Shown here in pieces: positions 1-64,000 of a stretch of 64,000 bases of DNA. The stretch is taken from NCBI RefSeq assembly GCF_019175365.1, contig NZ_CP059572.1, positions 8,556,001-8,620,000 of the forward strand, given 5' to 3'. The notes below the pieces were generated by a model. The model was not told where the DNA came from, searched no databases, and saw only the letters and a list, made by a program, of their open reading frames with translations. Origin of the DNA: Actinomadura graeca (GTDB lineage Bacteria > Actinomycetota > Actinomycetes > Streptosporangiales > Streptosporangiaceae). Each line of letters starts with the position of its first letter. Positions within the stretch are counted from its first letter, which is position 1. The position numbers and the translations under genes are program-made.

Positions 1-1865
1 ACGGGCGGGTCCTCTGGGGCGGCGCCCCGTCCCCGGACGGCGCCGCGCCCTCGCACGGGGTGGCCGCCTGGACGGCAAGGGCGGCGGGCCGCCGGATCCT
101 GGACGTGACCGACTTCGGCTTCCACGAGCGGCCCCTCCGGGAACTGCGCCCGGCGAACACGGTCACGGGACTGGAGATGCGCGGCGACAAGGCGCACATG
201 TCCGGCTACGTGCTCAACCCGTTGGAGCGGATACGTCCGGACTCCCGCCTCGCGGCCACGCTGGAGTTCCGCGACCGGCGCCGTCCGTCGCGCCGTCGGC
301 GGACCCGGGCCCGGATCGAGCACCGCGGAGGGCGGCTGGACTGGCGGGCCGACTTCGACCCGCGCCGCGTCCACCCGGTCGGCTTCGTCGATCCCGTCTG
401 GGACGTCCTGCTCCGAGTGCGGGTGGACGGCGAGGAGCTGGTCACCCGGCCCGGCGACGGCGCGGGATCACCTCCGCTCGACGGGGTCGCCCTTCCGGTA
501 CGGCCCCGGCTGACGCGGCTCGCGGCCGGCCGTCTCCGCTCGTACGTCACCGGGGGCGGCCACCTGGCCTTCACCCTCGACCCGGGCGGCGCTCCGGCCC
601 GGCTTGCCGGGGCGGCCGTGCACCGGGCCGCGACGACGCGCGCCGCGCGGCGGGCCTGGCGCGAGGTCCGGCGGCTGAAGTCGTCGGCACGCGGGCTGCT
701 GACGTCCCGCGCGACCAAGACGGCCGTGTTCAACCGGGTGCTGAGCCGGTTGCCCGTCCGCGCCGGGCTCGTGGTCTTCGAGAGCCACCTCGGCGCCCGG
801 TACGCCGGCAACCCCAAGTACATCTACCGGGAGCTGCGCCGCTCGGGCCGGCCCGTCCGGGCGGTGTGGTCGTACGCGGCGTCCGCGAAGGGGTTCCCGC
901 AGGACGCGACCCTGGTCAGGCGGGGATCCTGGGCCTACCACCTGGCGCTCGCGCGGGCCCGGTTCTGGGTCGACGACCAGGGATATCCGGACGGCCTCCG
1001 CAAACGGCCGGAGACCACCTACATCCAGACCTGGCACGGCTCGGCGTACAAGCCGATGGGGACGGACAAGCCGAGCGTGAAGAGCGGCCCGAGGTCCGAG
1101 CGGGCCCGGCTGCGGCGCATGGCAGAGCGGTTCGACTGCTTCCTCGTGCGGTCCGGGCACGACGCCGGCACCCTGGCCAGGGGCCTCGGCGTCCGCGCCG
1201 AGCTGCTCGCGTCCGGCTACCCGCGCAACGACCCGCTCGTCACCGGCGTGGACGGCGATCCGGAGCTGGCCGCCGAGATCGCCGCGCTCCGCGGCTCGCT
1301 CGGCCTCGGCGACGGCCGCCGCGCCGTGCTGTACGCGCCGACGTTCCGCACCGGCCCCGGCGGGCGCCCGGTCCGCCGGCTGGATCCCCCCGTCGACCCC
1401 GCGGTGTTCGCCCGCGAGCTGGGCGGCGAGCTGGTACTGCTCGTCCGGCCCCACTATCTGTGCGAGGCCGCGCTCCCGCCCTCCGCGCACGACGTGATGC
1501 GCGACGCCGGCGCCGTCCCCGACGTGACACCGCTGCTGCTGCTCGCGGACGCGCTGGTCACCGACCACTCCTCGATCATGTTCGACTTCGCGCTGCTCGA
1601 CCGGCCGATCATCCTGCACCTCCCGGACGAGGACGGCCTCGACACCGGCTACTTCGACCTGCGGCGGCACGCCCCCGGCCCGATCACGCGCACCGAGGAC
1701 GAGCTCGTCGCCGCGCTCGCCGGCCTGCGCTCACCGGGCGACGCCCACGCGGCCCGCCGCCGGGCGTTCGCGCTGCGGTTCGGCGAGCACGACCGCGGGA
1801 CCGCCGCCCGCACGGTCGTGGAACGCTACTTCGGCGAAGGGAGCGGCCGTGGCCGGACCTCGTGA
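1..1865 (+). CDS. CDP-glycerol:glycerophosphate glycerophosphotransferase-type polymerase, 5' partial
   Basis: TagF-like transferase that would polymerise glycerol-phosphate (or a similar unit) onto a wall teichoic acid or capsule at the inner membrane face. Family marks are visible: WHGSAYKPMG, SGYPRNDP, YAPTFR, RPHY and TDHSSIMFDFA followed by DRPII. The reading frame (frame 3) stays open to the window edge, so the GTG at 60 is probably internal and the real start lies upstream. The first ~200 visible residues look like a beta-rich N-terminal domain. The following GT4 gene overlaps by 17 bp, so the two are co-transcribed. The polymer cannot be named from sequence. Confidence 0.85.
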   Translation, partial: GRVLWGGAPSPDGAAPSHGVAAWTARAAGRRILDVTDFGFHERPLRELRPANTVTGLEMRGDKAHMSGYVLNPLERIRPDSRLAATLEFRDRRRPSRRRRTRARIEHRGGRLDWRADFDPRRVHPVGFVDPVWDVLLRVRVDGEELVTRPGDGAGSPPLDGVALPVRPRLTRLAAGRLRSYVTGGGHLAFTLDPGGAPARLAGAAVHRAATTRAARRAWREVRRLKSSARGLLTSRATKTAVFNRVLSRLPVRAGLVVFESHLGARYAGNPKYIYRELRRSGRPVRAVWSYAASAKGFPQDATLVRRGSWAYHLALARARFWVDDQGYPDGLRKRPETTYIQTWHGSAYKPMGTDKPSVKSGPRSERARLRRMAERFDCFLVRSGHDAGTLARGLGVRAELLASGYPRNDPLVTGVDGDPELAAEIAALRGSLGLGDGRRAVLYAPTFRTGPGGRPVRRLDPPVDPAVFARELGGELVLLVRPHYLCEAALPPSAHDVMRDAGAVPDVTPLLLLADALVTDHSSIMFDFALLDRPIILHLPDEDGLDTGYFDLRRHAPGPITRTEDELVAALAGLRSPGDAHAARRRAFALRFGEHDRGTAARTVVERYFGEGSGRGRTS

Positions 1866-3120
1866 CGTCTTCATCGTCTGCAACAACGCCGACGACATGG
1901 GCGGCCTCCAGCGGTGGGCGCACCACATGGCCCGGCTACTGGCCGGGCGGGGCGACCGCGTCACCCTCGTCGGCATCACCCGCGGGGAGACGCCCTACCA
2001 CCACCACCGGGACGGCTCCTACGCGGTGGAGGTGCTGCACGGGCGGTGGCGTCCGCCCGTCCTGCCGTGGCGCCCCACCGGCCTGTGGCAGCGCCTGGAC
2101 GTGGCGGCGCGCGGCCGCGACCTGTGGCGGCGCGCGGCCCAGCGGCGCGGCGCCGCGCGCCTGACCGAGCTGTTCGCCGCCGCGCGGCCGGGCGCGGTGG
2201 TGATCGTCGCGCAGGTGTGGGCGATGGAGTGGGTCCGGCTGGCGGACGTCCGGGGTCCGCGCGTCATCGGCATGAGCCACGAGTCGTACGCGGCGTCCCG
2301 CAGGTCGTCGCGGTACCGGCGGGTCAGGGAGCACTTCGCCGGGGCGGACCGGCTGCTGGTCCTGACCGCCGAGGACGCCGACGCCTGGGCGCGCGACGGC
2401 ATGACCAACGTCGACCACATCCCGAACGCCCTGCCCGTCGAGCCCGCCGTCCACCCGACGCTCGACCTCCCGGTCGTCGCCTGCGTGGGGCGCCTGTCGT
2501 ACGAGAAGGGCGTCGACCTGCTGCTGGAGGCGTGGGAGCGGGCGGTCGCCGGCCGGGCGGGCTGGCGGCTGCACGTCTACGGCGACGGCCCGGAGCGGGA
2601 GGCGTTGCGGGCACGGGCCGAGGCCGCGGGGGTGGCGGGATCGGTGGAGTTCCGGGGGGTGATCGCCGACGTCGAGGAGGCGCTGGTCGAGGCGTCGGTC
2701 TTCGCGCTGCCGTCCCGGGACGAGGGCCTGCCCATGTCGGTGATGGAGGCGATGGCCTACGGGCTGCCCTCGGTCGCGTTCGACTGCGCGCCCGGGGTCC
2801 GCTCCCTGATCGGGGACGAGGAGGGCGGGCTGCTGGTCCGGCGCGGCGACACGGCCGCGTTCGCCGCCGCGCTCGGCCGGCTGATGGACGACCCGGACCT
2901 GCGGCGGGCGCTCGGCGGCGCGGCGCTCGCGTCCGTCCAGCGGTTCCGGCCGGACGCGGTGCTCGCCCGGTGGGACCGGCTCTTCGGCCTTCTCCACGGA
3001 GAACCCCCGCGTGAGCGCGAGGAGGCGGTCCCCGCGCGGCGGCCCGGCGCCCGGGACGGCGCCCTGGGCCGTATCCCGGTGCGGGGCGCCGAGCCCGCGC
3101 TCGGTGGCGACCCGTCCTGA
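1849..3120 (+). CDS. Glycosyltransferase family 4
   Basis: Retaining GT-B glycosyltransferase, probably adding a sugar to the same cell-wall glycopolymer as the upstream transferase. An N-terminal acceptor domain (MGGLQRWAHHMARLL) is followed by the GT1/GT4 donor domain: GRLSYEKGVDLLLEAW near residue 205, the E-x7-E segment around EGLPMSVMEAMAYGLP near 290, and APGVRSLI. The GTG at 1849 overlaps the previous gene by 17 bp, which indicates translational coupling. The last ~40 residues are Arg/Pro-rich, beyond the usual domain end, and may be a disordered tail. Sugar donor and acceptor are unknown. Confidence 0.85.
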   Translation: MAGPRDVFIVCNNADDMGGLQRWAHHMARLLAGRGDRVTLVGITRGETPYHHHRDGSYAVEVLHGRWRPPVLPWRPTGLWQRLDVAARGRDLWRRAAQRRGAARLTELFAAARPGAVVIVAQVWAMEWVRLADVRGPRVIGMSHESYAASRRSSRYRRVREHFAGADRLLVLTAEDADAWARDGMTNVDHIPNALPVEPAVHPTLDLPVVACVGRLSYEKGVDLLLEAWERAVAGRAGWRLHVYGDGPEREALRARAEAAGVAGSVEFRGVIADVEEALVEASVFALPSRDEGLPMSVMEAMAYGLPSVAFDCAPGVRSLIGDEEGGLLVRRGDTAAFAAALGRLMDDPDLRRALGGAALASVQRFRPDAVLARWDRLFGLLHGEPPREREEAVPARRPGARDGALGRIPVRGAEPALGGDPS

Positions 3121-3170
3121 CGACCGTCCGCCGAGGGGATCGCCGAGCCGTACCGCTGGCCGTCGGGCCC

Positions 3171-3201
3171 TTGACCTGGAGCGCGATCCAGCACCTAGCG
3201 T
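3171..3201 (+). promoter_or_regulatory. MerR-type promoter with 19-bp spacer and dyad operator
   Basis: TTGACC (3171-3176) and TAGCGT (3196-3201) are separated by 19 bp, the overlong spacer typical of MerR-family-activated promoters. The spacer carries a perfect dyad, CTGGA-GCGCGA-TCCAG (3176-3191). It lies 8 bp before the ATG at 3209. No MerR gene is nearby. Confidence 0.7.
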
Positions 3202-3208
3202 TCCGTCC

Positions 3209-4195
3209 ATGACGAGCTCTCAACACAAGATCGGATCGGGGTTCGGCGCGGGCAGCACCGCCGAGGACGTCCTGAAGGGGATCGACCTGACGGGGAGGCT
3301 CGCCCTCGTCACCGGCGGGTACTCGGGCATCGGGCTGGAGACGACCCGCGCGCTCGCCGCCGCGGGCGCCCGCGTCGTGGTGCCCGCGCGGCGGCGGCGG
3401 GCCGCCGAGGACGCCGTCGCCGGGATCGGCGGCGTCGAGGTCGGCGAGCTGGACCTGGCCGACCTTGAGGACGTCCGGGCGTTCGCCGGCCGCTTCCTCG
3501 CGACCGGCCGCGGCATCGACCTCCTCATCGCCAACGCCGGGATCATGGCCTGTCCCGAGAGCCGGGTCGGCCCGGGCTGGGAGGCCCAGTTCGCGACCAA
3601 CCATCTCGGCCACCACGCACTGGTCAACCGGCTGTGGCCGGCGATCCGGCCGGGTGCCCGGGTCGTCGCCGTCTCCTCGGCCGCGCACCACTTCTCCCGC
3701 ATGCGCTGGGACGATGTCCATTTCGACCGCGGCTACGACAAATGGGAGGCGTACGGGCAGTCCAAGACCGCGAACATCCTCTTCGCGGTCCATCTCGACG
3801 CGCTCGCCCGGGACACCGTGCGTGCCTTCTCCCTGCACCCGGGCAGCATCCTCACGCCGCTCGTGCGGCATGTCGCCAAGGAAGAGCAGAGGGAACGGGG
3901 CTGGATCGACGAGCACGGCAACGAGATCGGCGCGGGATTCAAGACACCCGGGCAGGGCGCGGCCACCGGGGTGTGGGCTGCCACGTCACCGCGGCTGGCC
4001 GGGCACGGTGGCGTCTACTGCGAGGACTGTGACATCGCCGAGCCCGCGCCCGGGGACCTCCCGGAGACCATCGGCCGCCCCGCGGGGGCGGAGCGGCCGA
4101 TGAGCGGCGTCCGGTCCTACGCGGTCGACCCCGACGAGGCGGCGCGGCTCTGGGCACTGTCCGCCGAGCTGACGGGCGTCGACGCCTTCGCGTGA
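3209..4195 (+). CDS. Short-chain dehydrogenase/reductase
   Basis: NAD(P)-dependent oxidoreductase of 328 aa; the substrate cannot be told from sequence. The Rossmann nucleotide loop TGGYSGIG lies near residue 36, NAG (NAGIMA) near 111, and the catalytic YxxxK (YGQSK) near 180, after a Ser-containing AVSSAAHH. The ATG at 3209 is preferred over longer in-frame starts because it comes just after the MerR-type promoter. The closest type is the large SDR subgroup used for xenobiotic or lipid carbonyls. The promoter suggests induction by a small molecule through an unlinked MerR regulator. Confidence 0.85.
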   Translation: MTSSQHKIGSGFGAGSTAEDVLKGIDLTGRLALVTGGYSGIGLETTRALAAAGARVVVPARRRRAAEDAVAGIGGVEVGELDLADLEDVRAFAGRFLATGRGIDLLIANAGIMACPESRVGPGWEAQFATNHLGHHALVNRLWPAIRPGARVVAVSSAAHHFSRMRWDDVHFDRGYDKWEAYGQSKTANILFAVHLDALARDTVRAFSLHPGSILTPLVRHVAKEEQRERGWIDEHGNEIGAGFKTPGQGAATGVWAATSPRLAGHGGVYCEDCDIAEPAPGDLPETIGRPAGAERPMSGVRSYAVDPDEAARLWALSAELTGVDAFA

Positions 4196-4229
4196 CCTGT
4201 CACCGGTCTCTTGTGGGGGGACGACCGCC

Positions 4230-4260
4230 CACGGCGGGGCCACCGGGGCGCTCCGCCGTG
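4230..4260. terminator. Stem-loop between convergent genes
   Basis: Perfect 8-bp inverted repeat CACGGCGG (4230-4237) / CCGCCGTG (4253-4260) with a 15-nt loop, filling the gap between the stop codons of the SDR gene and glpK. There is no T-run, as is usual for GC-rich actinomycete terminators. Confidence 0.5.
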
Positions 4261-4261
4261 T

Positions 4262-5830
4262 TCAGTCGATGTCGATCCATCCGTAGGTGCGTTCGACGGC
4301 TTTCTTCCATCCGGTGTAGGCGTGGTCGCGTTGGCGGGGGGTCCAGGTGGGTTCCCAGCGGTGGTCTTGGTGCCAGTGGGTGCGTAGTTCGTCGGTGTCG
4401 TGCCACAGGCCGGTGGCCAGGCCGGCGGCGTAGGCGGCGCCCAGGGCGGTGGTCTCGGTGATGGTGGGGCGGGAGACCGGGACGCCCAGGATGTCGGCTT
4501 GCAGTTGCATGCACAGGTGGTTGGTGGTGACGCCGCCGTCGACCTTGAGGACCTCCAGGGTGACGCCGGAGTCGTGGTGCATGGCCTCGACCACGTCGCG
4601 GGTCTGGTAGCAGATGGCCTCCAGGGTGGCGCGGGCCAGGTGCGCGGCGGTGGTGTGGCGCGACAGCCCGACGATGGCGCCGCGGGCGTCGGCGCGCCAG
4701 TAGGGGGCGAACAGGCCGGAGAAGGCGGGGACGAAGTAGATGCCGCCGTTGTCGCCGGCCTGGCGGGCCAGGGTTTCGCTGTGGGCGGCGTCGGTGATGA
4801 GGCCGAGCTGGTCGCGTAGCCATTGCACGGCCGATCCGGTGACGGCGATGGAGCCTTCCAGGGCGTAGACGGGGGGTTGCCCGGCCAGCTGGTAGCACAC
4901 GGTGGTGAGCATCCCGGCGTGGGAGGTCACGGGCTGGTGGCCGGTGTTGAGCAGCAGGAAGTTGCCGGTGCCGTAGGTGTTTTTGGCCTCGCCGGGGGCG
5001 AAGCAGACCTGTCCGACGGTGGCGGCTTGCTGGTCGCCCAGGATCGCGGTGACCGGCACCCCGCCGGTGCCGCTCCCGCCGGTGCCTGTGCTTGCGGTGG
5101 TTGTGCCGTTGGGGTGGGCGAGGGGGGTGTCGGGGTGGGTGGGGCCGTAGCCGCCGGGCTGGGTGGAGGGGCCGATGGCCGGGAGCATGGTGGCCGGGAG
5201 GGTGAAGATGTCCAGCAGTTCGGGGTCCCAGGTGAGGGTGTGCAGGTCCATGAGCATGGTGCGGGAGGCGTTGGTGGGGTCGGTGAGGTGGACGCCGCCG
5301 TGGGGGCCGCCGGTGAGGTTCCATAGCAGCCAGGTGTCGATGGTGCCCATGAGGGCGTGGCCGTGGTGGGCGGCTTGGCGGGCGCCGGGGGTGTTGTCCA
5401 GGATCCATTGGGCTTTGGCGGCGGAGAAGTAGGTGGCGGGGGGCAGGCCGGTGCGGTCGCGGATCATCTGGCCGCGGCTGTCGTGTTGCAGGGCGGTGGT
5501 GATCTGGTCGGTGCGGGTGTCTTGCCAGACGATGGCGTTGTGCAGGGGGTGGCCGGTGCGGGGGTCCCAGACCACGGTGGTCTCGCGCTGGTTGGTGATG
5601 CCGATGGCCTGCAGGTCGGTGGTGGACAGCCCGGCGGTGGCCAGCGCGGTCTGGATGACGGTGCGGGTGTTCTCCCAGATTTCGGCGGGGTCGTGCTCGA
5701 CCCATCCGGGGCGGGGCAGGATCTGCCGGTGTTCCAGCTGGTGCCGGGCCACCACCGCACCGGAGTGATCGAACACCATGAACCTGGTGCTGGTCGTCCC
5801 CTGATCCAGCGCACCAACGAAATCAGCCAT
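4262..5830 (-). CDS. glpK: Glycerol kinase
   Basis: ATP-dependent phosphorylation of glycerol to sn-glycerol 3-phosphate in the cytoplasm. FGGY-kinase marks: [13 protein letters not shown] at the N-terminus, [13 protein letters not shown] near 75, the substrate loop IVWQDTRT near 95, GDQQAA near 265, GTGNFLL near 287, and the C-terminal KVDGG and [12 protein letters not shown]. The length (522 aa) is slightly above the usual ~500, from a Thr/Gly-rich insertion near residue 250 ([15 protein letters not shown]). It lies 66 bp after the glycerol channel gene on the same strand, so the two form a glycerol uptake operon. Confidence 0.97.
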
Positions 5831-5896
5831 GTCCGGGGTCTCCTGTCATGTCGGGGACGGACGGGGGGAGGGGGCGGCCGGTGCCGCGGTGGCGGT

Positions 5897-6715
5897 TCAC
5901 GCCGCCTCGTACTCGGGCTCGGCCCTCTGGTCGGGTGGGGCGTCGCCGGGCAGGAACCGTCCGATCAGCGCCTTGTACAGCCCCGCGCCGAGGACGCCGC
6001 CGAGGAGCGGGCCGATGATCGGCACCCAGAAGTACAGGTCGCCGTTCTGGTCCCGCCATGCTGACCCGTATCCGGTGAGGAACGAGGCGAGACGGGGCCC
6101 GAAGTCGCGCGCCGGGTTGATCGCGTAACCGGCGTCCGTCCCCCACGCCATTCCGATCACCACCACCAGAAGGCCGATGACGAACGGCGCCAGGTTCGCC
6201 AGCGGCGGCGCGTTGCGCGCGTCCGTGACGGCCTTGATCACGAACAGCAGGATCGCGGTTCCGATCACCTGGTCGCGGAGAGCGCCCCACGTCCCCACCG
6301 GCAGCGTCCCGTTGCCCGGCAGGGTCGAGAAGACGCCCTGGGTCTTGATGGTGTGGCCGGGGTCGGCCTTGGCGAGCACCTCGCTGTAGTTCCATCGGAC
6401 GATCAGCGCGGCGACGAACGCGCCGAGCGTCTGGGCGGCGATGTAGGGGGCCGTCTTCCGCCAGGAGAACTCCTTGAAGACGGCGAGGGCGACGGTCACG
6501 GCCGGGTTCAGGTGCGCGCCGCTGATGCGCGCCGCGACGTACACGCCGAGCGTCACGCCGAGGCCCCATGCCCAGGCGATGCTGTCGTGGTCGCCGATGC
6601 CGGCGGCCGCGACCTGCGCGACGACGCCGACGCCGAACAGGATGAGGATCAGCGTGCCGGCGAACTCCGCGGCGAGTTCACCGGCCAGGGGTGGGATCGT
6701 TCTTCGTTCCGCCAT
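5897..6715 (-). CDS. glpF: Glycerol uptake facilitator (MIP/aquaporin family)
   Basis: Six-helix inner-membrane channel of 272 aa. Both half-helix motifs are present: NPA (HLNPAVTVAL) near 70 and a second NPA followed by R (INPARDFGPRL) near 205. The Asp after the second NPA-Arg is the glycerol-channel signature, and the gene precedes glpK, so a glycerol facilitator is preferred to a water channel. The ATG at 6715 is chosen because GAGGAG lies 8 nt upstream and a sigma-70-type promoter precedes it. An in-frame TTG at 6787 coincides with the -35 box and is rejected. Confidence 0.93.
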   Translation of the reverse strand: MAERRTIPPLAGELAAEFAGTLILILFGVGVVAQVAAAGIGDHDSIAWAWGLGVTLGVYVAARISGAHLNPAVTVALAVFKEFSWRKTAPYIAAQTLGAFVAALIVRWNYSEVLAKADPGHTIKTQGVFSTLPGNGTLPVGTWGALRDQVIGTAILLFVIKAVTDARNAPPLANLAPFVIGLLVVVIGMAWGTDAGYAINPARDFGPRLASFLTGYGSAWRDQNGDLYFWVPIIGPLLGGVLGAGLYKALIGRFLPGDAPPDQRAEPEYEAA

Positions 6716-6758
6716 GTCTGCTCTCCTCGTCACGCGGGGGTGGTGCGTGGTGGCCTGG

Positions 6759-6787
6759 ACGCTAGGTCGTACGGGAGTGCCTGACAA
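6759..6787 (-). promoter_or_regulatory. Promoter of the glpF-glpK operon
   Basis: On the minus strand TTGTCA (complement of 6782-6787), a 17-bp spacer and TAGCGT (complement of 6759-6764) form a near-consensus vegetative promoter. The predicted start leaves a leader of about 35-40 nt before the glpF ATG. Confidence 0.65.
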
Positions 6788-6928
6788 CAGAGGCCGGTCG
6801 GGGGCCGCTCACCGGCGTCGGGGCGTGCGGCGGCGTCCGGCGGGAGCAGGCACGCCGTTCCGCTTCCGCGCGCAAGGGAGGGAATGCAGGGCCGAAGACG
6901 CCGGGCTCCTCAGCCCGGTCGCCCTTTT

Positions 6929-6943
6929 CCTATATTTGATAGG
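6929..6943. promoter_or_regulatory. Candidate operator in front of the GntR gene
   Basis: CCTAT-ATTTG-ATAGG, a perfect 5-bp inverted repeat in an AT-rich patch 31 bp before the regulator start. A second AT-rich patch beginning CCTATAGCG lies at 7690-7710, before the next gene. Autoregulation is inferred only. Confidence 0.35.
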
Positions 6944-6973
6944 AGAACCCGGCGATGTCAGCGGGAGATGACG

Positions 6974-7681
6974 GTGGGCCCTACCAGCGAGCCGGCCTTC
7001 GGCAGGCGCCGCCAGCTCGGCGACGAGGTGGCCGCCTACGTCCGCGAGCTCATCATGTCGGGGCAGGTCGGGCACGGCGAGTTCCTGCGGATGGAACGGA
7101 TCGCCGAGGATCTCGGGATCAGCGTCACGCCCGTCCGGGAGGCGCTGCTGTCACTGCGCGGGGAGGGCTTCGTCACGCTGGAGCCACGCCGCGGGTTCAT
7201 GCCGGCGCCGCTGACACGGCAGGACGTCCAGGACCTGTTCGAGGCGCAGGCGTACTTCGCCGGGGAGCTGGCGGCGCGCGCCGCCGGGCGGATCACCGAG
7301 GCGGAGCTGGACGCGCTGGAGGAGACACAGGCGCGGCTGGAGAAGGCGTCCCGGTCCCTGGACGCGGAGGAGATCGAGCTCGCCAACCACCGGTTCCACC
7401 GGTCGATCAACCTGTGCGCGGGGTCGCCCAAGACGGCCTGGCTGCTGCAGCTCGTGGTCCGGTACGCGCCGCGCCGCTTCTACTCCAGCATCCACGGCTG
7501 GACACAGGCGTCCGTCGACGACCACCGCATCGTCCTCGCTGCGCTGCGGGCGAGGGACGCCGGCGCGGCGCGGCAGGCGATGCGGGCGCACATCCGGCAC
7601 GCGGGCACGCTGCTGGTCGTGCACCTGGAGGCCCAGGGATTCTGGGACGAGCGGGCCGGTGGCCGTCGCTCGGCCCGGTGA
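6974..7681 (+). CDS. GntR-family regulator with FCD effector domain
   Basis: DNA-binding regulator of 235 aa. The N-terminal winged helix (residues ~10-75) shows the GntR pattern RMERIAEDLGISVTPVREALLSLRGEGFV; the all-helical FCD domain follows (ARAAGRITEAELDALEE, then NHRFHRSI and DHRIVLAALRARD, with the metal-binding D/H positions). FCD members usually sense carboxylic acids or acyl compounds. The GTG at 6974 has GGGAG six bases upstream; the ATG at 6968 is the alternative. The enoyl-CoA hydratase gene begins 43 bp downstream on the same strand, so it is the likely target. Confidence 0.88.
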   Translation: MGPTSEPAFGRRRQLGDEVAAYVRELIMSGQVGHGEFLRMERIAEDLGISVTPVREALLSLRGEGFVTLEPRRGFMPAPLTRQDVQDLFEAQAYFAGELAARAAGRITEAELDALEETQARLEKASRSLDAEEIELANHRFHRSINLCAGSPKTAWLLQLVVRYAPRRFYSSIHGWTQASVDDHRIVLAALRARDAGAARQAMRAHIRHAGTLLVVHLEAQGFWDERAGGRRSAR

Positions 7682-7724
7682 ACCGGCCGCCTATAGCGTA
7701 TAAGCGATATCCAGGAGGATGCGG

Positions 7725-8486
7725 TTGATCACGGTGTCCGAGCACGAGGCGACCCGGGTGCTGACGCTCGACCGCCCGGAGGCCCGCAACGCGATCGACG
7801 TCCCGGCGCGTGAAGCCCTCCGGGACGAGCTCCGGCGCGCGGTGGACGATCCCGCCGTGCGGGCCGTCGTGCTGACCGGCGCCGGAGGCACGTTCTGCGC
7901 GGGCGGGGACGTCCGTTCCATGGAGGGCGCGGCCCCGGACACGGTGCGGGCGCGGCTCGCGCCGCTGCACGACGTGGTCCGGCTGATCGCCGCGGGCGGG
8001 ACGCCCGTGGTGGCGGCCGTCGAGGGCACCGCCGCCGGGCTGGGCGTCTCCCTCGCCGCGGTCTGCGACCACGTGGTCACCGCCGAGGACGCCAGGTTCG
8101 TCGCGGCGTTCGGCAGGATCGGCCTCGTCCCGGACGGCGGGCTCCTCTGGACGCTCCCGCGGCGGGTCGGGTCGGGCGCCGCCAGGGACATGCTGCTCTT
8201 CGGCGCGCCCGTGCCCGCGTCCCGCGCCTACGAGATCGGCCTGGCCGACTCGCTCGCCCCGCCCGGTGGCGCGCTGGACGCCGCGCTGGAACGCGCCGCC
8301 GGGGCCGCCGCCCTCGCCCCGCTGGCGGTCGCCGCCGCCAAACGCGTGCTCGCCGGTGACGACGGGCTGGAGCGGCTCCTGGAGGCCGAGTGCGCGGAGC
8401 AGGCGGCCCTGTTCGCAACCGCCGACTTCGCCGAGGGACGCGCCGCGTTCGCCGGGCGCAGGACGCCCCGTTTCGAGGGCCGCTGA
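7725..8486 (+). CDS. Enoyl-CoA hydratase/isomerase family protein
   Basis: Crotonase-fold enzyme of 253 aa, probably hydrating or isomerising an acyl-CoA. Seen: RPEARNAID near residue 17, the oxyanion-hole segment AGGTFCAGGDVRSMEG near 62, and the second oxyanion segment around AAVEGTAAGLGVSLAAVCD near 99. The position often holding a catalytic Glu reads FGRIGLVPDGG, so the chemistry may not be a simple hydration. AGGAGG (7713-7718) abuts the ATG at 7719 and is 6 nt from the in-frame TTG at 7725, so TTG is preferred. It sits behind the GntR gene in an apparent two-gene unit. Confidence 0.88.
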   Translation: MITVSEHEATRVLTLDRPEARNAIDVPAREALRDELRRAVDDPAVRAVVLTGAGGTFCAGGDVRSMEGAAPDTVRARLAPLHDVVRLIAAGGTPVVAAVEGTAAGLGVSLAAVCDHVVTAEDARFVAAFGRIGLVPDGGLLWTLPRRVGSGAARDMLLFGAPVPASRAYEIGLADSLAPPGGALDAALERAAGAAALAPLAVAAAKRVLAGDDGLERLLEAECAEQAALFATADFAEGRAAFAGRRTPRFEGR

Positions 8487-8660
8487 CAGCACGCCGGCCC
8501 GGGAGGCGACCCGACGCTCCGATGCCGCTGAGAGGCGAGGGCACCGCCGACGGCAAGTAGATGATCATCGGTCGCCGGCTGCCGGAGGACTGAGTGCGCT
8601 CCGCGATCACGCCCGGAATTGGCGGATATCGTCGTCGGCACAGCCGGAGGAAGGGGCTCG

Positions 8661-9674
8661 ATGATGAGGAACCGGGACTTCGCCGGAACGCCGGTGGGCG
8701 CGGTCGGCCTGGGGTGCATGGGGATGAGCTGGGCGTACGCCGAGTCCGAGCGCGACGACGAGGCGTCGGCCGCGCTGATCCGCGAGGCCCTCGACCTCGG
8801 CGTGACGTTCCTGGACACCGCCCAGGTTTACGGCGACGGTCACAACGAGGAGTTAGTGGGCCGCGCGCTCGCCGGCCGGCGGGACGAGGCGGTCCTCGCC
8901 ACCAAGACCGGCCTGGTCGTCGCGGACATGGCGACCAGGAGCATCGTCCGGCGGGGCACGCCCGAGCACGTCGTCGCGTCCGCCGAGGACAGCCTGCGCC
9001 GTCTCCGCACCGACGTGATCGACCTCTACTACCTGCACCGCGTCGACCCGGACGTGCCGCTGGCCGACACCTGGGGCGCCATGGCGGAGCTGGTCGCGGC
9101 GGGCAAGGTCCGCCACCTCGGCCTGTCGGAGGTCAGCGTCGCGCAGGCCGCCGAGGCGCACGCCGTCCACCCGGTCGCAGCCGTCCAGTCGGAGCTGTCG
9201 CTGTGGACGCGCGACGCCATGGGCGAGCCCGGCGGGGGCGCGGCGGGCGACGGCGTGGGCTCCATCGCCGGGGCGGGCGAGGCGGGCGACGTCGTCGGCT
9301 GGTGCGCCGCCCACGGCGCGGCGTTCGTGCCGTTCTCGCCGCTGGGCCGGGGCTTTTTAACCGGGACCGTGACCACCTCCGAGTTCGAGGCCACCGACTT
9401 CCGGGGCATCAACCCGCGCTTCCAGGAGGAGGCGCTGAAGGCCAATCTGCGGATCGTCGACGTCGTCAGGGCGGTCGCGGACGGCCACGGTGCCACCCCG
9501 GCCCAGGTCGCCATCGCCTGGACGCTCGCGCAGGGCGACCACGTCATCCCGATCCCCGGGACCAAGAAGGAGCGCTACCTGCGCGACAACGCCGGCGCCG
9601 CCGGCCTGGAACTGACCGGCGCCGACCTCGCGGCGCTGGACGCCGTGCCCGCCGCCGTCGGCGGACGCTACTGA
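8661..9674 (+). CDS. Aldo/keto reductase
   Basis: NADPH-dependent carbonyl reductase with a TIM-barrel fold, 337 aa. The catalytic tetrad is visible: D in FLDTAQVYGDG with its Y four residues on, K in LATKTG, and H in YYLHRVD. The C-terminal cofactor segment PIPGTKKERYLRDN matches the AKR13/YhdN-like branch. A Gly/Ala-rich insertion of about 20 residues (near 195-215, MGEPGGGAAGDGV) lies where relatives go straight from LWTRD to the next helix. GGAGG (8646-8650) supports the ATG at 8661. Confidence 0.9.
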   Translation: MMRNRDFAGTPVGAVGLGCMGMSWAYAESERDDEASAALIREALDLGVTFLDTAQVYGDGHNEELVGRALAGRRDEAVLATKTGLVVADMATRSIVRRGTPEHVVASAEDSLRRLRTDVIDLYYLHRVDPDVPLADTWGAMAELVAAGKVRHLGLSEVSVAQAAEAHAVHPVAAVQSELSLWTRDAMGEPGGGAAGDGVGSIAGAGEAGDVVGWCAAHGAAFVPFSPLGRGFLTGTVTTSEFEATDFRGINPRFQEEALKANLRIVDVVRAVADGHGATPAQVAIAWTLAQGDHVIPIPGTKKERYLRDNAGAAGLELTGADLAALDAVPAAVGGRY

Positions 9675-9710
9675 AGCGGGCGCCGTTGCGCGGCCACGGG
9701 ACGGGCCGGC

Positions 9711-10670
9711 TCAGGGCGCTGGGCTGTCCACGTCCCGGGCGCGCAGGACGGTGCTCGGGGCGACGCCGCGGACGCGCTTGAAGGCGTTGCTGAACGCGAA
9801 CCCGTCGGCGTAGCCGACCCGCCGCGCGACCGAGGCGACGCTGGCGCCGCGCTCGCGCAGCAGGTCGGCGGCCAGCGTCATCCGCCACTCGGTGAGGTAG
9901 GCGAGCGGCGGGCTGCCGACCAGCTCGGTGAAGCGGCGCGCGAACACCGCGCGGGACATGCCCGTCTCGGCGGCGAGGGACGCCACCGTCCACGGCCCGG
10001 CGGGCCGCTCGTGCAGGAGCCGCAGCGCGAGCCCGATCCGCGGGTCGCCGAGGGCCCGGTACCCGGCGGGCGGCGCCGCGTCCGGGCGTGCGAACCACGC
10101 GCGCAGCGCCCGCACCAGCAGCATGTCGAGGAGCCGGTCGAGGATGATCTGCTGGCCCGGCTCCTCGCGGGCGACCTCGGCCGCCAGCAGGTCGAGCAGC
10201 GGCGCGAACTCCCGCTGCCACGGGACGACGGCCAGCTCCGGCAGCGCCGAGAGCAGCCGCTCGCACACGTCGCCGCGCATCGGGTACTCGGCCGTGACGA
10301 ACAGGTCCGATCCGTCGGCGGTGAAGCCGTAGGTGCGCGGGCCGAGCCGGTAGTCGCGCCGGGGGGCGGCCGGGCCGTCGGCGGTCGCGTAGCAGCGCTC
10401 GGAGTCGAGGACCACGATCTGCGGCGGTGTGTCCGGATGGTCCCCGGCCGTGAACGGCGTCCCGCCGCGCGTCAGGACGATGTCTCCCTGCCGGACCGGG
10501 AGGGGCCGCCCACCGTCGGGCACGAGCCACGCCTCGCCGCTGAGCATGGTGCCGAGCGCGAGCGGCGCGGGGGCGTCGAACCGCACCGCCCACGGCGGCT
10601 CGGCGACCGACCGGCAGAACACGGCGCCCCGGGCCCGCACGCCCGAGAGCAGGTCGTCGAGGATGTCCAT
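9711..10670 (-). CDS. AraC-family regulator with N-terminal cupin domain
   Basis: Regulator of 319 aa. An AraC-type cupin (VRQGDIVLTRGGTPFTAGD near 62) is followed by two C-terminal helix-turn-helices: LAAETGMSRAVFARRF near 237 and VARRVGYADGFAFSNAFKR near 285. It is divergent from the NmrA-type gene with a shared ~70-bp control region. The ATG at 10670 is chosen because the inverted repeat at 10674-10719 would fall inside the coding region if the ATG at 10709 were used. Members of this group commonly repress a divergent oxidoreductase and respond to its substrate; that role is inferred. Confidence 0.88.
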   Translation of the reverse strand: MDILDDLLSGVRARGAVFCRSVAEPPWAVRFDAPAPLALGTMLSGEAWLVPDGGRPLPVRQGDIVLTRGGTPFTAGDHPDTPPQIVVLDSERCYATADGPAAPRRDYRLGPRTYGFTADGSDLFVTAEYPMRGDVCERLLSALPELAVVPWQREFAPLLDLLAAEVAREEPGQQIILDRLLDMLLVRALRAWFARPDAAPPAGYRALGDPRIGLALRLLHERPAGPWTVASLAAETGMSRAVFARRFTELVGSPPLAYLTEWRMTLAADLLRERGASVASVARRVGYADGFAFSNAFKRVRGVAPSTVLRARDVDSPAP

Positions 10671-10673
10671 GCT

Positions 10674-10719
10674 GAGACGATCCCACATGTGATCGAGACG
10701 TGCGACCATGGATCGTCTC
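10674..10719. promoter_or_regulatory. Divergent operator: 10-bp inverted repeat with GAGACG half-sites
   Basis: GAGACGATCC (10674-10683) is perfectly inverted as GGATCGTCTC (10710-10719), and a further GATCGAGACG lies between them (10691-10700). Three copies of GAGACG within 46 bp between the AraC-family and NmrA-family genes suit binding by the AraC-type regulator. Confidence 0.5.
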
Positions 10720-10743
10720 GGCCCCGGCTGATGTGCTGGTCAC

Positions 10744-11580
10744 ATGACCGATGCACCGATCCTCGTCCTCGGCGCCCGCGGCAAGACCGGACGCCGGGTG
10801 ACCGCACGCCTCCGGGACCGCGGGCTGGCCGTCCGCGCCGCGTCCCGCACGACCGGGACCCGCTTCGAATGGGCCGACCGCTCCACCTGGGGCCCGGCGC
10901 TGGAGGGCGCGGGCGCCGTGTACCTCGTCCCGATGAACGAGCACGTCCGCCAGGAAGCCGTCTCCGAATTCACCGGCGAGGCCGCGGCCGCCGGAGTGCG
11001 GCGGCTCGTCCTGCTGTCCGCGCGCGGCGTGGACGGGCGGCCCATGCCCGAGCAGGAGCCCGCCGAGCGCGCCGTCCGGGAGGCCGGCGCGCAATGGACG
11101 ATCCTGCGCCCCGCGTGGTTCAACCAGAACTTCAGCGAGGACTTCCTGCTCTCCCCGCTGCTCGGCGGAGACCTGGCACTGCCCGCGGGGGAGGGCCGGG
11201 AGGCGTTCGTCGACGTGGCGGACATCGCCGACATCGCGGTCGCCGCGCTCACCGGCGACGGCCACGACGGGCGGACCTATGAGCTGACCGGCCCGGAGCC
11301 GCTGTCGTTCCGGGAGGTCGTCCGGACGGTCGCGGCCGCGTCGGGCCGCGACATCCGCTACACGCCGCTGGAGGTGCCCGAGTTCAAGGCGAGACTGGAG
11401 GCGGACGCGGTCCCCGGCCCGTTGATCGAGATCCTCGCGAGGCTGCTGGCGGGGATCGCCGACGGCACGGGCGACCGCGTGACCGGCGACGTGCGGAATG
11501 TGCTCGGCCGTGAGCCGCGCCCGTTCGCCGAGTACGTCAAGGAGGCCGCGGCCGCCGGTGCCTGGAGCGGCCCGGCCTAG
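10744..11580 (+). CDS. NmrA-like NAD(P)-binding protein
   Basis: Atypical SDR of the NmrA/quinone-oxidoreductase-2 type, 278 aa. The glycine motif is at the very start (VLGARGKTGRRV, GxxGxxG-like), an active-site region follows (LLSARGVDG) with no YxxxK tetrad, and the C-terminus has the family pattern YELTGPEPLSFREVV. Such proteins either reduce small quinones or sense the nicotinamide redox state. It is transcribed away from the AraC-type regulator and is its likely target. Confidence 0.85.
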   Translation: MTDAPILVLGARGKTGRRVTARLRDRGLAVRAASRTTGTRFEWADRSTWGPALEGAGAVYLVPMNEHVRQEAVSEFTGEAAAAGVRRLVLLSARGVDGRPMPEQEPAERAVREAGAQWTILRPAWFNQNFSEDFLLSPLLGGDLALPAGEGREAFVDVADIADIAVAALTGDGHDGRTYELTGPEPLSFREVVRTVAAASGRDIRYTPLEVPEFKARLEADAVPGPLIEILARLLAGIADGTGDRVTGDVRNVLGREPRPFAEYVKEAAAAGAWSGPA

Positions 11581-11783
11581 CCGGGCGGCCGGGGACGATA
11601 GTCCGCCAGATGGCGCCGGACCATTCGGCGGACGGCCGGGTCACAGGCGGCCTCCGGCAGCCGCCGATCCGGGGCCGTGCGCGCGGAATGCCGTCCAGCC
11701 GCGCGGTGTTGAACAGTCGTGCCGCCGGGGAAAATCAATCGCCCCGTGTGAGGCGTTCCGGCTACGGTGCGAAGGTTTGAGGG

Positions 11784-14700
11784 GTGAGCGGGGCCGAGGG
11801 GCCTGGAACCCTATCCTTGTCGAGGATTATGAGGACGTCTGTGAGATCGCCGCTCGCCGACCTGCGCGCGCGCCTGCCGCATCTGATGCTCCGCGACCAG
11901 CACCGGTTGCGGCGCCGGATCGACGGCATCCAGAAGATGCGCGACGCCGCGCGCCGCGCCGCGGTCACCGAGGAGATCGCCGCCGAGATCGAGACGGCGG
12001 AGCGCCGCGTGGCGCGGCGCCGCGCCGCCGTGCCCGCGATCACCTACCCGGCCGAGTTGCCGGTGGCCCGGAAGAAGGACGACATCCTCGCCGCCGTCCG
12101 CGACCACCAGGTCGTGATCGTCGCGGGGGAGACCGGGTCGGGGAAGACGACGCAGATCCCGAAGATCTGCCTGGAGCTCGGCCGCGGCGTGCTCGGTTCG
12201 ATCGGGCACACCCAGCCGCGCCGGCTCGCCGCCCGCACCGTCGCCGACCGGATCGCCGAGGAGCTCGGCACCGGGCTCGGCGACGCCGTCGGCTACAAGG
12301 TGCGCTTCACCGACCACTCCGGTGACGACACGCTCGTCAAGCTGATGACCGACGGGATCCTGCTCGCCGAGATCCAGGCCGACCGGCTGCTCCGCCAGTA
12401 CGACACCCTGATCATCGACGAGGCGCACGAGCGCAGCCTCAACATCGACTTCCTGCTCGGGTACGTCAAGGAGATCCTGCCGAGGCGCCCCGACCTCAAG
12501 GTGATCATCACTTCGGCGACGATCGACCCCGAACGGTTCTCCGAGCACTTCGACGGCGCGCCGATCGTGGAGGTGTCGGGCCGCACGTACCCGGTGGAGG
12601 TGCGCTACCGGCCGATCGCCGACCCCGGCGACCCGTCCGCCGACCCCGACCGCGACCCGATCCAGGCGATCCTGGACGCGGTGGACGAGCTGGGCCGCGA
12701 GGCGCCCGGCGACGTGCTGGTCTTCCTCAGCGGCGAGCGCGAGATCCGCGACACCGCCGACGCGCTGGCCAAGCACTTCCAGCGCAGGCGCGACGCCACC
12801 GAGGTCCTCCCGCTGTACGCGCGGCTGTCGGCGGCCGAGCAGCACCGGGTGTTCCAGCGGCACACCGGGCGGCGGGTCGTCCTCGCGACGAACGTCGCCG
12901 AGACGTCGCTGACCGTCCCGGGCATCAAGTACGTCGTCGATCCCGGCACGGCCCGCGTCTCCCGCTACAGTCACCGGCTGAAGGTGCAGCGGCTCCCGAT
13001 CGAGCCCGTCTCCCAGGCGTCGGCGAACCAGCGCAAGGGACGCTGCGGGCGCGTGTCCGAGGGCGTGTGCATCCGGCTGTACTCCGAGGAGGACTTCGAG
13101 TCCCGCCCGGAGTTCACCGACCCGGAGATCCTGCGCACCAACCTGGCGTCGGTCATCCTGCAGATGACGTCGCTCGGCCTCGGTGACATCGCCGCGTTCC
13201 CGTTCGTGGAGCCGCCCGACCGCCGCAACGTCAAGGCGGGCGTCGACCTGCTGCACGAGCTCGGCGCGATCGACCCGTCCGAGAAGGACCCGCGCAAGCG
13301 CCTCACCCCGCTCGGCCGCCGCCTGGCCCAGCTCCCCGTCGACCCGAGGCTCGCGCGGATGGTCCTGGAGGCCGACGCGAACGGCTGCGTCCGCGAGGTC
13401 CTGGTCATCGCCGCCGCGCTGTCCATCCAGGACCCCCGGGAGAGGCCCGCCGAGCACCAGCAGGCCGCCGACGACAGGCACCGCCGGTTCGCCGACCCCA
13501 CGTCCGACTTCCTGGCCTACCTGAACCTGTGGAACTACCTGCGCGAGCAGCAGAGGGAGCTGACGGGCAGCGCGTTCCGCCGCATGTGCAAGAACGAGTT
13601 CCTGCACTTCCTGCGCGTGCGCGAGTGGCAGGACCTGCACGGCCAGCTCAAGCAGGTCGCCAAGTCCCTCGGCGTCACGCTCAACACCTCCGACGCCGCG
13701 CCCGACCGCGTCCACGTCTCGCTCCTCGCCGGGCTGCTCTCCCACATCGGCCTCGCCGACACCGAGAAGAAGGACAAGCAGCGGCGCGGCCAGGAGTACC
13801 TCGGCGCGCGCGGCGCGAAGTTCGCGGTGTTCCCCGGGTCGGCGCTGTTCAAGAAGCCGCCGCGCTGGGTGATGTCGGCGGAGCTCGTCGAGACGTCCCG
13901 GCTGTGGGGACGGGTCAACGCCAAGATCGAGCCTGAGTGGATCGAGCCGCTCGCCGGGCACCTGGTCAAGCGGAGCTACAGCGAGCCGCACTGGTCGAAG
14001 AAGCAGGCCGCCGTCATGGCGCACGAGAAGGTGACCCTCTACGGCGTGCCGATCGTCGCCGACCGGCGCGTCAACTACGGCCGCATCGACCCCGTGCTGT
14101 CCCGCGAGCTGTTCATCCGGCACGCGCTCGTCGAGGGCGACTGGGAGACCCACCACCGGTTCTTCCACGAGAACCGCGCGCTCCTGGACGAGGTGGAGGA
14201 GCTGGAGCACCGCGCCCGGCGCCGCGACATCCTCGTCGACGACGAGACGCTGTTCGACTTCTACGACGAGCGGATCCCCGAGGACGTCGTCTCCGGGCGG
14301 CACTTCGACGCCTGGTGGAAGCGGACCCGGCGGTCCGAGCCCGACCTGCTCGGGTTCGAGAAGTCGATGCTCATCAACGACACCGCCGACGGCGTCAGCG
14401 AGTCCGACTACCCGGACGTGTGGCAGCAGGGGCCGCTGCGGCTGCGGCTGACCTACCAGTTCGAGCCCGGCACCGACGCCGACGGCGTGACCGTCCACAT
14501 CCCCGTGCAGATCCTCAACCAGGTGCGGCCGGACGGGTTCGAGTGGCAGGTGCCCGGCCTGCGCGCCGAGCTGGTCACCGAGCTGATCCGCTCGCTGCCC
14601 AAGCAGCTGCGCGTGAACTTCGTCCCGGCGCCCGACTACGCGCGCAAGCTCCTCGACCGCGTCGCGCCGCGCACCGAGCCGCTGCTGGACGCGCTGGAAC

Positions 14701-15761
14701 GCGAGCTGACCGCGATGACGAGCGTGCAGATCGCGCGGGAGGCGTGGGACCCGTCGCGGCTCCCCGCCCATTTGCGCATCACGTTCCGCGTCGTCGACGA
14801 CCGCGGCCGCACCCTCGGCGAGGGCACCGGCCTCGACGAGCTGAAACGCCGGCTCGCGGGCAAGGTGCGCGGGACGCTGTCCCAGGCGGCGTCCACGATC
14901 GAACGCTCCGGGCTCCGCGAGTGGACGATCGGGGAGCTGCCGCGCACCTACGAGCGCAACCAGGCGGGCTACGACGTCAAGGCGTACCCGGCGCTGACCG
15001 ACGAGGGCGACGCCGTCGCCGTCCGGATGTACGAGACGGAGGCCGAGCAGCGCCGCGCCATGTGGCTCGGCACCCGCAGGCTCGTCCTCCTCAACGCCCC
15101 CTCACCGGTGAAGCTCATCCAGGGGCGGCTGACCAACCAGGGCAAGCTGGCGCTCAGCCACAACCCGCACGGCTCCGTGCCCGCCCTCTTCGACGACTGC
15201 GTCACCGCCGCCGCCGACCGGCTCATCGCCGAGGCCGGCGGGCCCGCGTGGGACGAGGACGGCTTCCGCGCCCTGGACGAGCACGTCCGCGCCGGCCTCC
15301 ACGACGCGACCGCCGCGATCGTCGCGCAGGTCGAGCGGATCCTCGCCGAGGCCCACGAGATCGACCGGCGGCTGCGCGGGACCACGAGCCTGACGCTCGT
15401 CCCCGCGCTGACCGGCATCCGCGGCCACCTCGCCACACTGATCGCCCCCGGGTTCGTCACCGCGACCGGCTGGCAGCGTCTGCCCGATCTGCCCCGCTAC
15501 CTGCGCGCTCTCCAGGTGAGGCTGGACAAGCTGCCCGAGAACCCCGGCCGCGACCGGATGCTCTCTCACCAGGTCGAGGAGCTGACCGGCGAGTACGAGC
15601 GGGCGCTGCAGCGCCTCCACCCGTCCCGCCGGGACGCCGAGCCCGCGCGGCAGGCCCGCTGGATGCTGGAGGAGCTGAGGGTCAGCCTGTTCGCCCAGCA
15701 GCTCGGAACGCGCTACCCCGTGTCGGACAAGCGGATCCGCAAGGTCCTCGCCCAGCTGTGA
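11784..15761 (+). CDS. hrpA: ATP-dependent RNA helicase HrpA (DEAH box)
   Basis: SF2 DEAH/RHA helicase of 1325 aa, close to the ~1300 aa of enterobacterial HrpA, which rescues stalled ribosomes and remodels RNA. Motif I GETGSGKTT lies at 115-123, II DEAH at 212-215, III SAT near 244, with the HA2 and OB-fold regions after ~500 and a long HrpA-specific C-terminal half (DUF3418 type). GAAGG 8 nt before the GTG at 11784 supports this start, but the ATG at 11829 or GTG at 11841 are possible because homology begins only near LADLRARLPHLM. The 3' end overlaps pip by 4 nt. Confidence 0.95.
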   Translation: MSGAEGPGTLSLSRIMRTSVRSPLADLRARLPHLMLRDQHRLRRRIDGIQKMRDAARRAAVTEEIAAEIETAERRVARRRAAVPAITYPAELPVARKKDDILAAVRDHQVVIVAGETGSGKTTQIPKICLELGRGVLGSIGHTQPRRLAARTVADRIAEELGTGLGDAVGYKVRFTDHSGDDTLVKLMTDGILLAEIQADRLLRQYDTLIIDEAHERSLNIDFLLGYVKEILPRRPDLKVIITSATIDPERFSEHFDGAPIVEVSGRTYPVEVRYRPIADPGDPSADPDRDPIQAILDAVDELGREAPGDVLVFLSGEREIRDTADALAKHFQRRRDATEVLPLYARLSAAEQHRVFQRHTGRRVVLATNVAETSLTVPGIKYVVDPGTARVSRYSHRLKVQRLPIEPVSQASANQRKGRCGRVSEGVCIRLYSEEDFESRPEFTDPEILRTNLASVILQMTSLGLGDIAAFPFVEPPDRRNVKAGVDLLHELGAIDPSEKDPRKRLTPLGRRLAQLPVDPRLARMVLEADANGCVREVLVIAAALSIQDPRERPAEHQQAADDRHRRFADPTSDFLAYLNLWNYLREQQRELTGSAFRRMCKNEFLHFLRVREWQDLHGQLKQVAKSLGVTLNTSDAAPDRVHVSLLAGLLSHIGLADTEKKDKQRRGQEYLGARGAKFAVFPGSALFKKPPRWVMSAELVETSRLWGRVNAKIEPEWIEPLAGHLVKRSYSEPHWSKKQAAVMAHEKVTLYGVPIVADRRVNYGRIDPVLSRELFIRHALVEGDWETHHRFFHENRALLDEVEELEHRARRRDILVDDETLFDFYDERIPEDVVSGRHFDAWWKRTRRSEPDLLGFEKSMLINDTADGVSESDYPDVWQQGPLRLRLTYQFEPGTDADGVTVHIPVQILNQVRPDGFEWQVPGLRAELVTELIRSLPKQLRVNFVPAPDYARKLLDRVAPRTEPLLDALERELTAMTSVQIAREAWDPSRLPAHLRITFRVVDDRGRTLGEGTGLDELKRRLAGKVRGTLSQAASTIERSGLREWTIGELPRTYERNQAGYDVKAYPALTDEGDAVAVRMYETEAEQRRAMWLGTRRLVLLNAPSPVKLIQGRLTNQGKLALSHNPHGSVPALFDDCVTAAADRLIAEAGGPAWDEDGFRALDEHVRAGLHDATAAIVAQVERILAEAHEIDRRLRGTTSLTLVPALTGIRGHLATLIAPGFVTATGWQRLPDLPRYLRALQVRLDKLPENPGRDRMLSHQVEELTGEYERALQRLHPSRRDAEPARQARWMLEELRVSLFAQQLGTRYPVSDKRIRKVLAQL

Positions 15762-16720
15762 ACGACCGGCTGAGGGACTACTACCCGCCCGTCGAGCCGC
15801 ACGACTCCGGGTGGCTCGACGTCGGCGACGGCAACGAGATCTACTGGGAGGTGTGCGGGAACCCCGCGGGCAAGCCCGCGGTCTTCCTGCACGGCGGCCC
15901 CGGAGGCGGCCTGCTCCCGGACAACCGGCGCTACTTCGACCCGTCCGCGTACCGGATCGTGCTGTTCGACCAGCGCAACTGCGGCCGCAGCCGGCCCGGC
16001 GCGGACGACCCGGGGGTCTTGTTGGAGCACAACACGACCCCGCATCTGGTCGCCGACATCGAGCGCCTGCGCGAGCACCTGTCCATCGAGCGCTGGCTGG
16101 TCTTCGGCGGGAGCTGGGGCACGACGCTCGGCCTCGCCTACGCGCAGGCCCACCCCGGGCGCGTCACGGAGATGGTGCTGCGCGGAGTGTGGCTCATCCG
16201 TCCGGCGGACGAGGCGTGGGCGTTCACTCCGGGTGGCGCGGCGCACCTCTTCCCCGCCGAGTGGGCCGCGTTCCGCGACGCGATACCGCCCGCCGAACAG
16301 GGCGACCTGGTGCGCGCCTACGGCCGCCGCGTCCACGACCCCGACCCGGCGGTGCACGTCCCCGCCTCGCGCGCCTGGATGGGATGGGAGCTGTCGGCCA
16401 ACACCCTGTTGCCCGTGCCGCCGCCCGACCTGGACGATTCCCTCCTCGTCGCGTTCGCCCGCATCACGCACCACTACATCGCCAACGGGGGATTCCTTCC
16501 TGAGGAGGGACTGCTCGCGGGCGTGGACCGCATCCGGCACATCCCCGCCGTGGTCGTGAACGGGCGCTACGACATCAAGACGCCGCCGGACCAGGCATGG
16601 GACCTGCACCGCGCCTGGCCCGAGGCGGAGTTCACCATCGTCGAGGACGCGGGGCACGGCGGGTCCGAGCCTGGGACGCGGCACGTCCTCATCGAGGCGA
16701 CCGACCGCTTCCGCGGATGA
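15758..16720 (+). CDS. pip: Prolyl aminopeptidase (proline iminopeptidase)
   Basis: Alpha/beta hydrolase (S33) of 320 aa that removes N-terminal proline from peptides. Seen: the oxyanion motif HGGPGG (45-50), DQRNCGRS, the nucleophile elbow GGSWGTT with Ser119, the acid in NGRYDIKTPP, and the His in DAGHGG. The GTG at 15758 overlaps the hrpA stop as GTGA, so translation is coupled. Confidence 0.92.
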   Translation: MNDRLRDYYPPVEPHDSGWLDVGDGNEIYWEVCGNPAGKPAVFLHGGPGGGLLPDNRRYFDPSAYRIVLFDQRNCGRSRPGADDPGVLLEHNTTPHLVADIERLREHLSIERWLVFGGSWGTTLGLAYAQAHPGRVTEMVLRGVWLIRPADEAWAFTPGGAAHLFPAEWAAFRDAIPPAEQGDLVRAYGRRVHDPDPAVHVPASRAWMGWELSANTLLPVPPPDLDDSLLVAFARITHHYIANGGFLPEEGLLAGVDRIRHIPAVVVNGRYDIKTPPDQAWDLHRAWPEAEFTIVEDAGHGGSEPGTRHVLIEATDRFRG

Positions 16721-16912
16721 CCACCTTTTCGGACCCCGGTGCCGGTGACGGCCCTCTCACGGCGAGGCCCGGGAACCCCTGTGCGCACGCCGTTTCCGCA
16801 CCTGGCGGCGGTCGTCGCGGAGCGATCCGCTCACTCTCCGACGACCTGGACATGTCCACTCGTCCCTCGCAAGTCACTGCAGTCATGTCGACTAGTGCGT
16901 ATGGTTCATTCC

Positions 16913-18451
16913 ATGCCGAAGAGCGAAGAGCGCGACAATAGCGGCCCCGAGGAGACGGCCGCGACTCCGGAAGCCGCGGTCTCCGGAGGCGCGAAGCCGC
17001 AGGACGGCGTGCCCCCGCCCCCGGGGGACGACGCGGGCGCGCAGGACCCGCGGGGCGGCGGCCCGACGCCGGAACGTCCCGCCGAGACGGCCGTCGCGCG
17101 GGTGGGCGACCCGGTCGCGGTGTGGCCGTGCGCCAACTGCGGACGGCCCGTCCCGCAGCCGGTGGGGGCGGTGCGCTCCGTCCGCTACTGCCAGGACAAC
17201 GACGGCGCCTGCGCCCGCGAGGCCCGCGACCGCCGCGACCGCGGCCGCGACGCGCCGGGGCTGACCGGCCAGGTCGCCTCCACCTGGGAGATGGTCGAGC
17301 GCCTGGAGAAGGCCGCCGACCTGCTCGCCGACTCGCTGACCTCCGAGCTGAGCGTCGCCGGCGTCGAGCGCCGCGTCGCCGAGGTGCGCGCCGAGGCCGC
17401 CCGCGAGCTCGCCATCGCGCAGAGCGAGCGCGACTCCTCCCAGCGCAAGGCCGAGGAGGCGTGGCACGAGGCGACCTCCGCCCGCGGCCGCGCCGAGAGC
17501 GCCGAGAAGGAGGCCGCGCACGCCCGCGAGGAGGCCAAGCTCGCCACCTCCAAGCGCGACGCCGCCCAGCAGGCGTGGGAGGAGGCCCACCAGGTCGCGC
17601 AGCAGTCGATGACCGCCAAGCTCGCCGCCGAGAGCGAGCGCGACCGCATCGCCGCGCGCGAGACCGAGCTGCTCGCCGCCCTGGAGGCGGCGCGCGCCGA
17701 ACTCGTCACCCTGCACGCCAGACTCTCCGAGACCGAGGGGGCCGTCGAGTCCCAGCGCGTCGAGGCGGCCGTCGCCAAGCAGGGCGCCGAGGACCTGCGC
17801 AACGCCATGCGCGACACCGAGGCGCAGCGGCAGCGGGCGATGCAGGCCGCCAGCAAGGCCGAGGCCGAGCGCGCCACCGCCCTGCGGGCCCAGTCCGAGG
17901 CGGAGGCCGAGCTCGTGCGCGCCAACGCCCGGGCCGAGGAGGCGGTCAAGGAGCGTGACGCCGCCCAGGCCATGGCCCAGGCCGCCACCGCCGAGCGCGA
18001 GGAGCTCAACGCCAAGATCAGCGACCAGTCGGTGCAGCTCCGGCAGCTGTCCCAGTCGGTCGCCGAGCAGCAGGCCGCGCTGACCGCCCTCGCCGAGGAG
18101 CGCGACGCCGCCCGCGCCGAGGCCGACCGTGCCCGCCGCCAGGTGGACCAGTTCACGCACAACACGCTGTCGTCCAACATCCCGCCCGGCGGCCGGATGC
18201 CGGGCGGCGGCACCCCGGCGCCCTCCGCGGGCCTCTCGCACAACGCGGCACCCCCGCCGCCCCCCGGGATCCCGCCGGGCCCGCCCCCGATCGGCCCCGG
18301 CCCGTCCGCGGCCCCCCGCCCGCAGAACGCGCCGGTCCCGCTCAGCGCGCCGCCCCCGAGCCACCCGGCCCAGGGCACCGTCCCGCCGGGCCGCGGGCAG
18401 TCGTCACTGAACGGCGCCGACCGGGAGGACCCCCTCTTCACCGGCCCCTGA
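16913..18451 (+). CDS. Long coiled-coil protein with N-terminal zinc-ribbon and proline-rich tail
   Basis: Function not recognised; 512 aa. Order: an acidic/Pro-rich head (1-65), a small Cys motif CANCGRPVP...RYCQDNDGAC (two CxxC-like pairs, possible zinc ribbon, ~68-95), about 300 residues of Ala/Glu/Arg heptad repeats (coiled coil, ~110-415), then a Pro/Gly-rich tail (~420-505). No signal peptide or membrane helix. TATGGT at 16900-16905 ends 7 nt before the ATG at 16913, so the mRNA may be leaderless; in-frame starts at 16895 and 16901 are alternatives. A scaffold or cytoskeletal role is a guess. Confidence 0.75.
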   Translation: MPKSEERDNSGPEETAATPEAAVSGGAKPQDGVPPPPGDDAGAQDPRGGGPTPERPAETAVARVGDPVAVWPCANCGRPVPQPVGAVRSVRYCQDNDGACAREARDRRDRGRDAPGLTGQVASTWEMVERLEKAADLLADSLTSELSVAGVERRVAEVRAEAARELAIAQSERDSSQRKAEEAWHEATSARGRAESAEKEAAHAREEAKLATSKRDAAQQAWEEAHQVAQQSMTAKLAAESERDRIAARETELLAALEAARAELVTLHARLSETEGAVESQRVEAAVAKQGAEDLRNAMRDTEAQRQRAMQAASKAEAERATALRAQSEAEAELVRANARAEEAVKERDAAQAMAQAATAEREELNAKISDQSVQLRQLSQSVAEQQAALTALAEERDAARAEADRARRQVDQFTHNTLSSNIPPGGRMPGGGTPAPSAGLSHNAAPPPPPGIPPGPPPIGPGPSAAPRPQNAPVPLSAPPPSHPAQGTVPPGRGQSSLNGADREDPLFTGP

Positions 18452-18460
18452 CGGCCCGGC

Positions 18461-18682
18461 TCACCCGAACTTGACGACCATGAGGAGCACCATCGCCGAC
18501 CCCGCGACGAGGAGCGCGGTGTGCGTGCGCTCCTTCGCGGCCGTCTGCCGCAGGCTGCTCACCCTTTTGCGGCCGAGCCGCACGTCGAACACCGCACGTC
18601 GTGCCCGTTCCCAGTGGATGCCCGTGTAGATCGCGAGCCCGGCCAGCCCGAGCAGCAGTAACCCGGTTCCGTATCCGCTCAT
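18461..18682 (-). CDS. Small two-helix membrane protein
   Basis: 73 aa, not recognised. Two hydrophobic helices (residues ~5-24, GLLLLGLAGLAIY, and ~54-71, ALLVAGSAMVLLMVV) flank a basic cytoplasmic loop. GGAGG 8 nt upstream supports the start. It is convergent with the coiled-coil gene, with only 9 bp between the stop codons. Confidence 0.6.
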   Translation of the reverse strand: MSGYGTGLLLLGLAGLAIYTGIHWERARRAVFDVRLGRKRVSSLRQTAAKERTHTALLVAGSAMVLLMVVKFG

Positions 18683-18842
18683 CTGTCCCGCCTCCGTGTT
18701 CGCGGAAGCTCACAGTGAACAGCGGACCGGCCCGGCCGGGCCGCGTCAAACGACACATTTCCAGAATCCATGCGGAACCGGACCACCACCGCGCGGTACC
18801 GATTCCCCGGTGAACGTGACCCCCTGGCACGTTCCCGCCGGA

Positions 18843-19535
18843 TCACCGCCCGAACGTCTCCGGATCGACCTCGATCCAGATCTGCTCCGCACGGCCGAGG
18901 AGCCGCCCGTCCGCCCCGTACAGCGCGGTGGCGGCGTGCATCTTGCGGTCCTCCCTGCTCCGCGCCAGCCCCATGACCACGCACCGCTCACCCGCCTGCG
19001 GCAGCCCGGTGACCTGCGCGGTCATGGTCCCGAGGACCGCGGGCCGGCCCGCCACGCCGAACGACCAGCCACCGGGGCAGTCCAGCGCCGCCCAGACCAC
19101 TTCGGGCTCCGGCACCTCCCGCGGCACCCAAGGCGAGGCCACGATCGCCTCCGCGACCGTCCCCGGCTCCAGCCGCAACCCGTCCCCGGTCTCCCGCTCG
19201 GGCCCGCACACGAAGCACCGCGGAAACGGATGCCTCTCCGCCGCCGCCCCGAACGCCGCCGCCGCCTCCTCCGCGACCTCGAACGGCACCGCCGCGACCG
19301 GCGGCACCACGATCGCCCCCGCCAGCGCCTCGGCGACCAGCACGTCACCGTCCCAGAGCCGCACCCCGTGGCCGCGCTCGTCCTCGACCGTGACCGTCAG
19401 CTCCACCTCCAGCGGCGGAGGCCGCCGCAGCGTCACCGTCACCGTGTCGGACGCCGCACGCCCGGCCAGCAACCCCGCGACGTACCCGCCGTTGCCCGAC
19501 CCGTCCGGCCCATGGAACCGCTTCTCAATGATCAC
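18843..19535 (-). CDS. Thioesterase-like (hotdog-fold) protein
   Basis: 230 aa. The N-terminal half fits a hotdog domain (NGGYVAGLLAGRA, VTLRRPPPLEVELTV), and the second half repeats the pattern (CPGGWSFG, VLGTMTAQVTGLPQAGERCVVMGLA). A single Cys-rich spot, CFVCGPERETGDGLRL, lies at the join near residue 108. Acyl-CoA thioesterase activity is inferred from fold only. The GTG at 19535 is chosen because GGGGGAA lies 6 nt upstream and an AT-rich promoter-like TATAGGAT is close behind. Confidence 0.65.
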   Translation of the reverse strand: MIIEKRFHGPDGSGNGGYVAGLLAGRAASDTVTVTLRRPPPLEVELTVTVEDERGHGVRLWDGDVLVAEALAGAIVVPPVAAVPFEVAEEAAAAFGAAAERHPFPRCFVCGPERETGDGLRLEPGTVAEAIVASPWVPREVPEPEVVWAALDCPGGWSFGVAGRPAVLGTMTAQVTGLPQAGERCVVMGLARSREDRKMHAATALYGADGRLLGRAEQIWIEVDPETFGR

Positions 19536-19844
19536 TCTGCGTTCCCCCGTGCTCAAACCGCCCGAAAACCGGACCGATCCTATATTTATTGGGGAGGCGA
19601 GCCCCCATATCCCCCGGCTGCGCGGCACGGGTCTCCTCCACTGCGCTCGCTGCACTCGCTGCGTTGCGGGGACGCGGCGCGCCGGGGATACCCGCTCCGC
19701 TCGCTTGCGCTCGCTCCGCGTGCCTCCCCGAAACCGGTGGCCGGGCTTCGAACCGGTGGTTGAGGCTCAACCTGCCGGGGTCGGGGTTTCGAGGCACGTT
19801 TGCCTGGGGCGACCGCCAGACCCCCGGTGCGCTTCTTTGACCCT
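19536..19844. other. Intergenic stretch without a gene
   Basis: 309 bp between two minus-strand genes. The left end (19570-19600) has an AT-rich patch with TATAGGAT on the minus strand, the probable thioesterase promoter. The middle (19620-19710) is built of repeated GCTCGCTGC-like words (CTGCGCTCGCTGCACTCGCTGCG, split here as words of 9-10 bases) and reads as a decayed inverted-repeat element. No coding signal seen. Confidence 0.4.
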
Positions 19845-20360
19845 CTATACGGCGCGGGAAGGTTGGGGACGGCCTGGGCGGGTGGTGAAGAAGACGGAGA
19901 GGGAGCCCTTGAGGCGGGCGCGGACGGTCTCCTCGTCCACGGGGCCGTCGTCGGGGACGGGGGTGAGGTCCAGCGCGCGGGCGATCAGCAGGTCGACGTT
20001 GCGGTCGGCGACCAGGACCGAGCAGGTGTCGCAGGCGTACCAGGGGTAGAGCATGTTGAGGACGGCGACGGCGGTGTCGTCGTCGGACAGGTGCGTCGTG
20101 TCGAGCTCGACCTCGAACATGTCGGTGTCCTCGGGGTCGAGCGTCGGGTAGTAGAGCCAGCTCGGGCCCGCCGAGGCGCAGAAGTCGCACGCCTGGTCCT
20201 GGGCGGCGGGCGCGCCGACCGCGAGCTCCAGCTCGTGGTCCCATGGCTCCACCCGCCGGTTGTGGCGGTAGCCCACGCCGTCCAGCGAACCCTCACGGTT
20301 GTGCGTGACGTCGTGCACCTCGCCGCCGCAGCGGGCGCACATGAAGCCGATGTCCTCCAT
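19845..20360 (-). CDS. Hypothetical zinc-ribbon-like protein
   Basis: 171 aa, not recognised. Three CxxC pairs: CARC near 8, CDFC near 58, and CDTC near 110, suggesting one or two structural zinc sites. The rest is acidic, with a conserved-looking WYACDTCSVLVADRNVDLL. GGGGAGGGAC just before the ATG is a strong ribosome-binding site. It lies divergent from the ABC ATPase gene, 124 bp away. Confidence 0.65.
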   Translation of the reverse strand: MEDIGFMCARCGGEVHDVTHNREGSLDGVGYRHNRRVEPWDHELELAVGAPAAQDQACDFCASAGPSWLYYPTLDPEDTDMFEVELDTTHLSDDDTAVAVLNMLYPWYACDTCSVLVADRNVDLLIARALDLTPVPDDGPVDEETVRARLKGSLSVFFTTRPGRPQPSRAV

Positions 20361-20484
20361 GTCCCTCCCCTGATCGCTGAGGCACCGGAACTCACATTAT
20401 CCGGCCGGGGCGCTCCGTCGTACCGGGTGCCGCGAACCTTCGGGTACCTTGAAGATCTTTCTTCGATCCCTGGTGGGAGGTCCC

Positions 20485-21285
20485 GTGTCTCGCTACGGCG
20501 CGTCCGTCGTGCTCAACGCCGACAAGATCGATCTGGTCCGTGAGCGGCGCCTCCTCCTCGACGCGGTGACGATGACCGTGCTCCGCGGCGAGCACTGGGC
20601 GCTGATCGGCCCGAACGGCGCGGGGAAGAGCACGCTGCTGGGCATCCTCGGGGCCTACACGCATCCGACGCGCGGCATGGCGGAGATCCTCGGGCGCCGC
20701 CTCGGCAGGGTGGACGTGCAGGAGCTGCGGAGGCTGATCGGCCAGGTGAACCCGCGGCATCCGCTGGAGTCGGCGCGGACGGTCCGGGAGATCGTGCTGA
20801 CCGGCGTGACGGGCACCATCGAGCTGGTCCCGCGCTGGACCCCCTCGGAGGACGAGCTTCGCCGCGCCGACGAGCTGATCGGGCTGATGGGCCTGACCCG
20901 CCGCACGGATGCGCGCTGGCCGAACCTGTCGCAGGGGGAGCGGGGCCGGGCCCTGATCGCCCGGGCGCTCATGCCCGACCCGCCGCTGCTGCTGCTCGAC
21001 GAACCCGCCACCGGCCTGGACGTCGCGGCGCGGGAGCGGCTGCTGGCCTCGATCGACCAGCTGCGGGCGGACCGTCCCGACCTGACGACGGTGCTGGTCA
21101 CCCACCACCTGGAGGAGCTGCCCACCAGCACCAGCCACGCGCTGCTGCTGCGGGACGGGCAGGTCCTCGCGTCGGGCCCGGCCGGGGAGGTCCTCACCAC
21201 CGAGCTGGTCAGCGCCTGCTTCGACCACCCCATCACGATCACCCGGAACAACGGACGCTGGGCCGCGACCGCCGGACCGGCCTGA
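20485..21285 (+). CDS. ABC transporter ATP-binding protein (ModF/YlmA type), orphan
   Basis: Single ABC ATPase of 266 aa. Walker A GPNGAGKST near 45, Q-loop IGQVNPRHP, signature LSQGE near 152, Walker B LLLLDEPATGLD near 171, and H-loop VTHHLEE near 208. There is no permease or binding protein next to it, as usual for the ModF/YlmA group, whose role is unsettled. GGGAGG four bases before the GTG at 20485 fixes the start; a TTG at 20449 is less likely. Confidence 0.85.
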   Translation: MSRYGASVVLNADKIDLVRERRLLLDAVTMTVLRGEHWALIGPNGAGKSTLLGILGAYTHPTRGMAEILGRRLGRVDVQELRRLIGQVNPRHPLESARTVREIVLTGVTGTIELVPRWTPSEDELRRADELIGLMGLTRRTDARWPNLSQGERGRALIARALMPDPPLLLLDEPATGLDVAARERLLASIDQLRADRPDLTTVLVTHHLEELPTSTSHALLLRDGQVLASGPAGEVLTTELVSACFDHPITITRNNGRWAATAGPA

Positions 21286-21330
21286 GCGACGGGGGTCCCC
21301 AGCCGTCACGCGAGCGCGCTACCAGCCCGG

Positions 21331-21444
21331 GTGAGGCAAAGCCGGAGGCGAGCCTCACGCGGTCTGATCGCGGAGCGATGTCGCGCTCGCCCAAGCACGG
21401 TCAAGGGGCGAGCCGCCAGGCGAGCCCCTTGGGCCGGGATTGAG
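21331..21444. repeat. Pair of hairpins with a shared loop; copy 1 of a dispersed element
   Basis: Hairpin 1: GTGAGGC (21331-21337) / GCCTCAC (21352-21358). Hairpin 2: CAAGGGGC (21402-21409) / GCCCCTTG (21424-21431). Both loops are 14 nt and alike (AAAGCCGGAGGCGA, GAGCCGCCAGGCGA). The part from 21366 matches 53117-53197 at about 80 percent. It lies between convergent genes and may also act as terminator. Confidence 0.6.
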
Positions 21445-22791
21445 TCAAACACAGCCCGCTTGGACTTTGTGGAGGGACAGGTGGGCCAAGACGGACTGGT
21501 TGGCCTCCCAGCCGTCGGGGAACTTGACGGGCACGCCGAGGTGGACGGGTTCCGTGGAGGGGTGGGCGTCGAGCAGCTCGGGGATGCCCGCGCGGGCCAC
21601 GACGACGCATGCGTGGCGGTGGCGTGATGTCAGGACGCACAGCCGTCCCGACTCCAGATGGAACGCGGTGGCGTCGCGGCGGCCGGAGAGCGGGTGAAGG
21701 ACGACCGTGACGTCGTACTCGCGGCCCTGGAGGCGGTTGGCGGTGTCCACGGTGATGCCCTCGCCGTGCGGGCCGAGCGCCGCGCGGATCGCGGCGACCT
21801 GGTCGCGGTGGGCGGCGCCGATCGCGACGCGGTCCGCGCCGACGGGGTGGGAGCCGAGCTCCGAGTGGGCGACCGGGCCGCGCTGGAGCAGCCGGACGGC
21901 GAGCGCCGCGGTGGCCTGGACCGCTTCGGCGTCGGTGCGGAGCGTGTGGCGGGCGGGCAGCTCGTACAGCGCCCAGCCGCTCGCGGCTGCCTCCTCCAGC
22001 GCCAGGTCGTAGGTGGTGCCCATCCCTCGGGCGCCGTACTCCAGGCGCCGTTCGCCCTCCCGCGTCCCGGCGCGGAATCCGGTGAAGGGGTAGAAGGCGT
22101 CCGACACCACCGGCGCGGCGGAGGCGGGCAGCCGCCACGACACGGGCAGGCGGTGGACGGGCAGGTCCGGGTTGTGGGCCAGCAGGACGGACACGGCGCT
22201 GCGCATCGGGTCCCAGGACAGCCCGGCCCAGCGTTCCACCTCGACGGTGGAGAACGGGTCGAGCTGCCCGGGATCACCGACGAACAGCGCCCGCTCGAAC
22301 CGTCCGGCGATGCGCAGGAGCATGTCCGAGCGCATCTGGTACGCCTCGTCCACGATCGCCCACGGCCACGAGCCGGACGTGAGCGTCGCCCACTTCGCGG
22401 CGGTCGCGATGACGACCGTGTGCTCGGCGAGCTCGTCCGCCTTCTGCGCGACCCGGACCGCCGGGTGGCCGAGGACGCGGTCGGACGGGACGTACCCCGA
22501 GGCCGACAGGCGGCCGAGCGACACGTCCGGGTGCTTGCCCGCGATGCGCTCGATGAGGTCGTCGACCTGCTCGTTCGTCTGCGCGACGATCATCAGCCGC
22601 CGGCCGGCGGCGGCCAGGTGCGCGGCGGCGCGGACGACCAGCGTCGACTTGCCGGCGCCCGGCGGGGAGTCGACGACCACCCCGCGGTGCGCGCCGTCCA
22701 GGTCGGCGAGGACGGCGTCGACGACCCGCCCGGCCGCCTCGGACGGGCCGGTGTCCTCCCCCGTCGGCGCGACCAGGTGGCGTTCGGTCAT
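21445..22791 (-). CDS. SF1B (Dna2/Upf1-like) helicase, last gene of the nuclease-helicase operon
   Basis: 448-aa P-loop helicase. Motif I SPPGAGKST (42-50), II VDEAYQ (147-152), III GDPGQLDP (172-179), IV SWR (218-220), V TVDTANRLQGREYD (347-360), VI around LTSRHRH (387-393). The GDxxQLxP plus VDTxxxxQGxE combination is typical of the Dna2/Upf1 branch. It is short for that branch: the usual N-terminal stalk and 1B barrel are absent and may be supplied by the preceding gene product. The ATG at 22791 overlaps that gene's stop by 4 nt. A DNA repair, replication or defence role is inferred. Confidence 0.8.
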   Translation of the reverse strand: MTERHLVAPTGEDTGPSEAAGRVVDAVLADLDGAHRGVVVDSPPGAGKSTLVVRAAAHLAAAGRRLMIVAQTNEQVDDLIERIAGKHPDVSLGRLSASGYVPSDRVLGHPAVRVAQKADELAEHTVVIATAAKWATLTSGSWPWAIVDEAYQMRSDMLLRIAGRFERALFVGDPGQLDPFSTVEVERWAGLSWDPMRSAVSVLLAHNPDLPVHRLPVSWRLPASAAPVVSDAFYPFTGFRAGTREGERRLEYGARGMGTTYDLALEEAAASGWALYELPARHTLRTDAEAVQATAALAVRLLQRGPVAHSELGSHPVGADRVAIGAAHRDQVAAIRAALGPHGEGITVDTANRLQGREYDVTVVLHPLSGRRDATAFHLESGRLCVLTSRHRHACVVVARAGIPELLDAHPSTEPVHLGVPVKFPDGWEANQSVLAHLSLHKVQAGCV

Positions 22792-24260
22792 GACCAGTCC
22801 TCTTCGGCGTCCTCGTCGGTCGGCACGTACTCGGCGGGCGGCCCGCCGTGCGTCCACGGCGTGTCCTCGCGGTCGGGGAACTTCGCCGTGCCCCACGAGC
22901 CGTCCGTGAGGGAGGTGAAGCACACCCGCTCGCCCACGGCGGGGACGGTTCCGGGCTCGGCGGTGAGCTTGCGGCCCATCCCGCCGGTCAGCTCCACCAG
23001 CACCGTGCCGCCGCGCGCCTCCACGATCCTGCCTTTGAGCGCCGGCCGCGCGGCGCTGCACACGGCCGTCCCCGCGTCCAGCCTGACCGGGTCCTCGGTG
23101 CGGACCCGCAGGTGCGGGCGCAGCTTGGGCCGCCTGCCCGTCTCGTCCAGGCGGTCAGGCTCGCATTCGGCGACCACGCCGCCGAACGCCTGGCCGGACA
23201 GCCGGTACTCGGCCATGACCAGCGGGTCGTCGAAGGCCCGCTGGGCGTCGTAGGCGTCCTGGGCGCGTTCGAGGTCGTGCAGCCTGCGCGCCGCCCGGAC
23301 GGGCGGGTCGCGGCGCGCCTGGGGATACGCCTCACCGAACGTCTGGTGGTAGTAGGTGAAGGCGTCCCGGTCGCGTTCCCAGCGGCCCGCGACGCTCGCG
23401 GCCTCGGGCAGCGCCCGCAGCAGCCCGACGGCCCGCCACATCAGCTCCCAGGTCGGCGCGAGCTGGGAGCGGACGGCGGCGCGCAGCCGCTCCTCGGCGC
23501 GCGGGTCGCGGCCGGACCGGTCGTAGGCGGCGATGGCCGGGGCGAGGACCTCGTTGTCGAACGTCGGGTCGGTGGCTGGCCCGGCAGGCGGGCAGGTGAC
23601 CGGGTCCTCGGCGCGCGCGGCGGCGGCCGGGCCGTCCAGGCCGTCGGGCGGGTCGATCCAGCCCAGCAGCGCGGCGAGGTTGCCGTCCTCCACCGAGCTC
23701 TGCCCGGTCGCCCAGTGCAGCCGCAGCAGCTCCGTCATGGCGTGGAGCAGCGACGAGCCCGGGTGGTCGTGCCGGTCGGCGAACCACGTCAGCCACCGGC
23801 CGAGGACCGGTACCGCCGGGTCGACGGCGTAGGGCCCTTCCGTGCTGCGGAACCGTGTCGACCGCCCGAGCAGCCGCAGGAACCCGACGCCGCCCCGGTT
23901 CGGGACGAGCAGCTGCGGCGCGTCGCCGTACCGGATTCGCTCCTCGCCCTCCTTGCCCGGCGGCAGCTCCTCGACGGCGCCGCGGCTCGTCTCGATGTGG
24001 TTCAGGACGAGCTTGGCGAGCGAGGCGGCGAACGCGAACCGCAGGTCGCGGTTGCGCGGCTGCGGGACGATCAGGAGCGTCGGTTCCCGGGGCGTGTCAC
24101 CGAGCATGACGGCGAGCGGCGCCGCCGCCTCACCGGCCAGCTTCACCGGGACGAGGACGAGCGGCGTCTCCGGCACGTGGCAGTGCCGCACCGTCGCGAG
24201 CGGCTGCGCGATCCCGGTGGACATCGCCTGGACCTGCGCCAGGGCGGTCAGCGCGCTCAT
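22788..24260 (-). CDS. Operon partner with C-terminal beta-barrel-like module
   Basis: 490 aa, not recognised. The N-terminal ~200 residues are mixed alpha/beta (LVPVKLAGEAAAPLAVMLGD, split across a strand pair), the middle is helical (TWELMWRAVGLLRALPEA), and the last ~130 look like an OB/SH3-type barrel: LSGQAFGGVVAE, RPHLRVRTEDPV, ALKGRIVEARGGTVLVELT, PAVGERVCFTSL. Such a barrel sits inside the first RecA domain of Upf1/Dna2 helicases, so this may be the missing accessory part of the downstream helicase. It overlaps the helicase by 4 nt and starts 16 bp after the nuclease gene. Confidence 0.7.
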   Translation of the reverse strand: MSALTALAQVQAMSTGIAQPLATVRHCHVPETPLVLVPVKLAGEAAAPLAVMLGDTPREPTLLIVPQPRNRDLRFAFAASLAKLVLNHIETSRGAVEELPPGKEGEERIRYGDAPQLLVPNRGGVGFLRLLGRSTRFRSTEGPYAVDPAVPVLGRWLTWFADRHDHPGSSLLHAMTELLRLHWATGQSSVEDGNLAALLGWIDPPDGLDGPAAAARAEDPVTCPPAGPATDPTFDNEVLAPAIAAYDRSGRDPRAEERLRAAVRSQLAPTWELMWRAVGLLRALPEAASVAGRWERDRDAFTYYHQTFGEAYPQARRDPPVRAARRLHDLERAQDAYDAQRAFDDPLVMAEYRLSGQAFGGVVAECEPDRLDETGRRPKLRPHLRVRTEDPVRLDAGTAVCSAARPALKGRIVEARGGTVLVELTGGMGRKLTAEPGTVPAVGERVCFTSLTDGSWGTAKFPDREDTPWTHGGPPAEYVPTDEDAEEDWS

Positions 24261-24276
24261 AGGGCGGTGGCGGCGG

Positions 24277-25383
24277 TCACGCGGCGCCGCCCCGGGCGGC
24301 GGCCAGCGCCTCGTCGCGGAGCCGGGCCGCCGTGCGCAGCTGCGCGGCGGTCTCGGCCAGGTCGTCGGACGGGCTGAGCGAGCCGTCCGCGAGCGCCAGC
24401 GCGGTGCCGGCCGTGTCGATGCCGCCGAGGTCGTCGCGGACGCCGCGGCCGAGCGTCCCCGTCGCCCCGCACGCCCGCGCCTCGTCCCGGCAGAAGAACG
24501 CCATCTCGCAGCCCGCGATGCACTCGGGCGCGTACCGGGCCTCGACCGCGCGCACCGAGTCGGCGAGCGCGTCGCCCGGCTCGAAGCACAGGTCCTCCGG
24601 GAGCGCCTCCAGGATCGTGTCGACGCGGGTGAGCCGCGCGAGCTGCCGTTCGAGGACGGCGAGCTGCGGCCGGACGTCCAGCGGCGTCGCCGTGGGCCGG
24701 TTGGAGAAGTTCTCCGGGCAGACGAGGAACACCTCGTGCGACACCCGCCCAGGGTCGTGGCCCAGCTCCGCCGCCAGCCGCCGCAGCGCCAGCACGTACA
24801 CCGCGGACTGCCGGGCGGCGGCCGCTACCTGCTCCGGCTCGGCCTGCCCGTCCACGACGGCGAACGACTTGACCTCGATGACGTGCAGCCGGCCCTCGAC
24901 CTGGAACGCGATGACGTCCGGTTCCAGGTAGGCGAGCCGCCCGCCGATCTCCAGCCGCAGCAGCGGATGGTCGAACAGCGTGCCCTCGCCGGTCTCCAGC
25001 GCGCGGGCGAGGAGCCGCCGGGTGCGGGCGTGCCGCAGTTCCCGGCCCTCGTTGCCGGCGACGACCTCCAGGTCGTCGTAGGCGGCCTCCGCGACGGCCA
25101 GGCCGAGCCGGTCGCGCAGCAGCGTCAGCAGCTCGGCGCATCCGTCGGCCTTCACCTGCGCCTCGAACGCGTTCCCGCGGGTGATCGCGAACTGCGACTG
25201 GCCGAACGGCGCGGGGAACCCCAGGTGCCGGGCCACCGCGTCCTTGTCGACACCCGCCGCGTCCATCACCCCGCGGCGGGCGCAGCCGGGGTTGGCGGTC
25301 AGCGCCGCGATCGTGCGGGCGTCGTGGTTGCGCGGGGGAGCGCCGCCGCGCAGCCGGTCCAGGTCCGGCGCGGTCTCGGTCAT
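24277..25383 (-). CDS. RecB/Cas4/Dna2-type PD-(D/E)XK nuclease with Fe-S cysteines
   Basis: 368 aa. Nuclease core: motif I around GNAFE (70-74), the metal-binding Asp in LEPD (153-156), IEVK with E170 and K172, and the RecB-type QxxxY as Q192-Y196. One N-terminal Cys (C34) and a C-terminal cluster C288-x3-C292-x5-C298-x6-C305 bracket the core, the arrangement of Fe-S nucleases such as AddB, Cas4 and Dna2. A cut of ssDNA or flap ends is inferred. The ATG at 25383 overlaps the previous gene by 4 nt, and the barrel protein follows at 16 bp. No cas genes are nearby. Confidence 0.8.
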   Translation of the reverse strand: MTETAPDLDRLRGGAPPRNHDARTIAALTANPGCARRGVMDAAGVDKDAVARHLGFPAPFGQSQFAITRGNAFEAQVKADGCAELLTLLRDRLGLAVAEAAYDDLEVVAGNEGRELRHARTRRLLARALETGEGTLFDHPLLRLEIGGRLAYLEPDVIAFQVEGRLHVIEVKSFAVVDGQAEPEQVAAAARQSAVYVLALRRLAAELGHDPGRVSHEVFLVCPENFSNRPTATPLDVRPQLAVLERQLARLTRVDTILEALPEDLCFEPGDALADSVRAVEARYAPECIAGCEMAFFCRDEARACGATGTLGRGVRDDLGGIDTAGTALALADGSLSPSDDLAETAAQLRTAARLRDEALAAARGGAA

Positions 25384-26285
25384 CGGTCTCGTTCTCCAGG
25401 TGTGGCACGCCGCCTGCCCGGCGTGCCGGATGCGTGCAGGGCCCGCAGCCGGCTGCCGAACAGCCGCTCCGCGTCGTCGAGCCGGATCCGGGCCCGTCCG
25501 GCGGCCTCCTCGCGCCGCCGCCGGTCGGGATCCCGGTGCACTTCCAGCTCCGCCCGGGCGGCCTCCGCCAGATCGGCCGGGTCGACTGTACCGACCGTAC
25601 CGGTGGCCGTACCGGGAATGTTGGACGCGAACCGCCACAGCAGCCGCTGCACGTCCGGGGACGGCGTTCCCCGTCCGGCGTGCTCGGCGAGGCGGATCGC
25701 GGAGGTGAGGAAGTCGGTGCGCGGGCTCAGCGGCCCGACGATCCGGTTCTCCAGCGGCCAGGTGCTCACCGTCAGCAGGCCGCGGGCGGGCGCGAGGAGG
25801 TCGGCGGTCAGCGCCGCGCACAGGTAGAAGGGCCGCGCGTACGGCGCGGTGCGGAAGGAGCGCTCCTCGTCGCGGCGCAGGCTCGTCAGCCGGGCGCCCG
25901 CGATCTCGCCGGGGAAGAACGCCGCGTACACCGATCCGACCAGCTTCGGCGCGGACGGCGCACCGAGCAGCGTCAGCGCCTGGTGGACCTGCTCCCGGAC
26001 GGGCAGCAGCCCTCGTTCCGGCCGTTCCCCGCGCCCGTCCCGCCGCGCGCCCGTGCCCGCGCCGTCGGCATCGGAGCCGGAGTCGGGGTCGGCGGTTCCG
26101 GCGGGGGCCTCCGCGTCACCGAGCACGGCCTCGTCCCACTGCCGTTCGGCCAGGCGGAGGTCGGCGCGCAGTTCCCGGGCGCCCCGGCGGTCGCCGGTCG
26201 CCATCGCCCGGCGGACGGCGGCGCGCAGCTCGGCGATGCGCGCCTCCAGCGCGTCGGGGGTGGGGACGCCGGGGGACCGGGGCAT
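25380..26285 (-). CDS. First gene of the nuclease-helicase operon, winged-helix-like
   Basis: 301 aa, not recognised. A short coiled coil (residues 10-55, LEARIAELRAAVRRA), a disordered Gly/Asp-rich linker (65-100), then a globular region that reads like a winged helix: PVREQVHQALTLLGAPSAPK, VGSVYAAFF, LTSLRRDEERSF. A helical Arg-rich C-terminus follows. It could be the operon's own regulator or the DNA-recognition subunit. The ATG at 26285 follows three TTCCAG repeats, and its 3' end overlaps the nuclease gene by 4 nt. Confidence 0.7.
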   Translation of the reverse strand: MPRSPGVPTPDALEARIAELRAAVRRAMATGDRRGARELRADLRLAERQWDEAVLGDAEAPAGTADPDSGSDADGAGTGARRDGRGERPERGLLPVREQVHQALTLLGAPSAPKLVGSVYAAFFPGEIAGARLTSLRRDEERSFRTAPYARPFYLCAALTADLLAPARGLLTVSTWPLENRIVGPLSPRTDFLTSAIRLAEHAGRGTPSPDVQRLLWRFASNIPGTATGTVGTVDPADLAEAARAELEVHRDPDRRRREEAAGRARIRLDDAERLFGSRLRALHASGTPGRRRATPGERDR

Positions 26286-26305
26286 GCGCGTGACAGTACA
26301 GCAGC

Positions 26306-26331
26306 TTCCAGACAGTTCCAGCGTTTTCCAG
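26306..26331 (-). promoter_or_regulatory. Three direct repeats of TTCCAG with 10-bp period
   Basis: TTCCAG occurs at 26306, 26316 and 26326, exactly one helical turn apart (CTGGAA in the sense of the operon), 20-46 bp before the start codon. The spacing fits cooperative binding on one DNA face. Confidence 0.6.
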
Positions 26332-26353
26332 TTACCCGGCGAGGCATCCGGAA

Positions 26354-26606
26354 TCAGCGCGGCTTGCGCCACACCACGCAGTAGCGCCACAAAGCGTGCC
26401 GCCGGAACGAGGCGCCGGGCAGCAGCCGCAGTGACTCGGCGCGGACCTCGCCCCAGGTCATCCCGGGCGCCCGCGTCGGCGGCGAGGCTCATGACGACCA
26501 GGCCCCCGCCCGGCCGGACGTTGCGGAGCACGACGCCGTGGTAGTGCGTGTCGTGGTTCCAGTACTCGCCGCCCGTCCGCTCGTCGGCCGCCTGGTCCTT
26601 GGTCAT
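26354..26606 (-). pseudogene. Remnant of a class I SAM-dependent methyltransferase
   Basis: The first ~40 codons from the ATG at 26606 read as a methyltransferase N-terminus (GGEYWNHDTHYHGVVL). In a shifted frame the end reads MTWGEVRAESLRLLPGASF then LWRYCVVWRKPR and a stop at 26354, the usual C-terminus of the same family. The central ~150 codons, including the SAM-binding motifs, are gone and the two ends are out of frame. A relic left by an internal deletion is the simplest reading. Confidence 0.65.
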
Positions 26607-26621
26607 CGTCGCCTGGCGGGG

Positions 26622-27023
26622 TCAGGGACGCGGATCGCGCCGCAGGGGATGTCCCTCCGGGACCTCGACGATAACGATCTTCACGCCGTCGGGGTCCTCG
26701 ATCCACATCTCGACGAGCCCCCACGGCTCCTCGCGCGGCCCCCGGGTGATCCGCGCGCCGGCCTCCGCGAGGCGGTCGTGCTCGGCCCGGACGTCCCTGA
26801 CCTGCAGCCAGATCATCGGGCAGGGGACGGCCGGGGCGCCGCCACCACCGGGGCCGTGCCCCGACACCTCCAGGAACCCCTGGCCGAGGAAGAACACGAC
26901 GCCGGGCGTGTCCGGCGGGCCGAACTCGCGGTACACCGCGAGCCCCAGCACGTCGCGGTAGAAGGCGCGGCTGCGCGCCGGGTCGGCCGGGCGGAGCAGG
27001 ATGCGGCTGCTCAGGACGTCCAT
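26622..27023 (-). CDS. VOC/glyoxalase-fold protein
   Basis: 133 aa, one vicinal-oxygen-chelate domain built of two beta-alpha-beta-beta-beta units: RILLRPADPARSRAFYRDVLG at the start and RDVRAEHDRLAEAGARI in the middle, ending EDPDGVKIVIVE. Possible metal ligands are a late Glu (VEMWIEDPDG) and an early strand residue. The family covers glyoxalases, dioxygenases and drug-binding proteins; no specific reaction can be assigned. It sits 52 bp from the dehydrogenase stop, possibly co-transcribed with it. Confidence 0.85.
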   Translation of the reverse strand: MDVLSSRILLRPADPARSRAFYRDVLGLAVYREFGPPDTPGVVFFLGQGFLEVSGHGPGGGGAPAVPCPMIWLQVRDVRAEHDRLAEAGARITRGPREEPWGLVEMWIEDPDGVKIVIVEVPEGHPLRRDPRP

Positions 27024-27075
27024 GGCCCCATCCTCGCCTCCCGGCCGCCACCGGAAGGCGCCGCCACGCCCCGGC

Positions 27076-27942
27076 TCAGCCGTCGAAACCGGCGTGGTAG
27101 GTGGCGGCCATGTCCTCGTCGCCGTGGCCCTGCTCCAGCGCGCGGCGGAACCGGTCGCCCGCGGCGTCGTTCATGTCGACGCGGACCCCGGCGGACGCGG
27201 CCGCCTCGTGGATCAGCCGGGTGTCCTTCTCGGCGTTGCGGAGGGCGAAGCTGGTCGTGTAGTCCCCGGCGAGGATCGCCTTCATCTTGGCCTGCAGGTA
27301 CGGGCTGTCCATCGGGCCGCCCGTGACGACCTCGCCGAACAGCGCGGGGTCCAGCCCGAGGCCCTTGGCGAGCCCGAGGGCCTCGGCGACGATCGAGGTC
27401 ATCGAGATGCCGAAGCCCACCGTGGCGAGCTTCAGCCGCGTGGCGGCGCCCGCGGCGCCGTCCGTGCCGAGCCACAGCGTCTTCTGGCCGACCGCGCCGA
27501 ACACCGGTTCCAGCCGGGCGCGGACCTCCTCCGGGCCGGCGGCGAGGATCACCAGCGTGCCCTGCTCCGCGGGCTGCCTGGTGCCCTGGACGGGCGCGTC
27601 GACGAACGTCAGGCCCCGCTCGGCGGCGAGGTCGGCGAGCGGCCCCAGCGCGGCGACGCCGACCGTGCTCATCTGCGCCCAGACCTGCCCGGGCCGCAGC
27701 GCGTCCGCCGCCTCGGCCAGCACCGACAGGACGGTCCCGCCGTCGCTCAGCATCGTGATGACGACCTCGGCGCCCTCGATCGCCTCGGCGGGCGTCCCGG
27801 CGACCGTGGCGCCGTCCGCGGCGAGCGGCTCGGCCCGCGACCGGGTGCGGTTCCAGACCCTCACCCGGTGCCCGTTCCGGAGCAGGTTGCGCGCCATCGC
27901 CGCGCCCATGATCCCGGTCCCCAGCAGCGCGACATCGCTCAT
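27076..27942 (-). CDS. Beta-hydroxyacid dehydrogenase family (3-hydroxyisobutyrate dehydrogenase-like)
   Basis: NAD(P)-dependent oxidoreductase of 288 aa. The N-terminal Rossmann motif is LGTGIMGAAMARNLL, with a basic WNRTRSR after strand 2 that points to NADP. The substrate loop is VDAPVQGTRQPAEQGTLVILAAG (here the usual GG-x-x-A-x-x-G motif is altered to QGTRQPAEQG), and the catalytic Lys sits in TRLKLATVGF. The altered loop suggests an imine reductase or glyoxylate/succinic semialdehyde reductase-like substrate and not hydroxyisobutyrate. Confidence 0.87.
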   Translation of the reverse strand: MSDVALLGTGIMGAAMARNLLRNGHRVRVWNRTRSRAEPLAADGATVAGTPAEAIEGAEVVITMLSDGGTVLSVLAEAADALRPGQVWAQMSTVGVAALGPLADLAAERGLTFVDAPVQGTRQPAEQGTLVILAAGPEEVRARLEPVFGAVGQKTLWLGTDGAAGAATRLKLATVGFGISMTSIVAEALGLAKGLGLDPALFGEVVTGGPMDSPYLQAKMKAILAGDYTTSFALRNAEKDTRLIHEAAASAGVRVDMNDAAGDRFRRALEQGHGDEDMAATYHAGFDG

Positions 27943-28097
27943 GATCGGATCCTCTTTCTCGACTGGACGTTACAGATCGGGGATGGTTCCGGGCGTACGC
28001 CGGGCCCGTCCCGCCCCTACCCCGGAACGGGCAGGGCTCGCAGGGTGGTGTCGACGACCGCGGCCAGACGGCGCCGGTCACATTGCGCCGGTCGCGT

Positions 28098-29147
28098 TCA
28101 GCCGAAGGCGGGGCTGTCCCCGGGCGCGTCCGCGAACGCGTCGGTGTAGGGCGCGGCGAACACCTCCAGGGTGCGGTCCAGCTGCGCCGACCACCACGCG
28201 ACCAGCGCGGCCGAGCCGCGCTCGCCCGCGCCCTCCTCCCCGAGGTAGCGGTGCCGCAGCGCGGCGACGTCGCACAGCCGCTCCCACCACTCCCGGTGGA
28301 CGGCCGCCTGGATCTGCCCGGCGTCCAGCGGGAACACCGCGCGGTGCCCTCGCACGAACGCCTGGACGCGGTCGAGGTCGAGACCCCGCTCGTCCTCGCA
28401 GGCGAACAGCCGCGCCGCCGCCCGGACCACCTCGCCCGCCACCGGCCCGGTGCGCAGCCCGTCCCAGCCGAGGACCGCGGTGACGTTGCCGGAACCGCCG
28501 TAGCGCAGGTTCTCCGCCTCGAACGCGCCGTGCAGGTGCCCGACCGTGCTGACCTCCATCTCCGGCGGCTGGTGGCCGGCGAACTCGGTGAGCAGGACGT
28601 GCCGCTCCCGCAGCCGCCGCCCGGTCAGCGCGTCGAAGTCGGTGCCCCCGCCGTCGCCGGGGACGGCCTCCAGCATCGCGCCGACCGCCTCGGCTGCGTC
28701 GGCGGCGCGCGGCGTCGGCACCAGCAGGCTCTGCTGCACCGGCGGTGTCAGCCGGTCCAGTTCGGCGTGCAGGCGTCCCAGCAGCCCGCCCAGCGCCTCG
28801 CACTGGCCGAACGTCAGCTCCAGCCCCCCGCGGACGCGGCCCGCGACCCACGGGTACAGCACGAAGACCCGCCCGGCCGCGGTGACGAGCGTTCTCCCGC
28901 TCCGGGTGGGCACGGGCGCGAGGACCGGCAGTCCCGCCGCGTCGAGCGCGGCGGTGACCGTGTGCTGGAACCGCAGGCGCCGCCGGTCGGCCTCCGCGTA
29001 CTCCTTCAGGAAGAACGAGCCCCGGGCGGTGTCGATCCGCCTCCACCGGCCTCCCGGCCCGGGGGACACGGCGTCCGGGGCGCCGATCTCCCAGCGACCC
29101 AGCAGCCGTGGCGGCGGCTCGGTGTCAGCACTCTGTGACGTCGGCAC
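28098..29147 (-). CDS. APH-family phosphotransferase-like protein, catalytic Asp missing
   Basis: 349 aa with the aminoglycoside-phosphotransferase/kinase-like fold. The ATP-site Lys (FFLKEY, ~K48), hinge (VFVLYPWVAG) and late Asp (GWDGLRTGP, ~D229) are present. The catalytic loop reads HGAFEAEN where the family has HGDxxxxN: the base Asp is Ala (~A208) while the His and Asn remain. It is thus a probable pseudokinase or an enzyme with altered chemistry. The GTG at 29147, with GAGG 7 nt upstream, is preferred to the GTG at 29198. No operon partner. Confidence 0.75.
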   Translation of the reverse strand: MPTSQSADTEPPPRLLGRWEIGAPDAVSPGPGGRWRRIDTARGSFFLKEYAEADRRRLRFQHTVTAALDAAGLPVLAPVPTRSGRTLVTAAGRVFVLYPWVAGRVRGGLELTFGQCEALGGLLGRLHAELDRLTPPVQQSLLVPTPRAADAAEAVGAMLEAVPGDGGGTDFDALTGRRLRERHVLLTEFAGHQPPEMEVSTVGHLHGAFEAENLRYGGSGNVTAVLGWDGLRTGPVAGEVVRAAARLFACEDERGLDLDRVQAFVRGHRAVFPLDAGQIQAAVHREWWERLCDVAALRHRYLGEEGAGERGSAALVAWWSAQLDRTLEVFAAPYTDAFADAPGDSPAFG

Positions 29148-29246
29148 CTCAGCACCTCGGCGGCGTCGGACGGACGGCGGTCGAACGGATGTTCCCACAC
29201 CGACGCTACACGGGCGGGCGCCCGCCGCGAAAGGGAACCGCGCGCC

Positions 29247-29648
29247 TCACGCGGGTTCGAGGACGACCACGGGGATCTCCCGGCCGGTCTTGCGCTGGTA
29301 GTCGTCGTAGGCGGGCCAGACGGCCGTCATCTTCTCCCAGTACGCGGGTTTCTCCTCGGGCGTGGCGTTCCGTGCCCTCGCGGTGAACTTCTCGCCCTTC
29401 ACCTGGACGTGCGCCGTCGGGTCCGCCTCAAGGTTGCGGTACCACGCCGGCGCCTCGTCGGCGCCGCCGTTGGACGCCACGACCAGGTAGGCGTCCCCCT
29501 CCCGCTGGTAGATCAGCGGCGTCGTGCGCCGTTTCCCGCTGCGGCGCCCGGTGGTGGTGAGCAGCAGGGTGACGGTGCCCTGCCATTCGTGCCCCTCCTC
29601 GCCGTCCGTCTCCTGATAGCGCTCGACGTGCTCCTTGCCGTACAGCAT
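29247..29648 (-). CDS. Deazaflavin (F420)-dependent nitroreductase family protein
   Basis: 133 aa split-barrel protein of the Ddn family of actinomycetes, which uses F420H2 to reduce nitro compounds, quinones or enones. Typical pattern: TLLLTTTGRRSGKRRTTPLIY, then YLVVASNGGADEAPAWYRNLEADP, and a Tyr/Trp-rich C-terminus (KMTAVWPAYDDYQRKTGREI). It faces away from the PaaI-type gene, 84 bp apart. Confidence 0.9.
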   Translation of the reverse strand: MLYGKEHVERYQETDGEEGHEWQGTVTLLLTTTGRRSGKRRTTPLIYQREGDAYLVVASNGGADEAPAWYRNLEADPTAHVQVKGEKFTARARNATPEEKPAYWEKMTAVWPAYDDYQRKTGREIPVVVLEPA

Positions 29649-29732
29649 GGTTCCTCCTGATCGTGATCCCGCGTCACGATGACCTTCCCCGGTGAGGGCC
29701 TGTCAATGCCCGGCGATCATTACGCTGTGCGG

Positions 29733-30191
29733 GTGAGCGACGCGGCGGAGGTGGCGCGCCGATGCGCCGAGACGATGTACGCGCGGGACCGGGTGGCGCA
29801 GGAACTGCAGATGCGGATCGCCGACATCGGGCCGGGCCGGGCCCGGCTGCGGATGACGGTCGGCGAGGCGATGGTGAACGGCTTCGGCATCGCCCACGGC
29901 GGCTACCTGTTCCTGCTGGCCGACTCGGCGTTCGCCTACGCCTGCAACACCCATGGCGCAGTGACGGTCGCCGCGTCCGCCGACGTGGTGTTCGTCGCGC
30001 CGGCGCGCAGCGGGGACGTGCTGGAGGCGACCGCGGTCGAGCGCACCCGCTACGGCCGCAGCGGCGTCTACGACGTGACGGTCCGCCGCGTCCCGGACGG
30101 GCAGGTCATCGCGGAGTTCCGCGGCGGCAGCCGCTCTCGTGGCGAACGCGTCCTGGACGGCGATACCGAGACCGGCACCGGCACCGGCTAG
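29733..30191 (+). CDS. PaaI-type hotdog thioesterase
   Basis: 152 aa, single hotdog domain hydrolysing an aryl- or hydroxyphenylacetyl-CoA-like thioester. The signature is NGFGIAHGGYLFLLADSAFAYACN, with the helix Asp acting as catalytic base, followed by ASADVVFVAPARSGDVLEA. No other phenylacetate genes are nearby. TACGCT at 29721-29726 ends 6 nt before the GTG at 29733, so a leaderless message is likely; in-frame upstream starts at 29679 and 29706 lie in or before the promoter. Confidence 0.87.
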   Translation: MSDAAEVARRCAETMYARDRVAQELQMRIADIGPGRARLRMTVGEAMVNGFGIAHGGYLFLLADSAFAYACNTHGAVTVAASADVVFVAPARSGDVLEATAVERTRYGRSGVYDVTVRRVPDGQVIAEFRGGSRSRGERVLDGDTETGTGTG

Positions 30192-30210
30192 GCGGGCGGT
30201 CCCGGCCAGG

Positions 30211-30235
30211 CGGGCGGCGCCGTGGCGCCCGCCCG
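30211..30235. terminator. GC-rich stem-loop between convergent genes
   Basis: CGGGCGGCGCC-GT-GGCGCCCGCCC forms a strong stem with one bulge, placed between the PaaI-type gene stop (30191) and the XRE gene stop (30240). No T-run. Confidence 0.45.
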
Positions 30236-30239
30236 GGTG

Positions 30240-31163
30240 CTAGAGCTCCTTCAGGATGGCGTCGAGCTGCCGGGCCGTGTCGTCGGGCCGCGCCGCGGTG
30301 ATGCAGAGGTTGTTCATCGCGCGCATGTAGGTGTCGACGTCGGTCGGCTTGTCGAGGTAGAGCGCGCTGGTGAGCTGCTCCAGATAGACGACGTCGGACA
30401 GGGCGGGCTCGGCGAACCGCAGGATGGTGAACGGGCCGCCCGCCGCCGCGTGGCCGCCCGCGCCGAAGGGGACGATCTGCAGCGTGACGTTCGGCAGCTC
30501 CGACATCTCGATGAGGTGCCGGATCTGCCGCCGCATCACCTCGCGGCCGCCGAGCGGGCGGCGCACGACCGCCTCGTCCAGGACGGCCCACAGCGTGGGC
30601 GCGCCGGGCGCGGTGAACCGCTCCTGCCGGGTCGTGCGGACCTGGACACGCCGCTCGACCTCCTCGTCCGAGGCGTCGGAGAAGCCGAGGCGGACGACCG
30701 CGCGCGCGTACGCCTCGGTTTGGAGCAGCCCCGGGACGAACTGCAGCTCGTAGGTGCGCAGCAGCGAGGCCGCCTCCTCCAGCCCGAGGTAGACCTCGAA
30801 CCAGCTCGGCAGGACGTCGCCGTAGCGGTGCCACCAGCCGGGCGTGTTGGCCTCCTTGGCCAGCTCCAGCATCGTGGCGCGGTCGGCGGTGTCGGTGACG
30901 CCGTAGAGGGTCAGCAGGTCGGAGACGTCCCGCTCCTTGAAGCCGACGCGGCCCAGCTCCATGCGGCTGATCTTGGAGTGCGAGCCGCGGATCTCGTATC
31001 CGGCCTGCTCGGTGGAGATGCCGCGCGACTCACGGAGGCGGCGCAGCTGGGCGCCGAGGAGGATGCGCAGCACCGTGGGACCACCGCGCCGGGGGTAGTC
31101 GATCAGCCTTCCGGCCGGTTCGCCTTCGGCCGGAGGGGTGGGTGCAGCTGAATCCTGGGGCAA
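30240..31163 (-). CDS. XRE-family regulator with DUF5753 domain
   Basis: About 307 aa. HTH at the N-terminus (LGAQLRRLRESRGISTEQAGYEIRGSHSKISRMELGRV); the large C-terminal DUF5753 domain shows WHRYGDVLPSWFEVYLGLE, ELQFVPGLLQTEAYARAVV and VVYLEQLTSALYLDKP. Streptomyces relatives (WhiJ-like, Scr1) act with a small DUF397 partner, which is not evident here. The start is uncertain: a GTG at 31235 lies in AT-rich promoter-like DNA (TAACAT on the minus strand, complement of 31216-31221), so the TTG at 31163 is used. Confidence 0.85.
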   Translation of the reverse strand: MPQDSAAPTPPAEGEPAGRLIDYPRRGGPTVLRILLGAQLRRLRESRGISTEQAGYEIRGSHSKISRMELGRVGFKERDVSDLLTLYGVTDTADRATMLELAKEANTPGWWHRYGDVLPSWFEVYLGLEEAASLLRTYELQFVPGLLQTEAYARAVVRLGFSDASDEEVERRVQVRTTRQERFTAPGAPTLWAVLDEAVVRRPLGGREVMRRQIRHLIEMSELPNVTLQIVPFGAGGHAAAGGPFTILRFAEPALSDVVYLEQLTSALYLDKPTDVDTYMRAMNNLCITAARPDDTARQLDAILKEL

Positions 31164-31213
31164 GGGGTCACCAGCCAGTCGACGGGTCTGCTCACGGGCG
31201 GCACGGCACCGCC

Positions 31214-31612
31214 CTATGTTAGAGGATGGAACCACGTTTTTGGGAAGTATGAAAAACGCGTCTCCGGCGCGACTGCCCGTTCATGGCAGAAGGGTCGCCG
31301 GGGGACGTGCGTTCTCCGATCGCCGCGCGGTAAGGGTACCCCGGTCCGGGAAGTGCGGCCGCCATGCCCGGAACGGCCCGCGTGCGCCAATGATCGATTG
31401 GACCGTGACGAGTGTCCGTGACCAGTGCGGTCGGTGGTGGCGCGAGTGCGGAACGTGGTACCGGGCAGCGTGGCGCCCCTCGTGCCGGGGGGCATTTCCA
31501 CAGTTCTGCCCAGGATCTCCGGCAGAAGAATTTCCCGGTGTTCTTCTGTGCCGTCGATGACCAATGTGACCGGTTTTCCGGTGCACTCGTATATGGCGCC
31601 GGAATGACGCAT
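31214..31612 (-). CDS. Doubtful small ORF in the gap before the XRE gene
   Basis: From the ATG at 31612 the first ~50 codons read like protein (ECTGKPVTLVIDGTEEHREI, then LLPEILGRTVEMPPG), but the third-position GC is lower than in neighbouring genes and the remainder is low-complexity Arg/His/Ser. It occupies the place where a DUF397-type partner of the XRE regulator could sit, but it does not look like DUF397. The rest of the 31164-31723 gap shows only an AT-rich patch at 31216-31260. Confidence 0.25.
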   Translation of the reverse strand: MRHSGAIYECTGKPVTLVIDGTEEHREILLPEILGRTVEMPPGTRGATLPGTTFRTRATTDRTGHGHSSRSNRSLAHAGRSGHGGRTSRTGVPLPRGDRRTHVPRRPFCHERAVAPETRFSYFPKTWFHPLT

Positions 31613-31723
31613 GTCTTGCCTTCCGGGGAACATTCACGACCTGCCGCGCCGACGTGACGAAACTCTCGTCCCCGGCGTCCCTGGAGTCCCGCGCCGAGAC
31701 GAGCCGAGGCCGTCGCCGCGGGC

Positions 31724-32503
31724 TCAGGCGTCGCGCCGGGAGAAGACGAGCGCCGCCAGTGCCGGCGGGACGGCCGAGTACGCCAGCATCATCACCGCCG
31801 CCACGCCGGGCGGCAGCACGTCGCCGTAGATGGAGTGTTCCGTGGTCAGGCCGCTCGCCTGGGCGGCCAGGCCGCCCGGCATCACCGAGCCGATCCGCGT
31901 GTTCCACGGCCCCGGCAGGTGGGAGACGGCCAGCGGCAGGACGTGCCAGATGAGGACGACCGTCGTGATCGCCGCCGCCGCCGACCGCAGCAGGAGCCCG
32001 AGCGAGAGCCCGAGAAGCGCGAACATCGCCACCGACGTGCCCTCGACCGCGAAGCCCGGCAGGTCGTGCAGGACCGGCTCCCGCTGGTCGGGGAACGGCC
32101 GGCCGCCGACGGCGAGGCGGGTCCCGAGGCAGGACGCGAGCGCCGCGGCCTCCCCGGCGGCCAGCGAGACGGCGCCCACCACCACCGCCTTCGCCGCGAG
32201 CAGCCGTCCCCGGCGCGGGACGGCGGTGAGGCTCGTCCCGATCGTCCCCGTCCGGTACTCGGACGTGGCGGTGAGCACGCCGAGGACGGCCAGGCAGAGC
32301 GAGGCCGCCCACGGGCCGAGCCGTTGCAGCGGGCGCAGGGTGAACCGGGCGCGCTCGTCGGCCGGCAGGCCGTCCCACACGTGCGCCGCCTGAAGCGCGA
32401 TCAGCACCACCAGCAGGACGATCCCCGCGGCCGCCGCCAGCGTCCAGTACGTCGACCGGACCGAGCGCAGCTTCCACCACTCCGCCGCCAGCGCGTCGCC
32501 CAT
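31724..32503 (-). CDS. ABC transporter permease (ABC-2 type), second
   Basis: 259 aa with about six membrane helices (ILLVVLIALQA, SLCLAVLGVLTATSEYRTGTIGT, VVVGAVSLAAGEAAALASC, MFALLGLSLGLLL, ITTVVLIWHVLPLAV, VAAVMMLAYSAVPPALAALVF). The start AAEWWKLRSVRSTYW and TSEYRTGTIG are shared with the upstream permease, so the two arose by duplication. The ATG overlaps the upstream stop by 1 nt (TGATG) with AGGAGGG before it. It forms an exporter with the ATPase encoded first in the operon. Confidence 0.85.
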   Translation of the reverse strand: MGDALAAEWWKLRSVRSTYWTLAAAAGIVLLVVLIALQAAHVWDGLPADERARFTLRPLQRLGPWAASLCLAVLGVLTATSEYRTGTIGTSLTAVPRRGRLLAAKAVVVGAVSLAAGEAAALASCLGTRLAVGGRPFPDQREPVLHDLPGFAVEGTSVAMFALLGLSLGLLLRSAAAAITTVVLIWHVLPLAVSHLPGPWNTRIGSVMPGGLAAQASGLTTEHSIYGDVLPPGVAAVMMLAYSAVPPALAALVFSRRDA

Positions 32504-33276
32504 CACACGTCCCTCCTGCAAAACACGTACGCACCGGTCCCGAGCGCGGCCGCCACGTACACGGCCAGGAGCCCCGCGGCGGCCGGAGCGGACAGGACGC
32601 CGTAGTCGTAGGGCAGGCCCGGCGGGGACGCCATCTGCTCGGACAGGGTCCCCGGCAGCACCGACCAGATCCGCTCGCCGTAGGGGGAGGGCACCGCCAC
32701 GATCAGCGTCGGCAGGACGAACAGCAGCATCACGCCCAGCGTGATCGTCGCCGCGCCCGACCTCAGCACCGCGCCGAGCCCCACGGTCACGACCGTGATC
32801 GCCGCCGTCGCCGCCCCCGTCGCCAGCAGATGGGGCACATGGCCGGTCACCGGCGTCTCGAACGCCTCCACCGGCCGGTCGCCCACGATCGCCTTCCCCG
32901 CCAGCAGCACCACGGACACGCTCACGAGGCCCGCGGCGAGCGCCACGGCACCGGCCACCAGCGCCTTCGCCGACAGCAGCCGCAGCCTTCGCGGCGACGC
33001 GGCCGCGCTCACCCGGATCATCCCGGTCGCGTACTCGGACGTGATGGTCAGGGAGCCGAGCACCATCGCGCACAGGGGCAGCGCCAGGGTGAGCGGCTGG
33101 TCCGCCGGAGCCGAGACGACCTCCCGTTGCTGCGCGGACGATCCGTCCGAGGAACGGGCCGCGTACCACGCCCACAGCACGCACAGCAGCATGCAGACCA
33201 CGACCGTCCCGAGGATCCACATCGTCGAGCGGACGGACCGGAGCTTGAGCCACTCCGCCGCCAGCGCGTCCCTCAC
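32503..33276 (-). CDS. ABC transporter permease (ABC-2 type), first
   Basis: 257 aa, a paralogue of the next gene: AAEWLKLRSVRSTMW at the N-terminus, then SLTITSEYATGMIRVS and six predicted helices. The GTG at 33276 overlaps the ATPase stop as GTGA. A heterodimeric permease with one ATPase is the usual layout of actinomycete lantibiotic- or drug-type exporters; the cargo is unknown. The operon is divergent from a histidine kinase and response regulator, which probably control it. Confidence 0.85.
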   Translation of the reverse strand: MRDALAAEWLKLRSVRSTMWILGTVVVCMLLCVLWAWYAARSSDGSSAQQREVVSAPADQPLTLALPLCAMVLGSLTITSEYATGMIRVSAAASPRRLRLLSAKALVAGAVALAAGLVSVSVVLLAGKAIVGDRPVEAFETPVTGHVPHLLATGAATAAITVVTVGLGAVLRSGAATITLGVMLLFVLPTLIVAVPSPYGERIWSVLPGTLSEQMASPPGLPYDYGVLSAPAAAGLLAVYVAAALGTGAYVFCRRDV

Positions 33277-34175
33277 CGCGGCACCGCCCCGAACTCGGCG
33301 CTGCCTGCGGTCAGCTCCATGTACGCCTCTTCCAGCGACGCGGCCTGCGGCGTCATCCCGTACAGCGGGATCCCGTGCGCGGCGGCGTGGTCGCCGATGT
33401 CCGCCACGCCAAGGCCGGTCACGGTGAGGGTGCCCTCCGCCTCTTCCACGGTCCCTCCGGCCGCGGTCAGCACGCCACGCAGGTCGTCCGGACGCGGCGA
33501 CCGCACGACCACCCCGCGGCCGAAGCGGGCCGCCAGCTCCCGCACGGTGGTGTCGGCGATCAGCCGGCCCCGCCCGATGACGACCAGCCGGTCCGCGGTC
33601 AGCTCCATCTCGCTCATCAGATGGCTGGAGATCAGCACCGTCCGCCCCTCCGCGGCGAGCGCGCGCATCAGCTCCCGGATCCAGCGGACCCCGTCCGGGT
33701 CGAGCCCGTTCACCGGCTCGTCGAACATCAGGACCCCCGGATCGCCGAGCAGCGCCGCCGCGATCCCGAGGCGCTGCCGCATGCCGAGGGAGAACCCGCC
33801 GACCCGCTTGCGGGCGACCCCGGCGAGCCCCACGCGCTCCAGCACCTCGGCGACCCGGCGCGATCCGATCCCGTTGCTGCGGGCGATCCACCCGAGATGG
33901 TCGAACGCCTTCCGGCCGCCGTGCACGGCGCCGGCGTCCAGCAGCGCCCCCACCTCCCGTATGGGGCGCCGCAACGCGGCGTACCGGCCGCCGTTCACCA
34001 GCGCCTCGCCGGACGACGCGGCGGCCAGCCCCAGCAGGACCCGCATGGTGGTCGATTTCCCTGCGCCGTTCGGGCCGAGGAACCCCGTGACCGTCCCGGG
34101 CCTCACCTCGAACGACAACCCGTCCACGGCCACCGTCCCGCCGTACCGCTTGGTCAGCTCACGCACCTCGATCAT
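33273..34175 (-). CDS. ABC exporter ATP-binding protein
   Basis: 300 aa. Walker A GPNGAGKST near 40, Q-loop region EVGALLDAGAVHGGRKAFDHL, signature FSLGMRQRLG near 135, Walker B VLMFDEPVNGLDPDG near 155, and H-loop ISSHLMSEME near 192. The extra C-terminal ~90 residues are typical of the DrrA/CcmA-like group. First gene of the three-gene export operon. The ATG at 34175 lies 132 bp from the divergent kinase start. Confidence 0.92.
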   Translation of the reverse strand: MIEVRELTKRYGGTVAVDGLSFEVRPGTVTGFLGPNGAGKSTTMRVLLGLAAASSGEALVNGGRYAALRRPIREVGALLDAGAVHGGRKAFDHLGWIARSNGIGSRRVAEVLERVGLAGVARKRVGGFSLGMRQRLGIAAALLGDPGVLMFDEPVNGLDPDGVRWIRELMRALAAEGRTVLISSHLMSEMELTADRLVVIGRGRLIADTTVRELAARFGRGVVVRSPRPDDLRGVLTAAGGTVEEAEGTLTVTGLGVADIGDHAAAHGIPLYGMTPQAASLEEAYMELTAGSAEFGAVPR

Positions 34176-34307
34176 GGCCCCACCCTCGCGGCGGCGTCCC
34201 GCCCGCGCATCGGAGCCACGTCCGGGTTCCGCGCCGCGGAATCGGACCCCGGGCTGACGTCCACCGGTCGGACGCGGCCGCGGGCGGCCTGCGGCTACCT
34301 TCGTGAC

Positions 34308-35459
34308 GTGGACGACTCCGAGCTGCGCTCCCTGCTCCTCCGCCGTTTCGGCCGGCGGGGCCTGGTCCTCACCGACACCGTGGTCGCGGTCCTCTACACC
34401 CTCCTGGTCATGACGTTCGCGGGCGGCGACGTTCCCGCGCCCCTCGCGTGCGCCGTCACGGCGGCGACCGGCCTGCCCCTCGCCGTCCGGCGGCAGTATC
34501 CGGTCCCGGTGTTCGCCGCCGTCCTCTGCGCGTCCCTGCTCTCCCTGGCCCTCGGCCTGCCCTGGGACTTCTTCGCGGCCGCCGCGTACGCCCTCTACCC
34601 GGTCGCCCTCGGGCAGCCCCGCCGCCGCTGGGTCCCGACGTCCGCGATCGGGGCCGCCGGCGCCCTGGCCATCCTCGGCGGTGCGACGGTCGGTCCCAGT
34701 GGCTGGCAGGCCGGGCGGCCGGGCGCGCTGGTCGTGGGCCTCGGCGTCCTCGGCGTGACCTGGTCCCTCGGCCGCGCCCTCCGCGAGCGCCGCGCGCACG
34801 CCGAACGCTCCGCCCGCCAGCTCGCCGACCGCGCGGTCACCGACGAGCGGCTGCGCATCGCCCGCGAGCTCCACGACGTCGTCGCCCACAGCATGAGCCT
34901 GATCGCCGTCAAGGCCGGCGTCGCCGTCCACGTCGCCGAGGCCCGGCCGCAGGAGGCGCTGGACGCCCTGCGCGTCATCGAGACCACCAGCCGCGGCACC
35001 CTCGCCGAGATGCGGCACCTCCTCGGCGTCCTGCGCAACGGATCCGTGCCCGAGGCCGCGCTGGCACCCACGCCCGGCCTGACCGCGCTGACCGCCCTGG
35101 CCGAGCGGGCCGCCATGGCGGGCGTCAGCGTCGACCTCGACGTCCGGGCCGGTGACCTTCCCGACGGCGTCGCCCTCTCGGCGTACCGGATCGTCCAGGA
35201 GGCCGTCACCAACGTCGTCAAGCACGCCACGCCCGCCCGGTGCAGCGTCCTCGTCGACGCGGCGGGCGGGCGGATGCGCATCCGCGTCGCCGACGACGGT
35301 CCCGGCGTCCGCGTCCTGCCCGGCGGCGCGGCGGGGGAGGGGCACGGGCTCGTCGGCATGCGCGAGCGCGTCATGATGTACGGCGGGGACTTCGCCGCGG
35401 GCCCCCGGCCGGAGGGCGGCTTCGCCGTCTCCGCCTCCTTCCCCTACGATCCGGCGTGA
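34308..35459 (+). CDS. Two-component sensor histidine kinase (HisKA_3/NarL-system type)
   Basis: 383 aa. Four to five short membrane helices (residues ~22-140) without a large sensor domain, then a coiled linker and the dimerisation box RIARELHDVVAHSMSLI with the phosphorylatable His near 187, and a HATPase domain (YRIVQEAVTNVVKHA, ADDGPGV, GHGLVGMRERV). TACCTT at 34296-34301 ends 6 nt before the GTG at 34308, so the message may be leaderless. The response regulator overlaps by 4 nt. The membrane input resembles systems that monitor cell-envelope drugs. Confidence 0.9.
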   Translation: MDDSELRSLLLRRFGRRGLVLTDTVVAVLYTLLVMTFAGGDVPAPLACAVTAATGLPLAVRRQYPVPVFAAVLCASLLSLALGLPWDFFAAAAYALYPVALGQPRRRWVPTSAIGAAGALAILGGATVGPSGWQAGRPGALVVGLGVLGVTWSLGRALRERRAHAERSARQLADRAVTDERLRIARELHDVVAHSMSLIAVKAGVAVHVAEARPQEALDALRVIETTSRGTLAEMRHLLGVLRNGSVPEAALAPTPGLTALTALAERAAMAGVSVDLDVRAGDLPDGVALSAYRIVQEAVTNVVKHATPARCSVLVDAAGGRMRIRVADDGPGVRVLPGGAAGEGHGLVGMRERVMMYGGDFAAGPRPEGGFAVSASFPYDPA

Positions 35460-36133
35460 CCATGGAGAGCCCCCCGGACGAGATCCGCGTCCTCGTCGTC
35501 GATGACCAGGCGCTGCTGCGCGGCAGCTTCCGCGTCCTGGTCGACACCGCGCCCGGCCTCCGCACCGTCGGCGAGGCGGGCACGGGCGCCGCGGCCGTCG
35601 ACCTGGCCGGGCGGGAGCGCCCCGACGTCGTCCTCATGGACGTCCGGATGCCGGAGATGGACGGCATCGAGGCGACCCGCCGCATCTGCTCGGGCCTGCC
35701 GGACGTCCGCGTCCTGATCCTCACGACCTTCGACCTGGACGCCTACGTCTACTCCGCCCTGCGCGCGGGCGCCAGCGGGTTCCTGCTGAAGGACACGCCG
35801 CCCGCCGACCTCCTGTCGGCCATCCGGGTCGTCGCCGCGGGCGACTCGCTCCTCGCGCCCACCGTGACCCGCCGCCTGATCGCCGAGTTCGTCCGCCGCC
35901 CCGCCCCCGTCCGCCCGCCGCCCCCCGGGCTGGACGGCGTCACCGAACGCGAGCGGGAGGTGCTCGGCCTCGTCGCCCGCGGGCTGTCCAACGCCGAGCT
36001 GGCCGAGCACCTGCACCTCAGCCCGGCCACGGTCAAGACCCACATCGGCCACCTGCTCGCCAAGCTCCACGCCCGTGACCGCGCCCAGCTGGTCATCGCC
36101 GCATACGAGACCGGGCTGGTCCGGCCGCGCTGA
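35456..36133 (+). CDS. NarL/LuxR-type response regulator
   Basis: 225 aa. The receiver has the acidic pair VVDDQ, the phospho-acceptor Asp in VVLMDVRMPEMDG near 55, the Thr in ILTTFD and the Lys in FLLKDTPPADLL. The LuxR HTH is GLDGVTEREREVLGLVARGL then SNAELAEHLHLSPATVKTHI. The GTG at 35456 overlaps the kinase stop as GTGA; the ATG at 35462 is the alternative. Likely target: the divergent ABC export operon. Confidence 0.92.
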   Translation: MTMESPPDEIRVLVVDDQALLRGSFRVLVDTAPGLRTVGEAGTGAAAVDLAGRERPDVVLMDVRMPEMDGIEATRRICSGLPDVRVLILTTFDLDAYVYSALRAGASGFLLKDTPPADLLSAIRVVAAGDSLLAPTVTRRLIAEFVRRPAPVRPPPPGLDGVTEREREVLGLVARGLSNAELAEHLHLSPATVKTHIGHLLAKLHARDRAQLVIAAYETGLVRPR

Positions 36134-36141
36134 CCACCGCA

Positions 36142-36326
36142 CCGCTCCTGCGGGATGAACAGGAGTCGGGCGTGCCGCCCTTCTCAGTTCACCAAGCCCG
36201 GATGCGCCGCTCATACGGAGGATGAGATGAGGGTGGGCGCGTCGCTCTGCGCAGGACGAGAGGAGCGTGGGCGCATCGCTCCTGCGGGATCAATCCCAGC
36301 GGAGGCGGGCCGGCCCTCGGGGAGGA
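36142..36326. repeat. Imperfect intergenic repeats after the response regulator
   Basis: CGCTCCTGCGGGAT occurs at about 36143 and again at about 36275. A ~28-bp unit starting GTGGGCGC(G/A)TCGCTC is repeated twice (about 36233 and 36268), each time followed by CTGCG and a GGA-rich tail. GGAGCG and CGCTCC words allow hairpins. No coding signal. Confidence 0.4.
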
Positions 36327-37231
36327 TCAGAGGAGCGCGGATGCCAGCCGCTCGAACCGGTCGGCGGTCGATGCGAGGTCCGGCGCGAACACCGCGGTGA
36401 CGACGTGGTCGGCGCCCGCGTCGAGATGCTCCTGGACCCTCGCCGAGATCGCGTCGTCGTCGCCCAGGGTGAAGCAGGCGTCGATGACCGCGTCGGACGC
36501 GCCGTCCGCCAGCGCCGCGTCGTCGTAGCCCAGGTTCCTGAGCGCGCGGATGTAGGGGGACCCGGGCAGCGTCAGCGTCGGCGTCTGCCGCGCGATGGCG
36601 CGCGCCTTGTCGAGGTCGGGCTCGGGGATGACGCTCTGCACGGTGATCAGCAGCTTGTCCGGGCCGAGCAGCTCCCGCGCGCGCCGGGTGTGCTCGGGCG
36701 GCATCATCGCGGGCAGCGCGCCGTCCGCGCCGTCACGCGCGAGCCCCTGCATCTTCGGCCCGAGCGCGGCGAGCAGCCTCGGGAACGGGACGGACGGCAC
36801 CGGCGCCGCCTCGACGGCCGCGTCCATCCCGTCCAGATACTCGCGCATCTTGCGCAAAGGGCTGGTCCACTGCTGGCCGCTCTGCTCGACCAGAAAGCCC
36901 ATGCTGACGCCGATCCCGAGTGCGAGGCGACCGGGATAGGCGTCGGCCAGGACGGAGGCGGCGCCCTGCATCGTGGCGGGGTGCCGGGCCCACAGTTCGC
37001 GATCCCCGATCCCACGACGACCCGGTCGGTGGCGGCCAGTATCACGCTCATCTGCGTGAAGACCTCGCGGCCGCCGACGATCTCGTTCAGCCAGATCGAC
37101 CCGTACCCGGCCTTCTCGATCCGCGCCGCCGCGTCCCGCCATTCGTCGGCCGGGGCGAGGGGCGTCATCAGCACGGCCCCGATCCGCCCGAGCCGATGTC
37201 GCGCCTCGTCCACCACTGTGCTCGCCATCAT
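36327..37231 (-). pseudogene. LLM-class F420-dependent oxidoreductase, single-base frameshift
   Basis: The TIM-barrel luciferase-like family is plain in two frames. From the ATG at 37231 the reading is IGAVLMTPLAPADEWRDAA ... IVGGREVFTQMSVILAATD, VVVGSGIAN; then it must switch to LWARHPATMQGAASVLADAYPG, GIGVSMGFLVEQSGQQW, LDKARAIARQTPTLTL, and the end at 36327. One missing base between 36995 and 36996 (AACTGTGG where AAC-NTG-TGG is needed) accounts for it; restoring it gives ~301 aa. Either a recent inactivation or a read error. Divergent from the TetR gene. Confidence 0.8.
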
Positions 37232-37328
37232 GTCTCCCTCGGACGCCGTAATATCGGAACCAGTAGCCCGTTTAGGACGGTACCGGAACGCATGGCCCGG
37301 TTGTCAAACGTCCGCCGAAGGAGGTCCG

Positions 37329-38084
37329 GTGACCGCCGAACAGCCCGTCCCCCGCCGCGCCGACGCGCTCCGGAACCGGACGCGGATCATGGAGGCCGCC
37401 CTCGACGCCTTCTCCAGCGACGGCCGGCTCGTCCCGCTCGACGAGATCGCCCGCCGGGCCGGTGTCGGCGCCGGGACCGTCTACCGCAACTTCCCGACCA
37501 AGGAGGCCCTCTTCACGGCCGTCATCACCGACCGCTTCCTACGGATCGTGGAAGAGGCGAGGGCCCTCGCGGACAGCGGTGAACCGGTGGACGCCTTCTA
37601 CGGTTTCGTGACGTGGGTGGTCGAGCGGGCGATGGTCAACCACGCCCTGTGTGAGGCCCTGGCCCTGGACGTCGACACCGCCGCGGCCTTCGACCACCGT
37701 TGTGTGGACAAGGACTTCACGGTCGCCCTCGCCGTCCTGCTGCGGAGGGCCCAGGAGGCCGGCGGCGTGCGGGACGACGTGGACGTCGCCGATGTCCGTG
37801 CCCTGCTCGTCGGCTGCATGATCATGGAACGGCGGCGCCGGACGGCGGGCCCGCCGGGCCGCATGACCGCCCTGGCCTGCGACGCCCTCCGCCCACCCGG
37901 TGGCGCCGCGCCCCCGCCCCACGTGCGTAACGAAACGAAACCGATGTCACGTAACGGAACCACCATCTGTGCGGTCTGCGGAACACCGCTGGCGGTCGCC
38001 CGGACCGGCCGTCCCGCCCGCTACTGCGGTCCCACCTGCCGGCAGACGGCCCACCGCCGCCGCCACCGCGCGAAATCCGATTGA
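37329..38084 (+). CDS. TetR-family regulator fused to a C-terminal zinc-ribbon
   Basis: 251 aa. N-terminal TetR HTH (RTRIMEAALDAFSSDG, LDEIARRAGVGAGTVYRNFPTKEAL) and a helical effector domain to about residue 195. The frame continues with a short basic link into CAVCGTPLAVARTGRPARYC then GPTCRQTAHRRRHR, a zinc-ribbon usually seen as a separate small actinomycete protein. An internal ATG at 37944 could also start the zinc part alone. GGAGG precedes the GTG at 37329. It is divergent from the broken oxidoreductase, its probable target. Confidence 0.82.
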   Translation: MTAEQPVPRRADALRNRTRIMEAALDAFSSDGRLVPLDEIARRAGVGAGTVYRNFPTKEALFTAVITDRFLRIVEEARALADSGEPVDAFYGFVTWVVERAMVNHALCEALALDVDTAAAFDHRCVDKDFTVALAVLLRRAQEAGGVRDDVDVADVRALLVGCMIMERRRRTAGPPGRMTALACDALRPPGGAAPPPHVRNETKPMSRNGTTICAVCGTPLAVARTGRPARYCGPTCRQTAHRRRHRAKSD

Positions 38085-38134
38085 TCCACCGGCCACCCGC
38101 GCGCCACGCTGGGCCACCCGACCCAGGAGCCGGC

Positions 38135-38743
38135 TTGAAGACGCCCACACGCCAGATCCGCGCGGACCACGACCGCGACACGATCACGGTCTACCAGGCG
38201 TACGGACCGGAGATCGGTGGCCCCGCCGCCGAGCACGGCACGTTCGTGCCGCCGTTCTCCCGGAACCGCATGACCTGGATCAAACCGTCCTTCCTGTGGC
38301 TGATGGCGCGCAGCAACTGGGCGCGCGAACGGGGACAGGAGTCGGTGCTCGCCGTCCGGATCAGCCGCGCGGGATGGGAGCAGGCGCTCGGCCTCGCCGT
38401 CCCCACGCACCCGGACCGGCGTGTCTTCCGCGGATCCGCCGAGTGGCGCGAGCGTTTCGCGGACGCGGTCGTCCACGTCCAATGGGATCCGGAACGCTCA
38501 CTGCGAGGCCGGAAACTGGAGGCCCGCAGCATCCAGATCGGGCTGAGCCGCCACATCGTCGACCGCTACGTCGACCACTGGATCCTCGGGATCGAGGACC
38601 GCACGCCCCTCGTCCGCAGGCTGCACCGGCTCGTCCATGACGGCCAGGTCGGCAAGGCCAAGGCGCTCCTCCCACCGGAACGCCCGTACCCGCTCTCAGC
38701 CGCCCTCGCCCACCGCCTCGGCGCCGACACCCCCGGACGCTGA
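38135..38743 (+). CDS. DUF4291 family protein
   Basis: 202 aa of unknown function with the conserved start of DUF4291: RQIRADHDRDTITVYQAY, then FVPPFSRNRMTWIKPSFLWLMARSNWA, and QWDPER near the C-terminus. No membrane or signal segment. AGGAG (38125-38129) five bases before the TTG at 38135 sets the start, 51 bp after the TetR stop. Confidence 0.85.
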   Translation: MKTPTRQIRADHDRDTITVYQAYGPEIGGPAAEHGTFVPPFSRNRMTWIKPSFLWLMARSNWARERGQESVLAVRISRAGWEQALGLAVPTHPDRRVFRGSAEWRERFADAVVHVQWDPERSLRGRKLEARSIQIGLSRHIVDRYVDHWILGIEDRTPLVRRLHRLVHDGQVGKAKALLPPERPYPLSAALAHRLGADTPGR

Positions 38744-38745
38744 GA

Positions 38746-39441
38746 TCACACTGCCCACCGCGTCCGGTACCCCTCAAGCCGCCCGGCGAGTTCCTCCGGC
38801 CGACTGAGCGCGACCAAGTGCCCTCCGGGCATCTCGTCGACCGGAATGCCGAGCCTGTCAGAGACGACGCGCCTTTGGAACTCCAGCGGGAAGAAGCGGT
38901 CGTCCCGTCCCTGAAGGAAAACGGTCGGCGTGTCCGGCCACCCCGCCAGCGGCCACGGTTCCGTGAACGGCTTGGCCGCCTGGACCGGCTCTCCCTGCGC
39001 GAGCGCCTCGTCCGTCACCTCTGACGGGACGTCGTGGAAGAAGGTGTCACGCAAGTCGAACTCGGCGGGAAGCGTCCGTCCTTCCCGGGCCGCCTGGTCC
39101 GCCATGGCCTGGGCCTGGCCGGTGTCGTCCCACCACGCACCGCCCGTCTCACCGGGCCGGGGCGTCATGGCGTTGAGCATCACCAGCAGGTCCACCGGCA
39201 CCCGGTCGCAGACCAGGGGAGCGGTCAGGCCACCCATGGACTGCGCGACCAGGACTACCTCGTCCCGGCCGTCTATCGCGTCGACGATCGTGTCGGCGTA
39301 CTCCTGGAGCCCGGCCTGATCGTCCGCGGCCGGAAGATCGACGGCCGTCACCTCGTGCCCCCGCTCTCGCAGCCTCGGGACGAGCCGATGCCAGTACCAG
39401 GCCCGTCCTCCGGCCCCGGGGACGAGCACATAGGTCGCCAT
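38746..39441 (-). CDS. Alpha/beta hydrolase
   Basis: 231 aa, esterase/hydroxynitrile-lyase-like. Oxyanion segment VLVPGAGGRAWYWHRL, nucleophile VAQSMGGL (Ser near 74, GxSxG as AQSMGG), acid in LQGRDDRFFP, and His in MPGGHLVALSRPEEL. Substrate unknown. It is convergent with the DUF4291 gene (2 bp between stops). Confidence 0.87.
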   Translation of the reverse strand: MATYVLVPGAGGRAWYWHRLVPRLRERGHEVTAVDLPAADDQAGLQEYADTIVDAIDGRDEVVLVAQSMGGLTAPLVCDRVPVDLLVMLNAMTPRPGETGGAWWDDTGQAQAMADQAAREGRTLPAEFDLRDTFFHDVPSEVTDEALAQGEPVQAAKPFTEPWPLAGWPDTPTVFLQGRDDRFFPLEFQRRVVSDRLGIPVDEMPGGHLVALSRPEELAGRLEGYRTRWAV

Positions 39442-39450
39442 ACTCAACAG

Positions 39451-39465
39451 CACCTTACCAAGGTG
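39451..39465. promoter_or_regulatory. Inverted repeat before the hydrolase gene
   Basis: CACCTT-ACC-AAGGTG, perfect 6-bp arms, 10 bp upstream of the hydrolase ATG and overlapping a possible -10 box TAAGGT on the minus strand. Candidate repressor site; the binding protein is unknown. Confidence 0.35.
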
Positions 39466-39619
39466 AGATCGCCGAATCTGGCAGCGCCCGCTCCCACGAA
39501 CACACCACCACGCATCGAGGACGCCGACTCCCGCCCTTACCGACAGCCACGCACCATGCGACGACGAATCCGCCGACCCCTCCCACGAAGGGACTCGAAA
39601 CCCGCGTGTCCCACTGTTC

Positions 39620-39643
39620 TCGAACGTGTGTTCGGGTTAGGGT
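39620..39643 (+). promoter_or_regulatory. LexA (SOS) box and -10 element
   Basis: TCGAAC-GTGT-GTTCGG (39620-39635) matches the actinobacterial SOS box (TCGAAC N4 GTTCGA) at all but the last base. TAGGGT (39638-39643) follows as the -10 box, 8 nt before the GTG at 39652, so LexA would cover the promoter. Confidence 0.75.
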
Positions 39644-39651
39644 GTCGTTCC

Positions 39652-39879
39652 GTGCTGATCGATGAACCCGTCTCCGCAGAGACCACCCCCACGGGCCGCC
39701 CGTCGCAGATCTCCGGCTCACGCGGACACTACCGGGTACGCCGGGTCCTTGAGGAATGGCAGGCACCTGGTCAGGCGAGGTTCTACCGCCTCCAGGTCAC
39801 CACGCCGGAGGGGCCGGCGATCGCCGAGGTCATCGCCTCTCCTGCGGGCCCGTGGACGCTCCGTCGGGTCTGGCCCTGA
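39652..39879 (+). CDS. DUF6504-like small protein, SOS-controlled
   Basis: 75 aa: an acidic start (LIDEPVSAETTPTGRPSQI) followed by a compact beta-rich stretch (GHYRVRRVLEEWQ, FYRLQVTTP, RRVWP). I recall small proteins of this type beside the ImuB/DnaE2 mutasome genes of actinobacteria; that link is from memory. Here it stands alone. The -10 box lies 8 nt before the GTG, so translation is probably leaderless. The LexA box predicts induction by DNA damage. Confidence 0.65.
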   Translation: MLIDEPVSAETTPTGRPSQISGSRGHYRVRRVLEEWQAPGQARFYRLQVTTPEGPAIAEVIASPAGPWTLRRVWP

Positions 39880-39912
39880 CACCACCGGCCGACCCGCGCC
39901 GGGCACCCGACC

Positions 39913-40572
39913 CTAAGGGCCTTCCGGCAATCGCAGGACGATCCGCTCGGAGAAGCCGCCACGCCGTTGCGCCTTATCCGCTCGCCGCGCCTCCAACCCG
40001 TCCGGCGTGAGCCTATGGACCGCCGCCAACGCGTGGACGACCTCCAGCACGTCGGCGAGTTCCTCAGGGTCACCGCTCGCGACATACTCGCCCGCCTCCT
40101 CGTACAGCTTGGCGCGCAACCGGGACCTGTACTCGTCAAGACCGGCCACACGGAACTCGGCGCGCCGTCCGGACTCCTCGATGACCTGGGGGATCCGGTC
40201 CCGGACGAGCTTCTCGGTGAAGCCCCCGCCCGACTTCGTACGGTGCACCATGCCGCCATGCCGCCGATCCAGGGACTCGATCCACTTCACGGCGACCGCC
40301 GCCGTCTGGACGAGTTCGGCGCGAAGCCTGTCCGGCTCCGCCTCGGCGAGCGCTTCGAAGAACTCCTCCGTGAGCACATGGCGCCATGTCAGCCGTCCGC
40401 GCTCCCACGCCGTGCTGCACTCCCGTTTCGCCTCCTCCGCACGCTCGACGAACTCCGGCCCACTGCCGTCGGGAAACTCCTGAACGCCCCACATCCGGTC
40501 CTGCGCTTCGCGTTCGGCCGCGACGTCCGCCAGAACCCTGGCCAGCGCAGGTGCAACTCCCTCGTCCTCCAT
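39913..40572 (-). CDS. Fusion of two MazG-like NTP pyrophosphohydrolase domains
   Basis: 219 aa with two all-alpha NTP-PPase modules. The first (~10-105) resembles MazG-like proteins: EREAQDRMWGVQEFPDG, LTEEFFEALAEA and ELVQTAAVAVKWIESLD. The second (~118-190) resembles the phosphoribosyl-ATP-pyrophosphohydrolase-like group: KLVRDRIPQVIEESG, LYEEAGEYVASGDPEELADVLEV. Both carry the ExxE plus later E/D pair that holds Mg. Hydrolysis of a non-canonical NTP (house-cleaning or defence) is inferred. Two such domains in one chain are uncommon. Confidence 0.75.
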   Translation of the reverse strand: MEDEGVAPALARVLADVAAEREAQDRMWGVQEFPDGSGPEFVERAEEAKRECSTAWERGRLTWRHVLTEEFFEALAEAEPDRLRAELVQTAAVAVKWIESLDRRHGGMVHRTKSGGGFTEKLVRDRIPQVIEESGRRAEFRVAGLDEYRSRLRAKLYEEAGEYVASGDPEELADVLEVVHALAAVHRLTPDGLEARRADKAQRRGGFSERIVLRLPEGP

Positions 40573-40924
40573 GAGCGCAAGCTAACCGGACTCCTCGAAC
40601 CCGCGCCGCAAGACGCCACAGCCCGTCAACCTTGAGACAGAACCCTCGCGACGCTCCTCAGCCCAATCACCCTGATGCGACGCCTACCGCCCCGTCGCAC
40701 GCCGTCATCCCGCCCCCGACCGCTCGCCGTCCCAGACACCCCGTCGCTGCGCTGCTGATGGCCGGCCGACCTGGCTGGCCTGGTCGGCCAGTTCGGGAAG
40801 CGCGACTGCGATGCCTCGTCACCGCAGGCGGACCCAACTCGTGCGGGAGGAGTACGCCTCGGCGGCGCGAACCCGATCGGACCGGGTTCGAGGATGCCCG
40901 CCACCGATACGGGCGACCCGATCC

Positions 40925-41034
40925 CGGCCGTCACCACCTTGAACAACGGCCGTCACCACCTTGAACAACGGCCGTCACCACCTTGAACAACGGCCGTCAC
41001 CACCTTGAACAACGGCCGTCACCACCTTGAACAA
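40925..41034. repeat. Perfect tandem array, 22 bp x 5
   Basis: Five identical 22-bp units (begin CGGCCGTCACCACC, end TTGAACAA) run head to tail without spacers and stop where the transposon relic begins. The 350 bp before it (40573-40924) show no gene. A unit length not divisible by three argues against coding. Confidence 0.9.
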
Positions 41035-41225
41035 CGGCGCGCCGCCCCGCTGCGCGGCCGCCACCACCAGCAACCGCTCTTCCACCCTGACAGGACGCCA
41101 GGTGCAGCCTGGTCGACAGTCCGCCCTGCGAACGTCCCAGGGCGTGTCCATCCGGCTCGCACATGGTTCCCCCGGGCGGCTCGAACTACGGCGCGCCGCA
41201 CCGCTGCGCGGCCGCCACCACCAGC
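41034..41225. repeat. 38-bp direct repeat around the transposase 3' end
   Basis: Bases 41034-41071 and 41188-41225 match at 37 of 38 positions (both begin ACGGCGCGCCGC and end CCGCCACCACCAGC), 154 bp apart. The second copy encodes the last transposase residues, so this end was duplicated during decay. Confidence 0.8.
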
Positions 41226-41520
41226 GACAACGGCTTCTGGCCTTGCTCGCAAATCAGGTGGAGCTGATCGGCAGCCACCGCGCGGCCGTCGCAGATAGTG
41301 ATCGTCCCGGCTGGCGTGCGGTCACTTCGGGTGACACGCCCAGCGATGTGTCCTGTGACCCGCCCTGCCGCCAGGCTCCCGCGGCATGCCGGTGGGCGCG
41401 CATGACGGTGGAATCCATGCCGACCTGCCAGGTGATCAGACCGATGGCATCGGCACATGCCTGCAACCCGGACAGAATTCTCGCCCACCTCCATCGCAGT
41501 GCCAGCGGCGGAACAATCCG
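41188..41520 (-). mobile_element. Decayed IS5-family transposase fragment
   Basis: On the minus strand the DDE-family pattern is clear in fragments: RWRWARILSGLQACADAIG, ITWQVGMDSTVMRAHRHAAGA, then after a frame change DQLHLICEQGQKPLSLVVAAAQR. This corresponds to the middle of IS5-type actinomycete transposases. The N-terminus, the C-terminal third and the inverted repeats are missing. It is fused to a Tad-like fragment on its 5' side. Confidence 0.75.
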
Positions 41521-41718
41521 TACCTTCGCGTGCATCCCGCCGACGCGGTCCAGCGTCGGCGCCATCCGCCCGGCCTGCGCCTCCTCCAGGTCGCGGCGGC
41601 GGGCGGCGTCGAAGGCCGCCATCCGCGCGGCGAGCCCGGGACGCGCCGGGAACAGCGCCCGGACGAGCAGGTAGAGCCCGGCTCCGGCGACGGCGCCCGC
41701 GATCATCGCTCCCGTCAC
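41521..41718 (-). pseudogene. Truncated type II/IV secretion F protein (TadC-like), N-terminal fragment
   Basis: From the GTG at 41718: a membrane helix (MIAGAVAGAGLYLLVRALF) and the following ARPGLAARMAAFDAARRR typical of actinomycete TadC proteins. Homology stops after ~60 codons, where the transposase relic begins. The GTGA overlap with the preceding fragment shows they once formed an intact tadB-tadC unit. Confidence 0.5.
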
Positions 41719-41905
41719 GCGCCGCCTCCGCCCTGCCAGCCGGCGACCGTGGTCGGCACCTCGCCGGGCACGCCCGGCTGCTCCTTGCGGGCCCCGCTGA
41801 GGAACCGCCCGGGAAGCTCGTACTTCGCCAGGCGCCGCAGCCACAGGAACGCCGCCGTGTACAGGGCGACGACGACGCACAGGACGAGCTGCCCACACCC
41901 ATAGG
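41715..41905 (-). pseudogene. Truncated TadB-like fragment, C-terminal end
   Basis: An open reading stretch ending at the TGA at 41715 gives a last membrane helix and tail, LVLCVVVALYTAAFLWLRRL, KYELPGRFLSG, with a Pro/Gly-rich end, resembling the C-terminus of Flp-pilus assembly TadB proteins. The upstream membrane domain is gone. Confidence 0.45.
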
Positions 41906-42400
41906 AGCCATGGCGCCACGGGACGCCCCGCCAAGGTGCACCGACTCGGGTTCGTCATCGGATGCCGTGGATGAGCTGCCGATCCGTCCATTTGGAGGCC
42001 CGACCGGCCGCGCGGGCACTGGCGGCGACGGTCCAGCCGCGCCTGCGGCTCGTCGGCACGTCGAACCGCCTCGTCACCGTTATGGCGGCCCCGAGGTGTC
42101 CGGTTTCCTGCTTGACGGCCGTGCTGGTCATCTGACAGAGACCGCCTCCCCGGCTTCGAGAACGTCTGATGCGTTGTCAAGTGTGAGCCCTCGTTTCTGA
42201 AGGTGTCGGCGGGTCCGGCGTTCGGGAGGTTGGTCGTTGTGATCACCTGGAGGGCAAGACTTCGGAGGCAGCCGGTCAGCAAGGTGGCGTTCTGCGGGTG
42301 CGGTGTCACGCTCTGGTCATGCTGTCTGAGCGGCCTCGCCTCTTGCCGGTTGGCGCTGTTCCTGGGGTTCGCCGTTGAGAGTTGTTGCTCCTGACCGTTG
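41906..42400. other. Gap between the Tad relics and the Cys-rich family gene
   Basis: About 495 bp. The only open stretch with some coding look is 41955-42131 on the minus strand (58 codons, MTSTAVKQETGHLGAA to the end WTDRQLIHGIR); its ribosome-binding site is poorly spaced and no family is recognised. 42132-42400 is lower in GC and shows no gene. Confidence 0.3.
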
Positions 42401-43303
42401 TCAGGTGGGGTGCAGGTCGTCGGGTTCGCAGCTCAGTAGTTCGTGGAGGATGGGCGGAAGTTCGTCCCAGAGCCACTCGTTCAAGGTGCCGGGAAAGTCT
42501 TCCGGCGCCTGGACGCTCAAACGGCTGGAACCGACCTTTGCCAGCCTGACGGGTAGTGGACCGTCTTCCCACAGTGGCCCATGGGCGCCCCAGAAGCCGG
42601 AGAAATCGTCGCTCGACAAAAGGAGCTCCGCAGACAGGATGTGCTTTCCCGGATGTCGACCTAGAGGAAGCACCCGTTGTGCGGTCGTGCGCAGGATGTT
42701 GAGGGCTGCCAGGTCGTGTGCGCAAGCCACGTCCGTGATCTCGAGGTCGGGCAGACCGAAGCGGGGCAGGCCACGGGTGCGGAGGTCGACGCAGGCGCAA
42801 CCGTCGATGTCGTCCGCCTTGGCGGGGCAGGCGCCGGCGCTCCGGTAGGACGGCAAGGAGACGCCCAGCCATTCATCGGCGAGCAGGAACCGCTCGGGAC
42901 GGTCGAAGGGGTTACCCGGAAGAACGCGGGCCGTATCAAGGTCCACGGGCACACTGCAGAGCGACTCGGCCAGAGCCTCTGTGGCGACGCGGGCGAGGTG
43001 CAGGCCGTGGGGAAGGTCCGTGGCAGGTAGCACGGATGTCAGATGGATGTGCCGAGCGGCTCCCTGTACCTTCTTGAGGTCATCAGCATCACTGGCAGTG
43101 ACATTTTCCAGGCCACAATGCGACTCCACGGCCTGGTGTTCGGAAACGTCGAGGAGGGGCGTGCCCAGGCGTTCCGTCACGGAGTCCGTGTACTGCGTCG
43201 GCAGGCACTGGCGGATCATACTGGGAATGTCCTCGGGCACCAGATCGGCCGTGACGACGAAGCGGGCGATGACCTTCTCGGGTACCGCGATGGTGACGGA
43301 CAT
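42401..43303 (-). CDS. Unrecognised Cys-rich family protein, paralogue 1
   Basis: 300 aa, family not recognised. It aligns along its whole length with the protein at 53205-54158. Shared core: LADEWLGVSLPSYRSAG, a C159 ... C169-x-C171 ... C194-x-H196 set that could bind a metal, RTRGLPRFGLPDLEITDVAC, HDLAALNILRTTA, and FSGFWG near the C-terminus. No signal peptide or membrane helix. The ATG at 43303 has GGGAGG 5 nt upstream. A 24-bp element shared with two other genes lies 71 bp upstream. Codon usage is less GC-biased than in the flanking genes, which suggests transfer. Confidence 0.75.
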   Translation of the reverse strand: MSVTIAVPEKVIARFVVTADLVPEDIPSMIRQCLPTQYTDSVTERLGTPLLDVSEHQAVESHCGLENVTASDADDLKKVQGAARHIHLTSVLPATDLPHGLHLARVATEALAESLCSVPVDLDTARVLPGNPFDRPERFLLADEWLGVSLPSYRSAGACPAKADDIDGCACVDLRTRGLPRFGLPDLEITDVACAHDLAALNILRTTAQRVLPLGRHPGKHILSAELLLSSDDFSGFWGAHGPLWEDGPLPVRLAKVGSSRLSVQAPEDFPGTLNEWLWDELPPILHELLSCEPDDLHPT

Positions 43304-43373
43304 GGCAGCCTCCCTGGACCTGTGGCGAACTGGCGTCATGGTCCAGCCTCAGGGCGGCGTCCATCCGGCGGAA

Positions 43374-43397
43374 GTGGAACGGGATTCTGTGGATAAC
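43374..43397 (-). promoter_or_regulatory. Shared 24-bp element, copy 1
   Basis: In the sense of the downstream gene: GTTATCCACAGAAT, two variable bases (CC), CGTTCCAC. It contains TTATCCACA, identical to the DnaA-box consensus. Copies 2 and 3 are at 49767-49790 and 54221-54244 in the same orientation relative to their genes. Confidence 0.75.
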
Positions 43398-43436
43398 GAG
43401 GGGAAGATTTAGCACAAGTCGGATAGATGGTGTGTT

Positions 43437-44693
43437 TCAGAAGGCGCAGGGCAACGATGTGATGCCGTTGATGAAACTGGCCCGCTGGCGACAGGCATGG
43501 TCCGTTGCATGCAGGTTGGGCAGACGCGCATAGAGCTCACGGAGCAGTTCAGTGATTTCACGCTTGGCCAAGTGCGCGCCCAGACAGAAGTGGGGCCCAG
43601 GTGCACCGAATCCGACGTGCGGGTTGGGAGAGCGTGTGATGTCGAACGTGTGCGGATCCTTGAACACGGCTTCGTCGCGGTTGGCGGAGTTGTAGTACAG
43701 GATGACTCGGTCGCCGGCCTGGTAGGCGTGTCCCTGAAGCTCGTAGTCGCGCGTCAGGGTACGACGCATCCAGGTCACCGGTGATGCATAGCGGACGACC
43801 TCCTCGACCGCACCGGGGAGCCGCCGGTTCATATCCGAAAGGAGCAGCATCCGTTGATCCGGGTTCGCGCTGAAGAGCACGAGCGCGTGCGACAGCGCGT
43901 TCCGAGTGGTCTCGTTCCCGGCCACGACCAGGAGCGTGAAGAACCGCCCCAATTCGATGTCCGTGAGTGCCTCGCCGTCCACGTTCGCGTTCGTGAGCGC
44001 CGTCACCAGGTCGTCCGCTGGCCGCTCACGGCGCAGGCGTCCGAGGTCGGACATGAGTTCGTGCAGGTAGGAGAACTTCTCGCGAATCGTTGTCGCGCGG
44101 TCTTTCCCGTCAGGGCCGACGTAGTCCGGATCGCCGATCGCCAGGACCGCGTTGGTGGCGTCGATGACGTCGCCGTAGGCCGTGCCCGGGATGCCCATCA
44201 TCGAGCAGATGATCTGCAGCGGCATCGGCGTGGCGACGTGCTCGACGAAGTCGCACGGGCCTCGTTCCGCTAATTCGTCGACGAGACGGCGGGCCAGAAC
44301 GGTCACGTCGCCGGTGAACCGCTGGATCATGCGCGGGGTGAATGAGCGGGAGACGATCCGGCGGAGCCTCGCATGGCGCGGGTCATCCAGGCTGATCATG
44401 GAACCGCTGTATTCGGTGACTTCCGGTGCCGGGTCGGTGACGCTGACGGCGGTGGGCTGGGAGCTGAACACCTCGGGGTGCCGGCTGGCCTCGCTGACCT
44501 CTTCATACCGGGTGAGCGCATAGAAGCCGGAACCATCGGAAAGCGGGCAGTAGATCCGCTCTTCGGCCGCCCGGAGTGCGGCGAACATTTCGTCGCGTTC
44601 TTTATGTGGTTTTGCCCAGAAGTCCAGGTTCGTCAGCTGTGTCTCGACGATGGAGGGCACTGATCCGGCCGCCTTCCGTGAGGAATCGACCAC
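43437..44693 (-). CDS. Cytochrome P450
   Basis: 418 aa haem monooxygenase. The haem loop is FGAPGPHFCLGAHLAKRE with the proximal Cys near 363; the I-helix is VVAGNETTRNALSHAL near 245, the ExxR lies in AVEEVVRYASP, and DDPRHARLRRIV is near 100. The AGNETTRN and HxCLG pattern is close to the CYP124/125/142 group, which oxidises sterol or branched lipid chains. No ferredoxin or reductase is nearby. Start at the GTG 44693. Confidence 0.93.
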   Translation of the reverse strand: MVDSSRKAAGSVPSIVETQLTNLDFWAKPHKERDEMFAALRAAEERIYCPLSDGSGFYALTRYEEVSEASRHPEVFSSQPTAVSVTDPAPEVTEYSGSMISLDDPRHARLRRIVSRSFTPRMIQRFTGDVTVLARRLVDELAERGPCDFVEHVATPMPLQIICSMMGIPGTAYGDVIDATNAVLAIGDPDYVGPDGKDRATTIREKFSYLHELMSDLGRLRRERPADDLVTALTNANVDGEALTDIELGRFFTLLVVAGNETTRNALSHALVLFSANPDQRMLLLSDMNRRLPGAVEEVVRYASPVTWMRRTLTRDYELQGHAYQAGDRVILYYNSANRDEAVFKDPHTFDITRSPNPHVGFGAPGPHFCLGAHLAKREITELLRELYARLPNLHATDHACRQRASFINGITSLPCAF

Positions 44694-44874
44694 AGGTTAC
44701 CCGGCCGTTTGCGAGAAGCCCTCGGTTGTGGCACGCGGCGAGGGCGGCGGGTCGCGTTCGGCCTGGCCGGGGGTGCGCACTGGACGGGCCGTCGGCCCGC
44801 CCAGTGCATCCTCGTCGAATCCAGCCGGAATCCATTTGGGTCGTCGCAGTTCAGGCCGCGACCTGACGATGTCC

Positions 44875-46158
44875 TCAGCGGGCGGAAAGATCTACGTAGC
44901 GGCGCTCGCCCGGACCGACGTACACCTGACGCGGACGTCCGATCTTAGTGGCGGTGTCGTTCATCATCTCGCGCCACTGGGCGATCCAGCCGGGTAGCCT
45001 CCCGAGCGCGAACAGCACGGTGAACGCGTTGGTGGGGAAGCCCATGGCCTTGTAGATCACACCGGTGTAGAAGTCGACGTTCGGGTAGAGCTTGCGCTCG
45101 ACGAAGTAGTCGTCGCTCAGGGCGACCTCCTCCAGGCGCATGGCGAGGTCCAGGAGCGGGTCGGATTTCCCGAGGGCCTCCAGGACCTTGCCGGTGGCCT
45201 TCTTCACTACCGCCGCGCGCGGGTCGTAGTTGCGGTACACGCGGTGGCCGAAGCCCATCAGCTTGACGCCGGGCTCCTTGTTCTTCACCCGCTGGACGAA
45301 CGAGTCGACGTTGTCGCCGTTCTCGTGGATCCTCTCCAGCATCTCCAGCACGGCCTGGTTGGCGCCCCCGTGGAGCGGCCCGAACAGCGCGTCGACACCC
45401 GCGGAGACCGAGGAGAACAGATTCGCCTGGCTGGAACCCACCAGCCGCACGGTCGACGTCGAACAGTTCTGCTCATGGTCGGCGTGCAGGACGAACAGCA
45501 TGTCCAGGACACGCACGATCTCGGGATCGATCTCGTACGGCTGCGTGGGCAGCCCGAAGGTCATGCGGAGGAAGTTCTCCACGTACCCCTGGGAGTTGTC
45601 GGGGTAGAGCAGCGGCTGCCCGATGGAGGTCTTGTACGCGTACGCGGCGATCGTCGGCAGCTTGGCGATGAGCCGGATGCTGGACAGGTCGACCTGCTCG
45701 GGATCGAAGGGATCGAGGCTGTCCTGATAGAAGGTCGACAGTGCGCTGACCGCGGACGACAGGACCGCCATCGGGTGCGCGCGGCGCGGGAAGGCGGAGA
45801 AGAACGCACGGAACTTCTCGTCCAGCAGCGTGTGGACGCGGATGCTGGCGGTGAACTCCGAGAGCTGGTCGGCGGTCGGCAGCTCACCGTAGATCAGCAG
45901 GTAGGCGACCTCGAGGAAGGACGACCGCTCCGCCAGTTCCTCGATGGGATAGCCGCGGTAGCGCAGGATGCCCGCTTCACCGTCGATGTAGGTGATCGAC
46001 GACGTGGTGGACGCGGTGTTGGTGAACCCGGGATCGAGGGTGACGTGACCGGTCTCCTTCAAGAGGCTGCCCATGCCCAGCCCGGAGGGACCCTCGGTCG
46101 CCTCCGTCACCTCAAGGGGCATGCGGCCGCCCGCGTGGCTGAGCTCGAAATCCGACAT
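44875..46158 (-). CDS. gltA: Citrate synthase
   Basis: 427 aa hexameric-type (GltA) enzyme condensing acetyl-CoA with oxaloacetate at entry to the TCA cycle. Catalytic residues visible: His in GPLHGGANQAVLEML, His in GFGHRVYRNYDPRA, and Asp in ERKLYPNVDFYTG. HADHEQNCSTSTVRLVGS is typical of the group. The divergent TenA-type gene starts 129 bp away. Confidence 0.97.
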   Translation of the reverse strand: MSDFELSHAGGRMPLEVTEATEGPSGLGMGSLLKETGHVTLDPGFTNTASTTSSITYIDGEAGILRYRGYPIEELAERSSFLEVAYLLIYGELPTADQLSEFTASIRVHTLLDEKFRAFFSAFPRRAHPMAVLSSAVSALSTFYQDSLDPFDPEQVDLSSIRLIAKLPTIAAYAYKTSIGQPLLYPDNSQGYVENFLRMTFGLPTQPYEIDPEIVRVLDMLFVLHADHEQNCSTSTVRLVGSSQANLFSSVSAGVDALFGPLHGGANQAVLEMLERIHENGDNVDSFVQRVKNKEPGVKLMGFGHRVYRNYDPRAAVVKKATGKVLEALGKSDPLLDLAMRLEEVALSDDYFVERKLYPNVDFYTGVIYKAMGFPTNAFTVLFALGRLPGWIAQWREMMNDTATKIGRPRQVYVGPGERRYVDLSAR

Positions 46159-46287
46159 ACTCGCTCGCTCCCAACTCCGTCCACACCTGCGCAGACGCTC
46201 CGCTCTTCATCGTATCCACGTGATCACACGGGCCGATCCGGGCCCGGCTCGTTGACGAAGGACCCGGCGTGGTGCTCCGGTGGGAGC

Positions 46288-46950
46288 ATGAGCGACCACA
46301 TCGCCACCGAACTCCTCGCGCGCGTCCGCCGCGAGATCGCCGCCGCGCCGACGGGCAATCGCTTCCTCGACCTGCTCGAAACAGGTCGCTTGCCCCGAGA
46401 ACGCCTGGTCTGGCTGGCCGGAGAGGAGTATCGAATCGTCAGTAGCGACCGGCGTAGTTTCGCCCTGTTGGCCGCGCGGTATCCGGATCCACCGGCCGGT
46501 GACCTCTTCCTCGGACTCGCGCAAGGCGAGGGGCAGGCACTCAAGCTGCTCGACGGATTCGCCGAGGCACTCGGCGAGAGTGAGAAGAATCTCAGAGCGT
46601 ACGAGCCCCGCGCGTTCGCCCAGGCGTACCCCGCCTACCTCGCCCAGCGCGCCGTCTTCGGCACCGCTGCCGAGGTCGCCCTGGCCATGCTCGCCAACCT
46701 GGAGGAGTGGGGCGGCTACTGCTCGCGCACGGCCAAGGCACTCAACCTTCACTACGGCCTCGACGAAGAGGCGGTCGCGTTTTTCACCTTCTTCGCCGAG
46801 TCGCCCCCCGGTTTCGAGGAACAGGCCATGGCCGTTGTCGCGGCCGGACTCGCGGCTGGTGACGACCCTGAGGAGGTCGCTCGCGCGGCGCGGCTCCTGC
46901 ACGCCTACGAGACCGCCTTCTGGGACGCACTCGCGGAGGGGCTGTCTTAG
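46288..46950 (+). CDS. TenA/PqqC-like haem-oxygenase-fold protein
   Basis: 220 aa all-helical protein. Pattern: LLETGRLPRERLVWLAGEEYRIV near 36, LGLAQGEGQALKLLDGFAEALG near 75, and WGGYCSRTAKAL near 143. TenA proteins salvage thiamin pyrimidine, but the active-site Cys and Glu pair is not clearly placed here, so a thiaminase reaction is not assured. Its stop overlaps the convergent HxlR gene stop by 4 nt. Confidence 0.7.
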   Translation: MSDHIATELLARVRREIAAAPTGNRFLDLLETGRLPRERLVWLAGEEYRIVSSDRRSFALLAARYPDPPAGDLFLGLAQGEGQALKLLDGFAEALGESEKNLRAYEPRAFAQAYPAYLAQRAVFGTAAEVALAMLANLEEWGGYCSRTAKALNLHYGLDEEAVAFFTFFAESPPGFEEQAMAVVAAGLAAGDDPEEVARAARLLHAYETAFWDALAEGLS

Positions 46951-47345
46951 CGGCCTCCTGGAGGTGCCGCCTGAGGGCTGTGCTGGCTGCCCCAGTCCCA
47001 GAGCGCTTGGAGGACTGGGCCGAGGCCGCTGCCAAGGGCCGTGAGCCGGTAGTGGGTTCGGGGCGGCCAGCCGGCCTGACGACGGCGATCGACCACACCG
47101 GCTTCGGTGAGATGCGCGAGCCGGTCGGAGAGGACCTTGTCCGACAGCGTCGGCAACGCCTGGCTGAGTTCGCTGAAGGTGCGTCCGCCGCGCAGCAGCT
47201 CGCGGATCACCAAGGTCGTCCAGCGGCCGCGCAGGGCTGCCAAGGCGACCTCCACCGGACAGGACGGAGTGGGTTCGACGACGTCCGCGCGTGGGTCGTC
47301 GGGCAGTCCCGGCCTGACGGGGTGACCAACCGTTTGGTGAGTCAC
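46947..47345 (-). CDS. HxlR-family transcriptional regulator
   Basis: 132 aa winged-helix regulator: CPVEVALAALRGRWTTLVIREL (conserved Cys near 29 and the RW), then GGRTFSELSQALPTLSDKVLS and the wing EAGVVDRRRQAGWPPRTHYRLT. HxlR members sense electrophiles or redox stress. It is divergent from the SnoaL-like gene across 62 bp, which contains AGGTGCTTTCTACCT, a small inverted repeat that could be its operator. Confidence 0.92.
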   Translation of the reverse strand: MTHQTVGHPVRPGLPDDPRADVVEPTPSCPVEVALAALRGRWTTLVIRELLRGGRTFSELSQALPTLSDKVLSDRLAHLTEAGVVDRRRQAGWPPRTHYRLTALGSGLGPVLQALWDWGSQHSPQAAPPGGR

Positions 47346-47407
47346 GAGGGCGCCTCCTAGCGTTGCCGCGTCTAGGTGCTTTCTACCTGCTGGAAGGTCG
47401 TGTATGG

Positions 47408-47809
47408 ATGATGGGGAGGCTCGCCGTACGTCCCGAGGACGTGCCCGCGGTGTTCGCCGAGCGCTTCAACAGCGGTGATCCGGTGGCGGTGGCGGAGATG
47501 TACGAGAGCGGGGCGGTGTTCGTCCCTGATCCGGGTTCAGCGTTGACCGGCCGACAAGCCCACGATGCCAATCGCCGGTTCGTGGACCTGGGGCTGCCGA
47601 TCACGGTTCAGCCCCGCCATGTCTACGCGGCAGGCGACATAGCCCTGCTGATCGTGGACTGGGTCATCCACGGCGCCGACCGTGATGGACGGGTCGTGCA
47701 CATTGAGGGCACCGCCACCGATGTCGCCCGGCGAGGACAGGACGGGCACTGGCGATATGTCATCGACAACCCCTTCGGCGTGTCTTCGCAAACCCGCCCC
47801 CACCCGTGA
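47408..47809 (+). CDS. SnoaL/NTF2-like protein
   Basis: 133 aa cone-shaped NTF2 fold: VRPEDVPAVFAERFNSGDP, AVAEMYESGAVFVPDPG, RRFVDLGLPITVQPRHVY, and the C-terminal DGHWRYVIDNPFG. Members are isomerases, hydrolases or dimerisation domains; no active-site residues can be assigned. GGAAGG 10 nt before the ATG at 47408 supports the start. The divergent HxlR regulator probably controls it. Confidence 0.85.
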   Translation: MMGRLAVRPEDVPAVFAERFNSGDPVAVAEMYESGAVFVPDPGSALTGRQAHDANRRFVDLGLPITVQPRHVYAAGDIALLIVDWVIHGADRDGRVVHIEGTATDVARRGQDGHWRYVIDNPFGVSSQTRPHP

Positions 47810-47996
47810 AGGCAGAATCGCGTCACCAAGTCGTATCGAGACCATGCCGAAGATGCCTTGGTGGCCCACGCCAACGCAGTCAGGACGCGATCTCGACGGG
47901 AAGGGCTTCGGCTGGGCTCACGCCACTCGATGGGCCTGCCTTCTCCCCGGCGGGTTGGTCGGGATTGGGTACCTCCTAGCCGATCCACCGTCCCAT

Positions 47997-48646
47997 CTAT
48001 CGCGTCTCCTCCTGGACGGTCGGCAGTTCAGCCGTGATCTCGACCAAGGTTCGTTCCTGAACACCGATGAGCGTGGAGAGGGCGATGAGGACCTGATCCG
48101 GCGATGGACGGTCCGCCGGATCCTTCACGAGACACGTCGTCACGAGCCCCACGCATGGGGTCCGGCACCGACTGAGGTCCGGTTCGCCGTGGACGATGCG
48201 TCCGCGCACCTTGTGACCGATACCGAACGGCGCGGCACCCGTCGCGGCGAAGACGAGACTCGCGCCAAGTGAGAACCCGTCACTCCTAGGCGTCGCAGGG
48301 TCGCCCAGTGCCTGCTCTGGCAGCGGCCCCTTCTCACGCACGACTGCGGAAAGACTCACCCCCGCGGATGAACTGGGTCGCGAGCCAAGGCTGATTCGCG
48401 TCGGGGTCGGCGTCGACGACGGGCGCCCTATAGAAACCACTGACCGACTGCGCCGATGTCACCTCCCGGCGAAACCGGGCGCGCCCTTGGGCCCTTGGGG
48501 TCGCCCAGGAGTTCCCGCTGTATCACCTTCACGGCGACGAGCCGCCTGCTCGGCGACGTCGCGAGGAAGACTTCGCCCATCCCACCCGAACCCAGCCGCG
48601 CGACCACACGAGAAGGACTGATCATCTGTGGAGGATCAGGCTGCAT
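47997..48646 (-). pseudogene. Relic of a Ser/Thr protein kinase
   Basis: Read 5' to 3' on the minus strand: a glycine-rich loop and ATP Lys (LGSGGMGEVFLATSPSRRLV, VAVKVIQREL); frame change; RARFRREVTSAQSVSGFY, PVVDADPDANQPWLATQF; frame change; VSLSAVVREKGPLPEQAL; then directly DGFSLGASLVFAATGAAPFG and CLVKDPADRPSPDQVL. The catalytic loop (HRDLKPSN), DFG and APE segments are deleted. Two frameshifts and one deletion of about 80 codons make it non-functional. A TGA/TAG ends each piece. Confidence 0.8.
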
Positions 48647-48721
48647 GGGTACGAGTTCCGATCACGGTGGGCGCGCGCTTCATCGTGCCATGAACCAGCC
48701 CCTACTCTGAGCCGGAGTCGT

Positions 48722-49666
48722 TCAGGCCCAGGGCAGCGTGCTCCGTTCGGCCCAATAGCGTTCGGGTGGGACGCTCAGTCCGGCGAGCGCGTCCAACTCG
48801 CCGCCGGTAAGTGACAGCTTTGTCGCATCGAGATTCGATGTCAGCTGTGCCGGGCTCGCCGCGCCGACCAGCACGGTGTCCGCCCAAGGGCGGTTCAGCG
48901 CAACCGCGAGAGCCAAAGCGTCCGGCCGTGTCTGGTTCGTTGATGCGATGCGCTGTAGCTCGGCGGGAGGCAGCACGGCGAGTCTCCCGTTGGCCAAAAC
49001 CTCCTTCAGCAGGACGTGCAGACCCGCCGCGTGTGCCTCCTTCAGGGCCGTCTCGGCAGAGGTTTCGAAAAGATTCCACGTCGCCTGGACGGTGCTGAAG
49101 AGGGGCTGCCCGGACACTTCAAGCGTCATGGCACGCCGTATCGTGTCGGCCTGCCTTGGGCCGGAAGTGGAGAAGCCGACACGTACGCCGTCATCGCGTG
49201 CCTCCGCAAGGGCCGCCTGCAGACGAACGTCCTGGAACACTACGCTTTCCTCAGTGAGCGAATGCACTTGGTATACGGCCAGATATTGCCCGAGGAGAGC
49301 TCTCGTCTCGCCGTATTGCTCGCGGTAGCGCTGAAGGCTGTGTTCCTTGACCTCATGGATGGCAGCGTCCAGGTTCCAGTCGCCGACGTAGGTGTAGCCC
49401 CATTTGCTGGACACGGTCACGTCGTGCGCAGCGCGTGCTGAGAGCCAGCCGCTCAAGAACTCCTCCGCGAGACCGTAGGACCGTGCCGTGTCCACCCAGC
49501 GGACGCCTGCCGCGTACGCCACGTCCAGAACATCCCAGGTCGCGGCTTGCATCTCGTCCACGCTGCGGTCTGCGGGCAGCACCTCTGTCCTGCCCACGTT
49601 GATATACGCGGGACGTCCCACCGCGGCCAGACCTAGTCCCACTCGCCCTATCGCATCCACCCTCAC
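48722..49666 (-). CDS. Aldo/keto reductase
   Basis: 314 aa. Tetrad: D and Y in WVDTARSYGLAEEFL, K in VSSKWGYTY, H in YQVHSLTEE. The C-terminal DTVLVGAASPAQLTSNLDA replaces the usual NADPH-binding Arg-rich loop, so cofactor preference is unclear. The start RVGLGLAAVGRPAYINVGRTEVLP suits the AKR branch near D-threo-aldose 1-dehydrogenases. Confidence 0.87.
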   Translation of the reverse strand: MRVDAIGRVGLGLAAVGRPAYINVGRTEVLPADRSVDEMQAATWDVLDVAYAAGVRWVDTARSYGLAEEFLSGWLSARAAHDVTVSSKWGYTYVGDWNLDAAIHEVKEHSLQRYREQYGETRALLGQYLAVYQVHSLTEESVVFQDVRLQAALAEARDDGVRVGFSTSGPRQADTIRRAMTLEVSGQPLFSTVQATWNLFETSAETALKEAHAAGLHVLLKEVLANGRLAVLPPAELQRIASTNQTRPDALALAVALNRPWADTVLVGAASPAQLTSNLDATKLSLTGGELDALAGLSVPPERYWAERSTLPWA

Positions 49667-49766
49667 AGCGTGCCATGACCTGCGAGGATCGAGGACCCGA
49701 AAAGTGATGCCCGGTTTGCCTGATCAAAGGCTAATAGCATGAATTGCGCTGCAATCACTTTTCTCG

Positions 49767-49790
49767 GTTATCCACAGAATTGCGTTCTAC
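49767..49790 (+). promoter_or_regulatory. Shared 24-bp element, copy 2
   Basis: GTTATCCACAGAAT, variable TG, CGTTCTAC, ending 66 bp before the ATG at 49856. Same sense relative to its gene as copies 1 and 3. Confidence 0.75.
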
Positions 49791-49855
49791 TATTGCCGTC
49801 GAGCGGCTTGGGTGAGGCTGTCCCTGCGACGTTCATCGAGACAGGGAGGCACAAG

Positions 49856-50641
49856 ATGGCTGCTCAGATCACCCGTGGCGATTTCGGTGTGCACCAATTC
49901 GCGGGACACCTGGGACTATCCCGCTGGCAACTCCGGGTCGGGCGCGAACACGGCCTCGTCCCGCCTCCCGATCGCGAAGGTGAACGGTGGTCTGCCCGCC
50001 TCGTCGAGGAAGCAAGCGGAAACGGCGCCACGGTCATCGCGATGTTCGGGGACGAGCCGCCGATCGGCTCCGCCCGCGCGGCGGCCCGGTTGGCCTCACG
50101 AGTCGGACTCGACGTGGAACGCGGGGACGTCGAGGTACTGGTCGCCCAAGGTGATCTCAACGTCATCAGCCACTTCCGGGGCTATCCCGTGTACCTCATC
50201 CGTGACCTGGACCGCCTCGACCCGGAATCGGTGCGTAGAGTCGTCTCCGCCCGCAAAGGCCCCTTGCTCGACAGCGTCGACGCCAGCGGCGCGGCCATGA
50301 TCCTCGACTGGCCCAGAAGGTCGTTCGACTCGATCGCGGGCGAGCTCGAACTGCCGGTCGACCAGCTTGGCCGCTATGCCCTCGATGACATCCGCGCCCT
50401 GGCCGAGGACGAGAACCTGGCCCGCCGGGTCGTGGAAGAGAAGCGACGGCTGGCACTGGCCAGAACACGGCAAACGGAGACCAGGATTGAGGACGTCGTC
50501 CGCAGTTGGCTCCTCCAATGCATGGCCTACGTGGATCGCACCGCCGATCAGCCGCCGGACCCCGGAGCCGCGGGGCGAGCGATCCGCGCACTGGTCACTG
50601 CCAGAGCCGAGACAGCCAGGCAAGAGCGCGGTGAGACTTAG
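49856..50641 (+). CDS. Unrecognised protein with N-terminal HTH-like region
   Basis: 261 aa, not recognised. The N-terminus resembles a short helix-turn-helix (FGVHQFAGHLGLSRWQLRVG then REHGLVPPPDREG). The middle is mixed (AARLASRVGLDVERGDVEVL, YPVYLIRDLDRLDPESVRRVV), and the C-terminal third is helical and charged. GGGAGG 6 nt before the ATG fixes the start. It shares the 24-bp upstream element with the two Cys-rich paralogues, so it may be their regulator or partner. Confidence 0.65.
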   Translation: MAAQITRGDFGVHQFAGHLGLSRWQLRVGREHGLVPPPDREGERWSARLVEEASGNGATVIAMFGDEPPIGSARAAARLASRVGLDVERGDVEVLVAQGDLNVISHFRGYPVYLIRDLDRLDPESVRRVVSARKGPLLDSVDASGAAMILDWPRRSFDSIAGELELPVDQLGRYALDDIRALAEDENLARRVVEEKRRLALARTRQTETRIEDVVRSWLLQCMAYVDRTADQPPDPGAAGRAIRALVTARAETARQERGET

Positions 50642-50776
50642 GCATTTCTGACGCAGGCGCTCCGGCAGCAGGTCGTGAGCCGGTGAGGTCCCGAAGTCCG
50701 CCGTCGCCGGATGTCCAGCGGACATAACTCGAAGACCCCTCTCCCGCGGCTACGAGTGTCGCCCTGCAGCGTCTTC

Positions 50777-50804
50777 GGGGATCGGGGATCGGGGATCGGG
50801 GATC
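50777..50804. repeat. Tandem GGGGATC, 7 bp x 4
   Basis: Four exact GGGGATC units between two convergent genes. The surrounding gap (50642-50881) holds no gene. Confidence 0.9.
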
Positions 50805-50881
50805 GGGGGTGGGAGTGGCGTGGAGGGTGTGCTGTGCTGGGGTGTTCTCGGATCCGGCGATCGTGTTGTCGGTGTCGTGGA

Positions 50882-52141
50882 TCAGGTTCGTCTGGTGGCA
50901 TGGCGTCGGCCCGAAGGACGCTTTTGCTCTTGTCTGTGGCGCTCGATGGCGGCGTGCAAGCGGTCGCGTGCCTCGGTGCGTGACACGGTCGGCAGGGGAC
51001 TGGGCAGGCACTCCGCTAGGGCTGATGGTGCGGTGACGAGTCCTTCTTCGTCGATGGTGACCTGATCACCTGTCCAAGTGCCGAGGAGGACCGCCGAGAC
51101 GCCACCGGGGTGTCGGGCGAGGAGTCTGCTGATCCGGTCGGCCTCATCTTCGCAGTCGGCTACAAGGAGGAGGCGTCGTGCCTGGGTGACGCCGGTGCTC
51201 TGACGAATGGCCAATTCTGTTTCGAGATAGGCGAGGGCGGCATCGAGGTTGCCGGGGATGAAGAGGCCGGCAGCAGATTCGTCCAGGAGCTCGTCTTCGT
51301 CCAGACCGAACAGGGTGGTGGCAACGGGCCGCGGAATCACGGTGAGGGACGTGTCGCCGAGATCGTTGAGCGCGGCCAGCGCCAGCAGGCGTGCGGTAGT
51401 GATGGCGCCTGGACCCGACAGGCCCAAGGCCGGACGCGCGAACGGGTCCAGTGAGGGGCGGTAGGTCAGGGGTGCGGGCTGCTCGTTGGATGTGCTGTCT
51501 TCTGTCGAAACCGGGGAGGATCGCGCCCCCACGGCGACGGTGGAGAGGCGGTGCCTGAACGGATAACAGCATGCCGCAGCGACTGAAAGAAGAAGACTCA
51601 AGAGGAGTACTGGCTGTAGCGAGTGTGACTTTGGCTGTTCGCTATCGGCTTTCTCATGCTCAAGCGCTGGTGTGGGGGTCTTCTTGGTGGTCGGTGCCGC
51701 CGGTGTGGTGCTGGGAGGGCTTGGTGGAGCGGTCGTTCGTGTCTGCGGTTTCCCATGAGTCTTGGACTCGGGGGGCTTGTGATCGTCTGGCTTCGGTGCT
51801 CGTTTCCTGTCCGGTCGATCAACCCGCCAGGGTGATCCTGGTCGATGGCGGTGACCGTGGCCGTGGCCGTGGAATCGCTTGCCGGGCCGCCCGTACATTG
51901 TCAGCCACGACTCCCTGCACATACGTGCGGTGTACCAATCGCTAATGCCTGCCGGATGACGGCAGATCATGGGCATGGACCGCCGTGGCTCCGGCTCGGC
52001 CAGCGAGGACGCGCCCGCCGACGTGGCGGCGCCGAGGGAGATGGCGCCGGCCATCGCCGTACACCCCAGGGCTCCGCACGTGCAGCGAAGAAGATCGCCG
52101 ATCATGCTCGTGAGCCTGGGATCTGCCAGGAAACGGTTCAT
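50882..52141 (-). CDS. Membrane protein with Pro/Thr-rich linker and C-terminal cytosolic domain
   Basis: About 419 aa, not recognised. Near the N-terminus a hydrophobic stretch (GALGCTAMAGAISLGAATSA), then a His/Gly-Lys/Pro/Thr-rich linker (~95-190), a membrane helix (VLLLSLLLSVAAACCYPF, near 200), and a globular end (LGLSGPGAITTARLLALAAL, VATTLFGLDEDELLDE, LLLVADCEDEADRISRLL). The last part resembles the domain following the membrane anchor in actinomycete BTAD/LysM-associated regulators; this is only a likeness. The start is uncertain (no good ribosome-binding site); an ATG at 52108 and upstream starts to 52300 are possible. Confidence 0.55.
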   Translation of the reverse strand: MNRFLADPRLTSMIGDLLRCTCGALGCTAMAGAISLGAATSAGASSLAEPEPRRSMPMICRHPAGISDWYTARMCRESWLTMYGRPGKRFHGHGHGHRHRPGSPWRVDRPDRKRAPKPDDHKPPESKTHGKPQTRTTAPPSPPSTTPAAPTTKKTPTPALEHEKADSEQPKSHSLQPVLLLSLLLSVAAACCYPFRHRLSTVAVGARSSPVSTEDSTSNEQPAPLTYRPSLDPFARPALGLSGPGAITTARLLALAALNDLGDTSLTVIPRPVATTLFGLDEDELLDESAAGLFIPGNLDAALAYLETELAIRQSTGVTQARRLLLVADCEDEADRISRLLARHPGGVSAVLLGTWTGDQVTIDEEGLVTAPSALAECLPSPLPTVSRTEARDRLHAAIERHRQEQKRPSGRRHATRRT

Positions 52142-52587
52142 CTTCGCCCCGGGGATCGCGTTGGTCACCGTCAGAATGCCGATCGTAGTCACTTTGGCTA
52201 CGCAGCGTTGAACATTGGTGACAGTAGATCTGGGTCCGGCCCCGGCGACCGCCGCGCGTCCCTGGTTGGACGCCGGGCGGCCCGCGTCGGCGGTATGCAC
52301 TTGTACACGTCGGGTTCAGGTCGGCGCAGTGTACGAGGGGTTGGTTTCACCGTCGGGCGGGGCGATGGCTTCGGGGCGCGGACCCTGATCGATACGCAGG
52401 TTCGCTGGGCGCGGCGGTGGTGATCGTGCACACGGATCAGCGCTGCGTGTCCCTGCCGCGAGGTGCCGCAGAACGAGCGGTGCCTCCGGGGTGACCTGCT
52501 GACATCCCCTAGTCAGAGGTGTTGGATCTCCGTGCCCGTCTCTACGGAGTAAGTGAGGTGGTTCGGCGGCGCCCTGAGTCGTCGGCA

Positions 52588-52649
52588 GGCGAGCCACCGT
52601 GCACCTGTGCGACAGCGAGGCGAGCCGCCGTGCACCTGTGTGGCAGCGA
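52588..52649. repeat. Tandem duplication, 31 bp x 2
   Basis: Two adjacent 31-bp units (begin GGCGAGCC, contain CCGTGCACCTGTG) differing at a few bases. They share GGCGAGCC with the dispersed hairpin element. The stretch 52301-53204 otherwise has no convincing gene. Confidence 0.8.
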
Positions 52650-52942
52650 GGTCGATGATCGCATCGTTGCGGAGGAGAGATGTCGCCTGGTTGTCTCTAG
52701 TGTGCGATTCCGAAGCCCTGTTGTCCCTGATGGTCGCCTCAGCAGGTGCGGGCCGCCAAGGAGGTGTGGGGCATGATCGTGGCAGACGTCCGTCCTGGGG
52801 CTGGTAGCGGCGAGGGGCGCTGAGAAGGCGCGTGGTTCTTGTCCGGGATGTAGTCGGGCGAGGCATGGGGCGGGAGTTCGAGGGCCATGCTGGACACGGC
52901 TATCGGCTGTCTCGAAGTAGCCTCGGCCACGCGCGCGACCCT

Positions 52943-53080
52943 GTGACTTGCCGACCGTGTGACTTGCCGACCGTGTGACTTGCCGAACGTGTGACTTGTC
53001 GAACGTGTGACTTGTCGAACGTGTGACTTGTCGAACGCGTGACTTGTCGAACGAGTGACTTGTCGAACGCGTGACCTGTC
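52943..53080. repeat. Iteron-like tandem array, 16 bp x 8 plus a partial
   Basis: Eight 16-bp units of GTGACTTGTCGAACGT type, plus GTGACCTGTC at the right end. Units 1-2 read GTGACTTGCCGACCGT, unit 3 is intermediate, units 4-8 have GTCGAACG with a variable last base: a one-way gradient from left to right. No spacers. Confidence 0.92.
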
Positions 53081-53116
53081 CGGTGCCGCGAAGGTGGAGG
53101 CGGGCGGAAGCGGGCA

Positions 53117-53197
53117 GATCGCGGAGCGATGCCGCGTTCACCCAGGTTTGGTCACGCGGCGAGCCGCCAGGCGAGCGAAGTTGGCCGGGATCTTGAG
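53117..53197. repeat. Dispersed intergenic element, copy 2
   Basis: About 80 percent identical to 21366-21444: GATCGCGGAGCGATG at the left (a small hairpin ATCGC-GGA-GCGAT) and GGCGAGCCGCCAGGCGAGC in the middle. As at 21 kb it lies just past the stop codon of a minus-strand gene. The outer stem of hairpin 2 is lost here. Confidence 0.7.
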
Positions 53198-53204
53198 ACG
53201 CAGC

Positions 53205-54158
53205 CTAGGCAGCCTTGGGGAGGGGAGTGTCGGCGGGGGAACTCAGGACGTCGCGGATGCCCGGGGGGAGTGTGTCGCCCCACAACCAGTCGTTGACGGT
53301 GCCGGCGAAGCTGCGGGGCGGGCTGACGGACAGCAGGCGTGGAGTGACGGGGGTCAGAAGCGCTTCGAAAGGGGCGGAGGGTTGCAGGTGCTCGCGGCGG
53401 GTGGAACCCCAGAACTCGCTGAAGTCGGTTTCGGTGAGGTGGCGGTTGGCGCTGATTGTGCGAGTCCGTGAGGCGGGGCCGGTGGCCAGCCAGGACCAGT
53501 GGTCGCTGAGGAGATGGCGTGCGGTGGTGCGTAGGACGTTGAGGGCTGCGAGGTCGTGGGGGCAGGCGACATCGGTGATCTGGAGCTCGGGCAGGCCGAA
53601 CCGGCGAAGGCCGGAGGTGCGCAGGCGGACGCAAGAGCAGCCGTTGACGCCCTCGGGGTCCCGGTCGGGTTCGGCGGCTGTGCAGCGGCCGTTGGCGCGG
53701 TAGGGCGGGAGGATGTCGCCGAGCCAGCCGTCGGCGAGCACGAAGGTCGTTCGCTCGGCGATGGGCTGCAGGATCTGGCCGGTGACCAGGTCGGCGGCGA
53801 TGCCCCTCGTCGCGGTGGCGAGGGCGTGCGCGGCGGCGCGGGCGACTTGGGCGGCGCGTGGCTGGTCGGTGACCGGTGCCGTGGAGGTGACGATGGCGAA
53901 TCCCGTTGCGAAGGAGAAGGCCCGTTCGGTTGGCCGCTGCTCGGGATGGACGGCCTTGATCTGCGCGGGGTCCCAGCGGAGGTCCGCGAGATCCTCACGG
54001 CGGAGGTGGAGTTGGGGCGTGCCGAGCCGTCCCGCGATGTGGGGGCCGTAGGCGCCGGGAAGGCTGCGTACGAACTCCGCCAGGTCGTGCGGGATGTGAT
54101 CGGCGGCCACGGCGAACCGGGATGTGGTGGTCGAGGGGACCGGAAAGGTGACGGTCAT
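53205..54158 (-). CDS. Unrecognised Cys-rich family protein, paralogue 2
   Basis: 317 aa, paralogue of 42401-43303. Common features: a start of the form M(S/T)VT-x-x-VP, RLGTP near 45, FVLADGWLGDILPPYRANG, C159, C174-x-C176, RTSGLRRFGLPELQITDVAC (C199), H201, DLAALNVLRTTA, FSEFWG, and a C-terminal WLWGDTLPPG. The spacing C..CxC..CxH is the same in both and could bind zinc or iron. GAAGGG lies before the ATG at 54158. Its 24-bp element is 63 bp upstream. No function assigned. Confidence 0.75.
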   Translation of the reverse strand: MTVTFPVPSTTTSRFAVAADHIPHDLAEFVRSLPGAYGPHIAGRLGTPQLHLRREDLADLRWDPAQIKAVHPEQRPTERAFSFATGFAIVTSTAPVTDQPRAAQVARAAAHALATATRGIAADLVTGQILQPIAERTTFVLADGWLGDILPPYRANGRCTAAEPDRDPEGVNGCSCVRLRTSGLRRFGLPELQITDVACPHDLAALNVLRTTARHLLSDHWSWLATGPASRTRTISANRHLTETDFSEFWGSTRREHLQPSAPFEALLTPVTPRLLSVSPPRSFAGTVNDWLWGDTLPPGIRDVLSSPADTPLPKAA

Positions 54159-54220
54159 CAGGTGGCCCTTCTGTGACGGAGTGTGACTATCAGCATGTGT
54201 CCTCGTCAGGGAGAGAGAAG

Positions 54221-54244
54221 GTAGAACGTCATTCTGGGGATAAC
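54221..54244 (-). promoter_or_regulatory. Shared 24-bp element, copy 3
   Basis: In the gene's sense: GTTATCCCCAGAAT, variable GA, CGTTCTAC. One base in the DnaA-like core differs from the other two copies. Confidence 0.75.
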
Positions 54245-54691
54245 TCCGTCCGGACTGCTCAGAGAAGTTGCTGGCTCTGGCCCGGTTGTGACCGGAGGAG
54301 CTTGGCCGCAGTGCGGCTGTGCGCTTGGGTGCGAAGCGGGTTTGTGGCGATGTCGGCGACCGTCGAAGGTTGGCGGGAGCTTGTGCGGTGTTGGTCGCTG
54401 GCCGATGGGGGCTTCGGCGAACGGTTTTCTGGTGCCTCGTGCGGGACTGTCTGCCTGGGGATCGGGTTGCGATCGACTTGGTGTCGGGCTCTCTCGCTTC
54501 TGGTTGGTGTGGCGGGTCGCGGGAGTTTTGGGCCTGGTGGTTGTTTCTGGCTCAGTTCTAGGTCTTGGACCTTTGATTCCTCGTAAGGCATGGCTCCGCC
54601 CTTTGTTCGTGTGGTCGGGGCAACCGGGGGTGTGCGGTGCGGCCGTAAACGTGTGGACAGGGTGGATGGGGGAGTGGCCAGACTGAGAGCC
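54245..54691. other. Low-GC gap before the acetyltransferase gene
   Basis: About 450 bp, visibly lower in GC than the flanks. A 110-codon minus-strand stretch from 54588 (MPYEESKVQDLELSQ) has a partial ribosome-binding site but is Pro/Ser/Arg low-complexity with unusual codons, so it is not called. TGGACA near 54655 may belong to the next gene's promoter. Confidence 0.3.
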
Positions 54692-55168
54692 ATGGAGATC
54701 AAAGGCGACTTGGTTGTGCTGCGCCCGGTGGACGAGGAGGACGCCGCCGTCCTGCACGGGATCGTCCGGGAACCGGAGGTCGCGGCGTGGTGGGCGCCGC
54801 CTGAAGGGTTCGACGGGATGCTCGCGATCGTCATGGAAGGCGGGGTCATAGGCGCCATCCGGTACGACGAGGAACTGGACGAGGACTACCGGTACGCGAG
54901 CATCGACATCTTCATCGGTGCCCGTCATCAGGGGCGTGGGGTCGGGACGGACGCGGTCCGGACGCTGGCCCGGTGGTTGATCCGGGAGCGGGGGCACCAC
55001 CGGATCACCATCGATCCGGCGGTCGTCAACACCGTGGCGATCAAGTGCTACCGCAAGGTGGGGTTCAAGCCCGTCGGGACGATGCGCGAGTACGAGCGCG
55101 ACCCGATCTCGGGCCGGTGGCGGGACGGGCTGCTCATGGATCTTCTTGCGCGGGAGCTGATCGGCTGA
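54692..55168 (+). CDS. GNAT acetyltransferase (AAC(6')-like)
   Basis: 158 aa. GNAT motif A is IDIFIGARHQGRGVGTDAVRTLARWL (Q/RxxGxG/A as QGRGVG, near 80), followed by ITIDPAVVNTVAIKCYRKVGF. The layout (LRPVDEEDAAVLHGIV ... EVAAWWAPP at the N-terminus) is that of aminoglycoside 6'-N-acetyltransferases, but many relatives act on other amines, so resistance is not established. The start at the ATG 54692 is chosen by homology; a GTG at 54674 is possible. Confidence 0.85.
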   Translation: MEIKGDLVVLRPVDEEDAAVLHGIVREPEVAAWWAPPEGFDGMLAIVMEGGVIGAIRYDEELDEDYRYASIDIFIGARHQGRGVGTDAVRTLARWLIRERGHHRITIDPAVVNTVAIKCYRKVGFKPVGTMREYERDPISGRWRDGLLMDLLARELIG

Positions 55169-55413
55169 TTCTGGGGGACCCGGGCCGGGGCGGGTTGCTT
55201 GTGAACTCGTGCCCACATGGCCCGTGGCGTCACGGGATCTCTGTCCAGGTCCGACACGCCGTTGACCATGGAAAAGACCAGCTTCGGCCGAATTCGCGGG
55301 GATTCGCGCGGCATCGACTGCGGAATCGGGGGGAATGTGTACGTTGGGTAGATCAATACAGCTGTGAGCTGCGGGGACGGTCCCGCCGCCCAGCTCGAAA
55401 AGGGAGGTCCTCC

Positions 55414-55626
55414 GTGACCCGAACGCTGTCGAGGGGCACGCGTGTCACCGGTGCCGAACGTACTCGGCTCGCCGCGGAGCTCGCTCCGCGGTACGCGGCC
55501 GGCGAGAGCATCCGCGATCTGGCCGCCGAGACGGGCCGCTCGTACGGATTCATCTACAACGTCCTGAAGGAAGCGGGCGTCCCGCTGCGCGGGCGGGGTG
55601 GCAACACCCGCCGCAAGAAGGACTGA
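55414..55626 (+). CDS. Small helix-turn-helix protein
   Basis: 70 aa: GAERTRLAAELAPRYAAGES, then IRDLAAETGRSYGFIYNVLKEAG and a basic tail GRGGNTRRKKD. This compact homeodomain-like HTH protein is conserved in actinomycetes, probably nucleoid-associated or a regulator; the target is unknown. GGGAGG 6 nt before the GTG at 55414. Confidence 0.85.
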   Translation: MTRTLSRGTRVTGAERTRLAAELAPRYAAGESIRDLAAETGRSYGFIYNVLKEAGVPLRGRGGNTRRKKD

Positions 55627-55698
55627 CCGCTCCCCGAGAGAAAGATAGACAAGCACATGTTCGGACGTCCCCCTCGCCCCCCGGGGGGACCCCGTGCC

Positions 55699-57012
55699 CT
55701 ACGAGCGGCGGAAGGCTCCGGTGACCTCGGAGCGTCCGTTCAGGCTGGCGAGGTCGGCGGCTGCGCGTCCCGCCACCCAGCCCTCGTAGTTGGAGACCGA
55801 ACCCGCCCGGCTCTTGGCCAGGTTGGGAAACATCTTGCCGACGGCCAGTTCGACGGCCTGGTCGCGCGCGGCCAGCACGGGAAGCAGATCCTTCCCGCCC
55901 GCGCCCGCGGTCGCCTGGTTCGTCGCCTCTTCGGCCGCATCCCGCAGCCGCTCCCCGATCCGGGCCGCGTAGGCGTTGAGGAAGGCGTGGCGGAAGGAAC
56001 GGGTCCGGGACCGTCCGGCCGCGTCCCGTTTGGGTCCCGCGTGCACCATCGCCGCGGTCGCCTGCACCAGCAGTGAGGTGAAGAGCATCTCCACCGCTGC
56101 GAGATCGGCGGGAAACCCCAGCACGGTCGAGAACCCCAGCTCCCTGTGCCACACAGCACGGCATCTGTTGGCGTCCGCCACGACGGTCAGGAGGACGGCC
56201 TTGGGCGCGTCGTACGGATTGTCCACCGCGACACGCCGCCCGGCGGGGCCATCCAGGTCACCGGTCTCCGCGGCCAGCAAGGCGTGGTCGATACTGTGCC
56301 GCGCTATGAGCTCCTGAGCGCGCGCGCTCAGCGCCTCCGCCTCCTCTGGGAACTCGGTCGACTCCGCCTTGGCCAGGAGGGCCCGGACCTTGGCCAGCAT
56401 TCGCTGATCCACCTCGCGGGCCCGGCTGTGCGAGGGAGCCTCCGTGCAGGGCGTACCGGGCGGCGGGCCGATCCTCGCCAGGCGTGGCAGGCCCTCCAGC
56501 AGATGGACGAGTTCGACGCTGCAGGCGACGAGGGCGGGGCGTTCGACGCCCTCGCGCGCGCACCACGCGTCCGGGTGATCGTCGTCGTGCCCCCACCAGA
56601 TGCCGGCGCCGAGGACGGCGAGCTGCTCGCGCCACTGGTCGTCCACCGTGGTGGCGGCGTAGGCGCGCATCTCGGCGGCGATGGCGTCGGTGGCGAGGCG
56701 CCCGTGCCTGGCCGTGCGGCGGCGCCCGGCGAACCGGACGACGTCGGCGGGCTGCCAGCCGCGTTCCCACGCCGTGGTGACGGACCGGCGCAGCCGCGCG
56801 GCGAGGCACCGGTCGGCGGCGCGCGTCCAGCCCGGCGCGTCCGGCCGCCCCGCCAGGACGGCCACGCAGTGGCGGAACGCGGTCTCATCGTTCCGCGAGA
56901 GCGCTCGCACCGCCTCGGCCGCCAGCTCCCCGGCCTCCTCCGCGAAGGAGGGCACGGCGGACGCGGGATCCGCCGCCTCACCGGACCGTGGCCGCCACCA
57001 CGCCTTCCGCAC
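55699..57012 (-). CDS. DUF2786-containing protein
   Basis: 437 aa. The helical N-terminal half has no recognised domain; the DUF2786 motif lies near the middle: VRALLAKAESTEFPEEAEAL then SARAQELIARHSIDHALL. The C-terminus (NEATNQATAGAGGK-like region, VGKMFPNLAKSRAGSVSNYEGW) is typical of long DUF2786 proteins. The GTG at 57012, with GGGAG 7 nt upstream, is preferred over 57066. Function unknown; DUF2786 also occurs in phage and conjugative proteins. Confidence 0.82.
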   Translation of the reverse strand: MRKAWWRPRSGEAADPASAVPSFAEEAGELAAEAVRALSRNDETAFRHCVAVLAGRPDAPGWTRAADRCLAARLRRSVTTAWERGWQPADVVRFAGRRRTARHGRLATDAIAAEMRAYAATTVDDQWREQLAVLGAGIWWGHDDDHPDAWCAREGVERPALVACSVELVHLLEGLPRLARIGPPPGTPCTEAPSHSRAREVDQRMLAKVRALLAKAESTEFPEEAEALSARAQELIARHSIDHALLAAETGDLDGPAGRRVAVDNPYDAPKAVLLTVVADANRCRAVWHRELGFSTVLGFPADLAAVEMLFTSLLVQATAAMVHAGPKRDAAGRSRTRSFRHAFLNAYAARIGERLRDAAEEATNQATAGAGGKDLLPVLAARDQAVELAVGKMFPNLAKSRAGSVSNYEGWVAGRAAADLASLNGRSEVTGAFRRS

Positions 57013-57297
57013 GCGCCACTCCCGTCGTCCCCTGACTCCGTCACCTGGCCAGGACGATCCTGCCACGCACCGGTCCGCTCCCGGGGGCGGACGGTCACCG
57101 GCGCCGTGGATTCACCCGGCGTGCACCTGCCCGACTGTGGGGGGATCTGCTGTTTTCACAGGCATTTGCCCGCCTTAGTGCGTGCCTGGAGGTGTGCACT
57201 ATCTGTCTGTTGAGACAGGGAGGGGTGGCCATGGCGGGATGGAGAAACCCCGGCCAAGCGGCCGGGGCTTCCGGGCACGGGGGGCTCCCGGCCCGTT

Positions 57298-57570
57298 CTA
57301 GCTTGAGGCGTGCGGGTCCTCCCGCATCTCCTCGACCACCACGCTCTGGTAGGCGCGGGTCGTGTCCGGGACGTAGCTGAGCCGGGCCAGGGCCTTGCCG
57401 TCGTGGTCCCGGATCTCGAAGTGATAGCCCTCTGCCGCGTCGCCGACGTGGGCGACGGCCTGGTCGTGGCGGAGGCGGCACATGGTGTCGACCTTCTCCA
57501 GCGCGACCTTGAGGCTGCCCGCGTCGCTGATGAGCCGCGCCGGCTCACTCGTCTCCCAGATCTCGAACAT
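57298..57570 (-). CDS. Hypothetical small protein
   Basis: 90 aa, not recognised: FEIWETSEPARLISDAGSLK, ALEKVDTMCRLRHDQAVAHV, YHFEIRDHDGKALARLSYVP. Beta-rich, acidic C-terminus, no membrane segment. AGGA 8 nt before the ATG. The flanking gaps (57013-57297 and 57571-57864, each just under 300 bp) show no gene. Confidence 0.6.
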   Translation of the reverse strand: MFEIWETSEPARLISDAGSLKVALEKVDTMCRLRHDQAVAHVGDAAEGYHFEIRDHDGKALARLSYVPDTTRAYQSVVVEEMREDPHASS

Positions 57571-57864
57571 CGTCAGTCCTGTCGGCGGTAGGTCGGTCGG
57601 AAGGGACGGGCGGAAGGAACGGGCGGGGCATTCCCAACGTCGGGGACAGCTTGCGCCGATTTGATGGATCTTTCAATCAGCACAGATATCGGATTCATCA
57701 CTATTCGAAGTTATGTACGTCCGTAGAGTCATCTCACCGGTGGCGGACACGGACACCTTCCCAGATCGCGGGCCGTCTGGCCAGGATCGATACTTGAAAC
57801 CGAATCTTGTTCCAGTAGAACGCGGGAGCCGGTGCCTACCGGCCTCGGGATTCTCACACTCAGG

Positions 57865-58962
57865 TCATACGTCGGTGACGGCCACCACGGTTTCCTTGGC
57901 GCCGGGTTCGGTGAAGCGGGCCAGCGCCTCGCCTTCGGCGGTGAGAGCCTTGACGGCGGTCGGCGGGAGGGGTTCGAAGGGGCGGAGGGTGAGCGTGGCC
58001 ACCTTCCGCTTGTAGTCCTGCTCCCAGATGCCGCGGGCGAAGCCGTCCCAAAGGAACACGGCCCGGACGCGCAGGTTCTTTGTCGTCAGGGACGGCCGGT
58101 CCCGGTCGGCGATGATCCGCCTGCGGTCCGCGTGGGCGAGGACCAGGCCGTCGAACTCGGGCAGGAAGCGCGCGGGCGCGGGAACGTCCTCATCCGGCCG
58201 CGGCGCGTCGGGGAGGTCGAACAGTTCCCGGCCCTTGTCGTCCGCGAAAACGCGCAGGGCCGGCCGCAGCCGCTCGAAGACTTCGCTGAGCGCCGGTAGT
58301 CCGGACCAGGTCTGCGCGTCCGCCACCGAGGCGGGACCGTATGCCGCCAGGTAGCGGAGCATCAGCTCGTCGGTCGCTGGGACGGATGCGGGCGACGTAC
58401 CCAGCCATGTATCGGCCAGGGTGAACTCCGACGTGCGCGGAAAGGCCCACCTGTCCTCCGTGGGGACCATGACCAGCGGCAGGCACATACGGACGGCGTA
58501 GCCCAGCGCGCGGTCGTTGACGTCGGGGAACTCCTCTTGCAGTAGCGCCCGCACAGCGTTGAAGGTGCGGGGACCGTCCTCTAGAAGCGCCCTGGCCGCC
58601 GGGACGACACGGCTCAGGTCGAGTCCCTTGGCACGGTCTCCCAGGACGCGCATCGCACCGTCCAAGGTCGGCTGCATCGCCGTGCGGAACGCGGTGTAGT
58701 CGTCGGCCGTCACCAGGTGCAGCGTGGCGCGCATCATCGTCGCGCGGACGAGTGAACGGTCATGTACTGCGGAGTGCAGGTCGGACACCTGGAAGCCGGC
58801 CACCCGCGTCCAGAGACCAAGGAAGGGCGGCTTCGGCTCCTGCGCCTGCATGCCGCATAGGCGCGCCACCGCGTCGGTGATCGGAACGGGCTCCCGGGAG
58901 AGCAGGAGCTGTCGTGCCAGCGTGGCTCGGTTCAGAGCCCGGACGCTGAGGGTGTCCGCCAT
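57865..58962 (-). CDS. Winged-helix DNA-binding protein of the AlkZ/YcaQ (HTH_42) family
   Basis: 365 aa. Pattern: TLSVRALNRATLARQLLL, then GMQAQEPKPPFLGLW with a QAQ motif matching the catalytic QxQ of AlkZ-type DNA glycosylases, ATMMRATLHLVTADDY, LLRYLAAYGPASVADAQTWSGL, LPEFDGLVLAHADRRRI, and FLWDGFARGIWE near the C-terminus. Repair of alkylated or crosslinked DNA is inferred from the motif. It stands alone, divergent from the siderophore-interacting protein gene. The ATG at 58962 is preferred; 58971 is the alternative. Confidence 0.82.
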   Translation of the reverse strand: MADTLSVRALNRATLARQLLLSREPVPITDAVARLCGMQAQEPKPPFLGLWTRVAGFQVSDLHSAVHDRSLVRATMMRATLHLVTADDYTAFRTAMQPTLDGAMRVLGDRAKGLDLSRVVPAARALLEDGPRTFNAVRALLQEEFPDVNDRALGYAVRMCLPLVMVPTEDRWAFPRTSEFTLADTWLGTSPASVPATDELMLRYLAAYGPASVADAQTWSGLPALSEVFERLRPALRVFADDKGRELFDLPDAPRPDEDVPAPARFLPEFDGLVLAHADRRRIIADRDRPSLTTKNLRVRAVFLWDGFARGIWEQDYKRKVATLTLRPFEPLPPTAVKALTAEGEALARFTEPGAKETVVAVTDV

Positions 58963-59102
58963 TGTGATCACTTTCTCGCAGGCCCGGACATCACCGGGGT
59001 GGAGCCGCAGGGGACGACCCTACCCATGCCGCCATCAGAGGCATCCGATCCGGCGACGGCGGCCCCGGTCTCATGCGCTCACGGGCGCCCTCTGTCGGTC
59101 AT

Positions 59103-59171
59103 CTTGACGCGCGAGTCAAGGGGTGGAAAAGCAACTCTTCGCGATCTAACGTGTTTTCGCGATATATCGCG
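59103..59171. promoter_or_regulatory. Two palindromic operators before the siderophore-interacting protein gene
   Basis: CTTGAC-GCGCGA-GTCAAG (59103-59120) and the perfect 14-bp palindrome CGCGATATATCGCG (59158-59171), with an extra half-site TTCGCGAT at 59138-59145, 18 bp before the matching half of the palindrome. The second lies 17 bp before the ATG. A PadR- or TetR-type repressor could bind; none is adjacent. Confidence 0.55.
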
Positions 59172-59187
59172 TGACTCGGAGGGAGAG

Positions 59188-59955
59188 ATGATGACCGTTG
59201 ATGGGAACGCGCCCAAGCGCGGGGTGCGGGGGCGGCTGCTCGACCTGATGTTCGTGCGGGGGAGGGTGGAGGACGTCCGGCCCGCGACGGAGCGGATGCG
59301 CTGGATCACGATCGGGGGTGTGCCCGGCCTGGAGTGGACGCCGGGTCAGCAGGTCCGCGTGCATGTGCAGGACATCTCCGCCGCCCGGACATGGGTCAGC
59401 GGCGCCTTCCTCCACGCGCTGCGGACCTACTCGGTCTGGGATTACGACGGAGCCGCCGGAGTCATGGAGCTGTGCATCCTCGACCACGAGGGGGACGGGC
59501 CGGGTGTGCGCTGGGCCCGGACCGTCCGGGCGGGGGACGAGGTCGTGTTCGGCAAGCCGGAGGGCCGGTTCACCCTCAGGGAGGGCGCGTACCACGTGTT
59601 CGTCGGCGAGGAGACGGCCTCGGTGCCGTTCGGTGCCATGCTGCGGGCGGCCGACGCGGACGAACCCGTGCACGGCGTGATCGAGGTCCCCGGGCCGGAG
59701 GACCGGCTCCCGCTGCCGCGCGCGGGGGAGTTGACCTGGCGCCACCGGGGCGATGCGTCCGCCGCCGCGTCCGAGGGGCTCGTGGAGGCCGTGCGTGCGC
59801 TCGAACTGCCCGCCGAGCCGGGGTCCGCCTACGTGGCGGGGGAGGCACGCACCGTGCAGGCCGTCCGCGCCCATCTGGTGACGGACCGAGGATGGCCACG
59901 CAGATCCGTGCAGGTCAAGCCGTTCTGGACGCCGGGCAAGCGCGGGATGGAGTGA
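59188..59955 (+). CDS. Siderophore-interacting protein (FAD-dependent ferric reductase family)
   Basis: 255 aa. FAD domain: RGRVEDVRPATERMRWITIGG, WTPGQQVRVHVQ, RTYSVWDYDGAAGVMELCIL and the PGVRWARTVRAGDEVVF region (family R-x-Y-S/T motif as RTYSV). The C-terminal NAD(P)H half has VFVGEETASVPFGAML and YVAGEARTVQAVRAHLV. It would release iron by reducing ferric siderophores in the cytoplasm. No siderophore cluster is adjacent. GGAGGG precedes ATG 59188/59191. Confidence 0.9.
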   Translation: MMTVDGNAPKRGVRGRLLDLMFVRGRVEDVRPATERMRWITIGGVPGLEWTPGQQVRVHVQDISAARTWVSGAFLHALRTYSVWDYDGAAGVMELCILDHEGDGPGVRWARTVRAGDEVVFGKPEGRFTLREGAYHVFVGEETASVPFGAMLRAADADEPVHGVIEVPGPEDRLPLPRAGELTWRHRGDASAAASEGLVEAVRALELPAEPGSAYVAGEARTVQAVRAHLVTDRGWPRRSVQVKPFWTPGKRGME

Positions 59956-60004
59956 TCGGGGACGCAGGCCCGCCGCGAGGGGTCCGGGGCGGCAATCCGT
60001 GAAA

Positions 60005-60034
60005 ATGCACGTGCATCAGCTCTTGCACCTGCAC
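60005..60034. promoter_or_regulatory. ATGCACGTGCAT palindrome and TGCAC half-sites
   Basis: A perfect 12-bp palindrome (60005-60016) followed by TGCAC at 60024 and 60030, 57-86 bp before the ATG at 60091. A four-half-site operator is likely; the protein is unknown. Confidence 0.45.
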
Positions 60035-60090
60035 GGCATTCCTAGCAGGATTACCCCGGACCCCCGCACGTGAACTCCCCGGAGATCGCG

Positions 60091-60573
60091 ATGACCGCAC
60101 ACTTGCGCGACAGTGACCGACAGGCGCTGCGGCTGGCCCAGGATCTCCGCGAGGAGATGCGGGCCGCACTTCCGCAGCAGGCCGCCGCACCTTCGGTCTC
60201 CCCCTTCGTCGATCAGGCCGGGATGCCCAGCGTCCTGCTCCGGATGGACGCCGACACCGCCCGCGCGCTCATGGCCGTGCTGGCCGAGCGGCGTGTGGAC
60301 CGTGCCGCCGCCCCGGCCGCCGAACCGCGCCGCGCCGACGGCTCGCACGTGCCGCCGCCGGCGGCCCAGCCGCCGCCCGCGCCGCAGGCCGCGGTCGCGA
60401 CGGGGCCGATCGCGGCGGTGGCCCCGCCCTCCGGCGGGCCCGCCTACGCGGAGCCGCCGTACGGCGGGCCGACGCCCGGTACGCAGGTCTTCGCCGAGCC
60501 GCCCGCGGGCGCGTCGGCGTTCGGCGGGACGGGCCCGACGCCGCTGGTGCCGTCGGTCTACCCGAGGCGCTGA
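60091..60573 (+). CDS. Hypothetical Ala/Pro-rich protein
   Basis: 160 aa, not recognised. A helical first half (MTAHLRDSDRQALRLAQDL, VLLRMDADTARALMAVLAER), then a Pro/Ala/Gly-rich disordered half. No signal peptide. GGAG 6 nt before the ATG at 60091. It is convergent with the permease operon (16 bp between stops). Confidence 0.6.
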   Translation: MTAHLRDSDRQALRLAQDLREEMRAALPQQAAAPSVSPFVDQAGMPSVLLRMDADTARALMAVLAERRVDRAAAPAAEPRRADGSHVPPPAAQPPPAPQAAVATGPIAAVAPPSGGPAYAEPPYGGPTPGTQVFAEPPAGASAFGGTGPTPLVPSVYPRR

Positions 60574-60589
60574 CCGCGCTCGCACGCCC

Positions 60590-61342
60590 CTACTCGTAAG
60601 GGTTCCGGGGCTTGGCGACGCGCCGTACCGCGCTGCCGTGCAGCTCGTGGACGCCCGTCGCGGCCGTGCCCGGCGCCGGTGGCCGCCATGTCCCGTCCAC
60701 CTGCACCCAGGCGTCGGCGGGGGGCTGCGGCAGGCCGCGGACGATCACGGGGAACGGGATGGCGTCCCCGGCGCAGCAGGCCATCTTCAGGCGGGTCACC
60801 TGCCAGCCGCCTGACTTGCGCGGGGTCACGAAGCCGGTGAGCCGCACCGGCACGCCGGCGAGGGACGCGGGCGCCCCCGTCTGGGCCTCGTAGGACCGGC
60901 CGATGAACTCTCCCATGGTCATGGGGATCGGGGCGCCACCGCGGGGGAGGGCGCCGAAGCCCTGGGCGGGCGGTGCCGGGGGAGGCGCCGGGCGGCCGTC
61001 GCGGGAGGCCGTGAACGAGCCGAGGGCCGGCGGCGCGATCACGAAGATCGCGAGGACCGGCAGGCACAGCAGCCAGGCGACCCGGGGTCCCCGTGAATGG
61101 TCGTGCCCGTGGGCGTCGGCGGAATCCCCATGGCCGTCCTCTTCGTCGCGGTGGCCGTCCGTGTCGCGCCACTCGCGGCGCAGCCCGGCGGCCCCCAGCA
61201 GGACGAGGACGCCTCCGGCGGGGACCAGCAGGTAGCGGAACCCCGGCTTGACGTAGTTGACGTACTCGCCGCTGGCCAGAGTGATCCACAGCACCGCGCC
61301 GCCGATGAGGACGAGCAGCAGGTTCTGGGCGGACCGCGTCAC
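60590..61342 (-). CDS. TIGR03943 family putative permease subunit
   Basis: 250 aa. Two to three membrane helices (LLLVLIGGAVLWITLASGEY, YLLVPAGGVLVLLGAAGL, WLLCLPVLAIFVIAP) with a His/Asp-rich loop (DGHRDEEDGHGDSADAHGHD) between them, then a soluble C-terminal domain with LTGFVTPRKSGGWQVTRLKM and ACCAGDA. The His/Asp loop could hold a metal. The GTG at 61342 overlaps the permease stop as GTGA. Together they are the actinobacterial form of the YcgQ/YcgR pair. Confidence 0.85.
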   Translation of the reverse strand: MTRSAQNLLLVLIGGAVLWITLASGEYVNYVKPGFRYLLVPAGGVLVLLGAAGLRREWRDTDGHRDEEDGHGDSADAHGHDHSRGPRVAWLLCLPVLAIFVIAPPALGSFTASRDGRPAPPPAPPAQGFGALPRGGAPIPMTMGEFIGRSYEAQTGAPASLAGVPVRLTGFVTPRKSGGWQVTRLKMACCAGDAIPFPVIVRGLPQPPADAWVQVDGTWRPPAPGTAATGVHELHGSAVRRVAKPRNPYE

Positions 61343-62376
61343 AGCAGCACCCCTCCGACGATCGTGCTGACGCCCACCGCGAGGACGAACGTCAGCGGGA
61401 TGAACCGGACCGCGAAGCGCCGTCCGAAGAAGCCCGTCTGCAGGGCGATCAGCTTCAGGTCGACCATGGGCCCGACGACGAGGAACGCCAGCCGGGCGGT
61501 GGGGGAGAACTGGGTGAGGCTGGCCGCGACGAACGCGTCCGCCTCCGAGCAGATCGACATCAGCACGGCGAGGACGGCCAGCACCAGCACGGACGCCCAG
61601 GGGACCCCGGCGACGCCCTCCACCCACGCCGAGGGCAGCGTCACGTCGATCGTGGCGGCGGCCAGGCCGCCGACGACCAGGAAACCGCCCGCGTGCATGA
61701 TGTCGTGCCGCATGGCCTGCCGGAAGGCGTCCCAGCGGGCGATCTCCCCGCCGTGCGGGCGCGGGGGGACGCGGATCCAGTCGCCCTTGCCGAGCAGCGC
61801 CCACGTCCACCCCGCCAGGACGGCCACCAACAGGGACGCGGTGAACCGCCCGGCGACCATCTCCGGGGCGCCGGGGAAGGCGACGGCGGTGGCGACCAGG
61901 ACGACCGGGTTCACCGCCGGGGCGGCCAGCAGGAACGTCAGGGCCGCCGCCGGGGCGACGCCGCGTGCCATCAGCCCGCCCGCGACGGGCACCGAGGCGC
62001 ACTCACAGCCGGGCAGCACGGCGCCCAGCGCGCCCGCGACCGGGACGGCCGCCGCCGGGCGGCCGGGCAGGGCGCGCCGCCAGAACGACGGCGGGACGAA
62101 CGCGGTGATCGCGGCCGACAGCGCCACCCCGAAGACCAGGAACGGCAGGGCCTGCACGCAGATCGCCACGAAGACCGTCGTCCAGGCGTCCAGGGCGCGG
62201 GCGCCGATCCGGGGCGCGGCCCAGGCGCGGCCGAGGACGAGCGCGGCGGCCAGCGCGGCGAAGGACCAGGCCGCCCGGGCGCCGGGGGACGGGGCGCGCC
62301 CGCGGGCCCAGTCGGAGGGCGGGAGGAGATCGTCGTCGGCCGTCCGGAGGCCGGCGGGCTCGGTCATGGGCGTCAT
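61339..62376 (-). CDS. Permease of the YraQ/DUF318 family
   Basis: 345 aa with about eight membrane helices. Family marks: LPFLVFGVALSAAITAF, VLPGCECASVPVAGGLM (the Cys pair CEC in the first conserved block), APAVNPVVLVATAVAF and the second block MSICSEADAFVAASL. Such permeases are suggested to move metals or metalloids and are often metal-regulated; the substrate is unproven. The promoter is probably just upstream (AAGGGTATGGGACG before the ATG). Confidence 0.88.
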   Translation of the reverse strand: MTPMTEPAGLRTADDDLLPPSDWARGRAPSPGARAAWSFAALAAALVLGRAWAAPRIGARALDAWTTVFVAICVQALPFLVFGVALSAAITAFVPPSFWRRALPGRPAAAVPVAGALGAVLPGCECASVPVAGGLMARGVAPAAALTFLLAAPAVNPVVLVATAVAFPGAPEMVAGRFTASLLVAVLAGWTWALLGKGDWIRVPPRPHGGEIARWDAFRQAMRHDIMHAGGFLVVGGLAAATIDVTLPSAWVEGVAGVPWASVLVLAVLAVLMSICSEADAFVAASLTQFSPTARLAFLVVGPMVDLKLIALQTGFFGRRFAVRFIPLTFVLAVGVSTIVGGVLL

Positions 62377-62439
62377 CGTCCCATACCCTTGACCCCTCCG
62401 GAACGCCGGATCCCCTTACGGGAAAGGCGTTCCAGGCCG

Positions 62440-62592
62440 ATGGCCGGTAAACGATCTACCTTTCCCAAGGTAAAGAAATCGGCCGTTTGGCGAAATCCCG
62501 GTAATGCCGTATATAGTCGACGCCAGGTCAGGGTCAAAGAACCGTTGACCTGGCCAATCACATAACCGTCGCTTCCCGCCCGCCAGGCGGGA
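62440..62592. other. Low-GC structured intergenic island
   Basis: This part of the 540-bp gap before the secreted-protein gene drops to near 50 percent GC. It contains hairpins TACCTT-TCCC-AAGGTA (62457-62472), GCCAGGTCA / TGACCTGGC (62522-62554) and TCCCGCC-CGCCA-GGCGGGA (62574-62592). A 41-codon plus-strand ORF (ATG 62440 to TAA 62565, Lys/Arg-rich) spans it but lacks a clear ribosome-binding site. The rest of the gap to 62916 shows nothing recognised. Confidence 0.4.
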
Positions 62593-62916
62593 TCCCTTGC
62601 CGAATCGCGGCCGCACCATGCGCGGCCGCAACCGTGCTGGGCCCATGAGCCCCCGGTCGGCGTCTTCACCCGCTTCATCAGAAGCCCGCGTCACCCACGC
62701 ACGCCCAATGACGGCCGTGCGCCGTGGAGACCGGGCGCGGTCCGCCATGCCCGCGGGCCGTCACGCAGGCATGCCCTGCGGCGGGCCCCTTTCGCGGCGG
62801 TATCTCCCGAGTCCCGAGTCTCGGACCCGTTCCCCTGCCCGGTCATGCCCCTGTGCTCCGGCGCGGACGCCCTTCGGCGCGGAACGGCAGCCCTGTACCC
62901 CGAACGAAGGAAACGC

Positions 62917-63546
62917 ATGCAGCAGCGAGCGATCAACGTCGTCCTGACCGGTGTCACCGGCGCGGCCCTGACCGGAATGCTGGTCGCGGGAGTGGCGGCC
63001 GCCAGCGACGACTCCGCTCCCAGCGAGCAGAAGCTCCTGTCCCAGCAGGCCATGGCCACGCAGGAGTACAAGACCTCCCACAAGGGTGAGAAGAAGGACT
63101 CCGGCAAGTCCGGGTCCACGTCCAAGGACTCCAAGCGGGCCAAGAAGGCCGCCGGGGTGATCCTCTCCGGCAAGACCACCGCGTCCTACTTCTGGGACGA
63201 CGGCTCCGGCGTGAACGGCGACACCGGCGCGCCCGCCGGTGGCAAGCCGATGCAGAAGGGCCTGTTCGCGAGCCCGAGCTGGCCTCTGCACACCAAGGTC
63301 CGGGTGTCCTACGACGGCCGCAGCATCACCGGCTTCGTCGGCGACCGCGGCCCCGGGCGCCCGTCCCACAACGGGGTCATGCTCGACCTCGACACCTACA
63401 CCTTCCGGTACCTGCTGGACGGCGGCAAGCCCAAGAGCAAGTACAACGCCGGCACCGGTGAGGGCCACATCAAGGGCGTCAAGTGGGAGGTCCTCAAGTG
63501 GGGCTCCGGCGCGGGCAAGCGCGGCGCCCCGAAGCCTCTCGGCTGA
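62917..63546 (+). CDS. Secreted double-psi beta-barrel (RlpA-like) protein
   Basis: 209 aa. Signal peptide: basic start MQQRAINVV, hydrophobic core LTGVTGAALTGMLVAGVAA, likely cleavage after AAA (near 29). Then a Lys/Ser-rich linker (~45-80) and a DPBB domain: TASYFWDDGSGVNGDTGAP, VRVSYDGRSITGFVGDRGPG, GVMLDLDTYTFRYLL. DPBB proteins of this kind bind or cut cell-wall glycan; the RlpA catalytic Asp may be the one in VGDRGPG or MLDLD. AAGGAA precedes the ATG at 62917. Confidence 0.82.
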   Translation: MQQRAINVVLTGVTGAALTGMLVAGVAAASDDSAPSEQKLLSQQAMATQEYKTSHKGEKKDSGKSGSTSKDSKRAKKAAGVILSGKTTASYFWDDGSGVNGDTGAPAGGKPMQKGLFASPSWPLHTKVRVSYDGRSITGFVGDRGPGRPSHNGVMLDLDTYTFRYLLDGGKPKSKYNAGTGEGHIKGVKWEVLKWGSGAGKRGAPKPLG

Positions 63547-63634
63547 TCGGGTGGGCCGCCTCACGGCCATTCTGTGAGGTCGCCCACCGTGCCTCCGGGC
63601 ACTCCGGCAGGGCTGCCGGACGCAGGGAAAGGGA

Positions 63635-63666
63635 ATGCCCCGGTGATCAGAAGATCGCCGGGGCAT
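63635..63666. terminator. Bidirectional terminator stem-loop
   Basis: A 14-bp stem (63635-63648 with 63653-63666; ATGCCCCGGTGATC pairing with GATCGCCGGGGCAT, one G-U) and an AGAA loop, between the convergent secreted-protein and IclR genes, with a short T-run on the plus side. Confidence 0.8.
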
Positions 63667-63737
63667 CGCCTTTCATGATCCGCACATCATGATCCATTCT
63701 CGGACGGCCGGGATTCCCCGCCGCGGCCCCCGGGCGC

Positions 63738-64000
63738 TCAAAGACGCGGCAGAAAGGGAAAGGGCGCCGTCGCCGGTTCGCGCGCCAGCTCCCGCGACAG
63801 CCCCATCGCCGCCGTCCGCACGGCGGGGGCGAGCCGGTCCAGGTCAAGGCGGCAGACGTTGCCGGTGATGGAGATCGCGGCGATCACGCGGCGGCGGTGG
63901 TCCAGGACGGGCGCGGCCACGGCCGACACCCCGGCCTCCGACTCCTCGCGGTTGACGGCGTAGCCGCGGCTGACCGTCCGGGCCAGCTCCCGCTGGAGCA
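63738..64000 (-). CDS. IclR-family regulator, C-terminal part (runs off the window)
   Basis: Only the end of the effector domain is inside: ELARTVSRGYAVNREESEAGV, SAVAAPVLDHRRRVIAAISI, TGNVCRLDLDRLAPAVRTAA. The reading frame is open to base 64000, so the start and the HTH lie beyond the window. IclR proteins control catabolic operons in response to small acids. Confidence 0.85.
   Translation of the reverse strand, partial: LQRELARTVSRGYAVNREESEAGVSAVAAPVLDHRRRVIAAISITGNVCRLDLDRLAPAVRTAAMGLSRELAREPATAPFPFLPRL

Follow-up and report, generated by a model that had tools for sequence, protein, structure and literature searches.

By analogy, the closest single-chain counterpart of the genes described here is Bad of Geobacillus stearothermophilus, a DNA2-like helicase-nuclease made of one chain of 1245 residues (PMC7430649). 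In the part of that report available to us, the function of its large middle part is unexplained, and Bad is described as rare and sporadic, adjoining a DNA methyltransferase in Geobacilli (PMC7430649). Here, we have analyzed a stretch of 64,000 nucleotides of the soil actinomycete Actinomadura graeca (the window), in which comparable parts appear to be encoded by separate genes of one operon:

25380..26285, minus strand: g1, 301 residues, with a coiled N terminus and a winged-helix-like segment (a reading of the pattern); an optional gene and proposed regulator
24277..25383, minus strand: g2, a predicted RecB-type Fe-S nuclease of 368 residues
22788..24260, minus strand: g3, an orphan protein of 490 residues, the proposed N-terminal half of the helicase
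21445..22791, minus strand: g4, an SF1B helicase core of 448 residues

We propose, with a probability of roughly 0.72, that g2, g3, and g4 make up one split DNA-repair helicase-nuclease of the Dna2/Bad type, which would have been borrowed by mobile elements.

Each of the four genes has an ATG start and a TGA stop, and inner stops are absent. Overlaps of 4 nt join g1 to g2 and g3 to g4, and a gap of 16 bp separates g2 from g3. The initial annotation of this sequence had described four minus-strand genes spaced in this way, and the coordinates and reading frames agree. The arrangement is beyond chance, because the same gene order was seen in most of 122 loci: g2 is followed directly by g3 in 104 of them and g3 by g4 in 98, with a median overlap of 4 nt. 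The order of nuclease, middle protein, and helicase was found repeatedly across Actinomycetota. The neighborhood survey that the annotation had proposed as a check thus finds g2, g3, and g4 traveling together, and its picture of an Fe-S nuclease and an SF1B helicase encoded separately in a Dna2-like order fits both motifs and gene order. In loci of the Micromonosporaceae type, g4 is often detached from g2-g3, and at two loci (L086 and L092) it was not found near them. The operon or its nuclease is present in nearly every genome sampled from two genera. We found g3 in all 23 other genomes of Actinomadura, with flanking genes shared in the four same-genus genomes inspected, and g2 in 98 of the 101 genomes of a genus that is taken to be Streptomyces (g48).

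The proteins had also been called uncharacterized, and the databases searched indeed name no function for them. Single-protein searches of Pfam, NCBIfam, and PADLOC gave no matches for g1 to g3, and sequence searches of the PDB gave nothing meaningful for the same three, the profile hits being 30 residues of designed repeat proteins. An Rfam search of positions 18000-30000 returned no matches, and no hint on function comes from other genes that are conserved in the flanks, among them MFS, GNAT, TetR, and kinase genes. Our literature search found no account of the operon, which does not prove that none is in print.

The candidate nuclease carries the following motifs:

25282..25284, minus strand: codon of C34, the first of four conserved g2 cysteines (computed from the g2 start)
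24868..24918, minus strand: catalytic D156 ... E170-x-K172 (from conservation; in register with Cas4)
24796..24810, minus strand: Q192-xxx-Y196 motif (from conservation and the Cas4 profile comparison)
24490..24522, minus strand: C288-x3-C292-x5-C298, the other proposed Fe-S ligands (from conservation)

A RecB/Cas4-type nuclease with QxxxY and Fe-S-like cysteines had been recognized here before, and its motifs are both present and conserved across 238 relatives. C288, C292, C298, and Y196 are kept in all 238, which are not independent of each other, and C34 in all 233 of the 238 aligned relatives that have a letter at that column. Conservation is also high for D156 (233 relatives), E170 (227), K172 (234), and Q192 (230). 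As in the DNA2/Bad class, the window's g2 has the four cysteines of a RecB-type nuclease, spanning the domain, and all of the D, ExK, and QxxxY motifs. The catalytic E170 is lost in 11 of 238 relatives, and cutting may therefore not always be needed. A PD-(D/E)XK fold is putative for g2: the Pfam family matched by most relatives was PDDEXK_1 (11 of 40, with a weak best E of 0.0048). Cas4 was the best of 15 profile comparisons (E 0.0044, probability 7.8%, which is weak alone), and in this alignment D, ExK, and QxxxY are in register; for one or a few g2 sequences, MarR and talin models reach E 0.0043. In the window's genome, PF01930 had no match and TIGR03491 was absent.

The role of g1 may be read from what lies upstream of it:

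26305..26331, minus strand: direct repeat CTGGAAAACGCTGGAACTGTCTGGAAG, whose end lies 19 bp ahead of the g1 start (from alignment)

The repeat CTGGAAAACGCTGGAACTGTCTGGAAG is conserved in all 13 Actinomadura-group sequences aligned and occurs once in the window's genome at up to 3 mismatches, ahead of g1. More broadly, a CTGG repeat with a 10-bp period lies upstream in 77 of the 93 loci with g1 versus one of the 27 without it. Since the presence of g1 tracks this repeat, g1 is probably the regulator of the operon, a prediction made from sequence. The g48 core copies lack the gene, as do several other loci, and it is thus optional; the initial annotation had made it part of the complex, a place that suits it less well than that of a regulator. 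It is rather unlikely, albeit compatible with our main reading, that g1 is instead a structural subunit loading the machine onto DNA. The winged-helix-like pattern (the g1 alignment holds 18 sequences) and the tight coupling to g2, with 4-nt overlaps at 38 of 76 g1>g2 junctions, would suit such a subunit, whereas the loci without g1, the association with the upstream repeat, and the single genomic occurrence of the window's full repeat before g1 argue against it.

Most g48 core copies are preceded by a promoter of the RecA-NDp DNA-damage class, whose motif we take to be TTGTCRGTG-N8-(-10). Exact TTGTCRGTG lies upstream of 70 of these 90 copies, and recA carries the same motif. In five g48 genomes, the longer motif has 20-34 sites per genome versus 0-2 for the reversed control. 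In one of this genus (G137), it precedes repair-type genes at 9 of the 20 sites read, these being recA, ung, DNA polymerase IV, uvrA, a dnaN-like gene, and ruvA, as well as genes for a YoaA/DinG-like helicase, an Lhr-like helicase, and an AlkZ-like glycosylase. This type of promoter was seen only at the g48 copies: the window operon has no TTGTCRGTG-N8-(-10) site, and the window's whole genome has 6 versus 1 for the control. None of 103 upstream stretches contains an exact SOS box (GAACN4GTTC), and sites with one mismatch number 31 versus 11 in one shuffled set. A PafBC-type pattern with TA required at -10 gave no upstream sites; the motif occurs with other -10 letters. For S. venezuelae, one paper reports, in the excerpt available to us, that a first search pointed to a lack of conservation of the mycobacterial PafBC motif (PMC9380542).

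Some genomes carry second copies of the operon in different company. An SbcCD (Mre11-Rad50) pair adjoins g1-g4 in 18 of 22 second copies, and all 18 keep the nuclease residues D, E, and K. Wadjet Jet genes lie beside second copies at L097/L258, L103, L104, and L250; the matches at L262 and L263 are weaker and of the JetC type. Some copies are on plasmids and some within 25 kb of chromosome ends. The anti-phage role offered by the initial annotation fits the window copy poorly, because this is a core operon of its genus; for the second, mobile copies, with their SbcCD and Wadjet linkage, defense is a plausible role. One could go further and see the whole operon as first of all a defense against phages and plasmids, with core copies that were domesticated. 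The dedicated SbcCD pairs, the adjoining Jet genes, and the plasmid and subterminal locations favor this, but the operon is in nearly every sampled genome of two genera, with shared flanks in the window's genus and a damage-type promoter in g48, and we regard this reading as improbable. PADLOC likewise places g1 to g3 in no known anti-phage system, and its matches to g4 were confined to partial helicase or P-loop regions (the best being MkoA, 2.7e-12 over residues 38-125). No g3 was found in the phage records searched, and viral contigs gave one marginal g4 match.

Two features concern the proposed motor:

22645..22665, minus strand: g4 Walker A, PPGAGKS, residues 43-49 (from motif and conservation)
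22866..23198, minus strand: beta-rich-looking C-terminal stretch of g3, about residues 355-465, a putative barrel (from the alignment pattern only)

Across 143 relatives, the g4 positions inspected in Walker A, DEAxQ, GDxxQ, WRxP, QGxE, and motif VI vary little or not at all (the lowest being P222, kept in 137), which bears out the SF1B helicase named earlier and gives g4 the helicase core of the DNA2/Bad class. Its matches in Pfam, NCBIfam, and PADLOC are partial and far under the cut-offs (e.g., PLuB_AAA, 8.2e-14). Against TIGR00376 (IGHMBP2 family), g4 scores 42.9 bits, far below the cut-off of 348.9, and the TIGR00376 helicases collected across 149 genomes for comparing barrels were fragmentary, none being over the cut-off, and were set aside. 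This helicase had been said to lack its own N-terminal modules. Seven proteins (P0243-P0248 and P0250) are natural fusions of g3 and g4, and g3 is therefore best read as the missing N-terminal half of the helicase, to which it would belong. In the profile of the fused proteins, the SMUBP-2 match starts within the g3 tail. The Pfam matches of g3 include no 1B model, and no family consistently matched its barrel-like end or the winged-helix-like segment of g1, which are pattern readings only. Among 14 proteins reported (8000 candidates scored), none was an intact g2-g3-g4 chain, and in the window nuclease and helicase are separate genes, unlike the single chain of the DNA2/Bad class.

Searched against the PDB, the broad g4 family profile matches DNA2 best (1.1e-15), SMUBP-2 being close behind and UPF1 and other RNA helicases matching too; the window's g4 alone prefers SMUBP-2 (3.5e-6) to DNA2 (0.0083), as does the fused g3-g4 profile (1.5e-10 versus 1.1e-6). 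These SMUBP-2 and RNA-helicase matches, and the g3-g4-like pairs without nuclease that occur on actinobacterial plasmids, could suggest a Upf1/SMUBP-2-like RNA helicase beside an unrelated nuclease, but the preference of the broad profile for DNA2, the adjacency of g2 and g3 in most loci, the repair-type promoters of g48, and the SbcCD linkage make this very improbable.

Hence, we favor the split Dna2/Bad-type helicase-nuclease, and build its model on what was observed: gene order, motifs, fusions, distribution, promoter motifs, and linkage to SbcCD and Wadjet. The products of g2, g3, and g4 would form one helicase-nuclease from three chains, in which g3 and g4 would provide a complete 5'-to-3' SF1B motor and g2, stabilized by its Fe-S cluster, would cut the single strand fed by it. 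Flaps, strands of stalled forks, or ends of double-strand breaks could be trimmed or resected in this way. The g1 protein may bind DNA and act on the operon through the upstream 10-bp repeats. The chromosomal copies would be a DNA-repair system in Actinomadura and g48, possibly induced by damage, and the mobile copies would destroy foreign DNA together with an Mre11-Rad50 pair of their own and, in some cases, Wadjet. More tentatively, and at somewhat less than even odds, Actinomycetes may have a bacterial counterpart of MRN-Dna2: a chromosomal enzyme that acts in resection or on flaps during the damage response, and whose mobile copies pair with a dedicated Mre11-Rad50 paralogue and Wadjet, such that Wadjet opens circular invaders and Mre11-Rad50/Dna2 destroys the linear ends. 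If our reading is true, several thousand proteins now without a function would gain one, major antibiotic producers would have a probably damage-regulated helicase-nuclease added to their repair enzymes, and the middle domain of Bad, so far unexplained, could be tested as a separate protein. The dedicated link with SbcCD and Wadjet would bring Mre11-Rad50 and a Dna2-like enzyme together in bacteria, comparable to eukaryotic resection.

Several known systems resemble parts of this machine. Cas4 has the same order of Fe-S nuclease motifs as g2, but is about 200 residues long versus 368, and the profile match is weak. SMUBP-2 and UPF1 have in common with g4 the SF1B core, and SMUBP-2 is the top match of g4 alone and of the fused profile; unlike g4, these helicases have no nuclease partner gene. 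Wadjet JetABCD and SbcCD are neighbors of the mobile copies and different proteins, and were not seen beside the window operon. As far as the available excerpts describe it, the archaeal HerA-NurA system with Mre11-Rad50 likewise sets a motor and a nuclease alongside Mre11-Rad50, whereas the window copy has no adjoining SbcCD. HerA and NurA belong to protein families other than those of g2-g4. Eukaryotic DNA2 has the same parts in the same order and, of the solved structures, is the one that the broad g4 profile matches best, but it is a single chain where we find three proteins. The distance from the nuclease aspartate to the Walker lysine in human DNA2 is presumably about 377 residues (we take these to be residues 277 and 654), and it therefore leaves no room for the N-terminal 300 residues of g3. 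The corresponding distance in Bad, from the motif III aspartate, is 665 residues (D150-K815), and summed over g2, g3, and g4 it is about 750 (D156-K48), if the aspartates correspond. Judged from the part of the Bad report available to us, the two differ in that there are three genes here, core in two genera, with no methyltransferase among g1-g4, and the middle domain of Bad may be likened to g3 by length. Yet they have one order in common: an Fe-S RecB-type nuclease, a large middle part, and an SF1B helicase.

The four minus-strand genes of the initial annotation were recovered exactly, with products of 301 (g1), 368 (g2), 490 (g3) and 448 (g4) amino acids, and so were its junctions: 4-nt overlaps between g1 and g2 and between g3 and g4, and a 16-bp gap between g2 and g3. 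Single-sequence scans named g4 alone (AAA_11, AAA_30 and AAA_12 helicase domains); g1, g2 and g3 had no match in Pfam, NCBIfam or PADLOC at E values up to 1. In protein searches with 8000 candidates scored, hits at E ≤ 0.001 numbered 3772 for g3 and 3479 for g2; the nearest relatives that bear a name belong to Actinomadura. No Pfam domain was present in the best 120 relatives listed for either protein, and their labels, if any, were "hypothetical", "uncharacterized" or, for some g2 relatives in UniRef, "Secreted protein". One protein with 88% identity to the window's g2 (P0132) is labeled Mycobacterium tuberculosis, probably reflecting a mislabeled or contaminated assembly.

A Dna2/Bad-type helicase-nuclease distributed over three chains would be the most economical account of g2, g3 and g4, with a probability of about 0.72. 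This value takes into account that SMUBP-2 came ahead of DNA2 in two of the helicase comparisons, those with the window's g4 as single query (3.5e-6 vs 0.0083) and with a fused g3+g4 profile (1.5e-10 vs 1.1e-6). When the g4 profile was compared with solved structures, DNA2 was the best match (1.1e-15), followed by SMUBP-2 (1.2e-14), a 5'-3' RNA helicase-like protein (7.5e-10) and UPF1 (1.4e-8). Across 143 relatives of g4, the SF1B motif residues checked vary little or not at all. One g4 relative, P0254, has its P-loop region split by an insert resembling an intein or homing endonuclease (PF14890, PF14528).

The middle protein can be linked to the helicase in two ways. The SMUBP-2 match of the fused profile begins in the tail of g3, and seven of the 14 proteins reported for g2, g3 and g4 joined as one query are natural g3+g4 fusions of 930-936 aa (P0243-P0248, P0250), in which a nearly full g3 precedes a nearly full g4. 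Four of the seven are named "AAA family ATPase" at NCBI (Streptomyces or Streptoverticillium), P0250 is a "hypothetical protein" and two are nameless. The others among the 14 include seemingly partial or frame-disturbed proteins, such as P0241, a partial g2 joined to g3; none is an intact g2+g3+g4 chain. Hence, the fusions and the SMUBP-2 match support g3, with its putative barrel, as the missing N-terminal half of the helicase. Pairs of g3-like and g4-like genes also occur on actinobacterial plasmids of Rhodococcus, Euzebya, Mycobacterium and Xylanimonas (L100, L101, L102, L105). None of these four stretches gave a match to a nuclease gene of the g2 family, and three of them have a VWA-like protein and an AAA-type ATPase near the pair; the Euzebya protein matches g3 at about 3e-6.

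For g2, a PD-(D/E)XK-type fold is likely, given its conserved motifs, its PDDEXK_1 matches and the comparison with Cas4. In an alignment of 238 relatives, which are not independent, C288, C292, C298 and Y196 are invariant, C34 is invariant wherever aligned, and D156, E170, K172 and Q192 are retained in 233, 227, 234 and 230 sequences. The widest alignment, reaching relatives of 26-28% identity, keeps 16 invariant positions, including the four cysteines and Y196. Among Pfam families, PDDEXK_1 had the largest number of matching members (11/40, best E 0.0048; 3/18 in another set), ahead of a viral capsid model (3 of the 40) and three HTH/MarR models (2 each, one at E 0.0043). Of 15 comparisons, that of g2 with 12 Cas4 proteins scored best (E 0.0044, probability 7.8%; the runner-up had 0.054) and placed the D, ExK and QxxxY motifs in register. 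The cysteine spacing is CX3CX5C in the window and, in the related locus L095, CX2CX5C, as in the Cas4 proteins collected.

The operon's g3 was found in all 23 other genomes of the genus and in 0/16 more distant genomes of the sample; g2 occurs in 36/101 genomes of the order, g3 in 70/394 of the class, and g2 in 13/296 of the phylum, where two of the 13 matches (L098, L099) lie outside the class and have g2, g3 and g4. In a second genus, g48, which we take to be Streptomyces, 98/101 genomes have g2. The window's flanks share at least five genes with the four same-genus loci examined (L021, L022, L023, L025) and two with a sister-genus locus (L024). The shared flanks and the presence in every same-genus genome of the sample argue that the window's copy is core rather than an island.

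The initial annotation had called for a survey of the four genes in order. Over 122 loci, with several genomes counted twice, the core order stood (g2-g3 adjacent in 104, g3-g4 in 98, with no g3 within reach in 13) and the constancy of g1 did not: g1-g2 adjacency was seen in 76, and g1 is absent from the g48 core copies and some other loci. Most exceptions to the order come from loci of Micromonosporaceae type, where g4 is detached; no g4 was found near g2-g3 in L086 and L092. On one Micromonospora musae contig (NZ_RAZT01000010.1; L144, L171), two g4 genes are separated by about 37 kb, with g1-g2-g3 found near just one.

Just upstream of g1 lies a repeat common to 13 aligned Actinomadura-group sequences:

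26305-26331 of the window, direct repeat of CTGGAA with a 10-11-bp period

In a recount with g1 detected in six-frame ORFs and patterns sought within 350 bp upstream, CTGG-N6-7-(C/G)TGG was present at 77/93 loci with g1 vs 1/27 without (background 0.065 per 400 bp), and TGGAA-N4-6-TGGAA at 50/93 vs 0/27 (0.004); these loci share descent, and the counts are not independent events. Three of the 27 (L157, L158, L183) have g1 cut by the stretch end; 20 loci lacking a g2 start, and one whose upstream sequence was too short, do not enter the counts. Since the repeat tracks g1 and its full form occurs once in the window's genome (≤3 mismatches), g1 is probably the operon's own regulator.

The g48 core copies have a different upstream signal. 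The 90 upstream regions compared cover the full-length core matches, except for a few interrupted by an insert or by the end of a contig. TTGTCRGTG stands unaltered in 70 of them (53/60 in a first set, 17/30 in a second, lower-scoring one). If up to two mismatches are allowed and the -10 block is kept, it is in place in 86, the exceptions being L281, L387, L391 and L407; exact matches in shuffled sequence reach 0.3%. The distance between the motif and a start-like codon is 30 nt in 58/59 copies of the first set and 23/30 of the second. Counts of the longer motif in five g48 genomes are 28, 34, 33, 20 and 24 (reversed control 2, 0, 0, 0, 0); the window's genome has six vs one in the control, and none of this type was seen at its operon. 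At 20 of the 28 sites of genome G137, the ORFs behind were each scanned in one library. Nine sites precede repair or damage-response types (RecA, Ung, DNA polymerase IV, UvrA, RuvA, a DnaN-like clamp, YoaA/DinG-like and Lhr-like helicases, an AlkZ-like glycosylase), seven precede others (a sigma factor, SUKH, two glyoxalase-like, FHA, DtxR-like, pentapeptide), and four had no match in the library used. The motif presumably corresponds to the RecA-NDp promoter consensus. RecA-NDp promoters are described ahead of damage-response genes of the Actinomycetales and of a gene that UV induces in S. coelicolor (PMC5087735; cf. PMC8223512, PMC6789036). Counting against this, an initial search reported in another paper suggested that S. 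venezuelae lacks a conserved form of the mycobacterial PafBC motif (PMC9380542). The exact SOS box GAACN4GTTC was absent upstream of 103 loci; one-mismatch forms were commoner there than in one shuffled set (31 vs 11).

A defense role, if it exists anywhere, belongs to the mobile copies. We examined 22 g1-bearing copies from beyond the core lineages (second copies of g48, copies of family f48, of Pseudonocardiaceae and of genome G399, and those of two Streptomyces plasmids). Among the matches listed for the class and for g48, they cover the full-length second copies apart from a mirror copy in G791; further searches supplied the others, with a marginal match in G909 left out. An SbcD gene, with SbcC where the stretch reaches, is the immediate neighbor in 18/22, divergent from g1 in 15 and downstream of g4 in three (L181, L182, L263); in L104, L251, L262 and L264, the matches to SbcD or SbcC were fragmentary or partial. 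A more distant SbcD exists elsewhere in each of the 13 linked genomes tested (G399 gave weak pieces only), and the linked SbcD is thus a separate paralogue. Jet genes of the Wadjet system come next in L097/L258, L103, L104 and L250, while L262 and L263 gave weaker matches of JetC type. In g48 genomes assembled as a single contig, the distance of the linked copies from a contig end is 6-24 kb (G831, G434, both ends of G791); another lies 13 kb from a linear plasmid end, and that of G860 (f48) is internal. The linkage falls in three places on the g2 tree, one a long branch, and may have a single origin.

All 18 linked copies retain D156, E170, K172 and the cysteines. The four without an SbcD neighbor (L090, L093, L253, L254) form one clade with E170 replaced by L and K172 by R. 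Overall, the catalytic E170 is missing in 11 of the 238 g2 relatives (these four, L030, L036, L039, L040, L137, L146 and L266), none SbcCD-linked; some also have Lys replaced by Arg, the loss occurred more than once on the tree, and all four cysteines are intact in every case. A few kb from the L030 operon lies a larger SF1-type helicase ORF (12687-15947, about 1087 aa).

On sequence evidence, the operon would work like Dna2 and Bad, the DNA2-like helicase-nuclease of Geobacillus stearothermophilus. We do not class it as a member because its parts lie in separate chains, with fold and biochemistry predicted only. In Bad (PMC7430649), the parts follow the order of g2-g3-g4, including an unexplained middle region, and D150 to K815 of Bad span 665 aa vs about 750 aa across g2, g3 and g4.
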